Shown here piece after piece: positions 1-64,000 of a stretch of 64,000 nt of DNA (positions are counted from its first letter, which is position 1; the number at the start of each line of letters is the position of its first letter). The notes under the pieces were generated by a model. The model was given only the letters and a program-made list of their open reading frames with translations, did no database searches and was not told the origin of the DNA. Source of the stretch: Intestinimonas butyriciproducens (GTDB lineage: Bacteria; Bacillota; Clostridia; Oscillospirales; Oscillospiraceae). A program made the translations under genes and the position numbers. The stretch covers positions 868,001 to 932,000 of the forward strand of contig NZ_CP011524.1 of NCBI RefSeq assembly GCF_004154955.1, written 5' to 3'.

Positions 1-914
1 TCTTCACATGCTCCATCATGCGCTCCTGTATGGAATACGGGATGACGGGGGTGTACGAGGGCCTGACGTGCGCGGTGATGCCGATGCTGTGCGACACGTT
101 CCGCGGCATGAGCGCGGCGTGGCGGTCCGGTGTGAAGGACATCCCGCTGGTGTCGTTCATCCACCCGCAGAACCGGACGGACTCCGATGCATTTTCGTTC
201 CTGGTGGAGGAGTACCGGGCGGCGGCGAAGAAGCTGGAGGAAGTGACGGGATGCACCATTACGGAGGAGTCTCTGGCGCAGAGCATCGAGGTGTATAACG
301 AGCACTCGGCGACGATGATGGCGTTTGCGAAGGCGGCCAACGACCACCTGGACGTGATCACGCCGGTGGCGCGGCACGCGGTGTTCAAGAGCGCGCTGTT
401 CATGGAGAAGGGGGAGCACACGGAGAAGGTGAAGGAGCTCCTCTCGGCTCTGGAGGGGCTGCCGAAGTATGAGCACAAGGGGAAGAAAGTGATCCTGACG
501 GGGATCACGGCGGAGCCCGACGAGTTTTTGGAGCTGTTCACGGAGTGCGGGATTGCGGTGGTCGGGGACGATCTGGCGCAGGAGTCCCGGCTGTACCGGA
601 CGGCGATCCCGAAGCGTGGAACGGCGCTGGAGGATCTGGCGGGGCAGTGGTTTGAGCGGAAGGGATGCTCGATGGTGCATGAGGTGGAAAGCACACGGGG
701 CTCCATGCTGGTGGAGATGGCGCAGGCCGCGGGGGCCCAGGGGATCGTGGTGTGCCTGATGCGCTTCTGCGATGTGGAGGAGTACGACTATCCCATGATC
801 GCACAGTCCGCCAAAGAGGCCGGCCTGCGCTGCCTCTGCCTGGAGATCGACCAGAGCACCCAGAACAACGAGCAGTCCCACACCAAGATCCAGAGCTTCG
901 CTGAGATGGCATAG
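1..914 (+). CDS. 2-hydroxyacyl-CoA dehydratase family subunit, 5' end cut by window
   Basis: The frame is open from base 3, so the true start lies outside the window; about 300 C-terminal residues are seen of a family that usually has 370-430. The sequence resembles the HgdB/FldC-type subunits of 2-hydroxyacyl-CoA dehydratases, which carry a [4Fe-4S] cluster and remove water from (R)-2-hydroxyacyl-CoA by a ketyl-radical mechanism. Visible features are PLVSFIHPQN near the start, the second-half Rossmann-like segment KKVILTG, and the C-terminal CLMRFCDVEEYDYP...LCLEIDQS block, typical of the cluster-side domain. Partner subunit and activator would be upstream and are not visible, so substrate cannot be assigned. 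Confidence 0.85.
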   Translation, partial: FTCSIMRSCMEYGMTGVYEGLTCAVMPMLCDTFRGMSAAWRSGVKDIPLVSFIHPQNRTDSDAFSFLVEEYRAAAKKLEEVTGCTITEESLAQSIEVYNEHSATMMAFAKAANDHLDVITPVARHAVFKSALFMEKGEHTEKVKELLSALEGLPKYEHKGKKVILTGITAEPDEFLELFTECGIAVVGDDLAQESRLYRTAIPKRGTALEDLAGQWFERKGCSMVHEVESTRGSMLVEMAQAAGAQGIVVCLMRFCDVEEYDYPMIAQSAKEAGLRCLCLEIDQSTQNNEQSHTKIQSFAEMA

Positions 915-1224
915 GCCACTTTGACCCAATAGACTTTGACCGGTTGGGCATCAGGCCCTCCCCCGCACAGGGACTTTGGTAAATGGGATCTCTGTGTCGG
1001 AGGGGGGCGGCCCGACAGGGTATCTGCGCGAAATGAATTACAAATAATTCTTTTAATGTAAGTATATAGGTGGAATGTCCCCTCTTTGGCGCTGTCACTG
1101 CATAACAACCCCCCACTGCGGCACGCCGGAGAGGGTTTCCAGCGGACCGAAGTGGGGGCGGCCAGCAGCTAAGGGGACATGGCAGGCAAAGCATGTGCCG
1201 CCGGAGGGGTACTCTCAGCGGAAG
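915..1224. other. Intergenic, imperfect hairpin, no gene seen
   Basis: No convincing coding sequence. An imperfect GC-rich inverted repeat lies at about 956-1005 (arms ccctcccccgcacag and ctgtgtcggaggg). It may end the dehydratase transcript, but no T-run follows it directly. Confidence 0.4.
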
Positions 1225-2118
1225 CTAACCCTCAGTATTCTGGTACTGCTCCATGTACTTGATCAGGAAAGAGCGGAATTGATGGGCCGCGACGGAGAGC
1301 TTGCGCCCTTTGTGCCAGGCAATGACCTGGGTCCGGGGGACAAGGGGCTGTGACAGCTTGGCATATTCAAACGTGCTGAGTATGTTGCTGGCGATTCCCA
1401 GCACAGAGGAGAAGCCGATCCCATAATTGGCCCGGAGCATTTCGGTGCGGAGCTGGTAATCGCACTCGACGACCACGTTGGGCTTAAAGCCGGAGGCGGC
1501 ACAGATCTCGTCAAACCAGCGGCGGGAGGAATAGCCCTGGGAGAGCGCAACGAAAGGTTCGTTTTTGGCCTCCAACAGGTCCAGGGTCTTCCGGCCGTGG
1601 AAGCGGTGGCTGGAGTTGAATACCAGAACCGGCCAGTCGTGATAGAGTACTTCGTAGTCCCATTCTCCACAGTCCAGGTCCCTGAGGGCGGTGACAATGA
1701 AATCGTATTTGGAAGAGGTCATGTGCTGGTTGAGGTCGTCCAGCTTGATGGCCGTGTGCTGTACCAGAATGTCGGGGTAGGTCTCAAGAAATTTGTGGAT
1801 CGCACGGGTCCAGAGAGACTCGGCCGTGGAGGCCACGGTGAAGCAGTTGTCCCGGCGTACGCCGGCGTCCTTGAGTTCCGTCTTGGCATTTTGCAGAGCG
1901 TCGAAGATTTCATTCACATAGCGCTGGAGAATGCGTCCGTTTTCATTCAGGCGGATGTTGCGGCCCACGCGGTCGAAGAGCTTGACGCCAAGTTCGTTTT
2001 CCAGTCGGGAGATGGTGGCACTCAGAGAGGGCGCGGCAATCATAAGGCTTTCGGCGGTGCGGGTCAGATGTTCTCTCTCCGCCAAAACTTTAAAATAATA
2101 TAGCTGCAGCAGTTCCAT
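1225..2118 (-). CDS. LysR-family transcriptional regulator
   Basis: About 297 residues, normal LysR length. The N-terminal winged helix-turn-helix is clear (MELLQLYYFKVLAER, then SLSATISRLENELGVKLFDR at about residues 30-50), followed by a substrate-binding-protein-like effector domain. I chose the ATG at 2118 because GGAG sits 8 bases upstream; the frame stays open to 2247 but that extension has no ribosome site and does not look like LysR. It is divergent from the SLC13-type permease at 2432, the usual arrangement for a LysR protein controlling its neighbour in response to the transported compound. The ligand is unknown. Confidence 0.9.
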   Translation of the reverse strand: MELLQLYYFKVLAEREHLTRTAESLMIAAPSLSATISRLENELGVKLFDRVGRNIRLNENGRILQRYVNEIFDALQNAKTELKDAGVRRDNCFTVASTAESLWTRAIHKFLETYPDILVQHTAIKLDDLNQHMTSSKYDFIVTALRDLDCGEWDYEVLYHDWPVLVFNSSHRFHGRKTLDLLEAKNEPFVALSQGYSSRRWFDEICAASGFKPNVVVECDYQLRTEMLRANYGIGFSSVLGIASNILSTFEYAKLSQPLVPRTQVIAWHKGRKLSVAAHQFRSFLIKYMEQYQNTEG

Positions 2119-2176
2119 GAGATCATCTCCGTTCATACTAACAGTGGCATGAGCAACTATTAGGTTATATAGGAAA

Positions 2177-2205
2177 AGTATAGCACAGTTCAAAAAATAT
2201 GACAA
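2177..2205 (-). promoter_or_regulatory. Promoter of the LysR gene
   Basis: On the minus strand TTGTCA and TATACT are separated by exactly 17 bases, a good sigma-A promoter. It gives a 5' leader of about 50 bases before the ATG at 2118. Confidence 0.7.
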
Positions 2206-2249
2206 TTCCAAATGACAAAAAAAGAGAAATTTCGGCATCATGATCAATT

Positions 2250-2299
2250 CAGTTTAGGGGCGGGCCCCTAAACTGCTGAGGAGCGCTCCTCAGCAGTTT
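2250..2299. repeat. Two overlapping perfect palindromes
   Basis: Arms 2250-2261 and 2264-2275 form a 12-bp perfect inverted repeat with a GG loop. Bases 2270-2299 form a second, 30-bp perfect palindrome centred on gagcgctc. The segment 2270-2275 is shared, so the two structures exclude each other. It lies between the divergent LysR and permease genes; operator, attenuator or small repeat element are all possible. Confidence 0.75.
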
Positions 2300-2431
2300 G
2301 ATATTCCCTGGATACGCAGTAAAAAATGAACGGCACGATAGCTGTAGACGGAAGGACGGACAAGTACATCGCAATCTCTGTGGGAAGAGAGAAGAAAAAC
2401 AACTGAATCATGAATGAGGGGAGAATTCGGT

Positions 2432-3769
2432 ATGGAATCCAGTACTATTGCGATTATCATCACAATCATTACGATCATTTCCTTTGTCCTCGAGAAAATC
2501 CCCCTGGCGATGACCGCCATGATCGCCTCTCTGGCGATGGGCATCATTCTGCCTGAGATGAAGCTGGCAGATGTTTACAGCGGTTTCTCAAGCACGACGG
2601 TCATGATGGTCGCGGGCATGTGTGTTGTCGGCGACGCCCTCTTTAAGACCGGTATGGCCAATAAGATCGGCAAGGCTATCGGCGGAAGCTCCCTAGCCAA
2701 GAATGAACGGATGTTCACCATCGCGGTGGTTATTTGCTGCACGATCATGTCCTCGTTCCTGTCCAACTCCGGCACCATTGCCATGTGGATGCCCCTGATC
2801 GCCGCTGTAGCCGCCAAGTCCCACGGCGCGATCCGTTCCAAGATGGTCATTATGGCTGCTGGCATTGCCTGTGCTGTCGGCGGTGCGGGCACCCTGGTAG
2901 GCTCCACCTCCCAGCAGACCGCCAACTCCGTGCTGATGGGTTATGAGGAGTACAAGGACGGACTGGGTCTCTTTGACCAGACCTTGGTTATGATCCCTCT
3001 CTGTATCATCATGGTCGTCTACTTTGCCACGGTGGGGTATTCCCTCACCAAGAAGGTCCTGAAGCCGGAGAGCCCCGACTTTGACAAGGGGAACTATTAC
3101 GCCGATCTGGCCAATACAACCACAGACGCTGCAACCTCAAATATCCCCGCCTGGAAGGGCTGGATGTCGGTCATAGTCCTGATCCTCTGCATCGTGGGGT
3201 TCATCCTCACAGGGTTTGCCCCCTTTAAGCCCTATTTGAATGTGGGCATCATCGGCCTGCTGGGCGCCACGATCCTCATCACCAGCGGTTGCATGCCCCT
3301 GAAAAAGACGCTGGCCGAGATGGACTGGAACACGCTGGTCATTTTGGCCGCCGCCCAAGGTTTTGCCAAGGGTCTGGATGTGTCCGGCGGCGGCAAGGTC
3401 ATCGCCGACGCGGTGCTGAATCTGTTCGGAGGCTCGGAGAGCGCGTCCACCATGGCGCTGATGGCCGCGGGCGTGATCGTCACCGGTGTACTGACCAACT
3501 TTATGTCCAACACGGCGCTGGCCGCCATGATGACCCCCATTTATATCGAGATCGCCAAGAGCATGGGTGTGAGCCCCATCCCCTTCGTCATCGCCATCGG
3601 CTGCGTGGCCACCAACCTGGCCTGCGCCACCCCGGTCGGCACCCCCGCCTGCACCCAAACTCTCCCGGCTGGCTATAAATATATGGACTACATGAAGATC
3701 GGCGGTCCGCTGTGTATCATTTTGATCATTGCGGCGGCAGTCCTCTGTCCGATCATGTATACCTTCTGA
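2432..3769 (+). CDS. SLC13/DASS-type anion permease
   Basis: About 445 residues, nearly all hydrophobic, with some 11 predicted membrane helices. Two repeat-like signatures typical of the divalent-anion:Na+ symporter and ArsB/NhaD superfamily are visible: SNSGTIAMWMP in the first half and SNTALAAMMTP with ATPVGTPAC in the second. Such carriers move di- or tricarboxylates or sulfate with Na+. The ATG at 2432 has GAGGGGAG 8 bases upstream and is preferred to the in-frame ATG at 2414. Divergent from the LysR gene, which probably regulates it. The substrate cannot be read from the sequence. Confidence 0.8.
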   Translation: MESSTIAIIITIITIISFVLEKIPLAMTAMIASLAMGIILPEMKLADVYSGFSSTTVMMVAGMCVVGDALFKTGMANKIGKAIGGSSLAKNERMFTIAVVICCTIMSSFLSNSGTIAMWMPLIAAVAAKSHGAIRSKMVIMAAGIACAVGGAGTLVGSTSQQTANSVLMGYEEYKDGLGLFDQTLVMIPLCIIMVVYFATVGYSLTKKVLKPESPDFDKGNYYADLANTTTDAATSNIPAWKGWMSVIVLILCIVGFILTGFAPFKPYLNVGIIGLLGATILITSGCMPLKKTLAEMDWNTLVILAAAQGFAKGLDVSGGGKVIADAVLNLFGGSESASTMALMAAGVIVTGVLTNFMSNTALAAMMTPIYIEIAKSMGVSPIPFVIAIGCVATNLACATPVGTPACTQTLPAGYKYMDYMKIGGPLCIILIIAAAVLCPIMYTF

Positions 3770-3866
3770 TCGGAAGATTTCAAAAGGCTTCCCTTCTGCG
3801 TCACGTCTGTTCCGTTCTATTTCTATGACTTATGAGACTTTGATACTTGAGACGGCTTTCCCATCC

Positions 3867-3907
3867 AGAGCGCTCCCTGCCTCCGAGGAGGCGGGGGCGC
3901 TCTTTTT
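3867..3907 (+). terminator. Terminator of the permease gene
   Basis: Stem agagcgctccctgcctcc against aggcgggggcgctct followed by ttttta; a strong rho-independent terminator about 100 bases after the permease stop. Confidence 0.85.
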
Positions 3908-3914
3908 ATCGGGA

Positions 3915-3954
3915 AAGCAAAACCGCGGCGATCCCTTATCGGGGACCGCCGCGG
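3915..3954 (-). terminator. Terminator of the glycerol operon
   Basis: On the minus strand a ccgcggcggtccc / gggatcgccgcgg stem with a short loop is followed by ttttgctttc, immediately after the glpK stop. Confidence 0.8.
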
Positions 3955-3958
3955 CAAG

Positions 3959-5464
3959 TCATTTTTGCAGGGGCTGATTTTCCGCCCAGCCGCGGGTGCG
4001 CCCCACGGCCCGGTGCCAGTCCCGGAGCAGCGCCTGACGGCGTGCCTCGGGGAGATCGGGGGTAAAAGTGACATCGCACTTCCAGAGTCCGCGGATCTCC
4101 TCCCGGTCCCGCCATACCCCGGTGGCCAGCCCCGCCAGATAAGCGCATCCGAGGGCTGTGGTTTCGCGGATCATGGGGCGGCGGACCTCGCGGCGGAGGA
4201 TATCTGCCTGGAACTGCATCAGAAAATGATCCCGGCTGGCCCCACCGTCCGCCCGGAGACCGGAGAGCGGGATGCCGGTGTCCCGCTCCATTGCGCCCAC
4301 CAGGTCGGCCACCTGGTAGGCGATGGATTCCTGGGCGGCGCGGATGATATGCTCCCGACGGGTCCCGCGGGTCAGGCCCACGATGGCGCCCCGGGCGTAC
4401 ATGTCCCAATAGGGCGCGCCCAGGCCGGTAAAGGCCGGGACCAAATAGACCCCGCCGGTGTCCGGGACCTTCTGGGCATAGTATTCCGCGTCCCGGCTCT
4501 CAGTGAGAAAGCGCATCTCATCCCGCAGCCACTGGATGACCGCCCCACCCACAAAAACGGAGCCCTCCAGCGCGTACTGGACCCGACCTCCCAGGCCCAC
4601 GGCGATGGTGGTGATGAGACCGTTCCGGCTCTCGCAGGGCCGGTCGCCGGTGTTCATGAGGAGAAAGCAGCCGGTGCCGTAGGTGTTCTTGGCATCCCCC
4701 ATGTCAAAACAGGTCTGGCCGAAGAGCGCGGCCTGCTGATCTCCGGCGATACCCGCGATGGGGACCTTGGTCCCGGCAATATCGGTGTAACCGTAAATGG
4801 AGCTGGAGTCCCTCACCTCGGGTAGCATGGCCTTTGGGATGTCCAGTGCCTCCAGCAAATCGTCGTCCCACCGGAGACGGTGGATGTCATAGAGCATGGT
4901 GCGGGAGGCGTTGGTGTAATCGGTGATATGGACGGCTCCCCCGGTGAGCTTCCAGAGAAGCCAGGTGTCCACGGTGCCGAAAAGAAGCTCCCCCTTTTCC
5001 GCACGCGCGCGGGCCCCCTCCACGTGGTCCAGAATCCAAGCGATTTTGGTGGCGGAGAAATAGGCGTCGGGCACCAGGCCGGTCGTCCTGCGGATGTGCG
5101 CCTCCAGACCGTCGGCCAGGAGGCGGTCTACGATCGGCGCGGTGCGGCGGCACTGCCAGACGATGGCGTGATAGACGGGCCGCCCCGTGGCCTTCTCCCA
5201 GATAATGGTGGTCTCCCGCTGATTGGTAATGCCGATGGCGGCGATCTCCGCAGGGGAGACGCCAGTCTGCGCGATGAGCTCCATCATCACCGCGTACTGG
5301 GAGGACCAGATCTCCATGGGATCGTGCTCCACCCAGCCCTCATGGGGGTAGTGCTGGGTGAACTCCTTCTGCGCGCTTCCCACGATGTTCTGTTCGCTGT
5401 CGAAGAGAATGGCCCTGGAGCTGGTGGTGCCCTGGTCAAGCGCCAGGAGATAGCTGCCCGTCAT
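3959..5464 (-). CDS. glpK: Glycerol kinase
   Basis: 501 residues, the usual length for GlpK, which phosphorylates glycerol to sn-glycerol 3-phosphate with ATP. The N-terminal ASKHA phosphate-1 motif ([16 protein letters not shown]) and [14 protein letters not shown] are near-identical to known glycerol kinases. [31 protein letters not shown] and the adenosine motif region [16 protein letters not shown] are also present. It is the last gene of a minus-strand operon with two flavoprotein oxidoreductases and a DUF1667 protein. No glycerol facilitator is in the window. Confidence 0.97.
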
Positions 5465-5482
5465 GATTGGAACCTCCTTGTG

Positions 5483-5827
5483 TCACATATCCCGCGTGGC
5501 GATAAAATTTCGCCCCGTGCCGCAGATGTTTTCCAGGACCACCTGTCCCGTTTGGATAGGTGCGGAGAGGGTCACGCCGTTGAGCGCCTGAACGGCGGCA
5601 AAGACCAGTGATTTTGGAATGGGACCGTCCGTCTTGACCGGGCAGCGCCGATGGGCCGCCCCTGTGATGCCCACGGTGGAGGAGACGCTCCGGATCGGGC
5701 GGGTGAGCTCGGTCTTTCCATATTCTATCCCCCGTGGACACTGGTTACCCGTCACGGCGTAGCCGTTCTTTTCGTCCACCTGGAGGCGGCAGCCCTTGGG
5801 GCAGAGGATGCAGGTGAGTTCGGTCAT
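5483..5827 (-). CDS. DUF1667 domain protein of the glycerol operon
   Basis: 114 residues. Four cysteines in CILCPKGCRL and GNQCPRG near the N-terminus look like a metal or Fe-S site, and one more lies in ENICGTGRNFIATR at the C-terminus. Proteins of this family accompany anaerobic glycerol-3-phosphate dehydrogenase-like flavoproteins in Firmicutes and may serve as the small electron-transfer subunit, by analogy with GlpC (inference). The ATG at 5827 overlaps the stop of the upstream gene in an ATGA, indicating translational coupling. Confidence 0.85.
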   Translation of the reverse strand: MTELTCILCPKGCRLQVDEKNGYAVTGNQCPRGIEYGKTELTRPIRSVSSTVGITGAAHRRCPVKTDGPIPKSLVFAAVQALNGVTLSAPIQTGQVVLENICGTGRNFIATRDM

Positions 5828-7080
5828 GGCGTGTCCTCCTCTACGGAAATGGTCAGGTCGCCGCAGCACTGCTCCAGCAGCGCCCGGGGCAGGACCAGAC
5901 GCTCCATCTCGCCGGGGGAGAGCCTTCTGCGGCGATAGCGGGCCACAGTACGGCCGCCGGAACACACGGCCAGGTGGCAGGGGCCGTATACTCCGGAGGG
6001 GCGGAGAAAGAGGTCGCAGAATTTCTCCACCCGTTCAGGCCGCAGGCGCTGCGGCGCGATGGAGCCGACGCCCTCGCCGCATGTTACCCGCCATATGGGC
6101 GTTTCGTCGGGGAAAGGGGAGAGGACGTACCGAGCCGCCGCAGCGCCGGCCTTCCGGCTCTCAGCGGTGACATGGTCCACCAGATCGTGGACATGGGCCA
6201 CATTGCCGCAGGCGAAGACCCCGGGCAGGGAGGTCTCCATGTCCTCGAAAACAACGGCACCGCGGGTGCGGGGGTCCAGCTCGATACCCGCCTGCCGGGT
6301 GAGCTCATTTTCCGGAATGAGCCCCACGGACAAAAGGACCGTATCACAGGAGAGGGTCCGTTCCGTACCGGGGATGGGGCTCCGGTCGGCGTCCACCTGG
6401 GCTATGACGACCGATTCCACCCGCCTTTCCCCGCGGATCTCGGTGATGGTGTGAGAGAGATAGAGCGGGATGTTGAAATCCTGAAGGCACTGGACGATAT
6501 TCCGCTGGAGGCCGGAGGAGTAGGGCATGGCCTCAACGCAGCACAGAACTTTGGCCCCCTCCAGGGTGAGCCGCCGGGCCATGATGAGGCCGATGTCGCC
6601 GCTGCCCAGAATGACCACGCGGCGGCCGGGGAGGTAGCCCTCGATGTTGACATACCGCTGCGCCGCTCCGGCGGTGAGGACGCCGGCGGGGCGGGTGCCC
6701 GGGATGGAGAGGGCGCCGCGGGTCCGCTCCCGGCAGCCCATGGCCAGAATCACGCTCCCGGCCTCTTCCACGCGATAGCCCAGCGCGGGGCTCACCATGT
6801 GGACCCGCCGCTCTTGTGTGAGTTCCAGAACCGTGGTGTCCGTCCACAGCTCCACCCCGGTTTCGGAGAGCATCCGGAGAAAACGCCCGGCATACTCCGG
6901 ACCGGTGAGCTCCTCCTTGAAATAGTGAAGGCCGAAGCCGCTGTGGATGCACTGGTTCAGGATGCCGCCCGGCTCCCGGTCCCTCTCCACCACTAAGATG
7001 CGCGAAAGGCCCTCTTCCCAGGCGCTGTGGGCGGCGGCCAGCCCGGCGGGGCCGCCGCCGATGACAATGAGGTCATACAT
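5824..7080 (-). CDS. NAD(P)/FAD-dependent oxidoreductase, GlpB-like partner
   Basis: About 418 residues. N-terminal FAD-binding Rossmann motif DLIVIGGGPAGLAAA, an internal pyridine-nucleotide motif VVILGSGDIGLIMARR, and the C-terminal FAD motif VFACGNVAHVHDLVDHV give a disulfide-reductase-like fold without an obvious redox CxxxxC. Start at 7080 has GGAGG upstream; it overlaps the upstream dehydrogenase by 8 bases and the DUF1667 gene by 4, so the three subunits are co-translated. Probably passes electrons from glycerol 3-phosphate oxidation to NAD+ or another carrier (inference). Confidence 0.88.
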   Translation of the reverse strand: MYDLIVIGGGPAGLAAAHSAWEEGLSRILVVERDREPGGILNQCIHSGFGLHYFKEELTGPEYAGRFLRMLSETGVELWTDTTVLELTQERRVHMVSPALGYRVEEAGSVILAMGCRERTRGALSIPGTRPAGVLTAGAAQRYVNIEGYLPGRRVVILGSGDIGLIMARRLTLEGAKVLCCVEAMPYSSGLQRNIVQCLQDFNIPLYLSHTITEIRGERRVESVVIAQVDADRSPIPGTERTLSCDTVLLSVGLIPENELTRQAGIELDPRTRGAVVFEDMETSLPGVFACGNVAHVHDLVDHVTAESRKAGAAAARYVLSPFPDETPIWRVTCGEGVGSIAPQRLRPERVEKFCDLFLRPSGVYGPCHLAVCSGGRTVARYRRRRLSPGEMERLVLPRALLEQCCGDLTISVEEDTP

Positions 7081-8515
7081 GGGCAGGTCCTCCCTTCGTC
7101 TCCCCGGCCAAAAGCCAGGTGCCCGCCCCCTCCTGGAGGATACGGGTGGCGGGAATGCCCAGCGCATCGCTCAGAAGCTCTACCAGCCTGGGCGCGCAGA
7201 AGCCGCCCTGGCAGCGCCCCATTCCAGTATTGGTCCTGCGCTTGAGCCCGTCCAGGGAGCGGGGGGGAATGGGGGCGCGGAGGGCGTCCAAAATCTCCCC
7301 CTCGGTGACGGTCTCGCACCGGCAGATCACGCGACCGTATTCCGGGCGCTGCCGCACCAGCGCGGTCTTCGCCTCCGGGGAGAGGGTATGGAAGCGCAGG
7401 CGCTTCCGCTCGCAGATGAAATCGGGCTTGAGGCGCAGGGGAAGGCCGGCGGCGCCCAATAGCTCCACCGCGTACTCCGCGACGGCGGGCGCGGCGGTGA
7501 GACCGGGAGAGCAGATGCCGGCCAGATCAAAGAAGCCGGGGGCGCCTTCCGCCTCGCGGATGAGGAAATCTCCGCCTTCGGCCACGGCCCGCACCCCGGC
7601 GAAGCTGCGGATGTCCTCCTGAAAACAGATGGAGGGAATCGAGCGGAGGGCCTTTTCCCGGACGTAGGCCAGCCCCTGGGAGGTGGTGGCAGTATCCCCG
7701 CCCTCTACCGGCTCGGCGTTAGGGCCCACGATCAAATTCCCATGGACGGTGGGGGCCACCAGCACGCCCTTGCCCTGAGGGCCGGGACATGGAAAGACCA
7801 CGTGAGAGACCCGGCTCCCCTCCGATTTGTCCAGCAGGTGGTACTGCCCCCGGACGCCCCGCAGCGTAAAGGCGTGGGGCGCGGCCAGATCGTGGAGCCG
7901 GTCCGCCTGGAGGCCGGCGGCGTTGAGGACGCAGCGGGCCTCATAGCTACCGGAGGCGGTCTCCAGCCGCCAGCCGCCACCCACCCGCCGGATGGCGGTG
8001 ACGCCGGAGCTCAGATGGACCTGGACTCCGTTGCGTACGGCGGTCTCTGCCAGGGCCAGGCAGTATTCCCAGGGGGAGCAGATGGCGGCGGTGGGGGCAT
8101 GGAGCGCGGCGATGACCTGGGGGCTCAGGCTGGGCTCCAGGGCGCGGGCGGTGGAGCCGTCCAGCAGCTCCAGGCCGGGAACTCCATTGCGCAGGCCCCG
8201 GGCATAGAGCGCCTCCAGCGCGGCGCGCTCCCCTGCGTGGAAGGCGATCACCAGGGAGCCTGTGGGCCGATAGGGAACGTCCAGCTTGCGGCACAGCTCT
8301 CGGGCCAGCGCGGCGCCGCGGACGTTGCAGCGGGCCATGAGGGAGCCGGGCTCCGGGTCATACCCGGCATGGAGAATGGCGGAGTTGGCCTTGGTGGCGC
8401 CGCAGGCCACATCGTTCTCCCGCTCCAGCACCGCTACGGACAACCGATATTTGGACAGCTCATAGGCCGTTGCGGCGCCGGTGATGCCGCAGCCAATGAG
8501 GATGACATCGAACAT
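7073..8515 (-). CDS. Glycerol-3-phosphate dehydrogenase-like FAD oxidoreductase with BFD-type Fe-S domain
   Basis: 480 residues. FAD motif DVILIGCGITGAATAYELSK starts at residue 2, followed by the DAO-fold dehydrogenase domain (KANSAILHAGYD, GVRGQYHLLDK, GIRAVAE-like region). After about residue 395 a BFD-like [2Fe-2S] domain shows VICRCETVTEGEI and GMGRCQGGFC. This is the architecture of anaerobic GlpA-type enzymes that oxidise glycerol 3-phosphate to dihydroxyacetone phosphate. First gene of the operon ending in glpK. ATG at 8515 with GGGAGGT upstream; the frame is open further upstream but without a ribosome site. Confidence 0.88.
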   Translation of the reverse strand: MFDVILIGCGITGAATAYELSKYRLSVAVLERENDVACGATKANSAILHAGYDPEPGSLMARCNVRGAALARELCRKLDVPYRPTGSLVIAFHAGERAALEALYARGLRNGVPGLELLDGSTARALEPSLSPQVIAALHAPTAAICSPWEYCLALAETAVRNGVQVHLSSGVTAIRRVGGGWRLETASGSYEARCVLNAAGLQADRLHDLAAPHAFTLRGVRGQYHLLDKSEGSRVSHVVFPCPGPQGKGVLVAPTVHGNLIVGPNAEPVEGGDTATTSQGLAYVREKALRSIPSICFQEDIRSFAGVRAVAEGGDFLIREAEGAPGFFDLAGICSPGLTAAPAVAEYAVELLGAAGLPLRLKPDFICERKRLRFHTLSPEAKTALVRQRPEYGRVICRCETVTEGEILDALRAPIPPRSLDGLKRRTNTGMGRCQGGFCAPRLVELLSDALGIPATRILQEGAGTWLLAGETKGGPAHV

Positions 8516-8629
8516 GGGGGGACCTCCCATCTTAGTAAAGAAACGGCGGCCGACACTGCGGGAAGGGCAATGCGGCTGTCTCTGCCATTCGGCTGCGGGA
8601 GCAGGACGAATGGATGCGCACGGTTTTCC

Positions 8630-8658
8630 TTGCCTGTCCCGCCCTGCCGTGGTATAGT
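8630..8658 (+). promoter_or_regulatory. Promoter of the DUF2284 gene
   Basis: TTGCCT and TATAGT with 17 bases between them, 36 bases before the start codon at 8695. The glycerol operon must start in the same 180-bp divergent region, but I see no good -35/-10 pair for it. Confidence 0.6.
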
Positions 8659-8694
8659 GGTGGCACAAAACACAAAAGGGAAGGCGGCGCGAGC

Positions 8695-9246
8695 ATGTAT
8701 CGGACGGAAGTAAAGGTAGCCGCTCTGCCGGTGGCGGAGTGGATGAAAAGATACTGTTTTCCTGGGCGGTTTTTGGATTCCTGTAAGCAGTGCCCGGACT
8801 ATGGCCGGGTGTGGTCCTGTCCGCCCGGCGTGCCGGAGGCCGGAGATTATCTGGGGGCCTATCGCATGGCACACATCATCGGGGTGAAGGTCCTCTATGA
8901 TGACGGAGAACGGGCAAGAGCCCTCCGCTCCCCTAAGGAGGCCGAGACGGTGCGCCAGGAGACCTACGGCGTGGTGAAAAAGGCCCTGCTGGAGGCCCTG
9001 CTGGCCTTTGAGCGCGTCAGCCCGGGCGCTGTCACGGTGGCGGCGGGCCGCTGCGAGCAGTGCGAGGTCTGCACCCGCCTCCAGGACCTGCCCTGCCGAC
9101 GCCCGGAACGGATGCGCTATTCCTTCTCCGCCTTTGGATTCGATCTCACCGCGTTGGCGAAGGAGCAGCTCGGCATGGATCTGCTGTGGGCTGGTGAGGG
9201 GCTCCCGGAGTACAATGTGGCGATCGCCGCCTTTTTGACGAGGTGA
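8695..9246 (+). CDS. DUF2284 cysteine-rich metal-binding protein
   Basis: 183 residues with two cysteine clusters: SCKQCPDYGRVWSCPPG near the N-terminus and RCEQCEVCTR...PCRRPERMRYS in the C-terminal half. This pattern is that of the DUF2284 (predicted metal-binding, possibly Fe-S) family, whose function is unknown. The ATG at 8695 follows GGAAGGCGGCG. It ends 4 bases before the CYTH gene, so the two form a small operon. Confidence 0.85.
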   Translation: MYRTEVKVAALPVAEWMKRYCFPGRFLDSCKQCPDYGRVWSCPPGVPEAGDYLGAYRMAHIIGVKVLYDDGERARALRSPKEAETVRQETYGVVKKALLEALLAFERVSPGAVTVAAGRCEQCEVCTRLQDLPCRRPERMRYSFSAFGFDLTALAKEQLGMDLLWAGEGLPEYNVAIAAFLTR

Positions 9247-9250
9247 GCGT

Positions 9251-9913
9251 GTGGGCATTGAACTGGAGCAGAAATATGTGGTGGACTCCCAGCGGCCCTG
9301 GCAGGTACAGGCGGAGCTCCTCTCCCTTCTGAACCGGGCGGGGTACGAGGTGCGCCTCCTGGGAGAAACGCCCCAGGAGGACGTCTATTACGATACGCCG
9401 GAGGACGACTTCCTGCTGACCGGCGGTTCTCTTCGGGTCCGCAGGAGGGGGGAGCGGCGGGTCCTCACGCTCAAAACGCCTGTGGGGCAAACTCCGCAGA
9501 CTGGCGCCTTTGCCCGGCGTGAGGAGGAGCTGGAGCTCTCATCGGATGCACTTCCGGCGGACTTTCTGCGGGAGCGCCTGCCGGAGCTGGACCCGGACGC
9601 GCTGCGGCCGGCGGCGCAGGTGGAGAATCTGCGGCGGACCTATGAGGTAAAGGGGCCGGTCGGATGCCGATTTGAACTGGCCTTTGATGATGTGATCTTC
9701 CGGGACGCCGGAACAGGGGAGACCGCCCGGGAACGGCAGGTGGAGATCGAACGGCTGGAGGGAACGGAGGCGGACCTGGCTCGTTTGGTGCGGGAGACCG
9801 CCGGACGGGTCACGGCGTTGCGGGGCGTCACGGACTCTAAATACCAGCGCGCCAGAAAGCGCGCGGGGCCTGAGGGCAGACGCGGTCAAGACAAAAGGAC
9901 TCCGCCGGGATAA
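9251..9913 (+). CDS. CYTH domain protein (class IV adenylate cyclase / triphosphatase fold)
   Basis: 220 residues starting with GTG. The signature ExExK motif is at residues 4-8 (ELEQK), followed by YYDTPEDDFLLTGGSLRVRRR and LTLKTP, which supply the acidic and basic residues lining the CYTH tunnel. Members hydrolyse triphosphates such as thiamine triphosphate or inorganic tripolyphosphate, or make cAMP; most bacterial stand-alone ones are triphosphatases (family knowledge). The last codons overlap the left arm of the terminator at 9893-9933. Confidence 0.85.
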   Translation: MGIELEQKYVVDSQRPWQVQAELLSLLNRAGYEVRLLGETPQEDVYYDTPEDDFLLTGGSLRVRRRGERRVLTLKTPVGQTPQTGAFARREEELELSSDALPADFLRERLPELDPDALRPAAQVENLRRTYEVKGPVGCRFELAFDDVIFRDAGTGETARERQVEIERLEGTEADLARLVRETAGRVTALRGVTDSKYQRARKRAGPEGRRGQDKRTPPG

Positions 9914-9933
9914 AGCACGGCGGAGTCCTTTTT
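9893..9933. terminator. Bidirectional terminator
   Basis: Stem aaaaggactccgccg / cggcggagtcctttt between convergent genes; T-runs on both strands serve the CYTH gene and the acetyltransferase at 9943. Confidence 0.85.
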
Positions 9934-9942
9934 ATCGCCTTT

Positions 9943-10407
9943 TCAGAGGTCTTTGACCATGATGTTTTCATGGACTCCGGGCACGATGGCGTCGGGCACA
10001 TAGCCCACCTTTTGATAACCCATGGACTGGTAGAGCGCTTTGGCCCGGGGATTGAAGTGACTCACCATAAGGGAGGCCTTCCGGTACCCCATGGCACGGG
10101 AGACGCCCTCAAAGGTCCGCAGCAGCACATGGCCCACACCCATGCCACGGAACGACTTTTTTACCCCGAGAAGGGCCAGATAGGGAAAAACATCAAAAAA
10201 GCCCGTCATCTCCATCCACATGACGCCCGCCACCTCATTCCGAGAAGTGACGGCCAGCCACAGCTCCCCTTTCTCCACGGCCGTGGCCAGCATACCCTCC
10301 AGCCTGCCCTCCGCAGTGAAATAATGGTCGTAGAGAGCGCTGTCCAGAAAGACCTCACGGCACTCCGCAAGGCGGCTTGGGTCCGCCTTCACAATGGTCA
10401 CATTCAT
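9943..10407 (-). CDS. GNAT family N-acetyltransferase
   Basis: About 154 residues. The acetyl-CoA-binding segment VKKSFRGMGVGHVLLRTFE (R/QxxGxG/A motif) and the C-terminal NPRAKALYQSMGYQKVG block are clear GNAT hallmarks. The ATG at 10407 has GGAG 6 bases upstream; the ATG at 10419 lacks proper spacing. It follows the Eis-like gene at 10428 by 20 bases, so the two are probably cotranscribed. Acceptor substrate unknown. Confidence 0.88.
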   Translation of the reverse strand: MNVTIVKADPSRLAECREVFLDSALYDHYFTAEGRLEGMLATAVEKGELWLAVTSRNEVAGVMWMEMTGFFDVFPYLALLGVKKSFRGMGVGHVLLRTFEGVSRAMGYRKASLMVSHFNPRAKALYQSMGYQKVGYVPDAIVPGVHENIMVKDL

Positions 10408-10427
10408 GGCATGCTCCATTTCCGCCC

Positions 10428-11660
10428 TTAAAAATAGGTGAGATTTTTCGGCTTGACGCTCCAGCCGATGGCCCTCTGGATATCCTCGGCGTAGCTGGGA
10501 TCGGAGAGGGTCATGCGGTCGTAGGCGAGAAACTCGCGCAGCGGAATGGCGCCCATGACCAGAGAGGAGAGGTCGGCGATCTGGGTTGAGAGGGTCACGT
10601 CGGGCGTGCCCGTCTCCGTCAGCGTTACCGTGCCGCCGGTTACCTCCAGGAGGAAGGTGCCGTTATTGTGCTCCAGGAAGGTGTCCCGCACCTGGAGCGC
10701 CAGGGTAAAGGGGCGGGATACGGGGACTTCGCAGTGGGTCTGGACGGAAAAATACTGCCTGATGTCGAAGATACGTACCATATAGCCCATAGTTTTCCGG
10801 CCGATCTCGTGGATACAGCCGTCGTGGGCGCGATTTTCTCCCGTGTCGGGGTTTTTGAACATGACATGGAGATATTCGTCAGGGCTGAGGATGCGGACCC
10901 GTTCGATCTGATCCACCTGAGAGGCGAAAAAGGTCATGAACTGCTTGAGGGTCTCGGCGTCCTCATAGATCATCTCACGGACCATAAGATCATGGTACAT
11001 ATCGGTGTAGTGATCCACGTCCACAAATTCGAAGGTGAGATAACCGGTGATGCGCCCGTCCCTGCGGCAGATCACCACGTAGGGCATGTCGAAGATGCGG
11101 TGCGGGTCCATAAAATGGTGGACCGTGGCGCCGTTGGTCCTCTCGGCATAAGCCCGGTAGAATCGAAGGATATCCTCCTTGTCGTCGGGACCGGCGAAGG
11201 AGAGGCCGGACTTGTCCCCGAAGGAACGGATCATGCTGGGCCGGGGCTGGTAGAGAATGTTCTCGTTGCAGTAGCCGTAGCCCATCTTGCGGTAAAACGA
11301 AGGCATGAAGGGATGCAGACAGCCGATGGCTGTACCTAGCTTCTGGTAATAGCCCATGAGGACGCGGAGCATGGTCATAGCCGTATGCTCCTTCTTCCGC
11401 AGGAAGTTGGTGGACACATAGGCCGCCGCGCCCATAGGCATCATCACGCCTCTGACGTTGAGGGTGAAATCCATCATCAGGATGGAACCGACCAGGGTCC
11501 CATCGTCGTCAAAACAGCCGAGGTAGCGCCCCTCGTCCGGCTGGTACAGCTCGCTTTCCATATTCCTGAGCAGCGCGTCCGGAGTCTTGGACGGGAACGA
11601 GGAGACCACGTTCCGGGCCAACTGCGCCGCCTCGGAGGGGAGAACGAACCTGATTTCCAT
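10428..11660 (-). CDS. Eis-like GNAT acetyltransferase with C-terminal SCP2-like domain
   Basis: 410 residues. Architecture resembles the Eis/YjcJ group: N-terminal GNAT (YVSTNFLRKKEHTAMTMLRVLM, then HPFMPSFYRKMGYGYCNEN at about residues 118-138), a second degenerate GNAT half, and a C-terminal sterol-carrier-like fold (FTLALQVRDTFLEHNNGTF..., LSTQIADLSSLVMG). Eis enzymes acetylate amines, including aminoglycosides in mycobacteria; the substrate here is unknown. ATG at 11660 has AAAAGGAG 7 bases upstream; a GTG six bases before it is too close to that site. Confidence 0.85.
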   Translation of the reverse strand: MEIRFVLPSEAAQLARNVVSSFPSKTPDALLRNMESELYQPDEGRYLGCFDDDGTLVGSILMMDFTLNVRGVMMPMGAAAYVSTNFLRKKEHTAMTMLRVLMGYYQKLGTAIGCLHPFMPSFYRKMGYGYCNENILYQPRPSMIRSFGDKSGLSFAGPDDKEDILRFYRAYAERTNGATVHHFMDPHRIFDMPYVVICRRDGRITGYLTFEFVDVDHYTDMYHDLMVREMIYEDAETLKQFMTFFASQVDQIERVRILSPDEYLHVMFKNPDTGENRAHDGCIHEIGRKTMGYMVRIFDIRQYFSVQTHCEVPVSRPFTLALQVRDTFLEHNNGTFLLEVTGGTVTLTETGTPDVTLSTQIADLSSLVMGAIPLREFLAYDRMTLSDPSYAEDIQRAIGWSVKPKNLTYF

Positions 11661-11834
11661 TGACACACTCCTTTTGGTTGCTGGTTGCGTCGGGGAATAT
11701 TCTGTTGTTATGGAGGCCGGCTGGACGGCCTCCGCGCACCTGCTTTGACCCCTCTATTATGTCAGCGTTTTGCCCGGATGTCAAACCGTTTTTTGTGAAA
11801 GTGTGGTAAAAGCTGGGATGGGGAAGAAAAAATC

Positions 11835-11863
11835 TTGACAAATGACCTAATGCGGCGTAAAAT
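11835..11863 (+). promoter_or_regulatory. Promoter of eutG
   Basis: TTGACA, 17-base spacer, TAAAAT. The transcript would start near 11870, about 60 bases before the leader terminator stem. Confidence 0.75.
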
Positions 11864-11928
11864 TCCTATAGTTAACATCTGCGTACGAGGCTAGTACGGG
11901 ATGTCACGGTGAGAGCGGATGCGGGGCA

Positions 11929-11963
11929 GCGTCCTGAACGAGAGTACGTTCAGGGCGTTTTTT
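11929..11963 (+). terminator. Leader terminator of eutG, probable ANTAR target
   Basis: Stem cctgaacg / cgttcagg closing a six-base loop AGAGTA, extended by gcg pairs and followed by TTTTTT. The loop has A at position 1 and G at position 4, as reported for hairpins bound by EutV-type ANTAR antiterminators. It sits in the leader, so transcription into eutG needs readthrough. Confidence 0.7.
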
Positions 11964-12022
11964 GTTTGCCTAAGTACCGCGTGAAAGTGCAGGAGCACGG
12001 AACAGGATAAGGAGCGTGAGAT

Positions 12023-13156
12023 ATGAACTCCTTCAGCGTACGCACCAAAATCATGGAAGGCGGCGGGCTGGAGACTCTGGCCCCAAAGCTCCACAAGGTC
12101 TTTATTGTCACAGACGGCTTTATGGCCTCCAGCGGGAAGGTGAGTTATATCACCGAGAAGTTGGACCGGGCGGGCGCAGAATATCGCGTGTTCGACCAGG
12201 TCAAGGCAGACCCGGATATCGGTACGGTGACAAAAGGCGTGGATATGATCCAGGAGTTTCACCCTGATGCGGTGATCGCCTTTGGCGGCGGCTCTCCCAT
12301 CGATGCGGCCAAGGCCATCGTCTTTTTTGCGGCCAAGACATGCGATATGCGCGAGTGCATGTTCATTGCCGTACCCACCACCAGCGGCACGGGCTCCGAG
12401 GTGAGCAAGTTCGCGGTGATCACCGACCCTGAAAAAGAGGTCAAGTACCCGTTGGTGGAGGACAGCCTCCTGCCCGACGTGGCCATTCTGGACGCGGAGC
12501 TCACCGTCAGTGTGCCCCCCTCTGTTACGGCGGACACCGGCATCGACGTGTTCACGCATGCGGTGGAGGCGCTGGTGTCCACTGCGGCCACCGATTTTTC
12601 CGACGCGGCGGCGGAGAAGGCCATCAAACTGGTGCGCAGGCACCTGATGACCGCCTACCACCAGCCAGGGGATATGGCCGCCCGCCAGGGCATGCACAAT
12701 GCCTCCTGTCTGGCCGGCGTGGCCTTCTCCAATTCCGGATTGGGCCTTAACCACGGCATGGCCCACGCGCTGGGCGCGCGTTTCCACATCCCCCACGGCA
12801 GAGCCAACGGGATCCTGTTGCCCTATGTAATGAGTTTCAACGCCGGCTGTTCGGAGAGCCTGACGCCTGTGGCCAAGCGGTATGCCAAGATTGCCCGCCT
12901 GCTGGGCCTGGAGGCTACCAGCGTCCGCCAGAGCGCGCTGAATCTGATCCGAACGGCCAGGAGATATGTGGAGCAGCTCAACATTCCCTCCAGCATCCAG
13001 GCGGCTGGAGTGGACAAGGCCGAGTTCGAGGCCGAGGCGGAGGCTATGGCGGAGGCCGCCCTGGCGGACCGCTGCACGGCCACAAATCCCCGGCCCTGTA
13101 GCAAAGAGGAGATCCTTCAGGTCTTCCACAAGGCCTATATTGGAAGGCTTCCCTGA
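12023..13156 (+). CDS. eutG: Iron-containing alcohol dehydrogenase (EutG-type)
   Basis: 377 residues. Family III alcohol dehydrogenase: NAD-binding FGGGSPIDAAKA near residue 90, VPTTSGTGSEVSKFAV near 120, and metal-ligand histidines in DVFTHAVEA, NHGMAHALG and HIPHGRANG. Reduces acetaldehyde to ethanol with NADH, regenerating NAD+ used by EutE inside the microcompartment. The N-terminal sequence (FSVRTKIMEGGG) agrees with EutG/PduQ proteins. It has its own promoter and attenuated leader, and is separated from eutS by a second promoter, so it is a separate transcription unit of the eut regulon. Confidence 0.9.
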   Translation: MNSFSVRTKIMEGGGLETLAPKLHKVFIVTDGFMASSGKVSYITEKLDRAGAEYRVFDQVKADPDIGTVTKGVDMIQEFHPDAVIAFGGGSPIDAAKAIVFFAAKTCDMRECMFIAVPTTSGTGSEVSKFAVITDPEKEVKYPLVEDSLLPDVAILDAELTVSVPPSVTADTGIDVFTHAVEALVSTAATDFSDAAAEKAIKLVRRHLMTAYHQPGDMAARQGMHNASCLAGVAFSNSGLGLNHGMAHALGARFHIPHGRANGILLPYVMSFNAGCSESLTPVAKRYAKIARLLGLEATSVRQSALNLIRTARRYVEQLNIPSSIQAAGVDKAEFEAEAEAMAEAALADRCTATNPRPCSKEEILQVFHKAYIGRLP

Positions 13157-13229
13157 TGCGGGATGCGGCGGATGATCGGGACCGGCCGGCTGAAAAGCCG
13201 GCGTCCTGACGCCCGTGCTCATAAAAAGA

Positions 13230-13258
13230 TTGACAAGAAGCATGGCAACTGCTAAAAT
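13230..13258 (+). promoter_or_regulatory. Promoter of the eutS operon
   Basis: TTGACA, 17-base spacer, TAAAAT, about 150 bases upstream of eutS. The long leader contains an inverted repeat aaagcac...gtgcttt at about 13266-13292. Confidence 0.75.
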
Positions 13259-13354
13259 ATACAAAAAGCACTAGAAGGCTTATGTGTGCTTTGTATAAAA
13301 TGGGCGGACGGCGCGGTGCTAGTGCTGGAAGCAGAGTGGTTTTATAGAGAACGA

Positions 13355-13403
13355 GCGATGTAGCTCCCAGGATTGATTGGAAAAAGGTTGATCCTTGGGG
13401 GCT
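13355..13403 (+). promoter_or_regulatory. eutS leader hairpins that cover the ribosome site
   Basis: Arms 13362-13373 (agctcccaggat) and 13391-13403 (atccttgggggct) pair with one bulge and one G-U. The right arm contains the GGGGG that acts as the eutS ribosome site, so this fold would block translation. An alternative short hairpin gagc-GATGTA-gctc (about 13353-13366) uses part of the left arm and would free the site. No T-run follows, so control here looks translational. Confidence 0.55.
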
Positions 13404-13406
13404 ATT

Positions 13407-13799
13407 ATGTCTTTTGGGGACATACTCTGTGGAAGGATCGTGAGCCCTTTGATTGAATTGGATGAAAAAAAGCGAATTATTCAGGAGTTTGTTCCCGGCA
13501 AGCAGGTGACGCTGTGCCACGTGATCGCGAATCCGAACGAGTCGCTGTATACAAAGCTGGGATTGATTGACGCCCGGGGCGCCGTGGGGATCATGACGAT
13601 CACCCCCAGCGAGGCCGCGATGATCGCGGCCGATGTCTCCACCAAGGCCGCGGCTGTGGAGATCGGCTTTGTGGACCGCTTCAATGGCTCCTTGGTCATC
13701 ACGGGAGACGTGGCGGCCGTGGAGGCCGCGCTGCGCAACGTGATGCAGGTCCTGTGCAACATGATGGGGTTCAGCCCTGCGCCGCTGACCAAGACCTGA
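13407..13799 (+). CDS. eutS: Microcompartment shell protein EutS
   Basis: 130 residues. Core [19 protein letters not shown] and [20 protein letters not shown] match EutS, a circularly permuted BMC-domain shell hexamer. It carries about 15 extra N-terminal residues ([15 protein letters not shown]) relative to the E. coli protein; I kept the ATG at 13407 because GGGGG lies 5 bases upstream and no better start follows. First gene of the main eut operon. Confidence 0.92.
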
Positions 13800-13809
13800 C
13801 GGAGCGGCT

Positions 13810-14256
13810 ATGGAGGAGAAAAGGAAGCGAATCATCCTGATCGGGCGCTCCACCGCGGGGAAAACGACTCTGTGTCAGCGCATCAATCACGAGGATTTGG
13901 CCTATCATAAGACCCAGACGGTCCAGATCGTCAATCAGACCATGATTGATACGCCGGGAGAATATTTGGAGCGGCGGTATTTCCGGGGCGCGCTGATGGT
14001 GACCGCGACGGACGCGGACTTCATCGTGCTGGTCCAGGATGCCACCGAAAATGGAACGATGTTCCCCCCCGCCTATAACACCCAGTTTGCCAAGCCGACT
14101 CTGGGTGTGGTTACGAAGAGCGACCTTGCCACACCGAAACAGGTGGAGACGGCGAAGAAATTTTTGCAGATGGCGGGCGCAAACAAAATATTTGTCACCA
14201 GCAGCGTCAGCGGCGAAGGAGTCGATGAGCTTTTAAAGTTCCTGGGCTACTTGTAA
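13810..14256 (+). CDS. eutP: EutP/PduV family GTPase-like protein
   Basis: 148 residues. P-loop GRSTAGKTTL at about residues 12-21, switch-like DTPGEYLERR, and VTKSDL (NKxD-like G4 motif) place it in the EutP/PduV P-loop family. Its role in ethanolamine breakdown is unsettled: acetate kinase activity and microcompartment positioning have been proposed for relatives. Starts 10 bases after eutS in the same operon. Confidence 0.92.
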   Translation: MEEKRKRIILIGRSTAGKTTLCQRINHEDLAYHKTQTVQIVNQTMIDTPGEYLERRYFRGALMVTATDADFIVLVQDATENGTMFPPAYNTQFAKPTLGVVTKSDLATPKQVETAKKFLQMAGANKIFVTSSVSGEGVDELLKFLGYL

Positions 14257-14295
14257 CGGGCGGACGGACGCCGTCAGAACAAGGAGGAAGAGTGT

Positions 14296-14880
14296 ATGTG
14301 CAAGGACGGGATTCGGGTTGTTATCGCGGATGACGAACCCATCACCCGGATGGATTTGAAGGAATTGCTGAGCGAAGAGGGATATCAGGTGGTGGGAGAG
14401 GCCGCAGACGGCTTCGACGCCGTGGAGGCCTGCAAGCAGAGCCGGCCCGACCTGGTGCTCATGGATATCAAGATGCCCCTTCTGGATGGACTGTCCGCGG
14501 CCAAGATCCTGTTTGAAGAGAACTTGGCCGACACGGTGATGATGCTCACGGCGTACAGTGAGCGGGAATTCGTGGACGAGGCCAAACATATCGGGGTGGC
14601 CGGATATCTGGTCAAGCCCATCGATGAAAAGTCTCTGGTGCCCAGTATTGAGCTGGCGGTGGCCCGCAGCAAGGACATGAGGAAGCTGCGCAAGGATATG
14701 GAAAAGGTGTCGGAGCGGCTGGAAAACCGCAGCATCATCGAAAAGGCCAAGGGGCTGGTCATGACCCGGGAGGGAATGACCGAACAGGACGCCTATGACT
14801 ATATCCGCAAACTTTCCCAGACGAAGAACCTGTCTATGCGCCGCGTATCGGAAATCATCCTCCTGAAGTCGGGGGGGTGA
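14296..14880 (+). CDS. eutV: ANTAR-domain response regulator EutV (copy 1)
   Basis: 194 residues. Receiver domain with acidic pair D12-D13, phospho-acceptor D57 (LVLMDIKMP) and GYLVKP lysine; a coiled linker; then a C-terminal ANTAR RNA-binding domain (EKAKGLVMTREGMTEQDAYDYI...MRRVSEIIL). EutV binds paired hairpins in eut leaders and prevents terminator formation when phosphorylated by EutW in response to ethanolamine. Its stop is 5 bases before eutW. Likely targets in this window are the leaders before eutG, eutA and the orphan ANTAR gene. Confidence 0.95.
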   Translation: MCKDGIRVVIADDEPITRMDLKELLSEEGYQVVGEAADGFDAVEACKQSRPDLVLMDIKMPLLDGLSAAKILFEENLADTVMMLTAYSEREFVDEAKHIGVAGYLVKPIDEKSLVPSIELAVARSKDMRKLRKDMEKVSERLENRSIIEKAKGLVMTREGMTEQDAYDYIRKLSQTKNLSMRRVSEIILLKSGG

Positions 14881-14884
14881 CGGG

Positions 14885-16309
14885 ATGGATATCATCGATG
14901 AGCTGTGTAAAAAGTATACGGACCTCACGGATGAGGAAATCGCGATCATACAGGGGATGAGCGCCGTGCTCCAGCCCTTGGCCAACCTGGAGGACGCGGA
15001 TATTTTTATTGATTGTCCCTCCGAAGACGGGGACGCCATTGTGGTGGCGGAGGCAAAACCCTCCTACGTTCCCTCGTCTTACAAGAAAACTGTGGTGGGG
15101 CTCCTGGCCAAGCAGGAGAATGAGCCCGCCGTGGCCCGGACGTTTCGGCTCGGGGTGGCCACCAAGCAGATGAAGGCCGTCACCCAGGAGAATACGAGAA
15201 CCATCCAGTCTGTGGAGCCCATCAAGAACGGAGACCGGGTGATCGGCGTTCTCATTCGTGAGCAGCGGGTCGACGAGCAGCGGCAGGTCAGTGAGCGGCT
15301 TCACTTTTCTGAACAGAGCTATGAGCAGATCGCCAACGCCCTTACCCATATGGTGGGCAGCAACAACTGGCTCACCGAATGCATTGACGAGGCCTTGATT
15401 ATGGTGGACAAGGGCGGGCTGGTCACCTTCCGCAACAGTCTGGCCCGGGACCTTTACCGGCAGCTTGGCTACATAGAGGACCCGCTGGGCCAGATTTATG
15501 AAAACATCCGCCTGATCGACTCCACAGATGACGCGGAGGACCAGTCCGGCTACTCGGTGGTAGAGACCAGCGTGGGGCGTCACAGTTTGTCCATCAAGCG
15601 CATCCAGCTCGACAGCGAGGATATGGATTTCGCCGTGGTGATCCAGGATATCACTTGGAAGAAGGAGCAGGAGAAAGCCTTGATCCTCAAATCGGTGGCC
15701 ATCAAAGAGATGCACCACCGGGTCAAAAACAACCTTCAGACCATCGCCAGTCTTCTTCGGCTCCAGGTCCGGCGCTCGGACAATGGAGAGACCCGCAAGG
15801 TGCTGGGCGAGAGCATGAACCGGATCCTCTCCATCGCCACGACCCATGAGTTGCTGGCCCAGAGCGGCGTGGATCAGGTAAAGATCGGCGAGGTCATTCT
15901 CAACATTAAAAACAACACGGTCCGCTATTTTGCCCGCCCCCATTTTGATGTGAGCATCACGCTGGAGGGGGATGATTTCGAGGTAGACTCCGACATCGCC
16001 ACTTCGGTGGCCCTCATCATCAACGAACTGCTGCAAAACTCTCTTCAGTATGCCTTCGAGGACAGGGAGACCGGTCTGATCCGCATCGTCGTCACCCGCG
16101 GGGAGCTGTATTCCCGGATTGAGGTCATTGACAACGGCGGAGGCTACGATGTGGAGAATGTCCGCACCGACCGGCTGGGACTCTCCATTGTCCAGACGAT
16201 GGTGAAGGATAAGCTGCGGGGAAATCTATCCGTGGAGTCGGGGCCCGGCGGGACCCATGTGACCTTTGACTTTAAAAATCAAATTATGGAAGTAGCCGGC
16301 GTGACGTAA
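14885..16309 (+). CDS. eutW: Sensor histidine kinase EutW (copy 1)
   Basis: 474 residues, no membrane segment, so a cytosolic sensor. The N-terminal third (CKKYTDLTDEEIAIIQGM..., FIDCPSEDGDAIVVAEAKP) is the H_kinase_N-type sensory domain of EutW/PdtaS kinases, followed by a PAS-like region, the HisKA_2 dimerisation helix with the phosphorylated histidine in EMHHRVKNNLQTIASLL (His277/His278) and a HATPase domain (NELLQNSLQYAFE, DNGGGYD, LGLSIVQTMV). Senses ethanolamine and phosphorylates EutV in the family model. Confidence 0.94.
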   Translation: MDIIDELCKKYTDLTDEEIAIIQGMSAVLQPLANLEDADIFIDCPSEDGDAIVVAEAKPSYVPSSYKKTVVGLLAKQENEPAVARTFRLGVATKQMKAVTQENTRTIQSVEPIKNGDRVIGVLIREQRVDEQRQVSERLHFSEQSYEQIANALTHMVGSNNWLTECIDEALIMVDKGGLVTFRNSLARDLYRQLGYIEDPLGQIYENIRLIDSTDDAEDQSGYSVVETSVGRHSLSIKRIQLDSEDMDFAVVIQDITWKKEQEKALILKSVAIKEMHHRVKNNLQTIASLLRLQVRRSDNGETRKVLGESMNRILSIATTHELLAQSGVDQVKIGEVILNIKNNTVRYFARPHFDVSITLEGDDFEVDSDIATSVALIINELLQNSLQYAFEDRETGLIRIVVTRGELYSRIEVIDNGGGYDVENVRTDRLGLSIVQTMVKDKLRGNLSVESGPGGTHVTFDFKNQIMEVAGVT

Positions 16310-16336
16310 CGCCGGGGAAGAAAACGGTGCGTTGCA

Positions 16337-16376
16337 GCCCGAATGCGTGGGATTTTTCCGCGCGTTCGGGCCTTTT
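16337..16376 (+). terminator. Terminator between eutW and eutA
   Basis: Stem gcccgaatgcg / cgcgttcgggc followed by cctttt. It lies 28 bases after eutW and 42 bases before eutA, so it either ends the regulator transcript or acts as an attenuator for the catabolic genes. Confidence 0.75.
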
Positions 16377-16417
16377 CTATTGGTGGAACCAATTATGAAG
16401 GGAAGCAGGTGAATGCC

Positions 16418-17848
16418 TTGCATGAAGTGATCCTCAGCGTGGGTATCGATATCGGCACCTCTACGACACAGTTGATCTTCAGCCGCCTGACCATTGAAAA
16501 CCGGGCCAGCAGCTACACGGTGCCTAGGATCCAGATTGTGGAGAAGGAGGTCATTTACCGCAGCCTCATCTACTTCACACCTCTCAAGTCGAGCACAGAG
16601 ATCGACGCTGAGGCGGTGAAGAAAATCGTTCGGGACGAATACAAGGCTGCGGGAATGACGCCGGAAGACGTAAAGACCGGCGCGGTCATCATTACCGGCG
16701 AGACCGCGCGCAAGCAGAATGCCAACGATGTCCTGGAAGCGCTCTCCGATTTGGCGGGAGACTTCGTAGTGGCCACGGCGGGCCCTGATCTGGAGTCGGT
16801 TCTCTCCGCCCGGGGCGCCGGGACTGACAAGCTCTCCCACGAGCACCGGACGACGGTGGCCAATCTGGATGTGGGCGGCGGCACGACAAACATTGCAGTT
16901 TATGAGAAGGGAACCCTGCGGGGGGTGTGCTGCCTGGATATTGGCGGCCGCCTCATCAAAGTCGACGGCGGCAGGATCACCTATCTCTTTCCCAAGATCC
17001 AGGCGCTGGCGAAGGCCCACGGCATCAGCCTCAGCGTGGGGGACCCGGCAGAGGAGCAGAAGCTCCGCAAGGTCTGTGATTTGATGGCGGACCAGTTGGC
17101 GCAGTCCCTCCACCTCAAGCAGGCGGACGTCGACCACGCCGGACTCTATACCAACGGCGGCAACCCCCTCCCCACCCAACCGGAGATCAAGGCGATCACT
17201 TTCTCCGGCGGTGTTGCCGACTGCGTTTATCAGCAGATGGAGGGTGACATATTCCGTTACGGCGACATAGGTGTGCTGCTTGGTCAGGCCATCCGGGCGA
17301 ACCCGGAGCTCCAGGCCGTACAGCTCTTCCAGGCCGCCGAGACGATACGGGCCACGGTGGTGGGCGCGGGGACGCATACCACCGAGGTGAGCGGGAGCAC
17401 CATACACTATGCCGAAGGCAAGCTCCCGATCAAGAATATCCCCATCTTAAAGGTGTCCGAGGAGGATGAGGCGTCGCTGGAAACGTTCAAGTCCTCCGTC
17501 ACCCAGCAGATGCCGCTCTACAAGCCTGAGGGCAAGGTGGAACAGATCGCCATTGCCTTCAACGGGGAAAAGCGCACCAGCTTTGCAGAGATCCAGAAGC
17601 TTGCGGCGGCAATCATTGAGAGTGCAAAGGAGGTGATAGAGAGCAAGTATCCCTTGATCCTTGTGGTGGAGGCCGATATCGGCAAGGTTCTCGGGAACGC
17701 CGTCAACGTGCTGCTTGACTTTAAGAAAGACGTCATCTGCATCGACGGCATCAAGACCCTCAGCGGGGACTATGTGGATATTGGCGAACCAGTCGCAGAC
17801 GGGCATGTGGTGCCCGTAGTGATCAAGACCCTGATCTTCAATACTTAA
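16418..17848 (+). CDS. eutA: Ethanolamine ammonia-lyase reactivating factor EutA
   Basis: About 476 residues. ASKHA-type ATPase fold: SVGIDIGTSTTQLIF at the N-terminus and NLDVGGGTTNIAVYE near residue 150. EutA releases inactivated cobalamin from ammonia-lyase with ATP. I chose the TTG at 16418 (AGGTG 6 bases upstream), giving LHEVILSVGIDIG like other EutA proteins; a GTG at 16409 is possible. The frame remains open back to 16343 but that part overlaps the terminator. Confidence 0.93.
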   Translation: MHEVILSVGIDIGTSTTQLIFSRLTIENRASSYTVPRIQIVEKEVIYRSLIYFTPLKSSTEIDAEAVKKIVRDEYKAAGMTPEDVKTGAVIITGETARKQNANDVLEALSDLAGDFVVATAGPDLESVLSARGAGTDKLSHEHRTTVANLDVGGGTTNIAVYEKGTLRGVCCLDIGGRLIKVDGGRITYLFPKIQALAKAHGISLSVGDPAEEQKLRKVCDLMADQLAQSLHLKQADVDHAGLYTNGGNPLPTQPEIKAITFSGGVADCVYQQMEGDIFRYGDIGVLLGQAIRANPELQAVQLFQAAETIRATVVGAGTHTTEVSGSTIHYAEGKLPIKNIPILKVSEEDEASLETFKSSVTQQMPLYKPEGKVEQIAIAFNGEKRTSFAEIQKLAAAIIESAKEVIESKYPLILVVEADIGKVLGNAVNVLLDFKKDVICIDGIKTLSGDYVDIGEPVADGHVVPVVIKTLIFNT

Positions 17849-17864
17849 CGAGAGGTGAAGTAGC

Positions 17865-19235
17865 GTGATTCTCAAAACAAAGCTGTTTGGCCATGTGTAC
17901 GAGTTCAAGAGCGTATGCGAAGTGATGGCCAAGGCCAACGAGGAAAAATCCGGCGATAAGCTGGCAGGCATTGCCGCCGAAACTGCTGAGGAGAGAGTTG
18001 CCGCGAAGGTGGTTCTCTCCCATCTGACGCTGAATGATCTGCGTAACTCCCCTGCCGTTCCCTATGAGGAGGACGAAGTCACCCGTATCATCCAGGACGC
18101 AGTCAATGAGACCATCTTCAATGAGTTCAAGAACATGACGGTGGCCGAGTTCCGTGAGTGGCTTCTGGACGAGCGCACCACCACCGAAATGATTCGCCAT
18201 GCTTCCAGGGGCCTGACTTCCGAGATCGTGGCCGGCGTATGTAAGCTCATGAGCAACCTGGATCTCATCTATGCCGCCAAGAAGATGCGCGTATCCGCCC
18301 ACTGCAATACGACCATCGGTCTGCCCGGGACCTTCTCCTCCCGCCTGCAGCCCAACCACACCACCGATGACCCCAAGGGTATCATTGCCTCCGTGATGGA
18401 AGGCTTGTCCCTGGGCTGTGGCGATGCCGTCATCGGCCTGAACCCGGTGGATGACTCTCTGGAGTCCGTGGCCCGCATCCTGAAGATGTTCGATGAGTTT
18501 AAGCGCAAGTGGGAGATCCCCACCCAGATCTGCGTGCTGGCCCACGTGACCACCCAGACCGCCGCCGCCGACAAGCTGGGCGCGCCTCTGGACCTGATGT
18601 TCCAGTCCATCGCCGGCTCTCAGAAGGGCAATGAGGCCTTTGGTCTCACCGCCGAGATGCTGGATGAGGGCCGCGCCACCATGCTCAGCCGCGGCACCTG
18701 CACCGGGCCCAACGTGATGTACTTTGAGACCGGCCAGGGCTCTGAGCTCTCCTCCGAGGCCCACAACGGCTGGGACCAGGTGACCATGGAGGCCCGTTGC
18801 TATGGCTTTGCAAAGCGATATCAGCCCTTCCTGGTGAATACCGTGGTCGGCTTCATCGGACCTGAGTATCTGTACGACTCCAAGCAGGTCACCCGTGCCG
18901 GTCTGGAGGACCACTTCATGGGCAAGCTCACCGGCATCCCCATGGGCTGCGACGCCTGCTACACCAACCATATGAAGGCGGACCAGAACGACATTGAGAA
19001 TCTGGCCACGCTGCTGGTTGCCGCCGGCTGCAACTACGTCATGGGCGTTCCCGAGGGTGATGACTGTATGCTGATGTATCAGTGCACCGGCTACCATGAG
19101 GCGGCCGCCCTCCGCGAGATCTTTGGCCTGCGTCCCATCGCAGAGTTCGACGCGTGGCTGGAGAAGATGGGCTTCTCCGAGAATGGAAAGCTGACCCCCA
19201 AGGCGGGCGACGCTTCCGTGTTCCTGGCGAAATAA
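17865..19235 (+). CDS. eutB: Ethanolamine ammonia-lyase large subunit EutB (copy 1)
   Basis: 456 residues with GTG start. TIM-barrel subunit of the B12-dependent lyase that converts ethanolamine to acetaldehyde and ammonia. All substrate-contact residues known from E. coli can be found: RLQ (Arg/Gln), the Asn of IGLNPVDD, the Phe of MFQSIAG, the Glu of YFETGQGS, and Asp363 in MGCDACYTNH (equivalent to E. coli Asp362). It should therefore be a normal enzyme. Followed 17 bases later by eutC. Confidence 0.97.
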   Translation: MILKTKLFGHVYEFKSVCEVMAKANEEKSGDKLAGIAAETAEERVAAKVVLSHLTLNDLRNSPAVPYEEDEVTRIIQDAVNETIFNEFKNMTVAEFREWLLDERTTTEMIRHASRGLTSEIVAGVCKLMSNLDLIYAAKKMRVSAHCNTTIGLPGTFSSRLQPNHTTDDPKGIIASVMEGLSLGCGDAVIGLNPVDDSLESVARILKMFDEFKRKWEIPTQICVLAHVTTQTAAADKLGAPLDLMFQSIAGSQKGNEAFGLTAEMLDEGRATMLSRGTCTGPNVMYFETGQGSELSSEAHNGWDQVTMEARCYGFAKRYQPFLVNTVVGFIGPEYLYDSKQVTRAGLEDHFMGKLTGIPMGCDACYTNHMKADQNDIENLATLLVAAGCNYVMGVPEGDDCMLMYQCTGYHEAAALREIFGLRPIAEFDAWLEKMGFSENGKLTPKAGDASVFLAK

Positions 19236-19252
19236 GGGAGGAGGTGTGATTC

Positions 19253-20140
19253 ATGGATGAGAAAGATCTGAGAACAATCATTGAGCAGGTACTCAGCGAA
19301 ATGAACGTCGGCAGCACCACTGCCGCAGAGACGGGCGCATGCTCCAAGGTGTGCGACAAGCCCGCCAACATCGAGGATGGCTGCATCCCCGATATCACCG
19401 AGGTGGACATCCGTTCACAGTATTTGGTGGAGCACCCTGAGCATGGCGAAGAGTACGCCGAGCTGAAGATGAACGCCCCCTGCCGTCTGGGCATTGGAAA
19501 GGCCGGCGCCCGCTATAAGACCCTACCCCAGTTGGAGTTCCGTGCCGCCCACTCCGCGGCGCAGGACGCCGTATTCAACGACGTGGATGAGAAAATGGTG
19601 GAGGATCTGGGCCTCTTCATCGTGCAGACCCAGTGTGACTGCAAGGACACCTATCTGACCCGCCCTGATCTGGGCCGTAAGCTCAGTCCGGAGGGTGTGG
19701 CCACGATTAAAGAAAAGTGCAAGAAGAATCCCACGGTCCAGATTTACGTCTCCGACGGACTCTCCTCTGCCGCGGTGGCCGCCAACATCCCCGATCTGCT
19801 GCCCGCCATTCTTCAGGGCCTGCAGAACTATAAGATCGATGTGGGTACGCCCTTCTTTGTGAAGTACGGCCGCGTGGGCGTGATGGATGAGATCTCCGAG
19901 ATCACCGGCGCCGAAGTCACCTGCACCCTGATCGGTGAGCGTCCGGGCCTCATCACCGCTGAATCTATGTCCGCCTACATCGCCTACAAGGCCACCGTGG
20001 GTATGCCCGAGGCACGCCGTACCGTGGTGTCCAACATCCACAGAAACGGCACCATTCCTGCCGAAGCCGGTGCCCATATCGCCGACATCATTAAGATCAT
20101 GCTGGAGAAGAAGGCCAGCGGTACGGATCTGAAACTGTAA
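19253..20140 (+). CDS. eutC: Ethanolamine ammonia-lyase small subunit EutC (copy 1)
   Basis: 295 residues. The first 18 residues (MDEKDLRTIIEQVLSEMN) form an amphipathic helix of the kind that targets EutC to the microcompartment lumen; then a variable linker and the B12-binding Rossmann-like core (YVSDGLSSAAV, VKYGRVGVMDE, IGERPGL, NIHRNGTIPAEAGAH). Together with EutB it makes the (BC)6 lyase. Strong GGGAGGAGG ribosome site. Confidence 0.97.
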   Translation: MDEKDLRTIIEQVLSEMNVGSTTAAETGACSKVCDKPANIEDGCIPDITEVDIRSQYLVEHPEHGEEYAELKMNAPCRLGIGKAGARYKTLPQLEFRAAHSAAQDAVFNDVDEKMVEDLGLFIVQTQCDCKDTYLTRPDLGRKLSPEGVATIKEKCKKNPTVQIYVSDGLSSAAVAANIPDLLPAILQGLQNYKIDVGTPFFVKYGRVGVMDEISEITGAEVTCTLIGERPGLITAESMSAYIAYKATVGMPEARRTVVSNIHRNGTIPAEAGAHIADIIKIMLEKKASGTDLKL

Positions 20141-20162
20141 GGAGTAGGGAGGAAATTCTACC

Positions 20163-20813
20163 ATGAAAAGAGATCCCGTAAGAGCAAGCGTACTGGCGAC
20201 CAAGCTCATCCCCAACGTGGCGCCGGATATGGCCAAGGAGCTGGGCCTTCTGCCTGGCGAGAAGTCCTTGGCCCTGATCACGTCCGACTGTGATGATGTG
20301 ACCTATACCGCCCTGGACGAGGCCACGAAGAAGGCCGACTGCCGCGTGGCGTATGCCAAGAGCTTCTACGCCGGCGCGGCCAACGCCAACACCAAGCTGG
20401 CCGGCGAGATCATCGGCATCCTGGCCGCCCCCAACCCCGCGGAGGCGAAGGCCGGTCTGGCCGCCTGCGTGGATATGATCGAGAACGTGTGCCACTTCGT
20501 CTCGGCCAATGAGGACGACACCATCGTGTACTATGCCCACTGCATCTCCCGCACGGGTTCCTACCTGTCCGAGGGAGCGGGGATCGCGGAGGGAGAGGCG
20601 CTGGCGTATCTGATCGCGCCCCCTCTGGAGGCGATGTACGGAGTGGATGCGGCGCTGAAGGCGGCGGATGTGCGCCTGTGCGTGCTGTACGCGCCCCCCA
20701 GCGAGACCAACTTCGGCGGGGGCCTGCTGACCGGCAGCCAGTCCGCCTGTAAGTCCGCCTGCGACGCCTTCGCCGCCGCGGTGGAGTTCGTGGCCGACAA
20801 TCCCATCGAGTAA
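20163..20813 (+). CDS. eutL: Shell protein EutL (copy 1), tandem BMC domains
   Basis: 216 residues, two permuted BMC domains forming a trimer with a gated central pore (EutL knowledge). MKRDPVRASVLATKLIPNV at the start and CVDMIENVCHFVSANEDDTI are typical. From about 20235 to the end it differs from the copy at 32858 by only about eight bases, while the first 72 bases differ more. Confidence 0.96.
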   Translation: MKRDPVRASVLATKLIPNVAPDMAKELGLLPGEKSLALITSDCDDVTYTALDEATKKADCRVAYAKSFYAGAANANTKLAGEIIGILAAPNPAEAKAGLAACVDMIENVCHFVSANEDDTIVYYAHCISRTGSYLSEGAGIAEGEALAYLIAPPLEAMYGVDAALKAADVRLCVLYAPPSETNFGGGLLTGSQSACKSACDAFAAAVEFVADNPIE

Positions 20814-20877
20814 ACCCCATCGCCTGATGTTCAAAAGATAGGACCGCTTTGCGGCGGTCCAAAGATGGAGGTACTGA

Positions 20878-21456
<579 letters not shown>

Positions 21457-21519
21457 GATCCGCTGAATGCGCGGCTGAGGCCGCGCGGACCCATCCCCCT
21501 GAAGAGGAGAGTTGATTAT

Positions 21520-23004
21520 ATGCAGCTTTACGACAAAGACCTGCTGTCCATGCAGGAGGTCCGTGAGCTGGTGGAGGCGGCAAAGGAGGCCCAAAAGGAA
21601 CTGGCCAATATGTCCCAGTCCCAGGTGGACCACATTGTCCGCGCCATTGCCGACGCCGGTGTACGCAACGCCCGGCGCCTGGCGGAGATGGCTCATGAGG
21701 ACACCGGGTTCGGCAAGGTCGAGGATAAGATCATCAAGAACATCTTCGGCAGCCGGGGCGTCTATGAGTACGTCAAGGACATGAAGACCGTCGGCGAGTT
21801 GGAGCGGGACGAGGAGAAGAAGGTCCGCACCATCGCCGTTCCCGTGGGCGTCATCGCCGGTCTGGTCCCTTCCACCAATCCTACTTCCACTGCCCTTTAT
21901 AAGGCGGAGATCGCCATCAAGGCGGGCAACGCCATCGTGTTCTCCCCCCATCCCACGGCCCTGCGGTGCATCTCCGAGACCGTGAAGGTGATCCGTCAGG
22001 CCATCTCCGAGGCCGGCGGCAATGAGAACCTGGTGTCCTGTATCACCATTCCCACCATGGAGGCCACCGACAATCTGATGCGCCACCGTGATGTGGCCAT
22101 GATCCTGGCCACTGGCGGCTCCGCCATGGTGCGCGCGGCCTATTCCTCCGGCACTCCCGCCATCGGTGTAGGTCCCGGCAACGGGCCCGCCTATCTGGAG
22201 AAGACCTGTGATCTTCCCTTGGCAGTCAAGCGTATTATGGACTCCAAGACCTTTGACAACGGCACCATCTGCGCCTCCGAACAGTCCATTATCTGCGACG
22301 AGGATATGGTGCCCGCTGTCCGGGCCGAGATGGAAAAGCAGGGCGCTTACTTCCTCAATGAGTCTGAGCGGGAAAAGCTGGGCAGATACATCCTTCGCGC
22401 CAACGGGACCATGAACCCCGAGATCGTGGGCCGCAGCGTGGAGACCATTGCCAGGCTGGCGGGACTCACCGATGTTCCCGCCACCGCCCGTGTGCTGGTG
22501 GCCGCTGAGGACGGCGTGGGCCGCGGACATCCCTATTCCAATGAGAAGCTGGCCCCCATCCTGGCCTTCTACACGGGCACCGACTACAAGGACGTATGCG
22601 AGAAGGTCTGCACCATCCTTCGCTATGAAGGCGCGGGCCACACCTTCTCCATGCACACCAAGAACGACGAGATGGTGGACTATTTTGCCAAGCGGGTCCC
22701 CGCCTCCCGCATCATGGTGAATACCCCCAGCGCCCTTGGCGGCATCGGCGGCACCACCGGCCTCATGCCCGCGCTGACCCTGGGCTGCGGCGCTGTGGGC
22801 GGCTCCGCCACTTCCGAGAACGTGGGGCCCATGCAGCTCCTCAATACCCGCAAGGTGGCCTATGGGCTCAAAGAACTGGAGGACATCCGTGACAGTGTGC
22901 CCGACTGCTCCGACGGCATCTGCCGCGTCCGGGGCGGAGATTTGAGCACGGCGGACGTGGAGGATATCGTCCGTGCCATCATGGCCCGTCTCCAGAACGC
23001 ATAA
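21520..23004 (+). CDS. eutE: Acetylating acetaldehyde dehydrogenase EutE
   Basis: 494 residues. Aldehyde dehydrogenase fold with catalytic Cys251 in NGTICASEQS and nucleotide-binding GVGPGNGPAY. Converts acetaldehyde, NAD+ and CoA to acetyl-CoA. The C-terminal 20 residues (DVEDIVRAIMARLQNA) form an amphipathic helix separated from the core by a linker, consistent with an encapsulation peptide. EutE N-terminal targeting, used in other groups, is less obvious here. In the operon between two shell-protein genes. Confidence 0.95.
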   Translation: MQLYDKDLLSMQEVRELVEAAKEAQKELANMSQSQVDHIVRAIADAGVRNARRLAEMAHEDTGFGKVEDKIIKNIFGSRGVYEYVKDMKTVGELERDEEKKVRTIAVPVGVIAGLVPSTNPTSTALYKAEIAIKAGNAIVFSPHPTALRCISETVKVIRQAISEAGGNENLVSCITIPTMEATDNLMRHRDVAMILATGGSAMVRAAYSSGTPAIGVGPGNGPAYLEKTCDLPLAVKRIMDSKTFDNGTICASEQSIICDEDMVPAVRAEMEKQGAYFLNESEREKLGRYILRANGTMNPEIVGRSVETIARLAGLTDVPATARVLVAAEDGVGRGHPYSNEKLAPILAFYTGTDYKDVCEKVCTILRYEGAGHTFSMHTKNDEMVDYFAKRVPASRIMVNTPSALGGIGGTTGLMPALTLGCGAVGGSATSENVGPMQLLNTRKVAYGLKELEDIRDSVPDCSDGICRVRGGDLSTADVEDIVRAIMARLQNA

Positions 23005-23033
23005 GTACGAGATATTTTTAGGAGGAAACTAAT

Positions 23034-23321
23034 ATGGCAACTCAGCAGGCACTGGGCATGATCGAGACCAAGGGTCTCGTCTCTTCCATCGAGGCGGCCG
23101 ACGCCATGGTCAAGGCCGCCAACGTCACCCTCATCGGCAAGGTCCATGTGGGCGGCGGTCTGGTGACCGTGATGGTCCGCGGGGACGTGGGCGCCGTCAA
23201 GGCGGCCACCGACGCGGGTGCAGCCGCGGCCGAGCGCGTGGGCGAGCTCATTTCCGTCCATGTCATCCCCCGTCCCCACGAGGAAGTGGAGTACATTCTC
23301 CCCTCCCTGGATAAGCAGTAA
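23034..23321 (+). CDS. eutM: Shell protein EutM (copy 1)
   Basis: 95 residues, one canonical BMC (Pfam BMC) domain forming the main hexameric facet tile: [39 protein letters not shown] and the C-terminal [22 protein letters not shown] lies 8 bases before the ATG. It is almost identical to the next gene. Confidence 0.96.
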
Positions 23322-23356
23322 CCATTTTTCCCATCCCCTCCCGCGGCGGGGAAGCG

Positions 23357-23399
23357 CCCCGGGACCGGCAGTCCGGTCCCGGGGGCCCGCCCGGACTGC
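23357..23399 (+). repeat. Overlapping GC hairpins between the two eutM genes
   Basis: Arms 23357-23368 and 23373-23384 form a perfect 12-bp stem (ccccgggaccgg). Alternatively 23368-23376 pairs with 23391-23399 (gcagtccgg / ccggactgc). The two share bases and exclude each other. No T-run, so an mRNA-processing or stability element rather than a terminator is likely. Confidence 0.65.
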
Positions 23400-23431
23400 G
23401 GGGAGGAGACTAGTTTAGGAGAGTGCTGGAT

Positions 23432-23716
23432 ATGGCAACAATGCAAGCTCTGGGCATGATCGAGACCAAGGGTCTCGTGGCCTCTATCGAAGCGGCCGAC
23501 GCCATGGTCAAGGCCGCCAACGTTACCCTCATCGGCAAGGTCCACGTGGGCGGCGGTCTGGTGACCGTGATGGTCCGCGGGGACGTGGGAGCTGTCAAGG
23601 CGGCCACCGACGCCGGCGCGGCCGCGGCCGAACGTGTGGGCGAGCTGATCTCTGTCCATGTGATTCCCCGTCCCCATGAGGAAGTGGAGTATATCCTCCC
23701 CTCCCTGGATAAGTAA
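23432..23716 (+). CDS. eutM: Shell protein EutM (copy 2)
   Basis: 94 residues, differing from copy 1 at only a few positions near the N-terminus and at the last residue. ATG at 23432 ([14 protein letters not shown]) matches the family; AGGAG lies 11 bases upstream, and a GTG at 23423 is too close to that site. Two nearly identical major shell tiles next to each other point to dosage or a recent duplication. Confidence 0.95.
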
Positions 23717-23763
23717 AACAGCGTAAGCTGTAAATAAACCAACCGACGGAGGGGGTGAAGCGC

Positions 23764-24570
23764 TTGAAATGTATCACAGAGGATGCCCTGCGGTGTGAGC
23801 TGCGGGCCACAGAGCCCGAGTGCTATGTCATTCCGGAGGGAAAGATCCTCACCCCGGCTGCGCGGGAGTATCTGCAGTCCAGGAAAATCAAGATCGTAAA
23901 GGCGGGACAGCAGGAGAAGACCCGCATCGTCGCCACCGAGGTGCCACCTATGCCCGAGGTGACGATGGCCGCGCCCACATCGGCGCCCGCGCCCCAGCCC
24001 CAGGCGGTCAAGCCCAAGTTTGTGGACTATGAGACCGGCGCCTTCTATATGGAGAAGCCGGAACATATGACCCATCTGGTGGGGAATGTACTGGTGGTGA
24101 AAAACCATCCCCGCATTCTCTTCCGGGGCAAGCTGGACTCCCTGCAGAGCCTGTTTGTGCTCGCGCAGGTGGAGATCCACGAGCACGGCGGCAGCCAGGC
24201 CCTGATCGACGATCTGGACGACGTGCTGAACATCCTGCGGGAAATGATGCGCTGCGATGTGCTGGATGAGCCCTTCACGATGGAGAAGATGATCGGCCTC
24301 ACCCATGCGGAGCTGCGGGAACAGTCCCATGACCCGAAGCGCTTCTTCGGAGTCAAGGCCATGGTGCTGCCCGATTACACCATGGGTAAGGACTTTGCAC
24401 TGCTCAATCAGTTGCGCACGGCGGTACGCGAGACCGAGGTGGCTGCGGCGGAGGCCTTCCACGATGGCGCCAAATATACCCGGGGCGATATCATTGAGGA
24501 GCTTAACCGGATGTCCAGCGCCATGCACATCATGATGTGCCGCTATCTGGCCGGGCAGTATCAGAATTGA
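23764..24570 (+). CDS. eutT: Corrinoid adenosyltransferase EutT
   Basis: About 268 residues. Transfers the 5'-deoxyadenosyl group of ATP to cob(I)alamin to make the AdoCbl needed by EutBC. N-terminal KCITEDALRCELR and LTPAAREYLQSRKIKI match EutT, followed by a Pro/Ala linker and the helical transferase core (EIHEHGGSQALIDDLDDVLNIL). The CC of the HX11CCxxC motif of Salmonella EutT is not seen; only MMRC follows, so it may not use Fe(II) the same way. TTG start at 23764 gives best ribosome-site spacing; a GTG at 23755 is the alternative. Confidence 0.88.
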   Translation: MKCITEDALRCELRATEPECYVIPEGKILTPAAREYLQSRKIKIVKAGQQEKTRIVATEVPPMPEVTMAAPTSAPAPQPQAVKPKFVDYETGAFYMEKPEHMTHLVGNVLVVKNHPRILFRGKLDSLQSLFVLAQVEIHEHGGSQALIDDLDDVLNILREMMRCDVLDEPFTMEKMIGLTHAELREQSHDPKRFFGVKAMVLPDYTMGKDFALLNQLRTAVRETEVAAAEAFHDGAKYTRGDIIEELNRMSSAMHIMMCRYLAGQYQN

Positions 24571-24602
24571 ATTCAAAACCCAATTAAAGGAGCGCCGAGA
24601 GC

Positions 24603-25421
24603 ATGATGGATCTGGACCGCGTAAACGCATATATGGCCCGTGTGGAGGAGTCGGAGACCAAGACCTTCCAGCCTGTCGGCAGTAAGCTGAAGGTGGGGCT
24701 GGACCTTGGCACGGCCTATATCGTTATGGTCGTCCTGGATGAGGAGAACAATCCGATCGCCTGTGAGAAGCAGGCGGCTCAGGTCCTGCGGGACGGCGTG
24801 GTAGTGGATTATTCCGGGGCGCTCCGCATCGTCAAGGAACTCAAGGCCAAGCTGGAGGAGCGCCTGGGCACGGAGCTGATGAACTGCGCCATCGCGATGC
24901 CTGCGGGCACCGAGTCCAGCGTCAAGACCCACCAGTATGTGGCCGAGGGGGCCGGATTCGAGGTCACGAACGTCCTGGATGAGCCCTCCGCCGCCAACTC
25001 GATCTACCAGATCGAGGATGGCGTGGTGGTGGACATCGGCGGCGGGACCACCGGCCTTGCCATCCTGAAGGACGGTAAGGTGGTCCAGATTGAGGATGAG
25101 CCCACCGGAGGCACCCATCTCACCTTGGTACTGGCGGGAAATTTCCACGTCCCCTTCCAGGAGGCCGAGGCCATCAAGCAGGATTATTCCCGCCACAAGG
25201 AGATTCTGCCGGTGGTAAAGGCGGTCGTCGAGAAGATGGCGTCCATTGTGAACCGCTATATCGATAAGGAACACACCGACGCCATCTATCTGTGCGGCGG
25301 CACCTGTTGTCTGACGGGGATCGAAAAGATCTTCGAAAAAGAGACGGGGATCAGGACCATCAAGCCGGCGAACCCGTTCCTGGTGACGCCTGCGGGCATC
25401 GCCATGAACTGCAAAATCTGA
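24603..25421 (+). CDS. eutJ: EutJ chaperone-like ASKHA protein
   Basis: 272 residues. Actin/Hsp70-like ATPase fold with KVGLDLGTAYIVMVVLD near residue 30 and VVVDIGGGTTGLAI near 138, plus YLCGGTCCLTGIE. EutJ is found in nearly all eut loci and is supposed to assist assembly or EutBC function, but its role is unproven. GGAG 10 bases before the ATG. Confidence 0.93.
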   Translation: MMDLDRVNAYMARVEESETKTFQPVGSKLKVGLDLGTAYIVMVVLDEENNPIACEKQAAQVLRDGVVVDYSGALRIVKELKAKLEERLGTELMNCAIAMPAGTESSVKTHQYVAEGAGFEVTNVLDEPSAANSIYQIEDGVVVDIGGGTTGLAILKDGKVVQIEDEPTGGTHLTLVLAGNFHVPFQEAEAIKQDYSRHKEILPVVKAVVEKMASIVNRYIDKEHTDAIYLCGGTCCLTGIEKIFEKETGIRTIKPANPFLVTPAGIAMNCKI

Positions 25422-25446
25422 ATGTTTTTAGAAAGGAGGGGAAGGC

Positions 25447-26202
25447 ATGGATCATAATGCCATCGTGGACGAGATCTTGCGGCGCGTAGCCGAGAAGATT
25501 TCAGAAGCGGAAGGCGGCAGCGCCGATTGTGGGGAGTGCAGTGACTGCGGCGACAAGCCAGGACTGCTGATCCTCACCCAGGATCACGGTACAGCCTGCC
25601 ATGCCATGCTGGAAAGCGAGGCCCTGAAAGCCCACTACAGCACGGATTGCGCGCTCATGCACCACTATGAAGTGGATTTGAACAACTTTGAGGCCGTGAT
25701 CCTCTTCAACCTGACCTGCGACGCCCTTTGTAAGCTGGCGTCGGGCACCTGTGACAGCGCATATACCCGTCTTGCCTCCCAAGCCATCCTCTCAGGTAAA
25801 AAGGTCTACATTCCCACCGAAGAGGTGGAGTTGTACCAGTACAAGGAGACGGCACCCGCTGCCTACTATCATATGATGCAGCAGAAGCTGGATCTGTTGG
25901 TGGCCTCCGGCGTGGTCGTCTGTGCGCAGGCCAGCCTGGAACAGGTCATTCTCGGCGCGGCGGAACCCGCCCCTGTTCCGGCGGCAGCGCCTGCGGTGCC
26001 GGAGTGCGCCTGCTCGGCGCCGATGTGCGCAGAGCAAAAGGAACTGCGCATCGACAAGCGGGTACTCACCGAAAAGGATCTGATTGAGGCCAATATGGCC
26101 GGGGTCACCTGTATCCGCATCAGCGAGAAATGTATCATCACCGCCCTTGCAAAGGACGCCGCCAAAGACCGCGGCATGAGCATCGTCAAGGACGAGGCGT
26201 GA
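25447..26202 (+). CDS. Eut-locus hypothetical protein with flavoprotein-like domain
   Basis: 251 residues. I believe this is the Firmicutes ethanolamine-utilisation hypothetical family (TIGR02536 type), always found next to eutN in such loci. Residues 1-18 (MDHNAIVDEILRRVAEKI) are an amphipathic helix like those on EutC and EutQ, suggesting it is lumenal. A flavoprotein/decarboxylase-like Rossmann domain follows (GLLILTQDHG, AVILFNLTCDALCKLASG), then a Pro/Ala/Cys linker and a C-terminal piece (RVLTEKDLIEA). Rich in cysteine (about 14). Function unknown. Confidence 0.75.
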   Translation: MDHNAIVDEILRRVAEKISEAEGGSADCGECSDCGDKPGLLILTQDHGTACHAMLESEALKAHYSTDCALMHHYEVDLNNFEAVILFNLTCDALCKLASGTCDSAYTRLASQAILSGKKVYIPTEEVELYQYKETAPAAYYHMMQQKLDLLVASGVVVCAQASLEQVILGAAEPAPVPAAAPAVPECACSAPMCAEQKELRIDKRVLTEKDLIEANMAGVTCIRISEKCIITALAKDAAKDRGMSIVKDEA

Positions 26203-26277
26203 TGACGCCGGGGATCGGGAGAGCGCCCTGCGCTCTCCCGGACTTGGCCGCCCAACAGTCAAACAGGGGGACAGCAT

Positions 26278-26562
26278 ATGAAAGTCGCAAAAGTCATCGG
26301 CAACATCTGGGCTACCCGCAAAGAGGAAAAGCTGGCCGGCTATAAGCTGCTCATCGTGCAGCCCATCAATATCCTGGACGGCTCCAAAGACAAGACGCCC
26401 ATCGTGGCCGCCGATATCATTGGAGCCGGTGTGGGCGAGACGGTCATCATCGTCGGCGGAAGCTCGGCCCGGAGCGCGGCCGGGGACATGGCGGTCCCCG
26501 TTGACGCCACTGTGGTGGGTATCGTGGACGACCAGGAGATCGACTCCAGCATTTTGGACTAA
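26278..26562 (+). CDS. eutN: Shell vertex protein EutN
   Basis: 94 residues of the EutN/CcmL pentamer family that caps microcompartment vertices: KVIGNIWATRKEEKLAGYKLL, VAADIIGAGVGETVIIVGGSSAR and AVPVDATVVGIVDD are diagnostic. It is the only EutN-like gene in the window. Confidence 0.96.
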   Translation: MKVAKVIGNIWATRKEEKLAGYKLLIVQPINILDGSKDKTPIVAADIIGAGVGETVIIVGGSSARSAAGDMAVPVDATVVGIVDDQEIDSSILD

Positions 26563-26587
26563 GGTAAGGGATTAAGGCGGTGAAAGC

Positions 26588-27937
26588 ATGAATCTGACCG
26601 AAGCAGTCAAGGCAGCCGGTATCGTCGGCGCAGGCGGCGCTGGGTTTCCCACCCACGTCAAGCTGAACGCCAAGGCCGAATGCTTTGTGGTCAACGCCGC
26701 AGAGTGCGAGCCTCTCATCGAGACAGATAAATATCTGTGCCGCACCTATGCGGACGAGATCATCGCCGCAGTGGCCGCCGTGGCCACCCATCTGGGGGCC
26801 GAACGGGCGGTGATCGCATTGAAAGGAAAGTATAGGGCTGAGATTGCCGCACTTTCCGATGCCATCGGGCGCATGGGCGCCCAAGTGGAGATATTTGAGA
26901 TGGGGACCTTCTATCCCGCAGGCGACGAGCAGACCATGGTCCAGCAGGTCACGGGCCGCTCGGTCCCGGAGCGGGGCCTCCCGCTGGACGTGGGATGCGT
27001 AGTGGACAACGTGGGCACCCTGCTCAATATCTTCGACGCCCTGCAGGGTAAAAACGTTACCGATAAGTTCCTCTCCGTGGTGGGCGAGGTAAAGGCTCCC
27101 ATCATGCTCCACGTTCCCGTGGGCACCGCCATTACCGAGTGTGTGGCGGCGGCAGAGCCGACCATCGGCGCGTATTCTTTGATCCTGGGCGGACCCATGA
27201 TGGGCAAGGTCCTGGAGGACCAGGCGGCCATTGAGGCAGCTGTGGTCACCAAGACTACTGGCAATATCATTGTCCTTCCCAAGGACCACTATTTGTTCCG
27301 CCGGGCAGCACTCCCTATGGCAGCCATCCGGCATCAGACCAGAAGCGCCTGTATTCAGTGCCGCATGTGCACCGACCTCTGCCCCCGCTACCTCATTGGT
27401 CACCAGATCCGCCCCAATCTGGTGATGCGGAATCTCTGGCGTGAGGAGGGGATGGAGGACAACGAGGAATATCTTCGGGCGTTTGGAGATGCGGCAAACT
27501 GCTGCGACTGCGGCGTTTGTGAGATGTTCGCCTGCCCCATGGGGCTCTCTCCGAGAAAAGTGAACCAGTACATCAAAGGGCAGCTCCGCTCCCGTGGTAT
27601 CCAGGTCCCGCGGAACATGGAGCCGCAGGCAAGAGAGTTTGTGGATCAGCGGCACACGCCCACGGACCGGCTGGTGGCTCGTCTGGGCCTCAGCCAATAT
27701 TACGGGCTCCACGCCCATACGTGTAAGGAACTGCACCCAGAGACGGTGTTCGTCGCCTTCTCACAGCACATTGGGAAGCCCGCAATCCCGGTAAAGGCAG
27801 CGGGCGACCATGTGGAGAAAGGCGAATTGTTGGCGCAGGCGGCGGAAGGCTTGTCTGCGAATATCCACGCCAGCATTGCCGGCGTGGTGGAGGAGATCAC
27901 CGAAAAAGGCGCCCGCATCCGCGGTCGGAAGGAGTGA
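26588..27937 (+). CDS. PduS-like Fe-S flavoprotein, probable cobalamin reductase
   Basis: 449 residues. RnfC/NuoF-like: N-terminal GIVGAGGAGFPTHVK, FMN/NAD-binding fold, an SLBB-like segment, then two ferredoxin-type clusters CIQCRMCTDLCP near residue 258 and CCDCGVCEMFACP near 305, and a C-terminal lipoyl-like hairpin (GDHVEKGELLA). PduS reduces cob(III)alamin to cob(II)alamin and feeds the adenosyltransferase. It is coupled to the PduT-like gene: its stop is 6 bases before that start. Confidence 0.9.
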   Translation: MNLTEAVKAAGIVGAGGAGFPTHVKLNAKAECFVVNAAECEPLIETDKYLCRTYADEIIAAVAAVATHLGAERAVIALKGKYRAEIAALSDAIGRMGAQVEIFEMGTFYPAGDEQTMVQQVTGRSVPERGLPLDVGCVVDNVGTLLNIFDALQGKNVTDKFLSVVGEVKAPIMLHVPVGTAITECVAAAEPTIGAYSLILGGPMMGKVLEDQAAIEAAVVTKTTGNIIVLPKDHYLFRRAALPMAAIRHQTRSACIQCRMCTDLCPRYLIGHQIRPNLVMRNLWREEGMEDNEEYLRAFGDAANCCDCGVCEMFACPMGLSPRKVNQYIKGQLRSRGIQVPRNMEPQAREFVDQRHTPTDRLVARLGLSQYYGLHAHTCKELHPETVFVAFSQHIGKPAIPVKAAGDHVEKGELLAQAAEGLSANIHASIAGVVEEITEKGARIRGRKE

Positions 27938-27942
27938 GAAGC

Positions 27943-28494
27943 ATGGGAAACGCCAGCAGACTTGCCATCGGCATGGTGGAACTCAACAGCATCGCCAGGG
28001 GCATCGAAACCTGCGATTACATGGTGAAGGCGGCCCAGGTGGACCTCATCCGCTCCTCCACCGTCTGCCCCGGCAAGTACATGATCCTGATCGCCGGCGA
28101 CACCGGCGACGTAAAAGCCTCCATGGCTGAGGGAATCAAGCGGGGCGGAGAGTGCGTGGTGGACACCCTGACCCTCCCCAACGTGCATCCTCAGGTCATT
28201 CAGGCCATCAGCATGACCACGCAGGTAGAAAAGCCGGGTGCCGTGGGCGTTCTGGAGTTTTACTCTGTGGCCTCCGCCATTACGGCCGCCGATGTGGCTG
28301 CCAAGGCGGCCAATATCACCCTCATTGAGGTCCGCATCGGCTACGCCATCGGCGGCAAGGGCTATGTGACCCTGACCGGTGATGTGGGTGCGGTCCGGGC
28401 GGCTGTGGCCGCGGCGGAGCGGGAGGCGGAGCTCCTGGTGGGTACCACGGTCATCCCCAGGCCGTCGCCTAAGCTATTCCAGTCCCTGCTGTAA
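27943..28494 (+). CDS. PduT-like shell protein, tandem BMC with Fe-S cysteine
   Basis: 183 residues, two BMC domains (about 1-90 and 95-180), which assemble as trimers. Cys42 in STVCPGKYM matches the pore cysteine (Cys38 in PduT) whose three copies bind a [4Fe-4S] cluster at the centre of the trimer. Directly after the PduS-like gene, so the pair probably conducts electrons across the shell. ATG at 27943 has GGAG 8 bases upstream. Confidence 0.9.
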   Translation: MGNASRLAIGMVELNSIARGIETCDYMVKAAQVDLIRSSTVCPGKYMILIAGDTGDVKASMAEGIKRGGECVVDTLTLPNVHPQVIQAISMTTQVEKPGAVGVLEFYSVASAITAADVAAKAANITLIEVRIGYAIGGKGYVTLTGDVGAVRAAVAAAEREAELLVGTTVIPRPSPKLFQSLL

Positions 28495-28554
28495 GCAAAA
28501 CGGAGGGGCAGCCCTCCGAAACCGATTCATCAAGAGAAGGAGAAGGAGCATAAT

Positions 28555-29784
28555 ATGGATTTTAGTGAACTGATTGCTGCTGCCGACCCCAGTGTCTTTA
28601 CCGAGAGTATTTCCGCATGGATCTCCGGTATTTCCATCAACTCCGTGATCATGATGATCATGATGATCTTCATGCTCGTAGGCGCCATCGATAAGATCTG
28701 CGGCAACAAGCTGGGTTACGGCGAAAAGTTTGAGGAAGGCTTCAACGCCATGGGCCCTCTGGCCATGTCCATGGCCGGCGTTGTGGCGGCCGCCCCGGTG
28801 CTGTCCATGCTGCTGGGCCCCATCCTGAAGCCCATTTACGGCATCTTCGGAGCCAGCCCCGCCATGTTCGCCACCACCCTGCTGGCCTGTGACATGGGCG
28901 GTTATCCTCTGGCCATGCAGCTGGCCGAGGGCGACGTAGCCATTGGAAACTTTGCCGGCCTGATTCTGGGCACCATGATGGGCCCCACCATCGTGTTTAC
29001 CATCCCAGTGGCTCTGGGCATCATCAAGAAGGAAGACCGCGGCTATCTGGGTGCCGGCGTCCTGGCCGGTCTCATCACCGTGCCCATTGGCTGTATTGTC
29101 GGCGGCCTGATGATGAATACCCTGGCCCCAGAGTATCACCTCAACTTCATCACCATCATCCAGAACCTGATCCCCGTAATCATCATCGCGGCCCTGATCG
29201 TCCTCGGCCTGTGGTTCGCCCCCGGTCCCATGATCAACGGCTTTAACAAGTTCGGCACCGGCGTTACCATCGTGATCACCGCCCTCACCGCCATCGCGGT
29301 GTTCGAGCAGATCACCGGTATCATGTTCCCCGTGTTCCACATCATGGTGGAGAACCCCGCCGACGGCTCCCGCGGCCTGGACAGCGGCCTGCTGACCTGC
29401 GGTCAGATCGCCATCGTCCTCATCGGCGCGTTCCCCATGGTGGAGTGGATCACCCGTACCTTCGGCAAGCCCCTGGAGAAGATCGGCGCCGCTCTGGGCA
29501 TGAACGAGCAGGGCTCTGCCGGCATGGTGGCCAATCTGGCCAACAACATCGCCATGTTCAACATCATGGGCGAGATGAACCCGAAGGGCAAGCTGCTGAA
29601 CGTGGCCTTCGCCGTGTCTGCCGCCTTTGTGTTCGGCGATCACCTGGGCTTTACCGCTGGCAACAACCCCGACATGATCTTCCCTGTGATCGTGGGCAAG
29701 CTGGTGGCTGGTGTTACCGCCATTATCGTGGCCAATATTCTGGCCCCCAAACTGCTGGCTAAGATCGAGAACGTAAAGTTCTGA
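28555..29784 (+). CDS. eutH: Ethanolamine transporter EutH
   Basis: 409 residues, about 10-11 membrane helices. ISINSVIMMIMMIFMLVGAIDKI at the start and the repeated small-residue/Met-rich segments (VAAAPVLSMLLGPIL, FATTLLACDMGGYPLAMQLA) match EutH. Facilitates ethanolamine entry, mainly important at low pH or low ethanolamine. AAGGAGAAGGAG ribosome site. Confidence 0.95.
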   Translation: MDFSELIAAADPSVFTESISAWISGISINSVIMMIMMIFMLVGAIDKICGNKLGYGEKFEEGFNAMGPLAMSMAGVVAAAPVLSMLLGPILKPIYGIFGASPAMFATTLLACDMGGYPLAMQLAEGDVAIGNFAGLILGTMMGPTIVFTIPVALGIIKKEDRGYLGAGVLAGLITVPIGCIVGGLMMNTLAPEYHLNFITIIQNLIPVIIIAALIVLGLWFAPGPMINGFNKFGTGVTIVITALTAIAVFEQITGIMFPVFHIMVENPADGSRGLDSGLLTCGQIAIVLIGAFPMVEWITRTFGKPLEKIGAALGMNEQGSAGMVANLANNIAMFNIMGEMNPKGKLLNVAFAVSAAFVFGDHLGFTAGNNPDMIFPVIVGKLVAGVTAIIVANILAPKLLAKIENVKF

Positions 29785-29817
29785 CAACAAGACCGCCTGG
29801 AAAGGTAAGGAATCGCT

Positions 29818-30258
29818 ATGAATGTAAGTGAAGAACTCATCCGCAGCATCGTGGAAAAGGTCCTCTCGGAGACGGCCGCCGCGTCCTCCTGCGGCTGTGG
29901 CTTTGAGAAGCACGTCGATCCCAGCGGCGTACTCAGCGTCAAGACCTCCACCGTGAAGCTGGAGCCCTTTGAGGGGCGGAACGACGTCAAGCTCAAGGAT
30001 GTAGCCACTCTGGAAGAGGCGCCCCGCATGGGTTGCGGCATCATGGAGCTCACCGACGGAGCCGACTTCGAGTGGACCCTGACCTATGACGAGTGGGACA
30101 TCGTGCTGGAAGGCCGTCTGGAGATCAAGATCGACGGGCGTGTGGTAGGCGGAGATGCCGGAGACGTCATCTACATCCCCAAGGGTAGCCATATCCATTT
30201 CAGCACCCCCGATCACGCCAAATACGCCTATACCGTGTTCCCTGCCGACTGGCAGTAA
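29818..30258 (+). CDS. eutQ: EutQ cupin protein
   Basis: 146 residues. N-terminal amphipathic helix (NVSEELIRSIVEKVLSE) resembles the lumen-targeting helices of EutC, then Cys-rich CGCGF and a cupin barrel (GCGIMELTDGADFEW, EGRLEIKIDGR, GDVIYIPKGSHIHF). Salmonella EutQ has acetate kinase activity in vitro. Last gene of the main eut operon before a strong hairpin. Confidence 0.92.
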   Translation: MNVSEELIRSIVEKVLSETAAASSCGCGFEKHVDPSGVLSVKTSTVKLEPFEGRNDVKLKDVATLEEAPRMGCGIMELTDGADFEWTLTYDEWDIVLEGRLEIKIDGRVVGGDAGDVIYIPKGSHIHFSTPDHAKYAYTVFPADWQ

Positions 30259-30280
30259 GGAAGCGGGACCTCCTTCCCAT

Positions 30281-30309
30281 CCCCCCGCCGCCCATTGGGC
30301 GGCGGGGGG
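30281..30309 (+). terminator. Terminator of the main eut operon
   Basis: Perfect ccccccgccgccc / gggcggcgggggg stem with a 3-base loop, 22 bases after eutQ. The following T-run is weak (tattgtcttt). Confidence 0.7.
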
Positions 30310-30339
30310 ATATTGTCTTTCAGATTTTTCCTTTTCCCC

Positions 30340-30368
30340 TTGACAGGGGTTGAAGAGGAGATTATAAT
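30340..30368 (+). promoter_or_regulatory. Promoter of the cobalamin riboswitch transcript
   Basis: TTGACA, 17-base spacer, TATAAT: near-consensus and probably constitutive, leaving control to the riboswitch. Confidence 0.85.
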
Positions 30369-30397
30369 AAAACCAGCCAAGCTGACAACTGAATCAT

Positions 30398-30570
30398 AAG
30401 TGGTACGCAGGTGCTGGTCTCATTTGCTCAAAAGGGAAGTCGGGTGAGAATCCCGCACAAAGCCGTTGCTGTATTGGTGAAGCGGACCCCAAGATGTCAC
30501 TGGAGTGAGAACTCTGGGAAGGCGGGGAGCGCGTTTGACACCTAAGTCAGAATACCTGCCTGTGTATGGC
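30398..30570 (+). ncRNA. Adenosylcobalamin riboswitch
   Basis: Conserved cobalamin-aptamer blocks appear in order: GTGCTGG, then aaAAGGGAAgtcgGGTGAGAATCCCgca split over 30429-30457, the degenerate B12 box AGCCGTTGCTGTA (30461-30473), and the 3' block AGTCAGAATACCTGCC (30545-30560). It lies 300 bases upstream of the TIM-barrel gene at 30882 and is followed by two terminators. Confidence 0.93.
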
Positions 30571-30580
30571 GCACGAGAGA

Positions 30581-30664
30581 CCTCCTCGCGCTTAGGAGGG
30601 TGCAGCCCCTGTGTCACTTCCACAGGGCTATTGCTGTATCCTTGTTAGAGGATACGGCTTTTTT
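30581..30664 (+). terminator. Expression platform and terminator of the riboswitch
   Basis: After the aptamer come hairpins cctcc/ggagg (about 30581-30599) and agccc.ctgtg/cacagggct (30604-30629), then a terminator stem gctgtatcc / ggatacggc (30633-30641 with 30650-30658) followed by TTTTTT. Ligand binding would be expected to favour the terminator, making the downstream gene B12-repressed. Confidence 0.8.
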
Positions 30665-30851
30665 GTTGTCGGCGCTCACTCCTTATGTGACGTGTCAGGT
30701 GGCTTCTTCACCTCCCTTTGGACTGGTATGGCGATCCGAAGAAGGACGCGGGCCCGTAGCTGCCACTGCGGGGCCCGCCCATACCAGGAATATCCACCTG
30801 TGGGAAGACCGTGGGGCGCTCCGACGTAGGGGTTGCCCCACGGCTTTTTTT
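30665..30851 (+). ncRNA. Structured untranslated region ending in a second terminator
   Basis: Non-coding, strongly structured. A ggtatgg / ccatacc closing pair (about 30725-30786) surrounds a long hairpin gcgggccc-gtag / ctgc-g-gggcccgc. A final hairpin ccgtggggc / gccccacgg (30809-30817 with 30835-30843) is followed by TTTTTTT. I recognise no known RNA family. Either a second attenuator before the TIM-barrel gene or an independent small RNA; in Enterococcus a riboswitch-containing RNA (EutX) sequesters EutV. Confidence 0.5.
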
Positions 30852-30881
30852 CAGATCATATGAGAGAAAGGAGGCGTTTGG

Positions 30882-31856
30882 TTGAAAAAGCTGATCAGTA
30901 TGCCGATGACTGCCGGAACGCTGGCGGAGTATCCACCGACCAGGAGCTTGGAGGCAGCTTGCCGACACTTTGATTGCGACGGGCTGGAGGTGATCTGGGG
31001 CGGGGAAGACCTGCCGGAGAATATCCCGGAGCATCTCCATGTGGGATACCATCTGACCTTCTTCCCGGACTGGCTGGATTTCTGGCGGGCGGACCGGAGG
31101 GCGCTGACCCGCAAGTTTGGGAGCGCGACCGCATGGACCTCCTTTTACGGCGGACCGGAGGGGCCGGACACCCTGTTGAAGCTCTATTCCGAGGATCTCG
31201 ACCGTGCGGTGCGGTGGGGGGCCGAGTATGTGGTCTTCCACGTCTCGGATGTGTCCGTGGAGGAGGGCTATACCTATCGTTGGGAGCACAGCCATCAGGA
31301 GGTCGTCGACGCGGCGCTGGAGGCCATCAACACGCTGCTTTCGGGCCGAAATCTTACACTGGCCTTCCTGGTGGAGAACCAGTGGTGGCCGGGCTTCACC
31401 TTCACAATGCCGGCGCTTACCAGGTGCCTGCTGGATGGCATTCAGTATGAGAATAAGGGCATTATGCTGGATACCGGCCATTTGATGAATGCGAACCTGG
31501 AGCTCAGGACACAGGAGGAAGGGGCGGACTGGGTCAGCCGAATGCTGGAGGAGCACGGCGGGCTGGGGAGCATGGTCCGGGGAATCCACCTCCACCAGAG
31601 CCTCAGCGGCGCCTATGTAAAGGCCCACACAGGCAGCCTGCCGGACCCCTGGCCGGTGGACTATGCGGAGCAGTTCTGCCAGAGCTATCAGCATATCCTG
31701 AGCATCGATACCCATCGCCCATGGACCACCCCCGCCGTACGGGCGCTGGTGGAAAGGATCGCTCCGGAATGGCTGGTACATGAGCTCTCTGCGGCGAACC
31801 GTGCGGAGCGGGACAAGCGGTTGGAGATCCAAAGCCGGGCTCTGGGCGTTCTTTAG
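30882..31856 (+). CDS. TIM-barrel (AP-endonuclease-2 / sugar isomerase superfamily) protein, probable CbiR-like cobamide remodelling enzyme
   Basis: 324 residues from a TTG with AAAGGAGG 7 bases upstream. Xylose-isomerase-like TIM barrel: GLEVIWGGEDLP, VGYHLTFFPDW, YVVFHVSDVS, LAFLVENQWWPG, IMLDTGHLMNAN (conserved DTGH) and GIHLHQSLSG supply Glu/His/Asp metal ligands. CbiR of Akkermansia, which removes the lower ligand of cobamides so they can be rebuilt, belongs to this superfamily. Control by an AdoCbl riboswitch next to B12-dependent eut genes makes that role the best guess; sequence alone does not prove it. Confidence 0.7.
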   Translation: MKKLISMPMTAGTLAEYPPTRSLEAACRHFDCDGLEVIWGGEDLPENIPEHLHVGYHLTFFPDWLDFWRADRRALTRKFGSATAWTSFYGGPEGPDTLLKLYSEDLDRAVRWGAEYVVFHVSDVSVEEGYTYRWEHSHQEVVDAALEAINTLLSGRNLTLAFLVENQWWPGFTFTMPALTRCLLDGIQYENKGIMLDTGHLMNANLELRTQEEGADWVSRMLEEHGGLGSMVRGIHLHQSLSGAYVKAHTGSLPDPWPVDYAEQFCQSYQHILSIDTHRPWTTPAVRALVERIAPEWLVHELSAANRAERDKRLEIQSRALGVL

Positions 31857-31940
31857 AAAAGAAAGTCCGTTGGGGGAGGGGCGCACGCGGGTGCGTCCCT
31901 CTTCCACTGGGAAAATTCCCGGCAAAAGGCCTAAGAAACA

Positions 31941-31969
31941 TTGACAAGAGCCCAAGGTTTGTGTATAAT
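31941..31969 (+). promoter_or_regulatory. Promoter of the orphan ANTAR gene
   Basis: TTGACA, 17-base spacer, TATAAT. Followed by a leader with GTCACG-N4-AGAGCGGAT (31988-32006), the same element as in the eutG leader. Confidence 0.85.
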
Positions 31970-32032
31970 TCAAATAACGTCAAGCGGGTCACGCGAAAGA
32001 GCGGATCTGCCTGTTATGCGAGATGTGCGGAA

Positions 32033-32073
32033 GCGTCTTGAGCACCCGTCCGGTGTTTGAGTGCGCTTTTTTT
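32033..32073 (+). terminator. Leader terminator of the orphan ANTAR gene
   Basis: Stem gcg...cttgagcacc / ggtgtttgag..cgc with three G-U pairs and a small bulge, followed by TTTTTTT, 38 bases before the start codon. The beginning (AGCGTC-TGA) matches the eutG leader terminator. Confidence 0.75.
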
Positions 32074-32110
32074 GTTGTTGAAAGGCCCCTTGGGGGATGT
32101 GTGGTGGAAT

Positions 32111-32707
32111 ATGCAGGCAAAGGGAAACTATGTTGTCCTGGCAGACAGCAGCGCGGAGGACCGCGGGAGACTGCGGGGGATTTTGGAGCGGGGCGGATAT
32201 ACGGTCGCCGGAGAAGCCAACGACGGCGTGGAGCTGGTCCAGCTCTGTGAGGCGCTTCGGCCGGAGACGGTCTTTCTGGATATCCCCCTGCGCTATCTGG
32301 ATGGCCTTTCGGCGGCCGCCTACCTGCGAAAGGAGCATTTGGCGGAGCTGGTCTTCTTTGTGACAGGGCGGTCGGACGAAAGGCTGGTGTCCGCAGCCAG
32401 AGATCTGGGAGCGGGAGGTTATCTGGTAAAGCCGGTGACGGAAAAACAGCTACTGCCGGGGTTGGCCGCAGCTCTGGCGCGGAACAGAGCCATGGAGCGC
32501 ATCCGGCAGGACTGTGCCGAAGTCGAACGGCAGATCAGTGAGCACCGGACGCTGGAGCGGGCCAAATGTGCCGTCATGGAGCGGGAGAAGCTCAATGCGG
32601 GGGATGCGCTGGACTTTCTGCGGAGGGTGGCGGAGGAGAAGCGGATGCCTCTTTTGAAAATCGCGGAGCTTTTCACCGTGCTGCCCGGGGCCAATCCGGA
32701 GCAGTGA
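32111..32707 (+). CDS. Orphan ANTAR response regulator with degenerate receiver
   Basis: 198 residues. Receiver keeps the phospho-acceptor D57 (VFLDIPLRYLDG), a Thr (FVTGRSD) and the Lys (GYLVKP), but the acidic pair is D12-S13 instead of DD, so Mg2+ binding and phosphorylation may be impaired. A coiled linker and an ANTAR domain follow (ERAKCAVMEREKLNAGDALDFL...LKIAELF). No kinase is adjacent. The ATG at 32111 lies beyond the leader terminator; the open frame upstream overlaps that terminator and was not used. Confidence 0.85.
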   Translation: MQAKGNYVVLADSSAEDRGRLRGILERGGYTVAGEANDGVELVQLCEALRPETVFLDIPLRYLDGLSAAAYLRKEHLAELVFFVTGRSDERLVSAARDLGAGGYLVKPVTEKQLLPGLAAALARNRAMERIRQDCAEVERQISEHRTLERAKCAVMEREKLNAGDALDFLRRVAEEKRMPLLKIAELFTVLPGANPEQ

Positions 32708-32857
32708 GCGGTCTGCTGGCCAGGGAGAGCTCTATGTTCAGGTTCGACAGGGTGTCGATCGAAAACGACATGCTTGGGCGGGGAAAACCACCGTCCGTAT
32801 GACCCTTCCCGGGTTTTCAAACAGAGCCCGGGTCGTTACGATGAGGAGGAAACAAAT

Positions 32858-33508
32858 ATGAAGCGGGATCCTGTAAGAGCAAGTGTCCTGGCGACCAAGA
32901 TCATTCCCAATGTGGCCGCCGATCTGGCCAAGGAGCTGGGCCTTCTGCCTGGTGAGAAGTCCCTGGCCCTGGTCACGTCCGACTGTGATGATGTGACCTA
33001 TACCGCCCTGGACGAGGCCACGAAGAAGGCCGACTGCCGCGTGGCATATGCCAAGAGCTTCTACGCCGGCGCGGCCAACGCCAACACCAAGCTGGCCGGC
33101 GAGATCATCGGCATCCTGGCCGCCCCCAACCCCGCAGAGGCGAAGGCCGGTCTGGCCGCCTGCGTGGATATGATCGAGAACGTGTGCCACTTCGTCTCGG
33201 CCAATGAGGACGACACCATCGTGTACTATGCCCACTGCATCTCTCGCACGGGTTCCTACCTGTCCGAGGGAGCGGGGATCGCGGAGGGAGAGGCGCTGGC
33301 GTATCTGATCGCGCCCCCTCTGGAGGCGATGTACGGAGTGGATGCGGCGCTGAAGGCGGCGGATGTGCGCCTGTGCGTGCTGTACGCGCCCCCCAGCGAG
33401 ACCAACTTCGGCGGGGGCCTGCTGACAGGCAGCCAGTCCGCCTGTAAGTCCGCCTGCGACGCCTTCGCCGCCGCGGTGGAGTTCGTGGCCGACAATCCCA
33501 TCGACTGA
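32858..33508 (+). CDS. eutL: Shell protein EutL (copy 2)
   Basis: 216 residues, nearly the same protein as copy 1 (differences mainly in residues 15-24, one I/V change at about residue 39, and the last residue). ATG at 32858 follows GAGGAGGAAACAAAT. At DNA level bases after about 32930 differ from copy 1 at about eight positions in 577, but the first 72 bases differ at about 14, which suggests gene conversion. It heads the second eut module. Confidence 0.95.
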   Translation: MKRDPVRASVLATKIIPNVAADLAKELGLLPGEKSLALVTSDCDDVTYTALDEATKKADCRVAYAKSFYAGAANANTKLAGEIIGILAAPNPAEAKAGLAACVDMIENVCHFVSANEDDTIVYYAHCISRTGSYLSEGAGIAEGEALAYLIAPPLEAMYGVDAALKAADVRLCVLYAPPSETNFGGGLLTGSQSACKSACDAFAAAVEFVADNPID

Positions 33509-33583
33509 GCATACGGCTGGATTGCCCCGCGCACAGCCGTACGGGGAGGCCGAGGCTGAAAAGAATGTGACGGGGGGATGGAT

Positions 33584-34180
33584 ATGGCGGACCAGGAACG
33601 TGAGAAGACCGTCCTTCTGGTGGACGACGACCGCCCGATCCGGGAGGGGCTGCGACGTTTTTTCGACGGAACGTCCTACCGCGTGGCGGGGGAGGCCGCC
33701 GACGGGATGGCAGCGGTGGCGCTGTGCCGGAAGCTGCGGCCCGACCTGGTGCTTTTGGATGTGAAAATGCCCCTGCTGAACGGGATCGACGCCGCGCGGC
33801 TGATTCGGGAGGAGCGCAGCGCCCGGTGCATCGTGATGCTTACCTCCTTTGATGACCAGTCCTGCGTGGAGCAGGCCCTCGCGGCGGGGGCCGCGGGCTA
33901 TCTCACAAAGCCTTTGCGGGCGGAGGACATCCTGCCCACCCTGGAGCTCTGTCTGAGCCATACCAAGGAGTATTATCTGCTGGAGAAGAACTGCGGAAGC
34001 CTGAAGCGTCGGCTGGCCAGCCGGGAGATCGTGGATCTGGCCAAGCTGACCGTCATGGAGGAGCGCGGTCTTACCGAGGAGGAGGCCTATGTGCTGATCC
34101 GGGAGCTGAGCCGGCGAAAAAACCTCTCCATGGAGCAGGTTGCGCGTTCGATCCTGGAGAAAGGGGAGGCGCCCCTGTGA
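33584..34180 (+). CDS. eutV: ANTAR response regulator EutV (copy 2)
   Basis: About 198 residues. Complete receiver (LLVDDDRPIRE, phospho-acceptor in LVLLDVKMPLLNG, MLTSFDD, GYLTKP) and ANTAR domain (VDLAKLTVMEERGLTEEEAYVLI...MEQVARSIL). ATG at 33584 has GGGGG six bases upstream; the ATG at 33578 directly abuts that site. Its stop overlaps the GTG start of the kinase in GTGA, so the pair is translationally coupled. Confidence 0.92.
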   Translation: MADQEREKTVLLVDDDRPIREGLRRFFDGTSYRVAGEAADGMAAVALCRKLRPDLVLLDVKMPLLNGIDAARLIREERSARCIVMLTSFDDQSCVEQALAAGAAGYLTKPLRAEDILPTLELCLSHTKEYYLLEKNCGSLKRRLASREIVDLAKLTVMEERGLTEEEAYVLIRELSRRKNLSMEQVARSILEKGEAPL

Positions 34181-35547
34181 ATCAGATTACCCGTATTTTG
34201 TGCCAGAAGTATACCGATCTCACCGACGATGAGATCTCTTACCTGGAAGAGTATAATAAGACGCTCCAGGCCCTGGCCAACGCCGCCCAGGCCGATGTGT
34301 TCATTGATTGCCGCTCCTGCACGGGGAAGTCGGCCATCGTGGTGGGGGAGGCCAAGCCCCAGACGGTGGCCTCGTCCTACTCCAAGCCGCTGCTGGGAAT
34401 GCCTATGAATTGGCTGGACGAGCCGGCCATGGAGCGTTCCTTTCGGTTGGGGGTGCCCACGATCGGAAGAAAGGCCGTGTCGGTCCCCGAAAATGGAAGA
34501 GTGGTCCAGACCGTGGAGCCCATTTTTTTCGAGGGGCGGCTCATTGCTGTATTGATCTATGAAAAGAAAGCGTCGCTGGCGCCGGAGGTGATCTCCTCTG
34601 TGCCGGATGGGGATAGGTCCTTCCAGGCGGGGGACAGTCAATGGCTGGCCCAGGTCATTGATGAGGCTGTGCTGCTGGTGGACACCGGAAATATGGTTTG
34701 CGCGTGCAACAGTGCGGCCCGGGAACTTTATCGGCGGCTGGGCTATGTCAGCGATATTTTGGGAATGTCTGCGGCCAACATCCTGTTGGATGTGGAAGGC
34801 GCAGAGGCGGATGGAGGCTGGCGGGAGATCGCCACCGGCGACTGTGTCCTGCGCTACCGTCAGGTGGAGCTGGAGCGGGACAACATCCGCTATGCGCTGG
34901 TCATTCAAGATATCACCGAACTCCGGCGGCAGGAGAAGGAGGCCAGACTCCAGGCCATGGCCGTCCGGGAGCTCCGCCATCGGATGAAAAACAGCATCCA
35001 GCTCCTGGCCTCCCTCCTCCGCTACCAAGAGGAGAACGCGGCGCTTCCAGAGGTGCAGTCCGTTTTGCGGGATACCGCCGGACGCATTTTATCTCTCAAT
35101 ATTACGCTGGAGGAGGCCCTGGCACAAAATGCGCAGGATGAACTCTCCCTGCGGGGGGTGCTGGAGCGGGTGCGCACCAATATTCTGCAAAACTCATTGG
35201 GGCCAGCCCGGCCTGTGACCATCCGGGTCTGTGGAGACGATCTGCGTGTCTCCGCCGAGGCGGCCTCTGCGATCTCCCTGGTAGTCAACGAGCTGGTGCA
35301 GAACGCGGTCAAACACGCGTTCCCGGCCGGGCGCGCGGGTGTTATCCTCATTGAACTCATCAAAACGCCGCTGTTCTCCCGCATCTCGGTCCGGGATAAC
35401 GGCGTGGGCATGGACCCGGACCGGGCGGAAGGGGATACCCTTGGCCTGGGGCTGGTCCGCACCATGGTCCGGGAGAAGCTGAACGGTGAGCTGACCATTC
35501 AATCCGACAAAGGAGGGACCACGGTAGTTTTTGATTTTATCGCCTGA
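34177..35547 (+). CDS. eutW: Sensor histidine kinase EutW (copy 2)
   Basis: 456 residues, cytosolic, same domain order as copy 1: N-terminal sensory domain (CQKYTDLTDDEISYLEEYN, FIDCRSCTGKSAIVVGEAKP), PAS-like region (VLLVDTGNMVCACNSAARELY), HisKA_2 helix RELRHRMKNSIQLLASLL with the catalytic His, and HATPase (NELVQNAVKHAFP, DNGVGMDPD, LGLGLVRTMV). The sensory domain is clearly diverged from copy 1 (for example RSCTGKS against PSEDGDA), so the ligand could differ. Confidence 0.92.
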   Translation: MNQITRILCQKYTDLTDDEISYLEEYNKTLQALANAAQADVFIDCRSCTGKSAIVVGEAKPQTVASSYSKPLLGMPMNWLDEPAMERSFRLGVPTIGRKAVSVPENGRVVQTVEPIFFEGRLIAVLIYEKKASLAPEVISSVPDGDRSFQAGDSQWLAQVIDEAVLLVDTGNMVCACNSAARELYRRLGYVSDILGMSAANILLDVEGAEADGGWREIATGDCVLRYRQVELERDNIRYALVIQDITELRRQEKEARLQAMAVRELRHRMKNSIQLLASLLRYQEENAALPEVQSVLRDTAGRILSLNITLEEALAQNAQDELSLRGVLERVRTNILQNSLGPARPVTIRVCGDDLRVSAEAASAISLVVNELVQNAVKHAFPAGRAGVILIELIKTPLFSRISVRDNGVGMDPDRAEGDTLGLGLVRTMVREKLNGELTIQSDKGGTTVVFDFIA

Positions 35548-35702
35548 ACGCAAAAAATAGAGAGCCCCATGCCGACCTAAAGAAAGGCGGCGAAGGACGG
35601 GCCGAAGCGATGCAGCTCGGAGACAGCGGAAACCGCTGCCTCTGAGCTTTTTTGCTTTTTTGTCCCGAAAATCACAGCATAAAAAGGAAGGGAGTACCGA
35701 GC

Positions 35703-37070
35703 ATGAAGCTGAAAACGAGCCTCAACGGAAAGACCTATGAGTTCAAAAGCATTGCGGATGTCCTCGCCAAGGCCAACGAGCCCAAGTCCGCGGACCGCTT
35801 CCAGGGGATCGCGGCGGAGACGGCCTCCGAGCGCGTGGCGGCCAAGATCGTCCTCTCGGAGATGACGGTGGAGGAGCTCACAGAACATCCCACGCTGCCC
35901 TATGAGACGGATGAGGTCACCCGAGTGAACCTTGACGGGCTGAACCGCCCCATGTATGAGCGGTTCAAGAGCAAGACCATCGGCGAGCTGCGGGAGTGGG
36001 TCCTGGACCACCGCACTACCAGCGAGGAGCTGGGCCGGGCCGGACGGGCCTTCACCGGAGAGGTGGTGGCCGCCGTGGCAAAGCTGATGTCCACCCTGGA
36101 CCTGGTGTATGGGGCCAGCAAGATCCACCGGCCCACCAAGTGCGTGACCGAAATCGGACTTCCCGGAACACTGTCCTATCGGTTGCAGGCAAATAGCCCT
36201 ACAGACGATGTGCAGGGAATTTTGATCGGTGTGATGGAAGGGCTCACCTACGGCAGCGGAGATGCCTGCCTGGGCATCAATCCTGTGACCGACGACCCGG
36301 AGACCACTAGGCGGATCGCGGACGGCCTGTGGAACCTGGTGGTCAAGAACAGCATTCCAACTCAGATTACCGTACTCTCCCATATCACCACACAGATGGA
36401 GTCGGTACGGCAGGGCGCGCCGCTGTCTATGTTCTTCCAGTCCATCGCCGGGACCCAGGAGGCCAATGACAATTTCGGCGTGAACCGCGCGCTTTTGGAG
36501 GAGGCATACGCGCTGGCGAGGGAGAAATGCACCGGCCTGGGCCCCAATCTCCTCTACTTTGAGACCGGGCAGGGCTCCGAGGCGTCCATCGGCGCCGACG
36601 GCGGCGTGGATGAGATGACGCTGGAGGCAAGGACCTACGGTTTTGGCCGGTACTTCAACCCGTTCATGGTCAATAATGTCTCCGGCTTTATCGGGCCCGA
36701 GACCTTGTACGACGGCAAGGAGATGATCCGGGCCAATCTGGAGGACCACTTTATGGGCAAGCTCATCGGTCTGCCCATGGGTATGGCGCCCTGCTACACC
36801 AACCACACCTCCATCACCCAGGACGACCAGGAGATGGCCACCGCGCTGCTGGCCATGGCGGGAGCCAATTACTATATGGGCGTTCCCGTGGGAGACGACG
36901 TGATGCTCTCTTACCAGGACACCAGCTTTCATGACGACGCCACCCTGCGGGAGCTGACCCACCGGCTGCCCGCACCGGAATTCCACAGGTGGATGATGAA
37001 GATGGACCTGATGGACGAAAATGGTATCCTCACCGCCCGGGCGGGCGACGGCTCTATTTTCCTGAAATAA
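35703..37070 (+). CDS. Ethanolamine ammonia-lyase large subunit paralogue EutB (copy 2), active-site Asp replaced
   Basis: 455 residues, full length and intact. RLQ, the Asn of LGINPVTDD, the Phe of FFQSIAGTQ and the Glu of YFETGQGS are conserved, but the block MGCDACYTNH of copy 1 reads MGMAPCYTNH here. Thus residue 362, the Asp that holds the substrate amine in E. coli EutB (Asp362), is Ala (codon gcg, 36786-36788). Either the substrate differs from ethanolamine, or another residue replaces the carboxylate, or activity is altered. ATG at 35703 follows GGAAGGGAG. Confidence 0.9.
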   Translation: MKLKTSLNGKTYEFKSIADVLAKANEPKSADRFQGIAAETASERVAAKIVLSEMTVEELTEHPTLPYETDEVTRVNLDGLNRPMYERFKSKTIGELREWVLDHRTTSEELGRAGRAFTGEVVAAVAKLMSTLDLVYGASKIHRPTKCVTEIGLPGTLSYRLQANSPTDDVQGILIGVMEGLTYGSGDACLGINPVTDDPETTRRIADGLWNLVVKNSIPTQITVLSHITTQMESVRQGAPLSMFFQSIAGTQEANDNFGVNRALLEEAYALAREKCTGLGPNLLYFETGQGSEASIGADGGVDEMTLEARTYGFGRYFNPFMVNNVSGFIGPETLYDGKEMIRANLEDHFMGKLIGLPMGMAPCYTNHTSITQDDQEMATALLAMAGANYYMGVPVGDDVMLSYQDTSFHDDATLRELTHRLPAPEFHRWMMKMDLMDENGILTARAGDGSIFLK

Positions 37071-37085
37071 GGGAGGGGAGAGATC

Positions 37086-37940
37086 ATGATGAATACAGAG
37101 CAACTGACAGAACTGATCCGAAAGGCCGTACAGGAGGTGACGGGCGGGATACCGCCGGTATCTCCTGCCGTTGATCCCGGCGAGGTGCCCGACCTCTCCA
37201 AAGTGGACTTGCGGGCCGAGCTGGCTGTACCTGACCCGGCCAACGCCGAGGAGTATCTCAACATGAAGGCCCGTACCCCGGCTCGGCTGGGCGTATGGCG
37301 GGCGGGACCGCGCTACAGGACCAAGACATACCTGCGCTTCCGCGCAGACCATGCGGTGGCGATGGACGCGGTGTTTACCGACGTCCCCGAGGACTTCCTG
37401 GCAGCCAACGGGCTCTTTCAGGTCACTACGCGGTGCACCTCCAAGGATGAATTTCTCACGCGGCCCGACTTGGGACGGCTCCTCGACCCGGATACCGTCG
37501 CCACGCTGAAGAGCAAATGCAAGGCGAATCCCCAGGTGCAGGTGTACGTATCCGACGGGCTTTCCAGTACAGCTGTGGAGGCCAATATCCCCGATCTGCT
37601 GCCGGCGCTGCTGCAGGGCCTCAAATCCCAGCACATCGAGGCGGGGACTCCCTTCTATGTAAAGTATGGGCGGGTCGGGGCCATGGATGAGGTGGCCAAG
37701 GCCTTGGGCAGTGAGGTCACCATTGTCCTATTGGGAGAGCGTCCGGGGCTGGCCACTGGAGAATCCCTCAGCGCCTATATGACCTACAGGGGCTATCCGG
37801 GGATGCCGGAGGCGGGCCGCACGGTGGTCTCCAACATCTACCAGGGTGGCACCAACCCGGCTGAGGCGGGCGCCCATATTGCCTCCATCGCAAAAAAAAT
37901 GCTGGAACAAAAGGCCAGCGGCGTAGATCTGAAGATGTAA
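37086..37940 (+). CDS. Ethanolamine ammonia-lyase small subunit paralogue EutC (copy 2)
   Basis: 284 residues. N-terminal amphipathic helix (NTEQLTELIRKAVQEV) again suggests targeting into the microcompartment; B12-binding core conserved (YVSDGLSSTAV, VKYGRVGAMDE, LGERPGL, NIYQGGTNPAEAGAH). Follows the second EutB by 15 bases; the two surely form one enzyme. It shares most core motifs with copy 1 but differs in the region between the helix and core. Confidence 0.93.
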   Translation: MMNTEQLTELIRKAVQEVTGGIPPVSPAVDPGEVPDLSKVDLRAELAVPDPANAEEYLNMKARTPARLGVWRAGPRYRTKTYLRFRADHAVAMDAVFTDVPEDFLAANGLFQVTTRCTSKDEFLTRPDLGRLLDPDTVATLKSKCKANPQVQVYVSDGLSSTAVEANIPDLLPALLQGLKSQHIEAGTPFYVKYGRVGAMDEVAKALGSEVTIVLLGERPGLATGESLSAYMTYRGYPGMPEAGRTVVSNIYQGGTNPAEAGAHIASIAKKMLEQKASGVDLKM

Positions 37941-37950
37941 ATACGGTGGA

Positions 37951-37980
37951 AAGAGCGGGCGGCGCTTGCCGCCCGCTCTT
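37951..37980 (+). terminator. Terminator of the second eut module
   Basis: Perfect 13-bp stem aagagcgggcggc / gccgcccgctctt with a 4-base loop, just after eutC copy 2; the T-run is short. Confidence 0.75.
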
Positions 37981-38084
37981 CTGCCACATATGCCGCCGGG
38001 AGGCAGGCGGGTTTTGATTGCCCGCTTCTTGCGCGCAGTGGACCCGGTGTGGTACACTGAAAGCAAAAACGGGAGAACATATCG

Positions 38085-38828
38085 ATGCAGATCATCATCT
38101 CACCGGCGAAAAAAATGAAGGAAGATATCGATTCCTTTGCCTGCAGAGACCTGCCCGCGCTGTTGCCCAGGACGAGGGTCCTGCTGCGCCATCTGAGGGG
38201 GCTGGACGTTCCGTCCCTCCGGAAGCTGCTCTCCTGCAATGACCAGATTGCGGAACTCAATTATGTCCGCTTTCAGACCATGGATCTGGAGCGGGACCTC
38301 ACTCCGGCGCTGCTGGCCTACGAAGGCATCCAATACCGCTACATGGCGCCAGCAGTCTTTACCAGCGACGAGCTGGAGTATGTGCAGGAGCATTTGCGCA
38401 TCCTCTCCGGTTTTTACGGGGTCCTGCGGCCCTTTGATGGAGTGCGGCCCTACCGCCTGGAGATGCAGGCCAAGCTGAAGACGGATTTCTGTGCAAGCCT
38501 GTATGATTTCTGGGGGGAGGACTTGGAGAGGCAGTTGGACGGGGAGGGGGTGTTGCTGAATCTCGCTTCTGCGGAGTACAGCCGCAGCGTGCTGCCCCAC
38601 CTGCCGCCCGGCATTCGGGTAATAACGCCCATATTCGGTGAGCGGAACGGTGCGGAAAGGGTCGTGGAGAAGGGTGTGTATGTAAAAATGGCCCGGGGAG
38701 AGATGGTCCGCTTCCTGGCGGAACAGGGGACCGACGAGCCGGACGCGCTGACTGAATTTGATCGGCTGGGCTTCCGCTGCTGTTCGGAGTTGTCGACTCC
38801 GGAGCGGCCGGTTTTCCTGCGGACATAA
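38085..38828 (+). CDS. yaaA: YaaA family peroxide-stress protein
   Basis: 247 residues, normal length for the UPF0246/YaaA family: starts MQIIISPAKKMKED, with GIQYRYMAPAVFT, LRILSGFYGVLRPFDGVRPYRLEM, LNLASAEYS and TPIFGERNG. E. coli YaaA lowers intracellular iron and limits damage by hydrogen peroxide, and binds DNA. Single gene; a weak promoter (TTGCGC...TACACT) lies upstream. Confidence 0.92.
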   Translation: MQIIISPAKKMKEDIDSFACRDLPALLPRTRVLLRHLRGLDVPSLRKLLSCNDQIAELNYVRFQTMDLERDLTPALLAYEGIQYRYMAPAVFTSDELEYVQEHLRILSGFYGVLRPFDGVRPYRLEMQAKLKTDFCASLYDFWGEDLERQLDGEGVLLNLASAEYSRSVLPHLPPGIRVITPIFGERNGAERVVEKGVYVKMARGEMVRFLAEQGTDEPDALTEFDRLGFRCCSELSTPERPVFLRT

Positions 38829-38852
38829 TTTGTAAAGTTCGTGTAAAAGCCA

Positions 38853-38881
38853 TTGACGGGCATGTAAAGGTTGGGTATACT
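38853..38881 (+). promoter_or_regulatory. Promoter of the Na/Pi symporter gene
   Basis: TTGACG, 17-base spacer, TATACT, giving a leader of about 190 bases before 39079 with no coding sequence that I can support. Confidence 0.7.
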
Positions 38882-39078
38882 TTATTCTGTCGAAAACCGC
38901 GTTTTGGAAAGAAAGGGCTTTTGGTACGATGCTGGACGACGCCGAACAGAGGGATGTCGGGCTCACTCAAAAACAGAATCGCTTCCTCGGCCTTGTTGAA
39001 AAGACATAACCTGCGTTCCCGATCCGGGGCCGCGGGCTATGTCTTCTTCCATCTGTGGACAGAAAAGGAGTAGAGAGC

Positions 39079-40716
39079 ATGGATATTACGAATATTCTGG
39101 GTCTGCTGGGGGGGCTTGCCCTGTTCCTCCACGGGATGCAGATGATGAGCTCCGGCCTGGAGGCTGCGGCGGGCAATCGAATGAAGGGGATACTGGAAAA
39201 GCTCACGGCCAACCGACTGCTGGGCATACTGGTGGGCGCGGTCATCACTGCGGTCATCCAGTCCTCCTCTGCCACGACCGTGATGGTGGTGGGCTTTGTC
39301 AACTCGGGCATGATGACCCTGCGGCAGGCGGTATGGATCATTATGGGGGCCAATATCGGCACCACCATCACCGGACAACTGATCGCCCTGGATGTGGGAG
39401 TGCTGGCGCCGCTCTTCGCCTTTATCGGCGTGGCGATGATGGTGTTTTTGAAAAAGCCTCAGAGCCACCACTTCGGCAGCATCATCGGCGGCTTGGGCGT
39501 ATTGTTCATCGGGATGGATATGATGAGCGCCTCCATGGCGCCGCTGCGGGAGATGCCCGGGTTCGTAAGCCTGATGACCACCTTCTCCAATCCTGTGATC
39601 GGGATCTTGGCCGGCGCGCTGTTTACTGCGGTCATTCAGTCCTCCTCGGCCTCGGTGGGTATCTTGCAGGCGCTGGCCAACAGTGGAGTCATCGGGCTCC
39701 CCAGCGCGGTATATGTGCTTTTCGGGCAGAACATCGGCACATGCATCACCGCTGTGCTGGCCTCCATCGGCACCAGCCGCAATGCCAAGCGGGCCACCAT
39801 CATCCATCTGATGTTCAACGTTATCGGGACCATTCTGTTCACAGTTCTGTGTATCCTCACCCCCCTGGTGGGCGTGGTCCAGGGGATCACGCCCACGAAC
39901 CCGGCCGCGCAGATCGCCAATATGCATACAATTTTTAATATTGTCACCACACTGATCCTGCTGCCGCTGGGCAACGGGCTGGTGAGCGCGGCCATGCATA
40001 TTCTGCCTGAGCGAAAGCAGGATATGGAGGAGGGGATGCACCTTATGTATCTCACACCCATCAAGGCCAATCAGGACCGGGCCATCGGTGTGTCCGCTAT
40101 CTATATTACACAGCTCAAGCAGGAGCTGGAGCGGATGCTGGCGATGGCAAAGGAGAATGTGGCCACTGCCTTTCAGGCCGTACTGGACCGGGAGCCGGCT
40201 CTCATCCAGCGGGAGGAGACGGTGGAGGAGTATATCGATTTTCTGAATAAGGAGATCTCACAGTTTATCTCCCATGTGATCGTCCATGAGACCAACGAGG
40301 CGGATTCCGCGGCGGTAAGCGCCTATTTCAAAATTACTGGAAATATCGAACGGATCGGCGACCACGCCATGAACATCTGCGGCTATAGCGCGCTGTTGAA
40401 GGAAAAGAACGTCCATTTCTCCCAAGAGGCCCGGGAGGAGATCGCAGAGATGCGGAGCGTCTGCATGGAGGCGATAGACGCGCTGGGGACAGACGTATCG
40501 GACGCGGTGAGCTGGCTCACCGGGGTGGCGGCGCTGGAGCAGAAGATGGACGATATGACGAGCCAATACCGCCAGAGCCAGCTGAACCGTATGAAAAGCG
40601 GGACATGCTCGGATGAAGGGTGCATCCTCTTCTCGGAGATGCTTACAGATTTTGAGCGGATCGGCGACCATGTGCTCAATATTGCCCAGGAGCGTTCCGG
40701 CGCCAGCCTGAGCTAG
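39079..40716 (+). CDS. Na/Pi cotransporter family protein with PhoU-like tail
   Basis: About 545 residues. Two inverted Na/Pi symporter repeats, each with the QSSSA signature (VIQSSSATTVMVVGFVNSG near residue 58 and VIQSSSASVGILQALANSG near 188), followed from about residue 335 by a cytosolic PhoU-like helical domain (ERIGDHAMNIC and ERIGDHVLNIA). Probably imports phosphate with Na+. ATG at 39079 has GGAG 9 bases upstream. Confidence 0.9.
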   Translation: MDITNILGLLGGLALFLHGMQMMSSGLEAAAGNRMKGILEKLTANRLLGILVGAVITAVIQSSSATTVMVVGFVNSGMMTLRQAVWIIMGANIGTTITGQLIALDVGVLAPLFAFIGVAMMVFLKKPQSHHFGSIIGGLGVLFIGMDMMSASMAPLREMPGFVSLMTTFSNPVIGILAGALFTAVIQSSSASVGILQALANSGVIGLPSAVYVLFGQNIGTCITAVLASIGTSRNAKRATIIHLMFNVIGTILFTVLCILTPLVGVVQGITPTNPAAQIANMHTIFNIVTTLILLPLGNGLVSAAMHILPERKQDMEEGMHLMYLTPIKANQDRAIGVSAIYITQLKQELERMLAMAKENVATAFQAVLDREPALIQREETVEEYIDFLNKEISQFISHVIVHETNEADSAAVSAYFKITGNIERIGDHAMNICGYSALLKEKNVHFSQEAREEIAEMRSVCMEAIDALGTDVSDAVSWLTGVAALEQKMDDMTSQYRQSQLNRMKSGTCSDEGCILFSEMLTDFERIGDHVLNIAQERSGASLS

Positions 40717-40731
40717 AGTGGGCGAGATGAA

Positions 40732-40765
40732 GCGGAGGCCCCGGCAAACTTGCCGGGGCCTCCGC
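40732..40765 (+). terminator. Terminator between convergent genes
   Basis: Perfect 16-bp inverted repeat (gcggaggccccggcaa) with a 2-base loop, after the phosphate symporter. T-runs are absent. Confidence 0.6.
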
Positions 40766-40848
40766 TGATGTTGGAGAGATATTGACGTGGCCGCTGGGCC
40801 CTGCCGATCGTTACCGGTGTTCACCGGGGAAAAAGGGTCCGGGACGGG

Positions 40849-41220
40849 TCAGCTCTTTTTGGCGTCAAGGCGCAGCACACCGTCTACACCCACGTTATTG
40901 TCTGCGTGTTCCTTGATGATCACGATCACTTTTCCCTTGCCCCGGTCGCCCGTCACGGCAACGGTGGCCTCATGTACATTTTTGACCAGTTCACGCTTTT
41001 GCTCGTCGGGCTTGTTGGGCGCGGTATAGATAAAATAGGTAATCTGATCGGTGACGCTGGGGCCGTGGCACTCCGGCGGCAGGGAGGGGAGGAGCATCAT
41101 GGAGCTCACGTTGATGTCCAGGTGAAACGCGTCGCACACACCCTTCGCAACGCCGGCGCAGAGCTGCTGCTGCTGTTCCTTGGTGAGGGGGAGTGCGGTG
41201 ACGCCGATGATGGTTGCCAT
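40849..41220 (-). CDS. Tautomerase-superfamily-like protein A
   Basis: 123 residues. The second half (ITYFIYTAPNKPDEQKRELVKNVHEATVAV, then VIVIIKEHADNNVGVDGVL) resembles a 4-oxalocrotonate tautomerase monomer, and the first half (TIIGVTALPLTKEQQQQLCAGV) a degenerate one, giving a fused two-unit protein like MIF or cis-CaaD. The catalytic Pro directly after the initiator Met is missing (Met-Ala-Thr), so classical tautomerase chemistry is doubtful. Substrate unknown; follows its paralogue and a binding lipoprotein. Confidence 0.65.
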   Translation of the reverse strand: MATIIGVTALPLTKEQQQQLCAGVAKGVCDAFHLDINVSSMMLLPSLPPECHGPSVTDQITYFIYTAPNKPDEQKRELVKNVHEATVAVTGDRGKGKVIVIIKEHADNNVGVDGVLRLDAKKS

Positions 41221-41247
41221 AAAAATCGTTCCTTTCCGGTTCTTAAA

Positions 41248-41610
41248 TTACATATCGCTTTTCAGTACGCCGTCCACGCCCACATTGTTGTTCGTGTGCT
41301 CCTTGATGATGACGACGACTTTGTTTTTCCCGAGCGGGCCCGTGACCGCGACCGTTGCATCGTAGAGATTTTTGACCAGCCGGCGCTTTTGCTCGTCGGT
41401 CTTATTGGGCGCGGTATAGACGAAATAGGTGATCTGTCCGGTGACGCTGGGACCGTGACATTCCGGGGGGATGGTGGGCATCAGCATCAATTCGGTGATG
41501 CTGATGTCGATCTCAAAGGCCTCGCTGGCGCCCTTTTCGACGCCGGCGCAAAGCGCACGCTTCTGCGCTTCCGTCAACTCCAGTGCGGTGTATGCGACCA
41601 TAGTAGCCAT
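41248..41610 (-). CDS. Tautomerase-superfamily-like protein B
   Basis: 120 residues, clear paralogue of the next gene (shared PPECHGPSV, ITYF.YTAPNK.DEQKR.LVKN, IIKEH..NNVGVDGVL). Also begins Met-Ala-Thr, so no Pro1. ATG at 41610 has AGGAGCAG upstream; the frame is open further but that part overlaps the lipoprotein gene end. Tandem duplication; the two may form a hetero-oligomer (inference). Confidence 0.65.
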   Translation of the reverse strand: MATMVAYTALELTEAQKRALCAGVEKGASEAFEIDISITELMLMPTIPPECHGPSVTGQITYFVYTAPNKTDEQKRRLVKNLYDATVAVTGPLGKNKVVVIIKEHTNNNVGVDGVLKSDM

Positions 41611-41655
41611 AACTATCTGCTCCTTTTTTCTGTGGGATGGTTGTGAGGAAAAGGG

Positions 41656-41687
41656 GGACAGCATGGACCGTCTTGTCCATGCTGTCC
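41656..41687 (-). promoter_or_regulatory. Hairpin after the binding-protein gene
   Basis: Perfect 13-bp stem ggacagcatggac with a 6-base loop, between the lipoprotein stop and the tautomerase pair. The T-run is poor (ccccctttt), fitting partial termination that keeps the binding protein more abundant than downstream products. Confidence 0.6.
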
Positions 41688-41699
41688 TGCTGTTTGATT

Positions 41700-43349
41700 T
41701 TACGAAAGCCAGATGTTGATTCCGGTTCCTTCCAGGCCGCACACGCGCATGACGGCGCCGGTCTCCAGTACATAGCCATGTACGTTGTTCTGCATGCCCC
41801 AAGAGGTGTTGAGTGTGGCATAGAAGAGGCCGATATCTGTATCCATGGCCTCCTTAAGCAGCTCTTGGTACATTTCAATACGCTCCTCTTGGTTGGTGGA
41901 GGCAGCGGCCTTGCGGACTAACTCGTCCGTTTCAGGATCCTCATAACACCATGCGTTGTAATTGGTGTGCAGTTTGGAAGAGTCCAGGAAATTGCCCACA
42001 AAGCTGGCGGGGTCGGTGGAGCCGCCCTGACCGCCGTCTCTCATGAAAAGCTGAACGGTATTGTTGAGAAGCCGGTCGGTCATTTCAGTGGGGGTGATGC
42101 TCTGAATTTCCACATTTACCCCGATCTGACTCAGCATAGCTTGGATGATGGTGGCGGCTCGGACATAGGCATCCGACTGGCCGACAGAGAGTACGATGTC
42201 GAAGCCATTGGGGTAACCGGCTTCTTCCAGCAGCTTCTTGGCACCCTCAGGGTCATAGGCGGGGGCGAGGGACTCCAGCGACTCGTCATACAACCAGCAA
42301 GTGACAGGGATGGGGAGAGAGCAGGCGATACCGTCGCCATTGGCATAGACGGCGCTGACGATTTGATTCCTGTCCACCGCCATGGAAATAGCGTCACGCA
42401 CCCGCTTATCAGACAGAATGGGATCAGACATGTTGTAGCCGCAGAAGGCAATACGGTTTTGAGGGCCCTGGGCAAGCACCAGATTAGAGTTGTCCTTAAC
42501 CTGCTTGATGTAGTCGCCGGCAATGTTGACAGAGACATCAATCTCACCGGTAGAAAGGGCGTTCATATTCTGGGCCTCATCGACAATGATGTAGTAAGTA
42601 AGGCCATCCAGATAGGGCTCCACGCCCCAGTAGTTGGGGTTCTTCTCCAACTTGGTGTACTGATCGGGAACATGCTCCACGACCTTGAAGGGGCCGGTAC
42701 CAATCGGGTGAGAGCCAAACTCCTCCTCGCCCCAGCCATCTACCTCTTCCTGAGGAATCATAACACCGGAAGGACTGGTCAGATCGTACAGGAAAAGCGC
42801 GTTTGCATACTCTAAGTGGCAGGCAACCGTGTGCTCATCGATAGCCTCTGCATACTCAAAATAAGGAATATAGTTCCACCATGCCTTCTCGTGGGCACGG
42901 TTGAGGGAGTATGCAACGTCTTCTGCGGTTAGCAGCCGCCCATCCTGATATTCGCCAACCTGGAAATGCACATCGTCCCGAATGGTAAATGTATAGGTCA
43001 TGCCGTCATCGCTGATGGTCCAATCCGTAGCGATACAGGGCAGATACTCGCTCCCATCTGGGCTCAACTGTACGAGCGTCTCGCCGTATTGATTTACAAC
43101 TTGATCACAGGCGGTGCCATCGGCAAAAATAGGATCCAGTGCCTTGGCGTTGATAGAGCGGTTTATGGCAATACGCAGAGTGCCGCCGTAAACGGGTTCG
43201 CCGGCAGGAACGGGGGCGCTGGTGTCCACAGAAGTGGGAGTTGTGGTAGCAGGAGTGGGGGTGCTGGTGCTGGAGGAAGAGGAACTGCAGCCGGACAGTG
43301 CACTCAGCACGAGTGTTCCACTCAGGAATAGGGCAAACAACTTCTTCAT
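41700..43349 (-). CDS. ABC transporter substrate-binding lipoprotein, family 5 (peptide/opine type)
   Basis: 549 residues. Lipoprotein signal with lipobox LSALSGC, Ser/Thr/Pro linker, then the large SBP_bac_5 fold: YGGTLRIAIN, YGETLVQLSPDG, FTIRDDVHFQ, LTAEDVAYSLNRA, GTGPFKVVEH, NPNYWG, VRDAISMAVDR. Binds peptides, nickel complexes or similar solutes at the cell surface. No permease or ATPase gene of this class is next to it; the following genes encode tautomerase-like proteins, so it is either an orphan binding protein or a sensor. Confidence 0.9.
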   Translation of the reverse strand: MKKLFALFLSGTLVLSALSGCSSSSSSTSTPTPATTTPTSVDTSAPVPAGEPVYGGTLRIAINRSINAKALDPIFADGTACDQVVNQYGETLVQLSPDGSEYLPCIATDWTISDDGMTYTFTIRDDVHFQVGEYQDGRLLTAEDVAYSLNRAHEKAWWNYIPYFEYAEAIDEHTVACHLEYANALFLYDLTSPSGVMIPQEEVDGWGEEEFGSHPIGTGPFKVVEHVPDQYTKLEKNPNYWGVEPYLDGLTYYIIVDEAQNMNALSTGEIDVSVNIAGDYIKQVKDNSNLVLAQGPQNRIAFCGYNMSDPILSDKRVRDAISMAVDRNQIVSAVYANGDGIACSLPIPVTCWLYDESLESLAPAYDPEGAKKLLEEAGYPNGFDIVLSVGQSDAYVRAATIIQAMLSQIGVNVEIQSITPTEMTDRLLNNTVQLFMRDGGQGGSTDPASFVGNFLDSSKLHTNYNAWCYEDPETDELVRKAAASTNQEERIEMYQELLKEAMDTDIGLFYATLNTSWGMQNNVHGYVLETGAVMRVCGLEGTGINIWLS

Positions 43350-43711
43350 AAGGGAATTCTCCTTCCTGATTTCTCTCTAAATGTTGATCTGCTGCCATCT
43401 TAGAAAATATGCTGCGATTCACTGCTCCGTCAGCGGTGCAGTCCGAGTTCCACCTCCTAACATGGTTCATAATGGTGAACAACTCACCGGCTGAGTTGGT
43501 TCATCGACTTTTAAAAGATGGTCTCATTGTAGCAGTGCTTTATCAAGGATACAATGGGAATCGTGTATTTTTGACACAATAAATAAACAAATGTGTGCAT
43601 TTTATGTGAGAATTACCCCTGAAATATTCTAAAAAAGGGCGCATCCTCTCATAAACTGTTTCATATAGAGACTGTTGCCGGCATGAGCCTGTTCCGAGGG
43701 GGCGCGAGCGC
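43350..43711 (-). promoter_or_regulatory. Intergenic regulatory region of the binding-protein gene
   Basis: Minus-strand promoter TTGTAT-17-TACAAT (plus coordinates 43526-43554). Downstream of its start point two inverted repeats lie side by side: gttca-N6-tgaac (43465-43480) and aactca-N5-tgagtt (43481-43497), candidate operators. Strong AGGAGG before a non-used start at about 43455. No gene seen. Confidence 0.6.
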
Positions 43712-44485
43712 TCACTGCTGGATAAAACGGGATAAAAAGTCTTGGGTGCGCTTGTTTTTGGGGGAGGTAAAGAGACGCTCTGGGTCACTCTGTTCACAAA
43801 TCACTCCATCCGCCATAAACACCACATGATTGGACACATCGCGGGCAAAGGCCATCTCGTGGGTGACCACGATCATGGTGATGCCATCCCGGGCCAGGGT
43901 CTTCATAACCTCCAGTACCTCTCCCACCATTTCAGGGTCCAGCGCTGACGTGGGCTCGTCGAAGAGGAGAACCTCCGGCTCCATGGCTAGGGCGCGGGCA
44001 ATGGCCACCCGCTGCTTTTGGCCGCCGGAGAGCTGACGGGGATAGGCGTTGATATAGGGGGACATGCCCACCTTGCGAAGATATTTCAGGGCGTTTTCGC
44101 GGGCTTTGTCCCGGCCCCTTTTCAGGACCTTTTCCTGACCGACTTCACAGTTGCGGAGAACAGTCATATTGCTGAAAAGGTTGAAACTCTGGAAGACCAT
44201 TCCCACCTTGGCGCGGTATGCGGGCACATCCATGCCCTGGTGCAGGATATTCTGCGCCTGAAAGAGAATTTCCCCGCGGGTGGGCGTCTCAAGGAGATTG
44301 ACACACCGCAGAAGGGTGGACTTTCCCGAGCCGGAAGAGCCGATGATAGAGATTACATCACCCCTGTAAACGGTAAAGTCAATGTCTCTGAGCACCTCAT
44401 GATTTCCAAAGGATTTGGACAGATGATGGATCTGCAGGATAGGATTTCTCAAATCTCTGCTCGCCGTCTTTGTCATAGTTCGCAT
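43712..44485 (-). CDS. Polar amino-acid ABC transporter ATPase
   Basis: 257 residues. Walker [11 protein letters not shown]-loop FQSFNLF, signature [15 protein letters not shown], Walker [14 protein letters not shown], and switch His in VTHEM. Closest in style to GlnQ/HisP-type ATPases. Its start overlaps the permease gene by 13 bases; last gene of a binding protein - permease - ATPase operon. Confidence 0.95.
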
Positions 44486-45273
44486 CTCCCTCCCATACCG
44501 GCAGTCAAAGCGGCGCCCTCGGCGGGGGATGGGGGCGTGTCCTCTGCCAACTCGTAATTTGCAGAGCCCGCCAGAGCCCGCTCCCAGAGGTGGAGGAGTT
44601 TAGAGGCCACCAGAGTCATAATGAGATAGAGGATCATGGCGATGGTGGCGGCGGGGAAATAGAGGTACAGGGCGGCGGCGGCGGACTTGAAGGAGAAGAA
44701 GAGCTCGGTCACGCTGATGACGGAGAGCATAGAGGAGTCCTTCAAATTGATAATAAAGTTGTTACCGATCTGGGGGACCAGGTTACGCAGGGTCTGAGGC
44801 AGAATGACGTAAATCATGGTCTGCAGGTGGTTCATGCCGATGGACTTGGCGCCCTCGGTCTGGCCTGGGTCGATGGACATGATGCCGCCTCTGACCGTCT
44901 CCGCCATGTAGGCGCCGGTGTTGACGGAGAGGATGAAGATACCGGCGGGGAGATTGCTCATGTGGAGGTTGAGCACATAGGCCGAGCCGTAGAAGATGAA
45001 CATGGCCTGGAGCATCAGGGGCGTGCCCCGGAAGAACTCCACATATGCCCGCAGCACGGCGCGGAGCACGCTCATCAAGGCCCACTTGACGGGGCTGTCG
45101 GAGGCCTTCTTGGGAATCGACTGCACGGTGCCCACCGCAAAGCCGATCAGACAGCCAATCAGGGTGCCCGTGATGGCAATGAGAAGGGTCATGCCGGCCC
45201 CGCGGAAGAGAGAGACGCCGTATCGGTTCATCACCGTGCCCATGTCGGAAACAAATTGGATAAATCCTTCCAT
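44473..45273 (-). CDS. Polar amino-acid ABC transporter permease
   Basis: 266 residues, about five to six membrane helices, with the EAA-loop [24 protein letters not shown] and [10 protein letters not shown] typical of the His/Glu/Gln permease family. ATG at 45273 has AGGAG 7 bases upstream. One permease gene only, so a homodimer is likely. Confidence 0.92.
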
Positions 45274-45293
45274 AAACATGCTCCTTTTGAACC

Positions 45294-45328
45294 GGCAACG
45301 CCCGTCCCACGAAGGGATGGGCGTTGCC
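45294..45328 (-). promoter_or_regulatory. Intra-operon stem-loop between binding protein and permease
   Basis: 15-bp stem ggcaacgcccgtccc / gggatgggcgttgcc with a 5-base loop and no T-run: the usual element that stabilises the upstream binding-protein mRNA or reduces readthrough. Confidence 0.7.
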
Positions 45329-45367
45329 ATGCTCTGTATACTTGCCTGGGAGAGAGAGGGGATTAAG

Positions 45368-46303
45368 TTAATCCTGGTTGAGGGGCTGGACGGTGATCGC
45401 CTCGTCCATCATGGCGGTGTAGTCGTCGGGGGTGTACTGGGCGAGGACCTCGTTGATGACGTCGGTGAGGCCGGTGTTGCCCTTCTGAACGGAGATGCCG
45501 AAGTTGGTCTCCTCCTCAGAGACGGCAAAGTCGTCGTCCGTGCCGGAAAAGTCCAGCATCTTCATGCCGGAATAGGCCTTACAGGCGGAGAGGGCGGTGG
45601 GCTGATCGGTGACCACCAGGTCTACAGCGCCGGAGTCCAGGGCCACCAGCATGGCGGGGACGGACTCTTGGGCGGGAAGGACCTCTATGCCGGGGACCTG
45701 GGGCAGGCAGGTGTCATACCAGACGGTGCCGAGCTGAGAGGTGGCCGTGGCGCCCTCGAAGGAGCTGATGCCGGTGGCGTCGGCGTACGCGCCGTCGCTC
45801 TTCACCAGGCAGACAATGGAGGCATAATAGTAGGGGTCGGAGAAGTCCACTTGGGCGGCGCGCTCGGCGGTGATGCACTGGCCGGCGATGACGGCGTCCA
45901 CAGTGCCGGACTGGAGGGCGGGGATCAGGGCGTCCCACTCCATCTTCACGACCTCCAGCTCGCAACCCAGCTTATCGGCGACCTCCTTGGCGAATATGAT
46001 GTCGTAGCCATAGGCGTAATCAGGCGTGCCGGAGATGGGGACCGCGCCGTTGGAGTCGTCGGACTGGGTCCAGTTAAAGGGGGCGTAGGCGCATTCCATC
46101 GCCACCTTGAGAACACCGTCCTCCGCCAGCTTGGGGGCCGCGGCGGCGGGGGTTTCGACAGGGGCGGAGGTATCTGCCGGGGCAGGGGTGGCCGTGGGCG
46201 CGGGCGTGGAGGCGCTGCCGCCGGAGCAGGCGGCCAGAGGCAGGGACATGCTCAGAGAGAGCGTAAGCGCGGCTAACTTCTTCCAGTTCATAATAGAGTC
46301 CAT
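45368..46303 (-). CDS. Amino-acid ABC transporter substrate-binding lipoprotein
   Basis: 311 residues. Signal peptide and lipobox (LPLAACSGG), low-complexity Ala/Thr/Pro linker, then a family-3 solute-binding fold: GVLKVAMECAYAPFNW, GYDIIFAKEVADKLG, WDALIPALQSGTVDAVIAG, LGTVWYD, DLVVTDQPTAL. The ATG at 46291 (MNWKKLAAL) gives a neater signal peptide; the ATG at 46303 has the better-spaced AAGGA. First gene of the importer operon. Confidence 0.9.
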   Translation of the reverse strand: MDSIMNWKKLAALTLSLSMSLPLAACSGGSASTPAPTATPAPADTSAPVETPAAAAPKLAEDGVLKVAMECAYAPFNWTQSDDSNGAVPISGTPDYAYGYDIIFAKEVADKLGCELEVVKMEWDALIPALQSGTVDAVIAGQCITAERAAQVDFSDPYYYASIVCLVKSDGAYADATGISSFEGATATSQLGTVWYDTCLPQVPGIEVLPAQESVPAMLVALDSGAVDLVVTDQPTALSACKAYSGMKMLDFSGTDDDFAVSEEETNFGISVQKGNTGLTDVINEVLAQYTPDDYTAMMDEAITVQPLNQD

Positions 46304-46870
46304 CCTTCCATCCTTAAAATATGAGACTAACCGTAGAAAACCCGCCGAAAGAACAAAAAGGCCATGAATACCTCCCAGATTGGGAAGCGTTCATGGCAAC
46401 CTTGCGGACGAAAACCGAAATCCGTCCCCGCCAGCTCTGGCGGCATTTCATTGTGCGCATGGGGATTCAGACGCTGCGGGAAACGACTGATTTGCAAGTA
46501 TATTACCGCGCGGTTGCAGAACTGTCAAGCCCACAGAGGGAATTTTGGAGGATGTAACAGCATGAGCGCGGCGGGAGGAGCTTGTTTTGTAAACTTGCTG
46601 AAAAGTGGGCGGGAGGGGCTCTTTTTTAGGCAAGACATCTTGACATTCCAGAGAAAATGGGGCAAAATAAAACACAAATTCCATGGAGAAAGCAACCGGC
46701 ACGGCAAGGGCGCTGAGAAAATTCTCAGCGCCCTTGCCGTTTATTTTTAGATGTTCCAAGGAGGGAATGTCGCTTCCCAAGGGGAGCGGAGGTGATTGCC
46801 CATGCATGGAACGGGGTAGGGACTTGCAGTGAAAAAGGAAAGAAATTGAACGGAAGAGAGGAACGACACC
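46304..46870 (+). promoter_or_regulatory. Leader region of the surface peptidase gene
   Basis: No gene I can support (a 78-codon frame at 46321 was rejected). Contains a promoter TTGACA-17-CAAAAT (46640-46668) and a strong terminator (46703-46748) about 30 bases after the presumed start point, so RNA from this promoter would mostly stop before the peptidase gene. About 120 further bases separate the terminator from the ATG at 46871. Confidence 0.6.
46703..46748 (+). terminator. Attenuator-like terminator upstream of the surface peptidase
   Basis: Perfect stem ggcaagggcgctgagaa / ttctcagcgcccttgcc with a 2-base loop and T-rich tail gtttattttt. Confidence 0.8.
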
Positions 46871-49800
46871 ATGATAAAAAAGCGACGGGCGCCCAGCAGG
46901 GCGATGGCCCTGATTCTGACCCTGGCAATGATCCTTTCCATGCTGGTCATCCCAACAGCAGCCAAGGAGCCGGAGGTCACGACCCCCGACCCAGAGACGT
47001 TGGAGGAGATCGTCGGGATCATGAAGGAGTATATCGACGGCGAGAGCGCCTTTGACAATCTATCCTTTGTCTATATGGGCTGGCGGACCACCGGCGGCCC
47101 CTGGCAGAACTACGTGATTGACGACTTCATCGGTAAGCCCCTGACCAGCGAAGAGGTGGGCTATACCTATTCCGACGTGGATATGAGCGACGCCACCACA
47201 GGGGATTACTTCTGGGTGCAGCACGATTACGCGAGCGAGAATATGTCTACGTCTCTGGTCTGGGCCCCCCAGTACGCCCGGATGGAGATCACCTCCATCA
47301 AGGACGGCGCGGGTGAGGAGCACCTCAACGACCCGGTCTATGCGCTGGGGGACGGTGTGAAGGTCTACGACCTACGGGATACCGTGAACGTGGAGTCCTT
47401 CGGCTTTGATCCCACCAGCGATATCTACCAGGAGCACTACAACGACCTCTACAGCCTGGGCCTGGACCTGGACGGCTACGGCAGCGACGATGACGCCCGG
47501 GACGAGGCCTTCATCCAGGCCATGTGGGCCTGGATCACTGAGAAGGACGAGGACGGCAACCGCGTCAACGTCTTCCAGGATGGCGACACCGTCTACACCG
47601 AGGACAACACCGGCCCCGAGGCAGAGCTAAATCTTCGAGCCCATCTGGCGAGGGATACCAGCTTCACCACGCGCTCTGAAGATGTGACCGACCCCGCCAA
47701 CGTGTCCGAGGAGGTTGAAGGGCTGACTGGAGAAGTGGTCTACGTGGGCGATGCGACAAAGTTTAGCGGAGATAAGTCTGCGCTAAAGGGCAAGGTCCTG
47801 CTGTGCGACTCCAGGAATGCCGCCAATTTCACTTTTGCCCAAGAGGTGGGGGCCATATCCGTGATGACCACCGCCGCCCTTGCCAGCTACAGCAAGCACT
47901 TCACCGACTCCGCCCGGTTTGCCGGCGGCGCGGGCGCGTCCAGCAATCTGGCCGCCATGGACACCGGAAACCCCGTGGTGGAGTGGAACCTGACGCTAGA
48001 CCAGTACGACGCGCTGAAGGACCTGCTGGACGCGGGCATGACCGTGGAGATGAACGTGGCCAGTGTGGGCTCCATCTATCCCATCACCGATGAGAGCAAC
48101 CCCGCCACCCAGGGCCAGCTCACTGCCGTGGCCGAGATCAAGGGCGCGGTCCACCCCGAAAAGCGGGTGCTGGTCCTCTCCCACGTGCAGGAGCCCAGCT
48201 CCAACGACAACGCTACCGGCGTGGGCCTCAATGTGGAGCTGGCCACCAAGATGAAGCAGATGATCGACGACGGCGTTATCGCCCGTCCCGACTGCACCAT
48301 CACTTTCCTCTGGGGCGATGAGTATGAGTTCTCCTACCTGTGGCAGGACGCCCACCAGGAGGAGCTCGCCAACGTGATCTGCGCCGTCAACCTGGACATG
48401 GTGGGCGAGGACCCGGAGAAGACCGGCGGCCCCATGCGGATTGAGAAGGCCCCCGATCCCTCCGCCTACTATAACTACGCGACCGACACCATGAACGGCA
48501 CCGACGTGGGCTCCGTCACCACCAGCACGGCCAGCGAGTTCGTCCGCCAGCCCGACTCCCACACCCTGTGGGGCGCCAGCAGCGAGGACGAGATCAGAGC
48601 CGTGGACATCGGCGGCAACTTCATTAACGACCTCTACATGGCGGCCACCCAGCAGGTGATCGAGCAGGTGGACTCCGACTTTGAGGTGCTGGTGAACCCC
48701 TTTGAGGGCGGCAGCGACCACGAGGCCTTCCTGGAGGCCGGCGTGCCCGCCGTGCTGACCTGGCATTTCACCGACTACGTCTACCACACCACCAAAGACA
48801 CCCTGTTCTTCTCCAGCGCCCGTGAGCTGGAGGACGTGGGCATCACCTCCCTGGCCACCGCCTACATGGCCGCCAACGCCAACGAGAACGGCACCCGCGA
48901 GATGCTGGAGCTGGTCTATGACGCGGCGGTGGAGCGGTTTGCCTCCGAGTGGGAGAACACCGCTTCCCATGCCGCGTGGGTGGAGGAGTACGACAAGGAC
49001 GCGACCGACGAGCTCGCCAATGAAAAAGAGGTCCTCACCGCTTGGGGCACCTGGTACAAAGAGGCCCTGGAGTCCTGTGGGGCGTACTTTGACGGCGCTT
49101 TTGACGGATACGCCGCCCTGCTGGCGGAGTATCAGGGCAAGGTGGATGACCTGAACGACTGGGCCCTGGGCTACGCCGACAAGTGCTTCGGCGTGGAGTA
49201 CGACGTGGACGTCACCTCCGCGGCCATGACCATGGCGGACAACGTGCTGTCCCTCTCCGAGAGCGAGCAGACCATTCAGGCCACCCTCACCGTAGATACC
49301 GCCGCGCTGAACGGCGTCAACCCCGTCGCCTGGGCCGCCACCCTGGACTGGACCCTGGACCGGGACGGCAGCGAGCAGGACCCCGCGCTCTATCCCTACT
49401 GCTATACCGGCGACGCGCTGGAGAACTGGACTACCTGGGGCACCAGCGGAACCGACGGGACGCAGTACGTTAGCGTCACCGGCGCCAGCGCCTCCGACAC
49501 AGGCGATGGCAAGACCGCCATTACCGTGACCATTGAGACTCTGGCCCCCTTCTTCACCACCCGCTCCGGCGACAACGCCATGGGGACCCCGGGCAGCGTC
49601 TCCAGCCGAAACGTCTTTGAGAGCTTCATCGGCGCGTATGATCTGACCGCGCTTTCCGGCTCCGCCGAGCTGTCCACGGCCGAGCTGGAGGTCAATATCT
49701 ACGACAGCTACACCCGCTATGCCGACGTGCTGGAGCAGCTCGAGGCCATCCAGACCGCCGCCGAGGCCAACGGGCGCTACTTCGAGATCAAGAATTACGG

Positions 49801-52800
49801 CACCAGTGAGGGCGGCCTGGACACCTACTATGTCACCCTCTCTGACAGTTCCGACTCTGTGGACAGCTTCAAGTCCATGAACGAGACGGCCCTCACCGAC
49901 CCGGCCTCCCTCCAGGCCAAGATTGACGACGGCACAATCGGCGAGTACCGCGTACCCTTCTTCATCAGCAACATTCACCCCGACGAGTGCCCCGGCGTGG
50001 ACTCCACCATGAACCTCCTGTGGACTCTGGCCACCGAGGACACCATCGACTACAACACCCTTGCGGACTTTAAGGAGAGCGTGGACCTAGACTCCCTCTT
50101 CGCCGAGGATGTGGTGGATCTGGGCATCACCGGCCTGGGCTCCTGCAAGATCAGCGGCAGCGACACCAACGGCCACAACGACGGCGTAACCGACGCCACC
50201 GAGTACTACACCGTGGCTGATACCTCTCTCAGCGTGGAGGAGCTGCTGGACAACCTTATCATCATCGCCTGCCCCAGTGAGAACCCCGACGGGCGCACCT
50301 ACAACAGCCGCCGCAACGCCAACGGCTTTGACCTCAACCGCGATGGCTCCAACCAGACCCAGGCCGAGAGCACCAACATCACCGCCCTCATCAACGAGTG
50401 GAACCCGGTGGTGTATGCCGAGCTCCACGGCTATATGGAGGAGTTCCTGGTAGAGCCCTGCACCCCGCCTCACGAGCCCAACATGGAGTATGACATTCTG
50501 GTCAAGAACTTTGCCCTGGGCGCCGAGGCCTTCGGCGGCGCGGCGCTGGCCACCATGTCCGACGACGGCGTGTACGGCGGCGAGTTCGACATGAAGTACC
50601 AGTCCTACTACACTCCCCTCCGCGACGACTTCACCCCCGGCGAGGGCTGGTCCGCCTGGGACGATCTGTGCACCAACTACACCCCCAGCTACGCCATGCT
50701 CAACTGTGGCTCTATGGGCTACACCATTGAGACCCCCTCCAACAACGAAGCCTCCACCCGCCTCTTTGAGTGCGGCATGTACGGCCTGTGGGACTACGTG
50801 ATGGAGAACAAGGACGACATCTATCGCAACCAGCTTGAGTTCTTCCGCCGCGGCGTGGAGAACGAGGATCACCGTGCCGACATGGAGTCCTGGTATGTGG
50901 ACATCAGCAACAACGTCCTCGCATCCGACACCTGGCGCGTGCCCTATGCGGAGACAGACAACTACTTCCCTGAGTACTATGTGATCCCCGTGGATGCGCA
51001 GAGCCAGAGAGATCCCGCCGACGCCTACGAGATGGCTGAGTTCCTCATTCACAACGGCGCCAACGTCTCCAGGCTCACCAGAAATGTCACGGTGGACGGC
51101 GTCGCCTACCAGGCGGGCAGTCTGGTCGTGGACATGTACCAGGCCAAGCGGAACTACGCCAACGCCGTCCTCTGGAAGGGTGCGGACGCCTCCGCCTCCG
51201 GCTTCCCCGACCTCTACTCCGAGTCCGTCTCCAACTTCCCCGAGATGCGCGGCTTTGACTGCACACCCATCACCGTAGTGGGCGCCTTCGAGGGGAGCCT
51301 CACCAACCTGACCACGGTGTCTGCCACCTCCCAGAGCACCGGCTCCGGCAGCATCGCGATTCTCTCCAACAATGGTACCGAGACGGTCCGCGCCGTCAAC
51401 GCCCTGCTGGCTGCGGGCAAGTCCGTGGGTATGATTACCGAGGGCAGCGATAAGGGCGACTTTGTCCTCAGCGCCGCCGACTACCGGTCCGTATCCAGCG
51501 ACTACACACTGGTGGCAGCCTTCACCGACACCATGCCCACCGCCTATGAGATTCAGGAGCCCACCCTCTTCCTGACTGGGCGCTACGCTCCCTTTGAAAA
51601 CTATCAGATCTCCAGCGGATATTACGCACAGTGGTTCTCCGAGGGCTATGGCTTCATTGATTACACCAATGTCCACAGCAACGGCACCTCCAACTACGAC
51701 GTGATGGCCTATGACAAGCAGTTGGGCTTCCAGATCACCAGCAATCCCGCCGAGGCGGATGTGATCGTCGGCTCCGTGGCGCTGAACAGCGGCTCCTACG
51801 GGAGCGCCGCTGTGACCGCCGTAAAATCGGGCACCCCTTACATCGCCACCGGCACCAGTCCCCTGAGCTATATCAGCCGCAATCTTCTCTCCGGCCTGAG
51901 CTACTCCTCTCTCGGCATGGAGGCGCTGCACACCGTCACCTATCCCAGCGACAGCCTGACCACCGCCAGCCAGGCGGCGGACGGCGACTATGTGATCTAC
52001 ACCTACAACTGCGGCGTGATCACCGCGCTGCCTGCGGGCGCGGAGGTCCTGATCCAGGCTGCTGACGAGGACAGCTTCCTTGCCGGCTGCTGCCTGAACG
52101 ACGACGGGATCACTCTGGATGGCTTTGTGGAGGCCTTCGCCGTCGAGAGTGACGGCATGGACCTCACCGTCTTTGCAAACTCTACCGTCAACCGTGCTCA
52201 TCAGCAGGACGACTACCTCTTTGTGACCAATACCATTTACAGCAAGTGCCTGAGCAATGAGCCGATGACGATCGCCCTCGTCGATGACAGCGATGACGAC
52301 GACAGCGGTTCCGGTTCCGGCTCCTCCAGCGGAACGACGACCCCAACCACACCGACCACGCCGGAAAGCCCCGCCGAGAGCACTGATGCGGGGGACTTCA
52401 CCGACGTAGAGGGCCACTGGGCCTCCGAGAGCATAGCCTACGTGGTGGAAAAAGGTCTGATGAACGGCACCTCCACAACGACATTCTCCCCCGACATGAC
52501 GCTGTCTAGGGCCATGCTGGTCACCATCCTGTTCCAAGAGAGCGGGGACGCGGCAGAGCCATTGGTGAGCTTCGATGATGTCGGCACGGATGTTTGGTAC
52601 AGCGAGGCAGTGTCCTGGGCCTCGGGCAACGGTATTGTCAAAGGCTATGGAAACGGGCTCTTTGGACCGAATGACTCGATTACCAGAGAGCAAATGGCCA
52701 CGGTTCTCTGCCGTTACGCTGCCCCGAAAGGTATGGACATTTCCAACGCTGGCAGTTTGGAGGCCTTTTCGGACAGCGCGCAGACCTCCGATTGGGCACT

Positions 52801-52933
52801 GGCATCCATGGCGTGGGCCGTTGGGACGGGAACTCTCATCGGTAAAGACAGCGGACGGCTGGACCCTGCCGGCGTTGTGACCCGTGCGGAAGCCGCCGTG
52901 ATGCTCCAAAGGTTCTGTGAATGGGCCGCCTGA
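46871..52933 (+). CDS. Giant secreted double metallopeptidase (M28 + M14) with SLH repeats
   Basis: 2020 residues. Signal peptide at residues 1-35 (ends VIPTAAKE). An M28-type aminopeptidase region with a PA-like insert (about 285-345): His438, Asp447 (SSNDNATG), the Glu pair of GDEYEFSY near 484, Asp in NLDMVGED near 509 and His in YHTTKDT near 638. An M14 carboxypeptidase region: HPDE at 1036-1039, NPDGR and FDLNRDG, His1186 in ELHGY, Glu1287 in IETPS. Then an Asp/Ser/Thr/Pro linker (about 1805-1840) and three SLH repeats to the end, anchoring it in the cell wall. Probably digests dietary or host peptides from both ends. Confidence 0.88.
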   Translation: MIKKRRAPSRAMALILTLAMILSMLVIPTAAKEPEVTTPDPETLEEIVGIMKEYIDGESAFDNLSFVYMGWRTTGGPWQNYVIDDFIGKPLTSEEVGYTYSDVDMSDATTGDYFWVQHDYASENMSTSLVWAPQYARMEITSIKDGAGEEHLNDPVYALGDGVKVYDLRDTVNVESFGFDPTSDIYQEHYNDLYSLGLDLDGYGSDDDARDEAFIQAMWAWITEKDEDGNRVNVFQDGDTVYTEDNTGPEAELNLRAHLARDTSFTTRSEDVTDPANVSEEVEGLTGEVVYVGDATKFSGDKSALKGKVLLCDSRNAANFTFAQEVGAISVMTTAALASYSKHFTDSARFAGGAGASSNLAAMDTGNPVVEWNLTLDQYDALKDLLDAGMTVEMNVASVGSIYPITDESNPATQGQLTAVAEIKGAVHPEKRVLVLSHVQEPSSNDNATGVGLNVELATKMKQMIDDGVIARPDCTITFLWGDEYEFSYLWQDAHQEELANVICAVNLDMVGEDPEKTGGPMRIEKAPDPSAYYNYATDTMNGTDVGSVTTSTASEFVRQPDSHTLWGASSEDEIRAVDIGGNFINDLYMAATQQVIEQVDSDFEVLVNPFEGGSDHEAFLEAGVPAVLTWHFTDYVYHTTKDTLFFSSARELEDVGITSLATAYMAANANENGTREMLELVYDAAVERFASEWENTASHAAWVEEYDKDATDELANEKEVLTAWGTWYKEALESCGAYFDGAFDGYAALLAEYQGKVDDLNDWALGYADKCFGVEYDVDVTSAAMTMADNVLSLSESEQTIQATLTVDTAALNGVNPVAWAATLDWTLDRDGSEQDPALYPYCYTGDALENWTTWGTSGTDGTQYVSVTGASASDTGDGKTAITVTIETLAPFFTTRSGDNAMGTPGSVSSRNVFESFIGAYDLTALSGSAELSTAELEVNIYDSYTRYADVLEQLEAIQTAAEANGRYFEIKNYGTSEGGLDTYYVTLSDSSDSVDSFKSMNETALTDPASLQAKIDDGTIGEYRVPFFISNIHPDECPGVDSTMNLLWTLATEDTIDYNTLADFKESVDLDSLFAEDVVDLGITGLGSCKISGSDTNGHNDGVTDATEYYTVADTSLSVEELLDNLIIIACPSENPDGRTYNSRRNANGFDLNRDGSNQTQAESTNITALINEWNPVVYAELHGYMEEFLVEPCTPPHEPNMEYDILVKNFALGAEAFGGAALATMSDDGVYGGEFDMKYQSYYTPLRDDFTPGEGWSAWDDLCTNYTPSYAMLNCGSMGYTIETPSNNEASTRLFECGMYGLWDYVMENKDDIYRNQLEFFRRGVENEDHRADMESWYVDISNNVLASDTWRVPYAETDNYFPEYYVIPVDAQSQRDPADAYEMAEFLIHNGANVSRLTRNVTVDGVAYQAGSLVVDMYQAKRNYANAVLWKGADASASGFPDLYSESVSNFPEMRGFDCTPITVVGAFEGSLTNLTTVSATSQSTGSGSIAILSNNGTETVRAVNALLAAGKSVGMITEGSDKGDFVLSAADYRSVSSDYTLVAAFTDTMPTAYEIQEPTLFLTGRYAPFENYQISSGYYAQWFSEGYGFIDYTNVHSNGTSNYDVMAYDKQLGFQITSNPAEADVIVGSVALNSGSYGSAAVTAVKSGTPYIATGTSPLSYISRNLLSGLSYSSLGMEALHTVTYPSDSLTTASQAADGDYVIYTYNCGVITALPAGAEVLIQAADEDSFLAGCCLNDDGITLDGFVEAFAVESDGMDLTVFANSTVNRAHQQDDYLFVTNTIYSKCLSNEPMTIALVDDSDDDDSGSGSGSSSGTTTPTTPTTPESPAESTDAGDFTDVEGHWASESIAYVVEKGLMNGTSTTTFSPDMTLSRAMLVTILFQESGDAAEPLVSFDDVGTDVWYSEAVSWASGNGIVKGYGNGLFGPNDSITREQMATVLCRYAAPKGMDISNAGSLEAFSDSAQTSDWALASMAWAVGTGTLIGKDSGRLDPAGVVTRAEAAVMLQRFCEWAA

Positions 52934-53001
52934 CGGAAAAAACAATATCCTGCCGCAGGGTACGGATTTCAGGGCAGAAACAAAAATTGACACACTAAAA
53001 A

Positions 53002-53043
53002 AGTTGGAGGTGGATCGCCTGACTCGGCGGTCCACCTCCAACT
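53002..53043 (-). terminator. Terminator of the diguanylate cyclase gene
   Basis: Stem agttggaggtgga..cgcc / ggcg..tccacctccaact; on the minus strand it ends in actttttta. Lies between convergent genes and may also stop the peptidase transcript. Confidence 0.75.
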
Positions 53044-53093
53044 TAATAAAAAATATTCCTCAGCGTCCTATTTTGTAGCAAGGGTATCCGTCT

Positions 53094-54545
53094 TCAGGTC
53101 GGGCGCTCATCCCGATAGATGCACCAACTGTCCCTGCCCCGACGCTTGGACTGATAGAGGGCGTGGTCGGCGCGCTGGTAGAGAACCTCAAAGGTCTGTC
53201 CATGCGCGGGACAAAGCGAAGCTCCCACGCTGCAGGTAATATGGATCTGGGGGAATTCGGGGATCTGGAGACGGTGGAACTGGAGCCGTAGCCGCTCCAG
53301 GTTCCGCTCCACCGCACCCGGGTCCCGGATATCCCGCATAAGGACCATGAATTCGTCGCCCCCCATGCGGCCGATAATATCCCCCTGCCGGAAGTGGCTC
53401 TGCAAGATCGCGGCGGCCTGGCGGAGGACTTCATCCCCGACCTGGTGTCCCCAGGTGTCGTTGACATGCTTGAAGTGATCCAGATCCAGCATCAGAAGAG
53501 CGCCGTTGCATCCCCCGTCCGCCAGCCAGTCGGTGATGGATTCCCGGGTACCGGCCTGATTCATCAGGCCGGTGAGAGGGTCGCTCTGGGCGCGCCGGAG
53601 CAGGGCACGCCGCTCCAGGAAGCTGCTCCTGAGCAGATACCACAGCAGAACTGCCATTCCCACCAGGAAGGCGGCGGTGAGGATCACCTCGTATTGATGG
53701 ATGAAGCGGTAATCCTCCAGCGCCTGGTCGGTGGAGACGACGTAGCACGTCATCCAGCCGTTCCCCATCCCGGACGGCTCGTAGACCAGATAGCGGAGAT
53801 CACTGCCGCGGGAGAGAAGAGAGTAGCCGCTTGTTCCGGACTGGAAATCGTCCCTGATCTGCTCCATGGAGTTGCCTGAGTGCACCTCCATACGGCTATA
53901 GTACTGAAAAAAGTCGGAATTTTCCTCTATGGAGATCCTGGGGTCAATGGAGACCATGCTGCCCTCTGTGGTGACGATAAAGGAATATCCGGTGCCGGAG
54001 TAGGGAAATTGGCTGAGGCTGCCCAGGTCATAGGCGCCGCCCAGCACACCCAGAACGCGGTGGGCGTGATCCCGGACCGGCACGGCCAGCACGACCTTAT
54101 TGCTGCCGTCCAAAGAGCTCTCCAAGGGATCGCTGACTGCGCGATGCCCTGCCAGCGCCTGCTGGAAATAGGCCCTCTGGCCCACATGGGTGACAGCGTC
54201 ATCGCTGGAATAGCCGGTGCCATCCGGCGTGATCAGCATCGTACGGGAGAATTCTCCGCCCCGTATGGCGGATTGGAGCAGGTCGAGATTGTCCGAGGCG
54301 AGCAGCGACTCCTGCCGCCCCATATGGTCGGCCAGAGATTCGAGCGTGGAAAACTGGATGTCCAGCATGGAACGGAAATGATAGCACTGCCTCTGCACAT
54401 TGGAGCGCAGGGACTGGAGCGTGTTTTTCTCAATCGCATTGCCGACCTGCCAGAAAAAAAGACCCAAGCAAACGGCCAGATAACAGAGGAAGAGGATCAG
54501 AACAGGCAGGTAGCGGATCAGTCCGCGCCGGCGAGCGTCTTTCAA
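53094..54545 (-). CDS. Membrane diguanylate cyclase (dCache sensor + GGDEF)
   Basis: About 483 residues. Membrane helices near residues 10-32 and 298-320 flank an extracellular Cache-like sensor domain. The C-terminal GGDEF domain has SDPLTGLMNQAG, DLDHFKHVND, the inhibitory RxxD site (RQGD) five residues before an intact GGDEF (near residue 394) and a complete C-terminus, so it should make c-di-GMP under feedback control. I chose the TTG at 54545 (GGGGAGGG 6 bases upstream, giving KDARRRGLIRYLPVL); the frame is open to 54653 without a ribosome site. Confidence 0.88.
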   Translation of the reverse strand: MKDARRRGLIRYLPVLILFLCYLAVCLGLFFWQVGNAIEKNTLQSLRSNVQRQCYHFRSMLDIQFSTLESLADHMGRQESLLASDNLDLLQSAIRGGEFSRTMLITPDGTGYSSDDAVTHVGQRAYFQQALAGHRAVSDPLESSLDGSNKVVLAVPVRDHAHRVLGVLGGAYDLGSLSQFPYSGTGYSFIVTTEGSMVSIDPRISIEENSDFFQYYSRMEVHSGNSMEQIRDDFQSGTSGYSLLSRGSDLRYLVYEPSGMGNGWMTCYVVSTDQALEDYRFIHQYEVILTAAFLVGMAVLLWYLLRSSFLERRALLRRAQSDPLTGLMNQAGTRESITDWLADGGCNGALLMLDLDHFKHVNDTWGHQVGDEVLRQAAAILQSHFRQGDIIGRMGGDEFMVLMRDIRDPGAVERNLERLRLQFHRLQIPEFPQIHITCSVGASLCPAHGQTFEVLYQRADHALYQSKRRGRDSWCIYRDERPT

Positions 54546-54699
54546 AACAAGCCCTCCCCACATGATGATATGTGCCGCACTTTTCTGATAAGAATTGTCA
54601 ATATTATACCATATATATCCGCACATGGGAATCGAGATTATCGCAAAGATCATAGAATAATCTACAGAATCCCCGTTTCCGTCGGAGAGGGGGAAGAAA

Positions 54700-54743
54700 A
54701 AAGGAAACGTTGAAATCCAAAGATTTCAACGTTTCCTTTTTTT
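54700..54743 (-). terminator. Terminator beside the tRNA-Ala fragment
   Basis: Stem aaaggaaacgttgaaatc / gatttcaacgtttcctt with T-runs on both strands. It follows the 3' end of the tRNA-like fragment on the minus strand and was probably the original tRNA terminator. Confidence 0.8.
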
Positions 54744-54744
54744 G

Positions 54745-54800
<56 letters not shown>

Positions 54801-54965
54801 GATACAAGCGTGTACATACCCCTCTAAACCGGGTCAAAAGAGCGCTTCAATATGCGGGACACCCTACCAAAACCCGAAAACCTATCGGCTCTTTTCTTGA
54901 AACTCATTATAGCCGTGGCAAGCCCGCATATCAAGCAAATATTCTTTGATGGGGAGAGGGTCTGC

Positions 54966-55445
54966 ATGATAATTTGCTTTAAGCGTTCCAAAATGATTTT
55001 GGCCACGATTGTTGTACTTTTGATTATTCCAGCGATCATGGCCGTTTCCAAACATATATGTCCCGAAGATACCGCAAAGGCTGTCTCAACGGTTTTTGAA
55101 AATCAGGCAACGAGCGATAAAGCGCTGGTCTATCTGTTCATGGATAGAATACAGGAGCAGAGCGACGAGTTCTATGCGCCCTACTATACCATTAGTTCTA
55201 CCATCGCTTATTATTTCGCATCTGTAAAAGAAGTGAGAGAGGATGGCGCAAACCTTTATATTACATTTTCTACGTTACCATACATCGGCCCCCATGATAC
55301 GATGGGAGAAGATGAAATTATGTTCCTTATAAATCACTCCGGGGAAATCGCTCCCGCAGGATTAAGACATCTGAGAAACTATCCATTACCGGATAACCTC
55401 GCCAATATAGCGCGAGGGCCGCTGCCCCCAATCACAAATGATTAG
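54966..55445 (+). CDS. Exported or membrane-anchored DUF3888-like protein
   Basis: 159 residues. N-terminal hydrophobic segment (MILATIVVLLIIPAIMAV) acts as signal or anchor; the rest (YLFMDRIQEQSDEFYAPYY, ITFSTLPYIGPHDTMGEDEI) resembles the DUF3888 family of Firmicutes, function unknown. ATG at 54966 follows GAGAGGG. Base composition is lower in GC than the neighbours, consistent with acquired DNA inside the tRNA islet. Confidence 0.65.
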   Translation: MIICFKRSKMILATIVVLLIIPAIMAVSKHICPEDTAKAVSTVFENQATSDKALVYLFMDRIQEQSDEFYAPYYTISSTIAYYFASVKEVREDGANLYITFSTLPYIGPHDTMGEDEIMFLINHSGEIAPAGLRHLRNYPLPDNLANIARGPLPPITND

Positions 55446-55608
55446 GTAGGTTTCCGCCGCCTGGAAAAGGAAGAGATCGTCTCTCTCATTCTGCCCAATC
55501 TTCGCCCGTTCAAAAAACATCTCCTGGGCGTTCGCACTGCTGCTGCAAATTTGCAGTTGAATTTTACAACAAATTAGGATATACTATTCGCGAAAGGAGC
55601 TGATAGCT

Positions 55609-55863
55609 ATGCCAAACATTAAACCCATCTCTGACCTCCGCAATTATACCGAGGTACTGCACGATGTGGCCGTAGGTGCTCCTGTCTTTCTGACAAAGAA
55701 CGGGCGCGGCAGATACGCCATTGTGGATATGCACGACTATGAAAAGACACAGGCAACCCTCAAGCTGATGAATGAACTTGCCAAGGGCCGCAAGTCCGGC
55801 GAGGAAAAGGGGTGGTTGACTTTGGAGGCCGTAGAGGAACATCTCGGGATCGCGCATGAATAA
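55609..55863 (+). CDS. Phd/YefM-type antitoxin
   Basis: 84 residues. N-terminal Phd-fold DNA-binding half (IKPISDLRNYTEVLHDVAVGAPVFLTKNGRGRYAIVD) and an acidic/basic C-terminal helix that would bind the toxin. Its last 8 bases overlap the toxin gene. Promoter-proximal member of a type II toxin-antitoxin pair; ribosome site GAAAGGAG. Confidence 0.9.
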   Translation: MPNIKPISDLRNYTEVLHDVAVGAPVFLTKNGRGRYAIVDMHDYEKTQATLKLMNELAKGRKSGEEKGWLTLEAVEEHLGIAHE

Positions 55864-56194
55864 TTTGTATTTGTCTCCCGAGGCGCAGGACGATCTTTCT
55901 GAAATCAAAGCATATATCGCAGAGGATCTGGAAAATCCACAGGCTGCGCTTTCCACGGTTACAAAGATCACTAAGACCATCCGTATGCTGCAAGAGCACG
56001 CGCTGATCGGTGTGCCTCTTTCCGCTATCGCTGATGTCAACAGCGATTACCGCTATCTTATCAGCGGCAGCTACATGATCTTTTACCGAGTGACTGGCAA
56101 AGACGTTTTCATTGATCGAGTGCTGTATGGCCGTCGCGATTATCTGCGTATCCTGTTCGGTGATATAGCCGAAGATGAAATATCACAATTATAG
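55856..56194 (+). CDS. RelE/ParE-type toxin
   Basis: 112 residues. ParE/RelE fold: LSPEAQDDLSEIKAYIAEDLENP, then LIGVPLSAI, YRYLISGSYMIFYRV and VFIDRVLYGRRDYLRILF with the usual C-terminal basic Arg cluster. Either an mRNA interferase or a gyrase inhibitor; sequence does not decide. Overlaps its antitoxin gene. Confidence 0.9.
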   Translation: MNNLYLSPEAQDDLSEIKAYIAEDLENPQAALSTVTKITKTIRMLQEHALIGVPLSAIADVNSDYRYLISGSYMIFYRVTGKDVFIDRVLYGRRDYLRILFGDIAEDEISQL

Positions 56195-56209
56195 CATTCT
56201 ATATTTTTT

Positions 56210-56258
56210 AGGGGTATGGCTCGGCCGCCTGTATAACAGGCAGCCGAGCCATACCCCT
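56210..56258. repeat. Long perfect inverted repeat after the toxin gene
   Basis: 16-bp perfect arms aggggtatggctcggc / gccgagccatacccct, then one mismatch, then 5 more pairs (gcctg/caggc) and a 5-base loop. No T-run on either strand, so it is not a standard terminator. Confidence 0.75.
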
Positions 56259-56283
56259 AATTAAAACCATATAAAAAACAAAG

Positions 56284-56318
56284 AAAAAGCACCAAAACCT
56301 CACGATTTCAGTGCTTTT
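56284..56318 (-). terminator. Terminator of tRNA-Ala
   Basis: On the minus strand aaaaagcac / gtgctttttct directly follows the tRNA 3' end. Confidence 0.75.
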
Positions 56319-56394
<76 letters not shown>

Positions 56395-56558
56395 GAACCG
56401 CTGTCTATACGGACCAATGACCCGTGACAGCGAAATATATTTTAATATATCAAAAGAAAAATGTCAATACAAAATTTCCTGCCTGCCGAAATTTTTTAAA
56501 GGATGTCTCAGAGGCAGGCCATGTCCGACCGCTGAGGGGCTCCGGGTGAACGACAATA

Positions 56559-57980
56559 TCACTCTTTGGCCGCGGGCGTTTCTCCGATATATACCTGAGG
56601 TTCCATATTGACCTTGATACGGTACTTTTTCAGCTTGTATTGCAAGGTCCGGCGGGAGACCCCAAGCTGCTCGGCGGCCAGGCTCCGATTGCCGCCGCTG
56701 CGGTAGAGGGCGGACACGATGTCGTTCAGCTCCTTCTCTTCCGACTGGGAGAGTGACAGGCTGCTGACTTTGGGTTTGCGGTCAAGCCGGCTCAAATTGG
56801 CGTCGGCTCCGAACATCTCCGGCGGAATGGTGTGTATCTCTCCGGAAAAATCGCTGCTGGTAATGACCAACCGCTCGATGAAGTTTTTCAGCTCCCGGAC
56901 ATTGCCGGGCCAGTCATAATGCTCCAGCGTCTGGTAGGCGGTGGGGGAGAGGGTCTTGGTTTTCCCATATCGCTTGAAGGCGCGGGAAAGAAAGTGCTTG
57001 CACAGCGGAATGATATCTCCTGTGCGCTCCCGCAGGGGAGGAATGGTCAGCGGCATGACGTTCAGACGGTAATAGAGGTCCACCCGGAAGGCGCCGTCCT
57101 GGATGCAGGTGGTCAGGTCGGCATTCGTGGCGGCGATGATACGGAAGTCGATGTTTTTCCCCTTCAGAGCGCCGATCCGCTTCACCTGCTGGGTCTCCAG
57201 TACGCGGAGCAGCTTGCCCTGGAGCGCCAAGGGCATAGAGTTTATCTCGTCCAGAAAAAGGGTCCCGCCGTCGGCGATCTCGATGAGGCCCCGCTTGCCG
57301 GAGGCGTTTGCGCCGGTAAAAGCCCCTTTCTCATAACCGAAGAGCTCGGCTTCCAGCAGATGCTCCGGCAGGGAAGCACAGTCCACGACCACCATGTCGC
57401 TCTCCCAGCGGGAGCTGTTGTTGTGGATGAAATTGGCCAGGACCTCCTTGCCGGTACCGGATTCACCCGTGATCAGAACGGGAACATCCGTGGCGGCGAT
57501 CACTTTTGCGGTGTCGAGCAGCCGCTGCATCTCCCCGCTGCCGTAAATGACCTGCGCCTGATACTTCTTGGAGGAGCTCATATCGTAGGTGATGTTGGAC
57601 TCCCGCTGGGCAGTGTTGTACTTGGTATGAAAATCGTTGAGATCCACAAAGGTGCTGACGACATTGGCAATATTTCCAAATTCATCAAGGATGGGAATGG
57701 CGGTGACCAGCTTGTCGTAGCTGCTGTCATCACGGCCGTGATAGGTGTGCTGGATGGCGGTGGCCGGCCTCTTGGTCTTTACCGCCTTGTCGAACAGACA
57801 GATGTTGCTCACCTTGGAGCGATAGATGTCGTAGGTGTTGAAGTGCTGGAAGTCCTCGTACGTGTAATAGCTGAATTTGAGATGGGTCGCGTTGACAAAC
57901 TGAACCCAGCCATCCTTGTCGTAGACCACAATGCCGACATCTACATTGTCCAGCAGGCTCTTGTCAAAAGAGAACGGCAA
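56559..57980 (-). CDS. Sigma-54-dependent transcriptional activator (PAS-AAA-Fis)
   Basis: About 473 residues. N-terminal PAS domain (DNVDVGIVVYDKDGWVQFVN), AAA+ domain with Walker A TGESGTGKE, the sigma-54-contacting GAFTGA loop, Walker B GGTLFLDEI and RVDLYYRLNV, and a C-terminal Fis-type HTH (GGNRSLAAEQLGVSRRTLQYKLKKY). TTG start at 57980 has GGGGG about 10 bases upstream; the frame is open to 58064 without support. Divergent from a TTT uptake operon with a clear -24/-12 promoter, which it surely controls. The PAS domain probably binds the inducer. Confidence 0.93.
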   Translation of the reverse strand: MPFSFDKSLLDNVDVGIVVYDKDGWVQFVNATHLKFSYYTYEDFQHFNTYDIYRSKVSNICLFDKAVKTKRPATAIQHTYHGRDDSSYDKLVTAIPILDEFGNIANVVSTFVDLNDFHTKYNTAQRESNITYDMSSSKKYQAQVIYGSGEMQRLLDTAKVIAATDVPVLITGESGTGKEVLANFIHNNSSRWESDMVVVDCASLPEHLLEAELFGYEKGAFTGANASGKRGLIEIADGGTLFLDEINSMPLALQGKLLRVLETQQVKRIGALKGKNIDFRIIAATNADLTTCIQDGAFRVDLYYRLNVMPLTIPPLRERTGDIIPLCKHFLSRAFKRYGKTKTLSPTAYQTLEHYDWPGNVRELKNFIERLVITSSDFSGEIHTIPPEMFGADANLSRLDRKPKVSSLSLSQSEEKELNDIVSALYRSGGNRSLAAEQLGVSRRTLQYKLKKYRIKVNMEPQVYIGETPAAKE

Positions 57981-58108
57981 TTGGAGGCACCCCCTTTTCA
58001 GAATTGCGGCGAATGACACGGCACTACCCAAAAGTATACGAGCAGATGTGGTTAAAATCAACAAAAACTTTATTTGCAGTGAGACGGAACATGGAATAAA
58101 TTTAATTT

Positions 58109-58192
58109 TTGCGCAGAAGGTGCAAGAATTGGCTGCACTTACTGCGCAAAGAAAGAGACTGCCAAGAAAAAACGGTTGCGCATTGTGTGCAA
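58109..58192. promoter_or_regulatory. Three 17-bp enhancer sites for the sigma-54 activator
   Basis: TTGCGCAGAAGGTGCAA (58109-58125), the reverse complement of CTGCACTTACTGCGCAA (58133-58149) and TTGCGCATTGTGTGCAA (58176-58192) share TTGCGCA-N5-TGCA(A/G). They lie about 125-200 bases before the expected start point, the usual position for enhancer-binding proteins. Confidence 0.75.
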
Positions 58193-58293
58193 TTCAAAGA
58201 AAAAAGCGTCAATAAATGGAGGGAAATGGGTTAAATTTTGGGAAAAAACGGCAAAAAAGGGGCAAAATAAACTAAAACAGCAATAATAAAGTT

Positions 58294-58307
58294 GGCATGA
58301 GTTTTGC
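58294..58307 (+). promoter_or_regulatory. Sigma-54 (-24/-12) promoter of the TTT operon
   Basis: TTGGCATGAGTTTTGCA contains GG and GC exactly 10 bases apart, near-consensus for sigma-54 RNA polymerase. Confidence 0.85.
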
Positions 58308-58451
58308 AGTAAGAAAAAGACAGAGGGGACACGCCTGTGAAAGACGGCGCGGCCCTGCGAAGGGAGGAGGAGGAGAGGCACCCTGTCGGAAATGTATGAC
58401 CCCAAGAAAGAGAGCATGGAAAAGAGATTTTGGAAAGGAAGTGTAGGTAAT

Positions 58452-58913
58452 ATGTCTATCCAGGAAAGCAAGGCAGAAAAAATGCTGGGCATCTTTTTTG
58501 TCGTCTTGGGTATTCTGCTGGTTGTCGCCATCATTCCCTGGCAGATCGCGGCCGTTGAAACAGAGTGGTACAATGCCCCCCGGTTTTTCCCCTATGTGAT
58601 TTCCGGGCTCATGATTTTGCTGGGTGTTCTCCTGTCCTGGTCTGGAGCAAAAAAGAAAAACATGGAGGGGCAAGAGACATACAGTATCTCCAAGAACGGG
58701 CTGATGTCCGTAGTTGTCACGCTGCTCCTGATCTGCATCTATGTGGGCGCGCTCCATTTCATCCCCTATCTGCCCTGCACCATCGTGGCACTAGGGGCGC
58801 TGATGTGGTTCTTTGGCCAGCGGGATCTCCGCAAGCTCATCCCCATTGCGGTCATTCTGCCCGTCATTGTCTACTTCGGATTCACCGAGCTGCTCAAGCT
58901 GAGACTGCCGTAA
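58452..58913 (+). CDS. tctB: TTT transporter small membrane subunit (TctB family)
   Basis: About 153 residues with four membrane helices: MLGIFFVVLGILLVVAII, FFPYVISGLMILLGVLLSW, LMSVVVTLLLICIYVGAL and LIPIAVILPVIVYFGF. The PRFFPY motif is typical of TctB. I used the ATG at 58452; upstream in-frame ATGs at 58392 and 58416 lack better ribosome sites. First gene of the sigma-54-controlled operon. Confidence 0.85.
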   Translation: MSIQESKAEKMLGIFFVVLGILLVVAIIPWQIAAVETEWYNAPRFFPYVISGLMILLGVLLSWSGAKKKNMEGQETYSISKNGLMSVVVTLLLICIYVGALHFIPYLPCTIVALGALMWFFGQRDLRKLIPIAVILPVIVYFGFTELLKLRLP

Positions 58914-58935
58914 GAAGGGAGGAACCACATCTATT

Positions 58936-60447
58936 ATGGATCTATTTGCACTAATGGGCCAGGCATTCCTTTCGGTCCTTGCCCCGGAAAACCTGCTCTA
59001 CTTGGTGGGCGGTGTTATCATTGGCCTGATCATGGGCGCCATTCCTGGCCTTACCGCTACCATGGCCATCGCCCTGATCATTCCGTTTACGTATTATCTC
59101 ACCCCCACCCAGTCCCTCATCATGCTGCTGGCCGCCTATAACGCCGGCACCTTCGGCGGCTCTATGTCGGCCATCCTCATCGGCACCCCCGGTACCCCTG
59201 CCGCCGCCGCCACCGTGGCCGACGGCTATGCACTGGGGAAACAGGGGAAAGCGGGGAAGGCCATTAAGACGGCGCTTTTCTCTTCGGCTTTCGGATGCCT
59301 CTTCTCCAGCATCGTGCTGATGTTCGTGGCCCAGCCCATCGCCAAATATGCCCTGAACTTCGGTCCTGCTGAGTATACGATTCTGATGCTCTTCGCTCTC
59401 ACGATTATCGCTTCGGCGGCGGGCAAGTCAATGATCAAGGGCCTGCTGGGCGGCTGTCTGGGCCTCCTCTTCGGTTGCATCGGCCTGGATCAGGGTTTTA
59501 CCACGCCTCGCCTGACCTTCGGTATTCTGAAGCTGACCTCCGGCGTTGACCTGGTGGTCATGATGATCGGTATTTTGGCTATGTCCCAGATCCTCCACTC
59601 CGTGGAGAGCACCGGACTGGGCAACGCCCGACCCAACCTGCCGCCCCCCGCCTGTAAAGATGACGATCGTATGACCCTGAAGGAGGCAAAATCCTTCCTG
59701 CCCCACTGGCTGCGGTCCTCCGCGCTGGGCTGCGGCATTGGCGCCCTGCCGGGCCTTGGGCCCGCGCTGGCCTGCTACATCGGCTATGACGTGGGCAAAA
59801 AGTTCTCCAAGCATCCCGAGAAATTCGGAAAGGGTTCTACCGAGGGCGTGGCCTGTTCCGAGTCGGCCAACAACGCCGTCTGCGGCGCCAACATGATTCC
59901 TCTGCTGGCATTGGGCGTCCCCGGTGATACCGGCGCCGCCATCCTCATGGGCGCGTTCATGGTGCAGGGTTTGACGCCGGGCCCCCTGGTATTCATGGAA
60001 TCTCCCGACACGGTGTATAACGTCTACGCCGGACTGATCCTCTGCAATATCGCGCTGGTGGTGGTTGCACTGCTGACATGGCGCGGGTTCAAGGCGATCT
60101 GCTCCGTGAGCACCTCCATCATTTTCCCCTGTGTCTGCCTGTTCTGTGTGGTGGGCGTGTATGCCCTGAGCAGCAGCCTGGTGGATGTGTGGGTCATGCT
60201 GTTCTTCTCCGTGGTAGGCTATATCCTCACGAAGTTCAAGTTCCCGCTGCCCACTGTGATCATCGGCTTTATCCTCTCGCCCCTCTTTGAGAAAAACTTC
60301 CGTCGGGCTCTGGTCCTTGGCCATGGCGACCCCGCCATGTTCTTCTCCTCTCCTCTGTGCATTGCCTTCTGGGCGGTCACCATCGTTGCCGTGGTCCTGA
60401 TCCTCCGTGGCAAGCGGAAGGACAAGAATCTCCAGGACGGCCTGTAA
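58936..60447 (+). CDS. tctA: TTT transporter large membrane subunit (TctA family)
   Basis: 503 residues, about 12 membrane helices. Family signatures: GLIMGAIPGLTATMAIALIIPFTY, YNAGTFGGSMSAILIGTPGTPAAAAT and the second-half copy GALPGLGPALACYIGYD, GVACSESANNAVCGANMIPLLALGVPGD. Moves the solute delivered by a TctC binding protein, driven by the ion gradient. The two halves are inverted-repeat-like, as usual. Confidence 0.95.
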   Translation: MDLFALMGQAFLSVLAPENLLYLVGGVIIGLIMGAIPGLTATMAIALIIPFTYYLTPTQSLIMLLAAYNAGTFGGSMSAILIGTPGTPAAAATVADGYALGKQGKAGKAIKTALFSSAFGCLFSSIVLMFVAQPIAKYALNFGPAEYTILMLFALTIIASAAGKSMIKGLLGGCLGLLFGCIGLDQGFTTPRLTFGILKLTSGVDLVVMMIGILAMSQILHSVESTGLGNARPNLPPPACKDDDRMTLKEAKSFLPHWLRSSALGCGIGALPGLGPALACYIGYDVGKKFSKHPEKFGKGSTEGVACSESANNAVCGANMIPLLALGVPGDTGAAILMGAFMVQGLTPGPLVFMESPDTVYNVYAGLILCNIALVVVALLTWRGFKAICSVSTSIIFPCVCLFCVVGVYALSSSLVDVWVMLFFSVVGYILTKFKFPLPTVIIGFILSPLFEKNFRRALVLGHGDPAMFFSSPLCIAFWAVTIVAVVLILRGKRKDKNLQDGL

Positions 60448-60497
60448 GCCGGCGAAGACAGAATGAAGTTATTTTTGACCGTAAGGGAGAATCATTG

Positions 60498-61343
60498 ATG
60501 AAAAGCAAAAAACTCATTATCACCGCGGCACTCTGCGGGGCGGGCACCATGAAATCCCAGACGCCCTATGTGCCCGTCACACCCGAGGAGATCGCCGCCG
60601 ACGCTGTGGCCTGCGCCAAGGCCGGCGCCTCCGTCATCCACATCCACGTCCGGGACGACGAGGGCAAGAATACCATGGAGACCGAGCGCTTCTGCCACGT
60701 GGTCAACCTGGTCCGGGAGGAGCTGGCCAAGGCCAATCTGGACGCCGTCCTCAACCTCACCTCCTCCGGCTCCAAGTTCTCCGAGGATATGCGCCTTGCC
60801 CACCTGCCCATCCTCAAGCCGGAGATGTGCTCCTACGACCCCGGCTCCATGAACTGGGCCAACAGCTACATCTTTGCCAACAGCCCCTCCTTCCTGGAGC
60901 GCCTGGGCACCCTCTGCCAGAAGGAGGCCATCAAGCCTGAGTGCGAGGTCTTTGACGGCGGCATGATGGGCAACATCGAATATTACATGAAGAAGGGCTT
61001 TTTGAGCTCACCCATCCACTATCAATTCGTGCTGGGCGTGTCGGGCGGCATGCCGGGCAACGCCGACTCGCTGGCCTATCTGCTGCCCAAGATGCTCCCC
61101 GGCTCCACCTGGTCCATCACGGGCATCGGCAGGGACCATCTGCCCTGCATGCTACTGGGCCTGGCCGAGGGCTGCGACGGCCTGCGGGTGGGTCTGGAGG
61201 ACAATATCTTCCTGGAGAAGGGCGTCCTGGCCACCAACGCGCAGCTGGTGGAGCGGGCCTGCAAACTGGTGGAGCTGGCCGGCCGCACCATCGCCACCGC
61301 CGCCGACGCCCGGGAGCTTCTGGGTCTGACGAAACATGTCTGA
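60498..61343 (+). CDS. BKACE-family beta-keto acid cleavage enzyme
   Basis: 281 residues. Zn-dependent TIM barrel of the 3-keto-5-aminohexanoate cleavage (Kce/BKACE, DUF849) family: KLIITAALCGAGT, VTPEEIAADAVACAKAGASVIHIHVRDDEG (His-x-His metal ligands), LNLTSSGS, CEVFDGGMMGN, FVLGVSGGMPG, GLRVGLEDNIFLEKG. Such enzymes condense a beta-keto acid with acetyl-CoA to give acetoacetate plus a CoA ester. Encoded in a transport operon, it probably acts on the imported carboxylate or its product. ATG at 60498; its stop overlaps a non-used ATG of the next gene. Confidence 0.9.
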   Translation: MKSKKLIITAALCGAGTMKSQTPYVPVTPEEIAADAVACAKAGASVIHIHVRDDEGKNTMETERFCHVVNLVREELAKANLDAVLNLTSSGSKFSEDMRLAHLPILKPEMCSYDPGSMNWANSYIFANSPSFLERLGTLCQKEAIKPECEVFDGGMMGNIEYYMKKGFLSSPIHYQFVLGVSGGMPGNADSLAYLLPKMLPGSTWSITGIGRDHLPCMLLGLAEGCDGLRVGLEDNIFLEKGVLATNAQLVERACKLVELAGRTIATAADARELLGLTKHV

Positions 61344-61356
61344 GGAGGGACCGGTC

Positions 61357-62373
61357 ATGATACAGCGAATCGCCGTGATGGGCGCGGGATCTCTGGGCAC
61401 GATCCTGGGGGCTTATCTCTCAAAGGCCGGCAGGGACGTGGTGCTGATCGACGCCTATCAAGCGCATGTGGACGCCCTGAATCAAAACGGCGCCCATATT
61501 ACCGGCGCGGTGGAGATGACGGTGCCCGTGAAGGCCATTACCCCGGAGCAGATGGAAGGGCAATATGACCTGTTCTTCTATCTGGCTAAGCAGACCTACA
61601 ATGATGTGGCCATTCCTCAAATGATGGCCCATATGGGCGAGGGGAGCGTCATCTGTACGGGACAGAACGGACTGCCGGAACGGGCGGTCAGCAAGGCGGT
61701 GGGGGTCCACAGGACCCTCGGTTCCCCCGTGGGATGGGGCGCCACTTTCATGGGGCCCGGCTGCTCCGCCCTCACCTCCACCTCGCAAGCCTTCTATCTG
61801 GGGACACTGGATGGACAGATCACAGAGAAGCTTCTGGAGGTCAAATCCATTCTGGAGGATATGTGCCCGGTCCATGTGTCGGAGAACCTGATGGGTTACC
61901 GCTGGACCAAGCTGCTGGTCAACTGCACCTTCAGCGGACTTTCGGCCAGCTTTGGCTGCACCTTTGGCGATGTGCTGGACGATCCGAGAGCGGTCCGCCT
62001 GGCCGTAAAACTGGGTGCGGAGTGCATTGCTGTGGCCAAGGGCTGCGGGGTCAGGATGGAGCCCCACTCTCTGGCGGGAGACTTGGATCAGGTCTTCGTC
62101 TGGGGGGATGAGGATACCATCGCCCGATCCGTGGCAGCGGTCCGGAAGGGCTGGGAGCCCCACCGGAAACTGGTGGCCAGCATGGCCCAGGACCTCGCCC
62201 ATGGACGCAAGTGCGAGATCGACGCCATCAACGGCGTGGCCAGCGAGTCCGGGGTCGACGCCCATGTGCCCACCCCGATCAATGATATGGTGGTCCATGT
62301 GGTAAAGGGCATCCAGGACGGGAAATGGAAGGGCTCCTTCGATAACCTGAAATTCTTCGAGGGGCTCTACTAA
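61357..62373 (+). CDS. Ketopantoate reductase family (ApbA/PanE-like) dehydrogenase
   Basis: 338 residues. NADP-binding Rossmann motif AVMGAGSLGTILGAYLSKAG at the N-terminus, ICTGQNGLPE, then a C-terminal helical domain with LMGYRWTKLLVNCTFSGLSA, matching the ketopantoate reductase fold; the catalytic Lys is in WTKLLVN. Within a carboxylate-uptake operon it more likely reduces a 2- or 3-keto acid (or oxidises the hydroxy acid) than makes pantothenate. ATG at 61357 has GGAGG 8 bases upstream. Confidence 0.85.
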   Translation: MIQRIAVMGAGSLGTILGAYLSKAGRDVVLIDAYQAHVDALNQNGAHITGAVEMTVPVKAITPEQMEGQYDLFFYLAKQTYNDVAIPQMMAHMGEGSVICTGQNGLPERAVSKAVGVHRTLGSPVGWGATFMGPGCSALTSTSQAFYLGTLDGQITEKLLEVKSILEDMCPVHVSENLMGYRWTKLLVNCTFSGLSASFGCTFGDVLDDPRAVRLAVKLGAECIAVAKGCGVRMEPHSLAGDLDQVFVWGDEDTIARSVAAVRKGWEPHRKLVASMAQDLAHGRKCEIDAINGVASESGVDAHVPTPINDMVVHVVKGIQDGKWKGSFDNLKFFEGLY

Positions 62374-62459
62374 GGTTTGTTTGAGCATGGTGCATCCGCT
62401 TGAACGACGGGGATTCCGATCCCTGAACGGCCAAACCCAAGTCAACGAGGAGGAAAAAG

Positions 62460-63050
62460 ATGCGTTCAGTCAGAGAGATCATTCTCGCCCGCCGGAGCAT
62501 CAGACGATACCTGCCCACACCGCTCTCCCGCGAGACGGTGGAGGAACTGCTGGAGGCGGGGAGATACGCACCCAGCGGACATAACAAACAGGCATGGCGC
62601 TTTACAGCAATTCTGGACCAGAAGCTTTTGCAGGAACTCAACCAACTGGTCAGAGCCGGGTTCGCGGCGCTGGCGCTTGGGGAAGATGCGCCCAAGGAGC
62701 TGCGCGACGCCAAGGCGAAAGCGGAGCGGCAGGGAGAGAGTTATCACTTCACCTATGGCGCACCGTGCCTGATCATTGCCTCCAATGACACCTCAGACCC
62801 CAACGCCCAGGCTTCCTGTGCCTGTGCGCTGGAAAATATGTTCCTTGTGGCCTGTGAGATGGGGCTGGGCTCCTGCTGGGTCAATCAGCTCCACTGGCTC
62901 AGGGACGATTTGAATCTGCGCAAAAAGCTGGCAGAACTGGGCGTTCCGGAAGCGCACACAATTTGTGGCAGCGGTGTGTTTGGCCATCCGGACGGAAAAG
63001 TGCCCGGTGCCCCGACCAGAAAGGAGGGGACGTGGAGCATCATCGGGTGA
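62460..63050 (+). CDS. Nitroreductase-family flavoprotein
   Basis: 196 residues. FMN-binding hallmark REIILARRSIRRYLPTPLS followed by LLEAGRYAPSGHNKQAWRF, and GLGSCWVNQLHWL. Homodimeric FMN reductases of this family reduce enones, quinones or nitro compounds with NAD(P)H; the physiological substrate is not evident. AGGAGG lies 8 bases before the ATG. Lies inside the TTT operon. Confidence 0.88.
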   Translation: MRSVREIILARRSIRRYLPTPLSRETVEELLEAGRYAPSGHNKQAWRFTAILDQKLLQELNQLVRAGFAALALGEDAPKELRDAKAKAERQGESYHFTYGAPCLIIASNDTSDPNAQASCACALENMFLVACEMGLGSCWVNQLHWLRDDLNLRKKLAELGVPEAHTICGSGVFGHPDGKVPGAPTRKEGTWSIIG

Positions 63051-63110
63051 AAAGCCGGCGGTTCTAAAAAGGAAACACAGATAGAAAGTGGATTGAAAGG
63101 AAGGAATATC

Positions 63111-64000
63111 ATGAAGAAATCCCTGATCGCGATTCTCCTGGCCCTTGCAATGGCCCTTCCCATGACTGGCTGCAGCAGCAGCGCAAAGAGCACGCCTACC
63201 CCCGTCCCTGCAGACACCTCCGCCCCTGCGGATACCACCCCAGCCGACGAGGGCACCACTGCCCCCGAGGGCTATCCTGACGGCCCCATCTCTATGCTGG
63301 TAGGCTATACAGCCGGCGGCGGAAGCGACTTGGCTATGCGTACCTTTGACGAATTCCTCTCTCCCCTGATCGGCGAGCCTCTCACGGTCAGCAACCTCCC
63401 CGGCGGAGGCGCCACCGTGGCCGTGGCTCAGCTGCAAAACAGCAAAGCCGATGGCCAGACCATCGGCTTGGTGACCCTGTCCACCCAGTCCGTCAGCCCC
63501 TATTCCCTGGACCTGCCTTACACCATTGAAGACTTTGAATATCTGGGCGCTTTCGGCGCGTACACCTATGCCCTGCTGGTTCCCGCCGACTCTCCCTATC
63601 AGGACTTTGACGATCTGCTGGAGGCTACCAAGAGCGCACCGGTCCAGGTGTCCTATACCTCTAACCTCCACGAGATGCTGGCCCGCAAGATTGTGGCGGC
63701 TACTGAGGCTGATCTGGATACCGTGTACTACTCCTCCACCTCCGATGCCATTACCGACCTGCTGGGCGGCTTCATCCCCGTGGCTCTGGGCGATATCGCC
63801 TCCTATTCCTCCTATGTGACTTCGGGACAGCTCCGCGTGCTGGCCAGCTGCTCCGACGACCGCTGGCCTGTGGCCGAGGATGTCCCCACCTTGGTGGAGA
63901 TGGGCTACGAGGGAGCTGCCATGAGCTCTTACCTGGGTCTCGCTGTGCCCAAGGGCACCGACCCTGCCATCGTCTCCTACCTCAGCGATCTTGTTTATCA
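63111..64000 (+). CDS. tctC: TTT transporter binding protein (TctC family), 3' end cut by window
   Basis: 296 codons are seen, the end lies outside. Signal peptide with lipobox (MALPMTGCSSS), Thr/Pro/Ala linker, then the Bug/TctC periplasmic-type fold: GPISMLVGYTAGGGSDLAMRTF, GEPLTVSNLPGGGATVA, YSLDLPYTIEDFEYLG, LGGFIPVALGDI, DVPTLVEMGYEG. Captures the carboxylate for TctAB. Members recognise two carboxylate oxygens through the GGG loop, so the ligand is a (di)carboxylate or related compound. Confidence 0.93.
   Translation, partial: MKKSLIAILLALAMALPMTGCSSSAKSTPTPVPADTSAPADTTPADEGTTAPEGYPDGPISMLVGYTAGGGSDLAMRTFDEFLSPLIGEPLTVSNLPGGGATVAVAQLQNSKADGQTIGLVTLSTQSVSPYSLDLPYTIEDFEYLGAFGAYTYALLVPADSPYQDFDDLLEATKSAPVQVSYTSNLHEMLARKIVAATEADLDTVYYSSTSDAITDLLGGFIPVALGDIASYSSYVTSGQLRVLASCSDDRWPVAEDVPTLVEMGYEGAAMSSYLGLAVPKGTDPAIVSYLSDLVY

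Follow-up and report, generated by a model that had tools for sequence, protein, structure and literature searches.

A conserved EutB subfamily with an apparent switch of the acid from residue 362 to residue 406, and N-methylated ethanolamines as candidate substrates

The window analysed here, a stretch of 64,000 nucleotides from Intestinimonas butyriciproducens, carries two eutB genes. The canonical copy, eutB1 (17865..19235, +), which served as the comparison gene, lies in a canonical eut shell operon (13810..30258, +) whose genes were named from their translations. The first part of this operon encodes EutP, EutV1, EutW1, EutA, EutB1, EutC1, EutL and EutE, and the rest EutM, EutT, EutJ, EutN, a PduS-like and a PduT-like protein, EutH and EutQ. 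EutE scores 725.2 bits with TIGR02518 (cut-off 620.1). A cobalamin riboswitch (30392-30577, +; Rfam RF00174, 102 bits) sits between EutQ and a gene encoding a xylose-isomerase-like TIM-barrel protein, and may sense B12 and thereby control the EutV regulators. Further downstream are a third EutV-like response regulator (32057-32707, +), with no adjoining kinase, and a second eutL gene (32858-33508, +) that is near-identical to the first (20163-20813, +), with 5 differences in 216 residues as counted by eye. This second eutL directly precedes eutV2-eutW2-eutB2. The response regulator gene eutV2 (33578..34180, +), also named from its translation, is the partner of eutW2 (34177..35547, +), which encodes a histidine kinase with GAF_PdtaS, HisKA_2 and HATPase domains. 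The eutB2 leader (35571..35653, +) has two hairpins, a short one with the loop AAAGAA (35571-35591) and a strong, terminator-like one followed by a run of T (35614-35653). This arrangement matches what we take to be the antitermination target of an EutV regulator and is consistent with control by antitermination; a comparison of the leader with Rfam gave no meaningful match. The eutB2 gene itself (35703..37070, +) encodes a predicted variant lyase large subunit of 455 aa, of the A362/P363/D406 type, and is followed by eutC2 (37086..37940, +) for the small subunit (284 aa; NF003971, 305.3 bits, cut-off 230). The N-terminus of EutC2 is a helix-like tail, presumably resembling a shell-targeting peptide. 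Elsewhere in this genome (G000, 3.22 Mb), a third EutB with D362 is encoded at G000:C1:2611618-2612991, and genome searches found neither an MttB-family gene nor a match to CutC.

Read in the frame of the ATG at 35703, nucleotides 36780-36791 (GGT ATG GCG CCC) encode G360, M361, A362 and P363. Residue 362 is Ala (codon GCG at 36786-36788), and EutB2 reads MGMAPCYTNH where EutB1 reads MGCDACYTNH. At the place of M361-A362-P363 (36783..36791, +), the canonical EutB proteins have (C/V/A)-D-(A/V/C/I). Residue 406 (codon 36918..36920, +) is Asp in EutB2 versus Cys in EutB1, and the subfamily residues N325-V326-S327 (36675..36683, +) correspond to T325-V326-V327 in EutB1. The E. coli contact positions, which we take to be R160, Q162, N193, E287, F329 and 362, are all in register with the EutB2 numbering (offset of 0), and the first five residues are present in EutB2. 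The gene is intact, and its dN/dS of 0.06-0.11 against four orthologues shows purifying selection. An earlier note on this DNA had reported the Ala at position 362, the conservation of the other contact residues, the integrity of the gene and its pairing with its own EutC2 and its own two-component system, and on all these points it proved right. A random loss or decay of D362 is ruled out by the dN/dS values together with the conservation across EutB proteins. We assume that D362 contacts the amino group of the substrate in ethanolamine ammonia-lyase; no statement on this role was found in the open literature, most subscription journals being outside the search. EutB2 belongs to the EutB protein family, its Pfam and NCBIfam matches being EutB only (PF06751, 607 bits, cut-off 25; NF011649, 572.7 bits, cut-off 554), and databases would label it plain EutB. 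Its AlphaFold model (pLDDT 92) has the EutB TIM-barrel fold and matches 3abo_A with a TM of 0.97 (Foldseek). EutB2 is nevertheless unfit for filing as an ethanolamine ammonia-lyase, because the defining contact D362 was looked for and is absent.

To place EutB2 among its relatives, 202 distinct EutB rows were aligned, from searches seeded from both groups (at least 390 residues, identical rows counted once). They consist of 51 M361-A362, 16 I361-A362, 131 canonical and 4 special rows, where canonical means D362 without N325, so that D362 is definitional within that group. All 67 (M/I)361-A362 rows carry N325, S/T327, T334, P363, Q376 and D406, and none of the 131 canonical rows has any of them; R160, Q162, N193, E287 and F329 are kept in the same 67. 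Since Ala362 and Asp406 are found together in 68 of the 202 distinct proteins, A362 in EutB2 is not due to chance. A contig scan with three close orthologues returned 56 loci, 54 of them with the A362-P363 motif and two without it, L074 (MGLDP) and L085 (MGVDV). The idea that MGMAP could define a clade is borne out: after removal of the diagnostic columns, all A362 rows (37/37) are behind a branch with 100% SH-aLRT support. Wider trees, also computed with these columns removed, support the clade at 100/100, 100/98 and 99%, a few nested variants being included. Members of the subfamily are found in Bacillota, Actinomycetota and Synergistota. EutB2 of the window has the diagnostic positions in common with the I361 type and differs from it at positions 345 and 361; as I361 needs two label changes on the 202-row tree, "I361 type" designates a motif and not a proven branch. 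No description of a second EutB type was found in the open literature, with most subscription journals outside the search. L146/L181 (genome G333) and L257 (G738) encode divergent members of the subfamily that combine G362 with D406; G333 has an additional A362 copy, and canonical EutB was not found there. Near F329, the canonical-type EutB of nine EutB2-carrying Oscillospiraceae genomes (L136-L144) reads NDSVVGFIGP in place of VNTVVGFIGP.

Exactly one acid is present at positions 362 and 406 in all 202 rows. The 362/406 pair is A/D in 68 rows, G/D in 2, D/N in 1, and D with T, C, S or A in 131. The special rows are L146 and L257 (G362/D406), L264 (A362-Q363/D406) and L150 (D362/N406). L150 is nested inside the subfamily clade on a tree rooted by an outgroup, and its D362/N406 pair is therefore a switch back. 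With about one origin and one reversal on the tree, the independent 362/406 events are few. The earlier note had implied that the acidic contact was lost, and had named another acid taking over as a result that would speak against its reading. D406 is present whenever residue 362 is non-acidic (202/202 rows), which rules out that the acid was lost altogether in EutB2; at the sequence level, D406 appears to take over. That these proteins form a subfamily with such a switch is, judging from the alignment and trees, very probable. In the predicted structure, residue 362 comes directly after strand 359-361 and residue 406 is in the loop that joins strand 390-394 to helix 409-419. By its secondary structure, the model puts both residues at one end of two adjacent barrel strands, in loops that each have a pLDDT of about 65. 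The constant single acid favours a cationic (amine) substrate, and the diol-like substrate that had also been proposed is disfavoured since every row retains a carboxylate at one of these two positions. As a side observation, locus L180 (5189-9804) of G355, the genome of L150, encodes the D362/N406 EutB of this Acidaminococcales relative with EutC and EutA, and also an acetamidase/formamidase-family protein, amidohydrolases and peptide-type solute-binding proteins. Neither a second EutB nor a close EutE was found in G355. L180 is perhaps an amide-to-ethanolamine route.

A clue to the substrate comes from G474 and G462, two genomes of the same class as G355. Both have a shell operon (L182 in G474, L184 in G462) whose sole EutB is of the I361-A362-P363/D406 type, together with EutM, EutL, EutQ, EutC, EutA, EutT and a PduS-like protein. 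EutB2 is likewise the only EutB seen in operons with EutA or shell genes at L038, L044, L052 and L082. EutE is found in the G474 operon and in the second G462 copy of the shell operon (L200). The canonical EutB of both genomes is in a separate shell operon with a permease, which in G474 is an ethanolamine permease (480 versus a cut-off of 382). In G462, an mttB gene with an in-frame TAG adjoins the EutB2 shell operon. With TAG read as pyrrolysine, its product scores 647.2 bits versus the trimethylamine methyltransferase cut-off of 525, and pyl genes were recognised by eye. In G474, an amber-containing MTTB gene is located about 7 kb past the EutB2 shell operon, and the pylS halves, pylB, pylC and pylD are all above cut-off. 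A corrinoid protein and a choline/ethanolamine-kinase-like protein (PF01633) are encoded in the interval, and the other flank of the operon carries a second MttB-family gene, an APH-type kinase, a corrinoid protein and a pterin methyltransferase. Shell or methylamine genes were not seen around a further I361-A362/D406 EutB of G474 (L183). With 681.2 bits against a cut-off of 620.1, the EutE of L182 classifies as acetaldehyde type, and so does the aldehyde dehydrogenase of L047 (752.1 bits); for L044 (569.9) and L052 (566.9) the acetaldehyde model is the best match, below the cut-off of 620.1. An acetaldehyde-type dehydrogenase in an operon with only EutB2, L182, suggests a two-carbon backbone for the substrate. 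The presence of CutC was considered as a test and is uninformative either way, a full-scoring CutC being found in 2 of 52 EutB2 genomes. G462 is one of the two, and choline cleavage by EutB2 would therefore be redundant there.

The methylamine link was examined in a phylum sample of 398 genomes, of which 36 matched: 14 subfamily carriers, 21 canonical-only genomes, and G1007, which has a broken EutB fragment and was left out of the counts. The 14 carriers are 12 of a kind other than the window's (I361 copies in eleven, M361 in G731), the window genome G000, and G946, which looks like G310 again. MTTB genes are present in all 12 carriers outside the window's kind versus 6 of the 21 canonical-only genomes and, among the matches listed, lie within 20 kb of EutB in 8/12 versus 1/21; the MTTB places of the 21 come from the matches listed and one flank region (G722). 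The eight carriers cover six of the seven families, and seven of the eight nearby genes are amber-interrupted mttB, that of G936 being beside a V361-A362-Q363 copy, again among the matches listed. Fisher P is 5e-5 for presence and 3e-4 for proximity, for a question posed after the pattern was noticed and with genomes of the same family that are not independent. No MTTB was found in G000 or G946, of the window's M361 kind; when both are included, the counts become 12/14 and 8/14 (among the matches listed), with Fisher P of 0.0016 and 0.0009. The fullest gene order is EutB2 shell operon, MttB-family gene, transporter, kinases, amber mttB and regulator, several of these regions having pyl genes. 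In the set of 52 EutB2 genomes used for the MTTB and CutC searches, which is part of those found and includes a near-certain duplicate (G030/G323), MTTB was found outside G474 and G462 in 4 of 50 genomes, and beside EutB2 only in G300 (1.4 kb). The methylamine link is thus not general across the subfamily, and the methylamine neighbours of the I361-type relatives are missing from the window genome and from most of the branch to which it belongs. A canonical D362 Eut operon in G722 (L246) is about 10 kb from methylamine genes (amber mttB, corrinoid protein, choline-kinase-like protein and transporter). This arrangement fits a demethylation-to-ethanolamine route instead, and methylamine and ethanolamine genes can therefore be coupled without EutB2.

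A changed substrate, as the earlier note had proposed, remains the best reading of a distinct clade with fixed residues and an acid at 406. Our explanation, which stands at about even chances, is that EutB2-EutC2 could be the AdoCbl lyase of a separate subfamily acting on N-methylated ethanolamines, choline first. By analogy with the I361-type neighbourhoods, an N-methylated ethanolamine may equally well prove to be the substrate or not, and choline itself is a tentative assignment. A B12-dependent lyase for choline, or an N-methylated ethanolamine, giving a CutC-independent route to trimethylamine, is possible at somewhat less than an even chance; such a B12-dependent choline lyase was not found in the open literature, most subscription journals being outside the search. 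The radical machinery and the hydroxyl-binding residues of EutB2 would be those of ethanolamine ammonia-lyase. The carboxylate at the nitrogen end would have moved from 362, at the end of strand 7, to 406, in the loop after strand 8, side chains 325, 327, 361 and 363 having changed together with it. The pocket would thereby be reshaped for a substituted but still cationic nitrogen. Choline would be cleaved to acetaldehyde and trimethylamine, or N-methylated ethanolamines to acetaldehyde and a less methylated amine. Acetaldehyde would be passed to EutE in the Eut shell encoded by the 13810..30258 operon, and the amine would be excreted in the window organism, as proposed because no MttB-family gene was found in its genome. 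EutV2-EutW2 would induce eutB2. The geometry, catalysis, substrate and induction, and their transfer from the relatives to the M361 type of the window, are what we infer; because EutB2 differs from the I361 type at positions 345 and 361, the substrate is carried over by extrapolation. The polar residues N325 and S327, as read from the sequence, are unexpected for a trimethylammonium pocket and speak against choline.

EutB2 could alternatively be a second ethanolamine ammonia-lyase, in which D406 stands in for D362 with the substrate unchanged, the two lyases being distinguished only by their affinity, their choice of cobamide or their regulation. In favour of this, an acid is retained throughout, EutB2 has the Eut shell in common, and at eight loci (L067, L069, L070, L071, L075, L076, L079 and L081) the gene order is eutA-eutB1-eutB2-eutC; with just one eutC each, these operons may serve plain ethanolamine use. 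EutB2 may also be the sole lyase in the eight of 35 genomes of a second set in which canonical EutB was not found (G333, G334, G337, G338, G339, G345, G352 and G354); neither canonical EutB nor a close EutE was found in G337-G339. These eight and G316, the one genome of a first set with canonical EutB missing, are metagenome-assembled genomes. Against a second ammonia-lyase, both types coexist in 19 of the 20 genomes of the first set and in 27 of the 35 of the second, counts that also exclude EutB2 as a general substitute for a lost EutB1. Several further pocket residues are fixed, EutB2 has its own sensor pair (the eutV2-eutW2-eutB2-eutC2 order of the window recurs at L033, L034, L039 and L040), and two genomes have separate shell operons for the two EutB types. 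On balance we regard this alternative as unlikely. Two of the loci belong to organisms with a described eut system. At L081 (8621-11365), Halanaerobium polyolivorans has tandem eutB1-eutB2 with a single eutC, where the accessible part of the published account describes a single eutBC (PMC10536098). At L040, Flavonifractor plautii has an A362/D406 eutBC beside eutVW-like genes; two eut operons have been described in Flavonifractor, with no A362/D406 variant in the accessible part of that source (PMC7710108). A search of the genome of F. plautii ATCC 29863 found no full-scoring CutC.

The candidates named in the earlier note, 1-amino-2-propanol and 2-amino-1-propanol, as well as serinol, would make EutB2 a lyase for another primary amino alcohol. 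The changes at 325, 327, 361 and 363 could admit a carbon substituent, and a cation still seems required. However, the aldehyde dehydrogenases of L182 and L047 score above the cut-off as acetaldehyde type, and no aminopropanol genes were recognised beside EutB2 at the inspected loci, where methylamine genes were. As the I361-type neighbourhoods favour N-methylated ethanolamines, we consider the amino alcohols improbable. The tandem eutB1-eutB2 with one eutC at eight loci, and the usual presence of EutB1, could also indicate that EutB2 feeds or tunes EutB1, for instance as a non-catalytic subunit of a mixed oligomer; this is very improbable in view of the five contact residues kept in 67/67 rows, of the own EutC2 in the window and at many loci, and of the shell operons of G474 and G462 with only the A362 type. 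A diol dehydratase (e.g. for ethylene glycol) in the Eut shell would fit the acetaldehyde product and a pocket that is more polar by sequence (N325, S/T327), but it is hardly credible with a carboxylate always retained at 362 or 406 and the methylamine gene neighbours left unexplained.

Lyase action on N-methylated ethanolamines, our preferred explanation, can be compared with known systems. EutB2 resembles EutBC of E. coli (3ABO) and Listeria (2QEZ) in fold, contact residues, EutC partner and shell context. It differs from them by A362 with D406, N325, S/T327, T334, P363 and Q376, by a separate clade, by its own sensor pair in the window, and by an identity of 51-55%. CutC is a glycyl radical choline trimethylamine-lyase housed in a shell compartment. 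If the proposed substrate holds, EutB2 would be like CutC in overall reaction and shell handling of the aldehyde, and unlike this glycyl radical enzyme it would be a B12-type TIM-barrel enzyme. According to the accessible part of a published source, the CutC shell compartment converts choline to trimethylamine and acetaldehyde, and Eubacterium limosum demethylates choline with MthK/MthB/MthC/MthA, a route that strips methyl groups and gives no trimethylamine, unlike the one proposed for EutB2; its abstract names no EutB (PMC12155760). In terms of gene kinds, the kinase, MttB-family protein, corrinoid protein and pterin methyltransferase near the EutB2 operon of G474 resemble this Mth system, and so do the kinase and MttB-family relatives near other EutB2 loci, as a likeness of gene kinds and not from protein comparison.

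A whole EutB subfamily thus scores as ethanolamine ammonia-lyase despite what appears, from its residues, to be a rebuilt amine-binding site, and gut-genome tallies of genes for ethanolamine use may therefore be wrong. With the natural 362/406 swap, the way in which a radical B12 enzyme holds its amine in place could be tested cleanly. If EutB2 does cleave choline, microbes would have, besides CutC, a B12-dependent way of making trimethylamine, from which the disease-linked TMAO arises, and surveys for cutC would miss it. Annotation as "ethanolamine ammonia-lyase EutB" would have concealed this choline lyase in databases. Its range would take in Bacillota, Actinomycetota and Synergistota, with Flavonifractor plautii and Intestinimonas among the gut bacteria that carry it, and some lineages would couple it genetically to pyrrolysine-dependent trimethylamine use.
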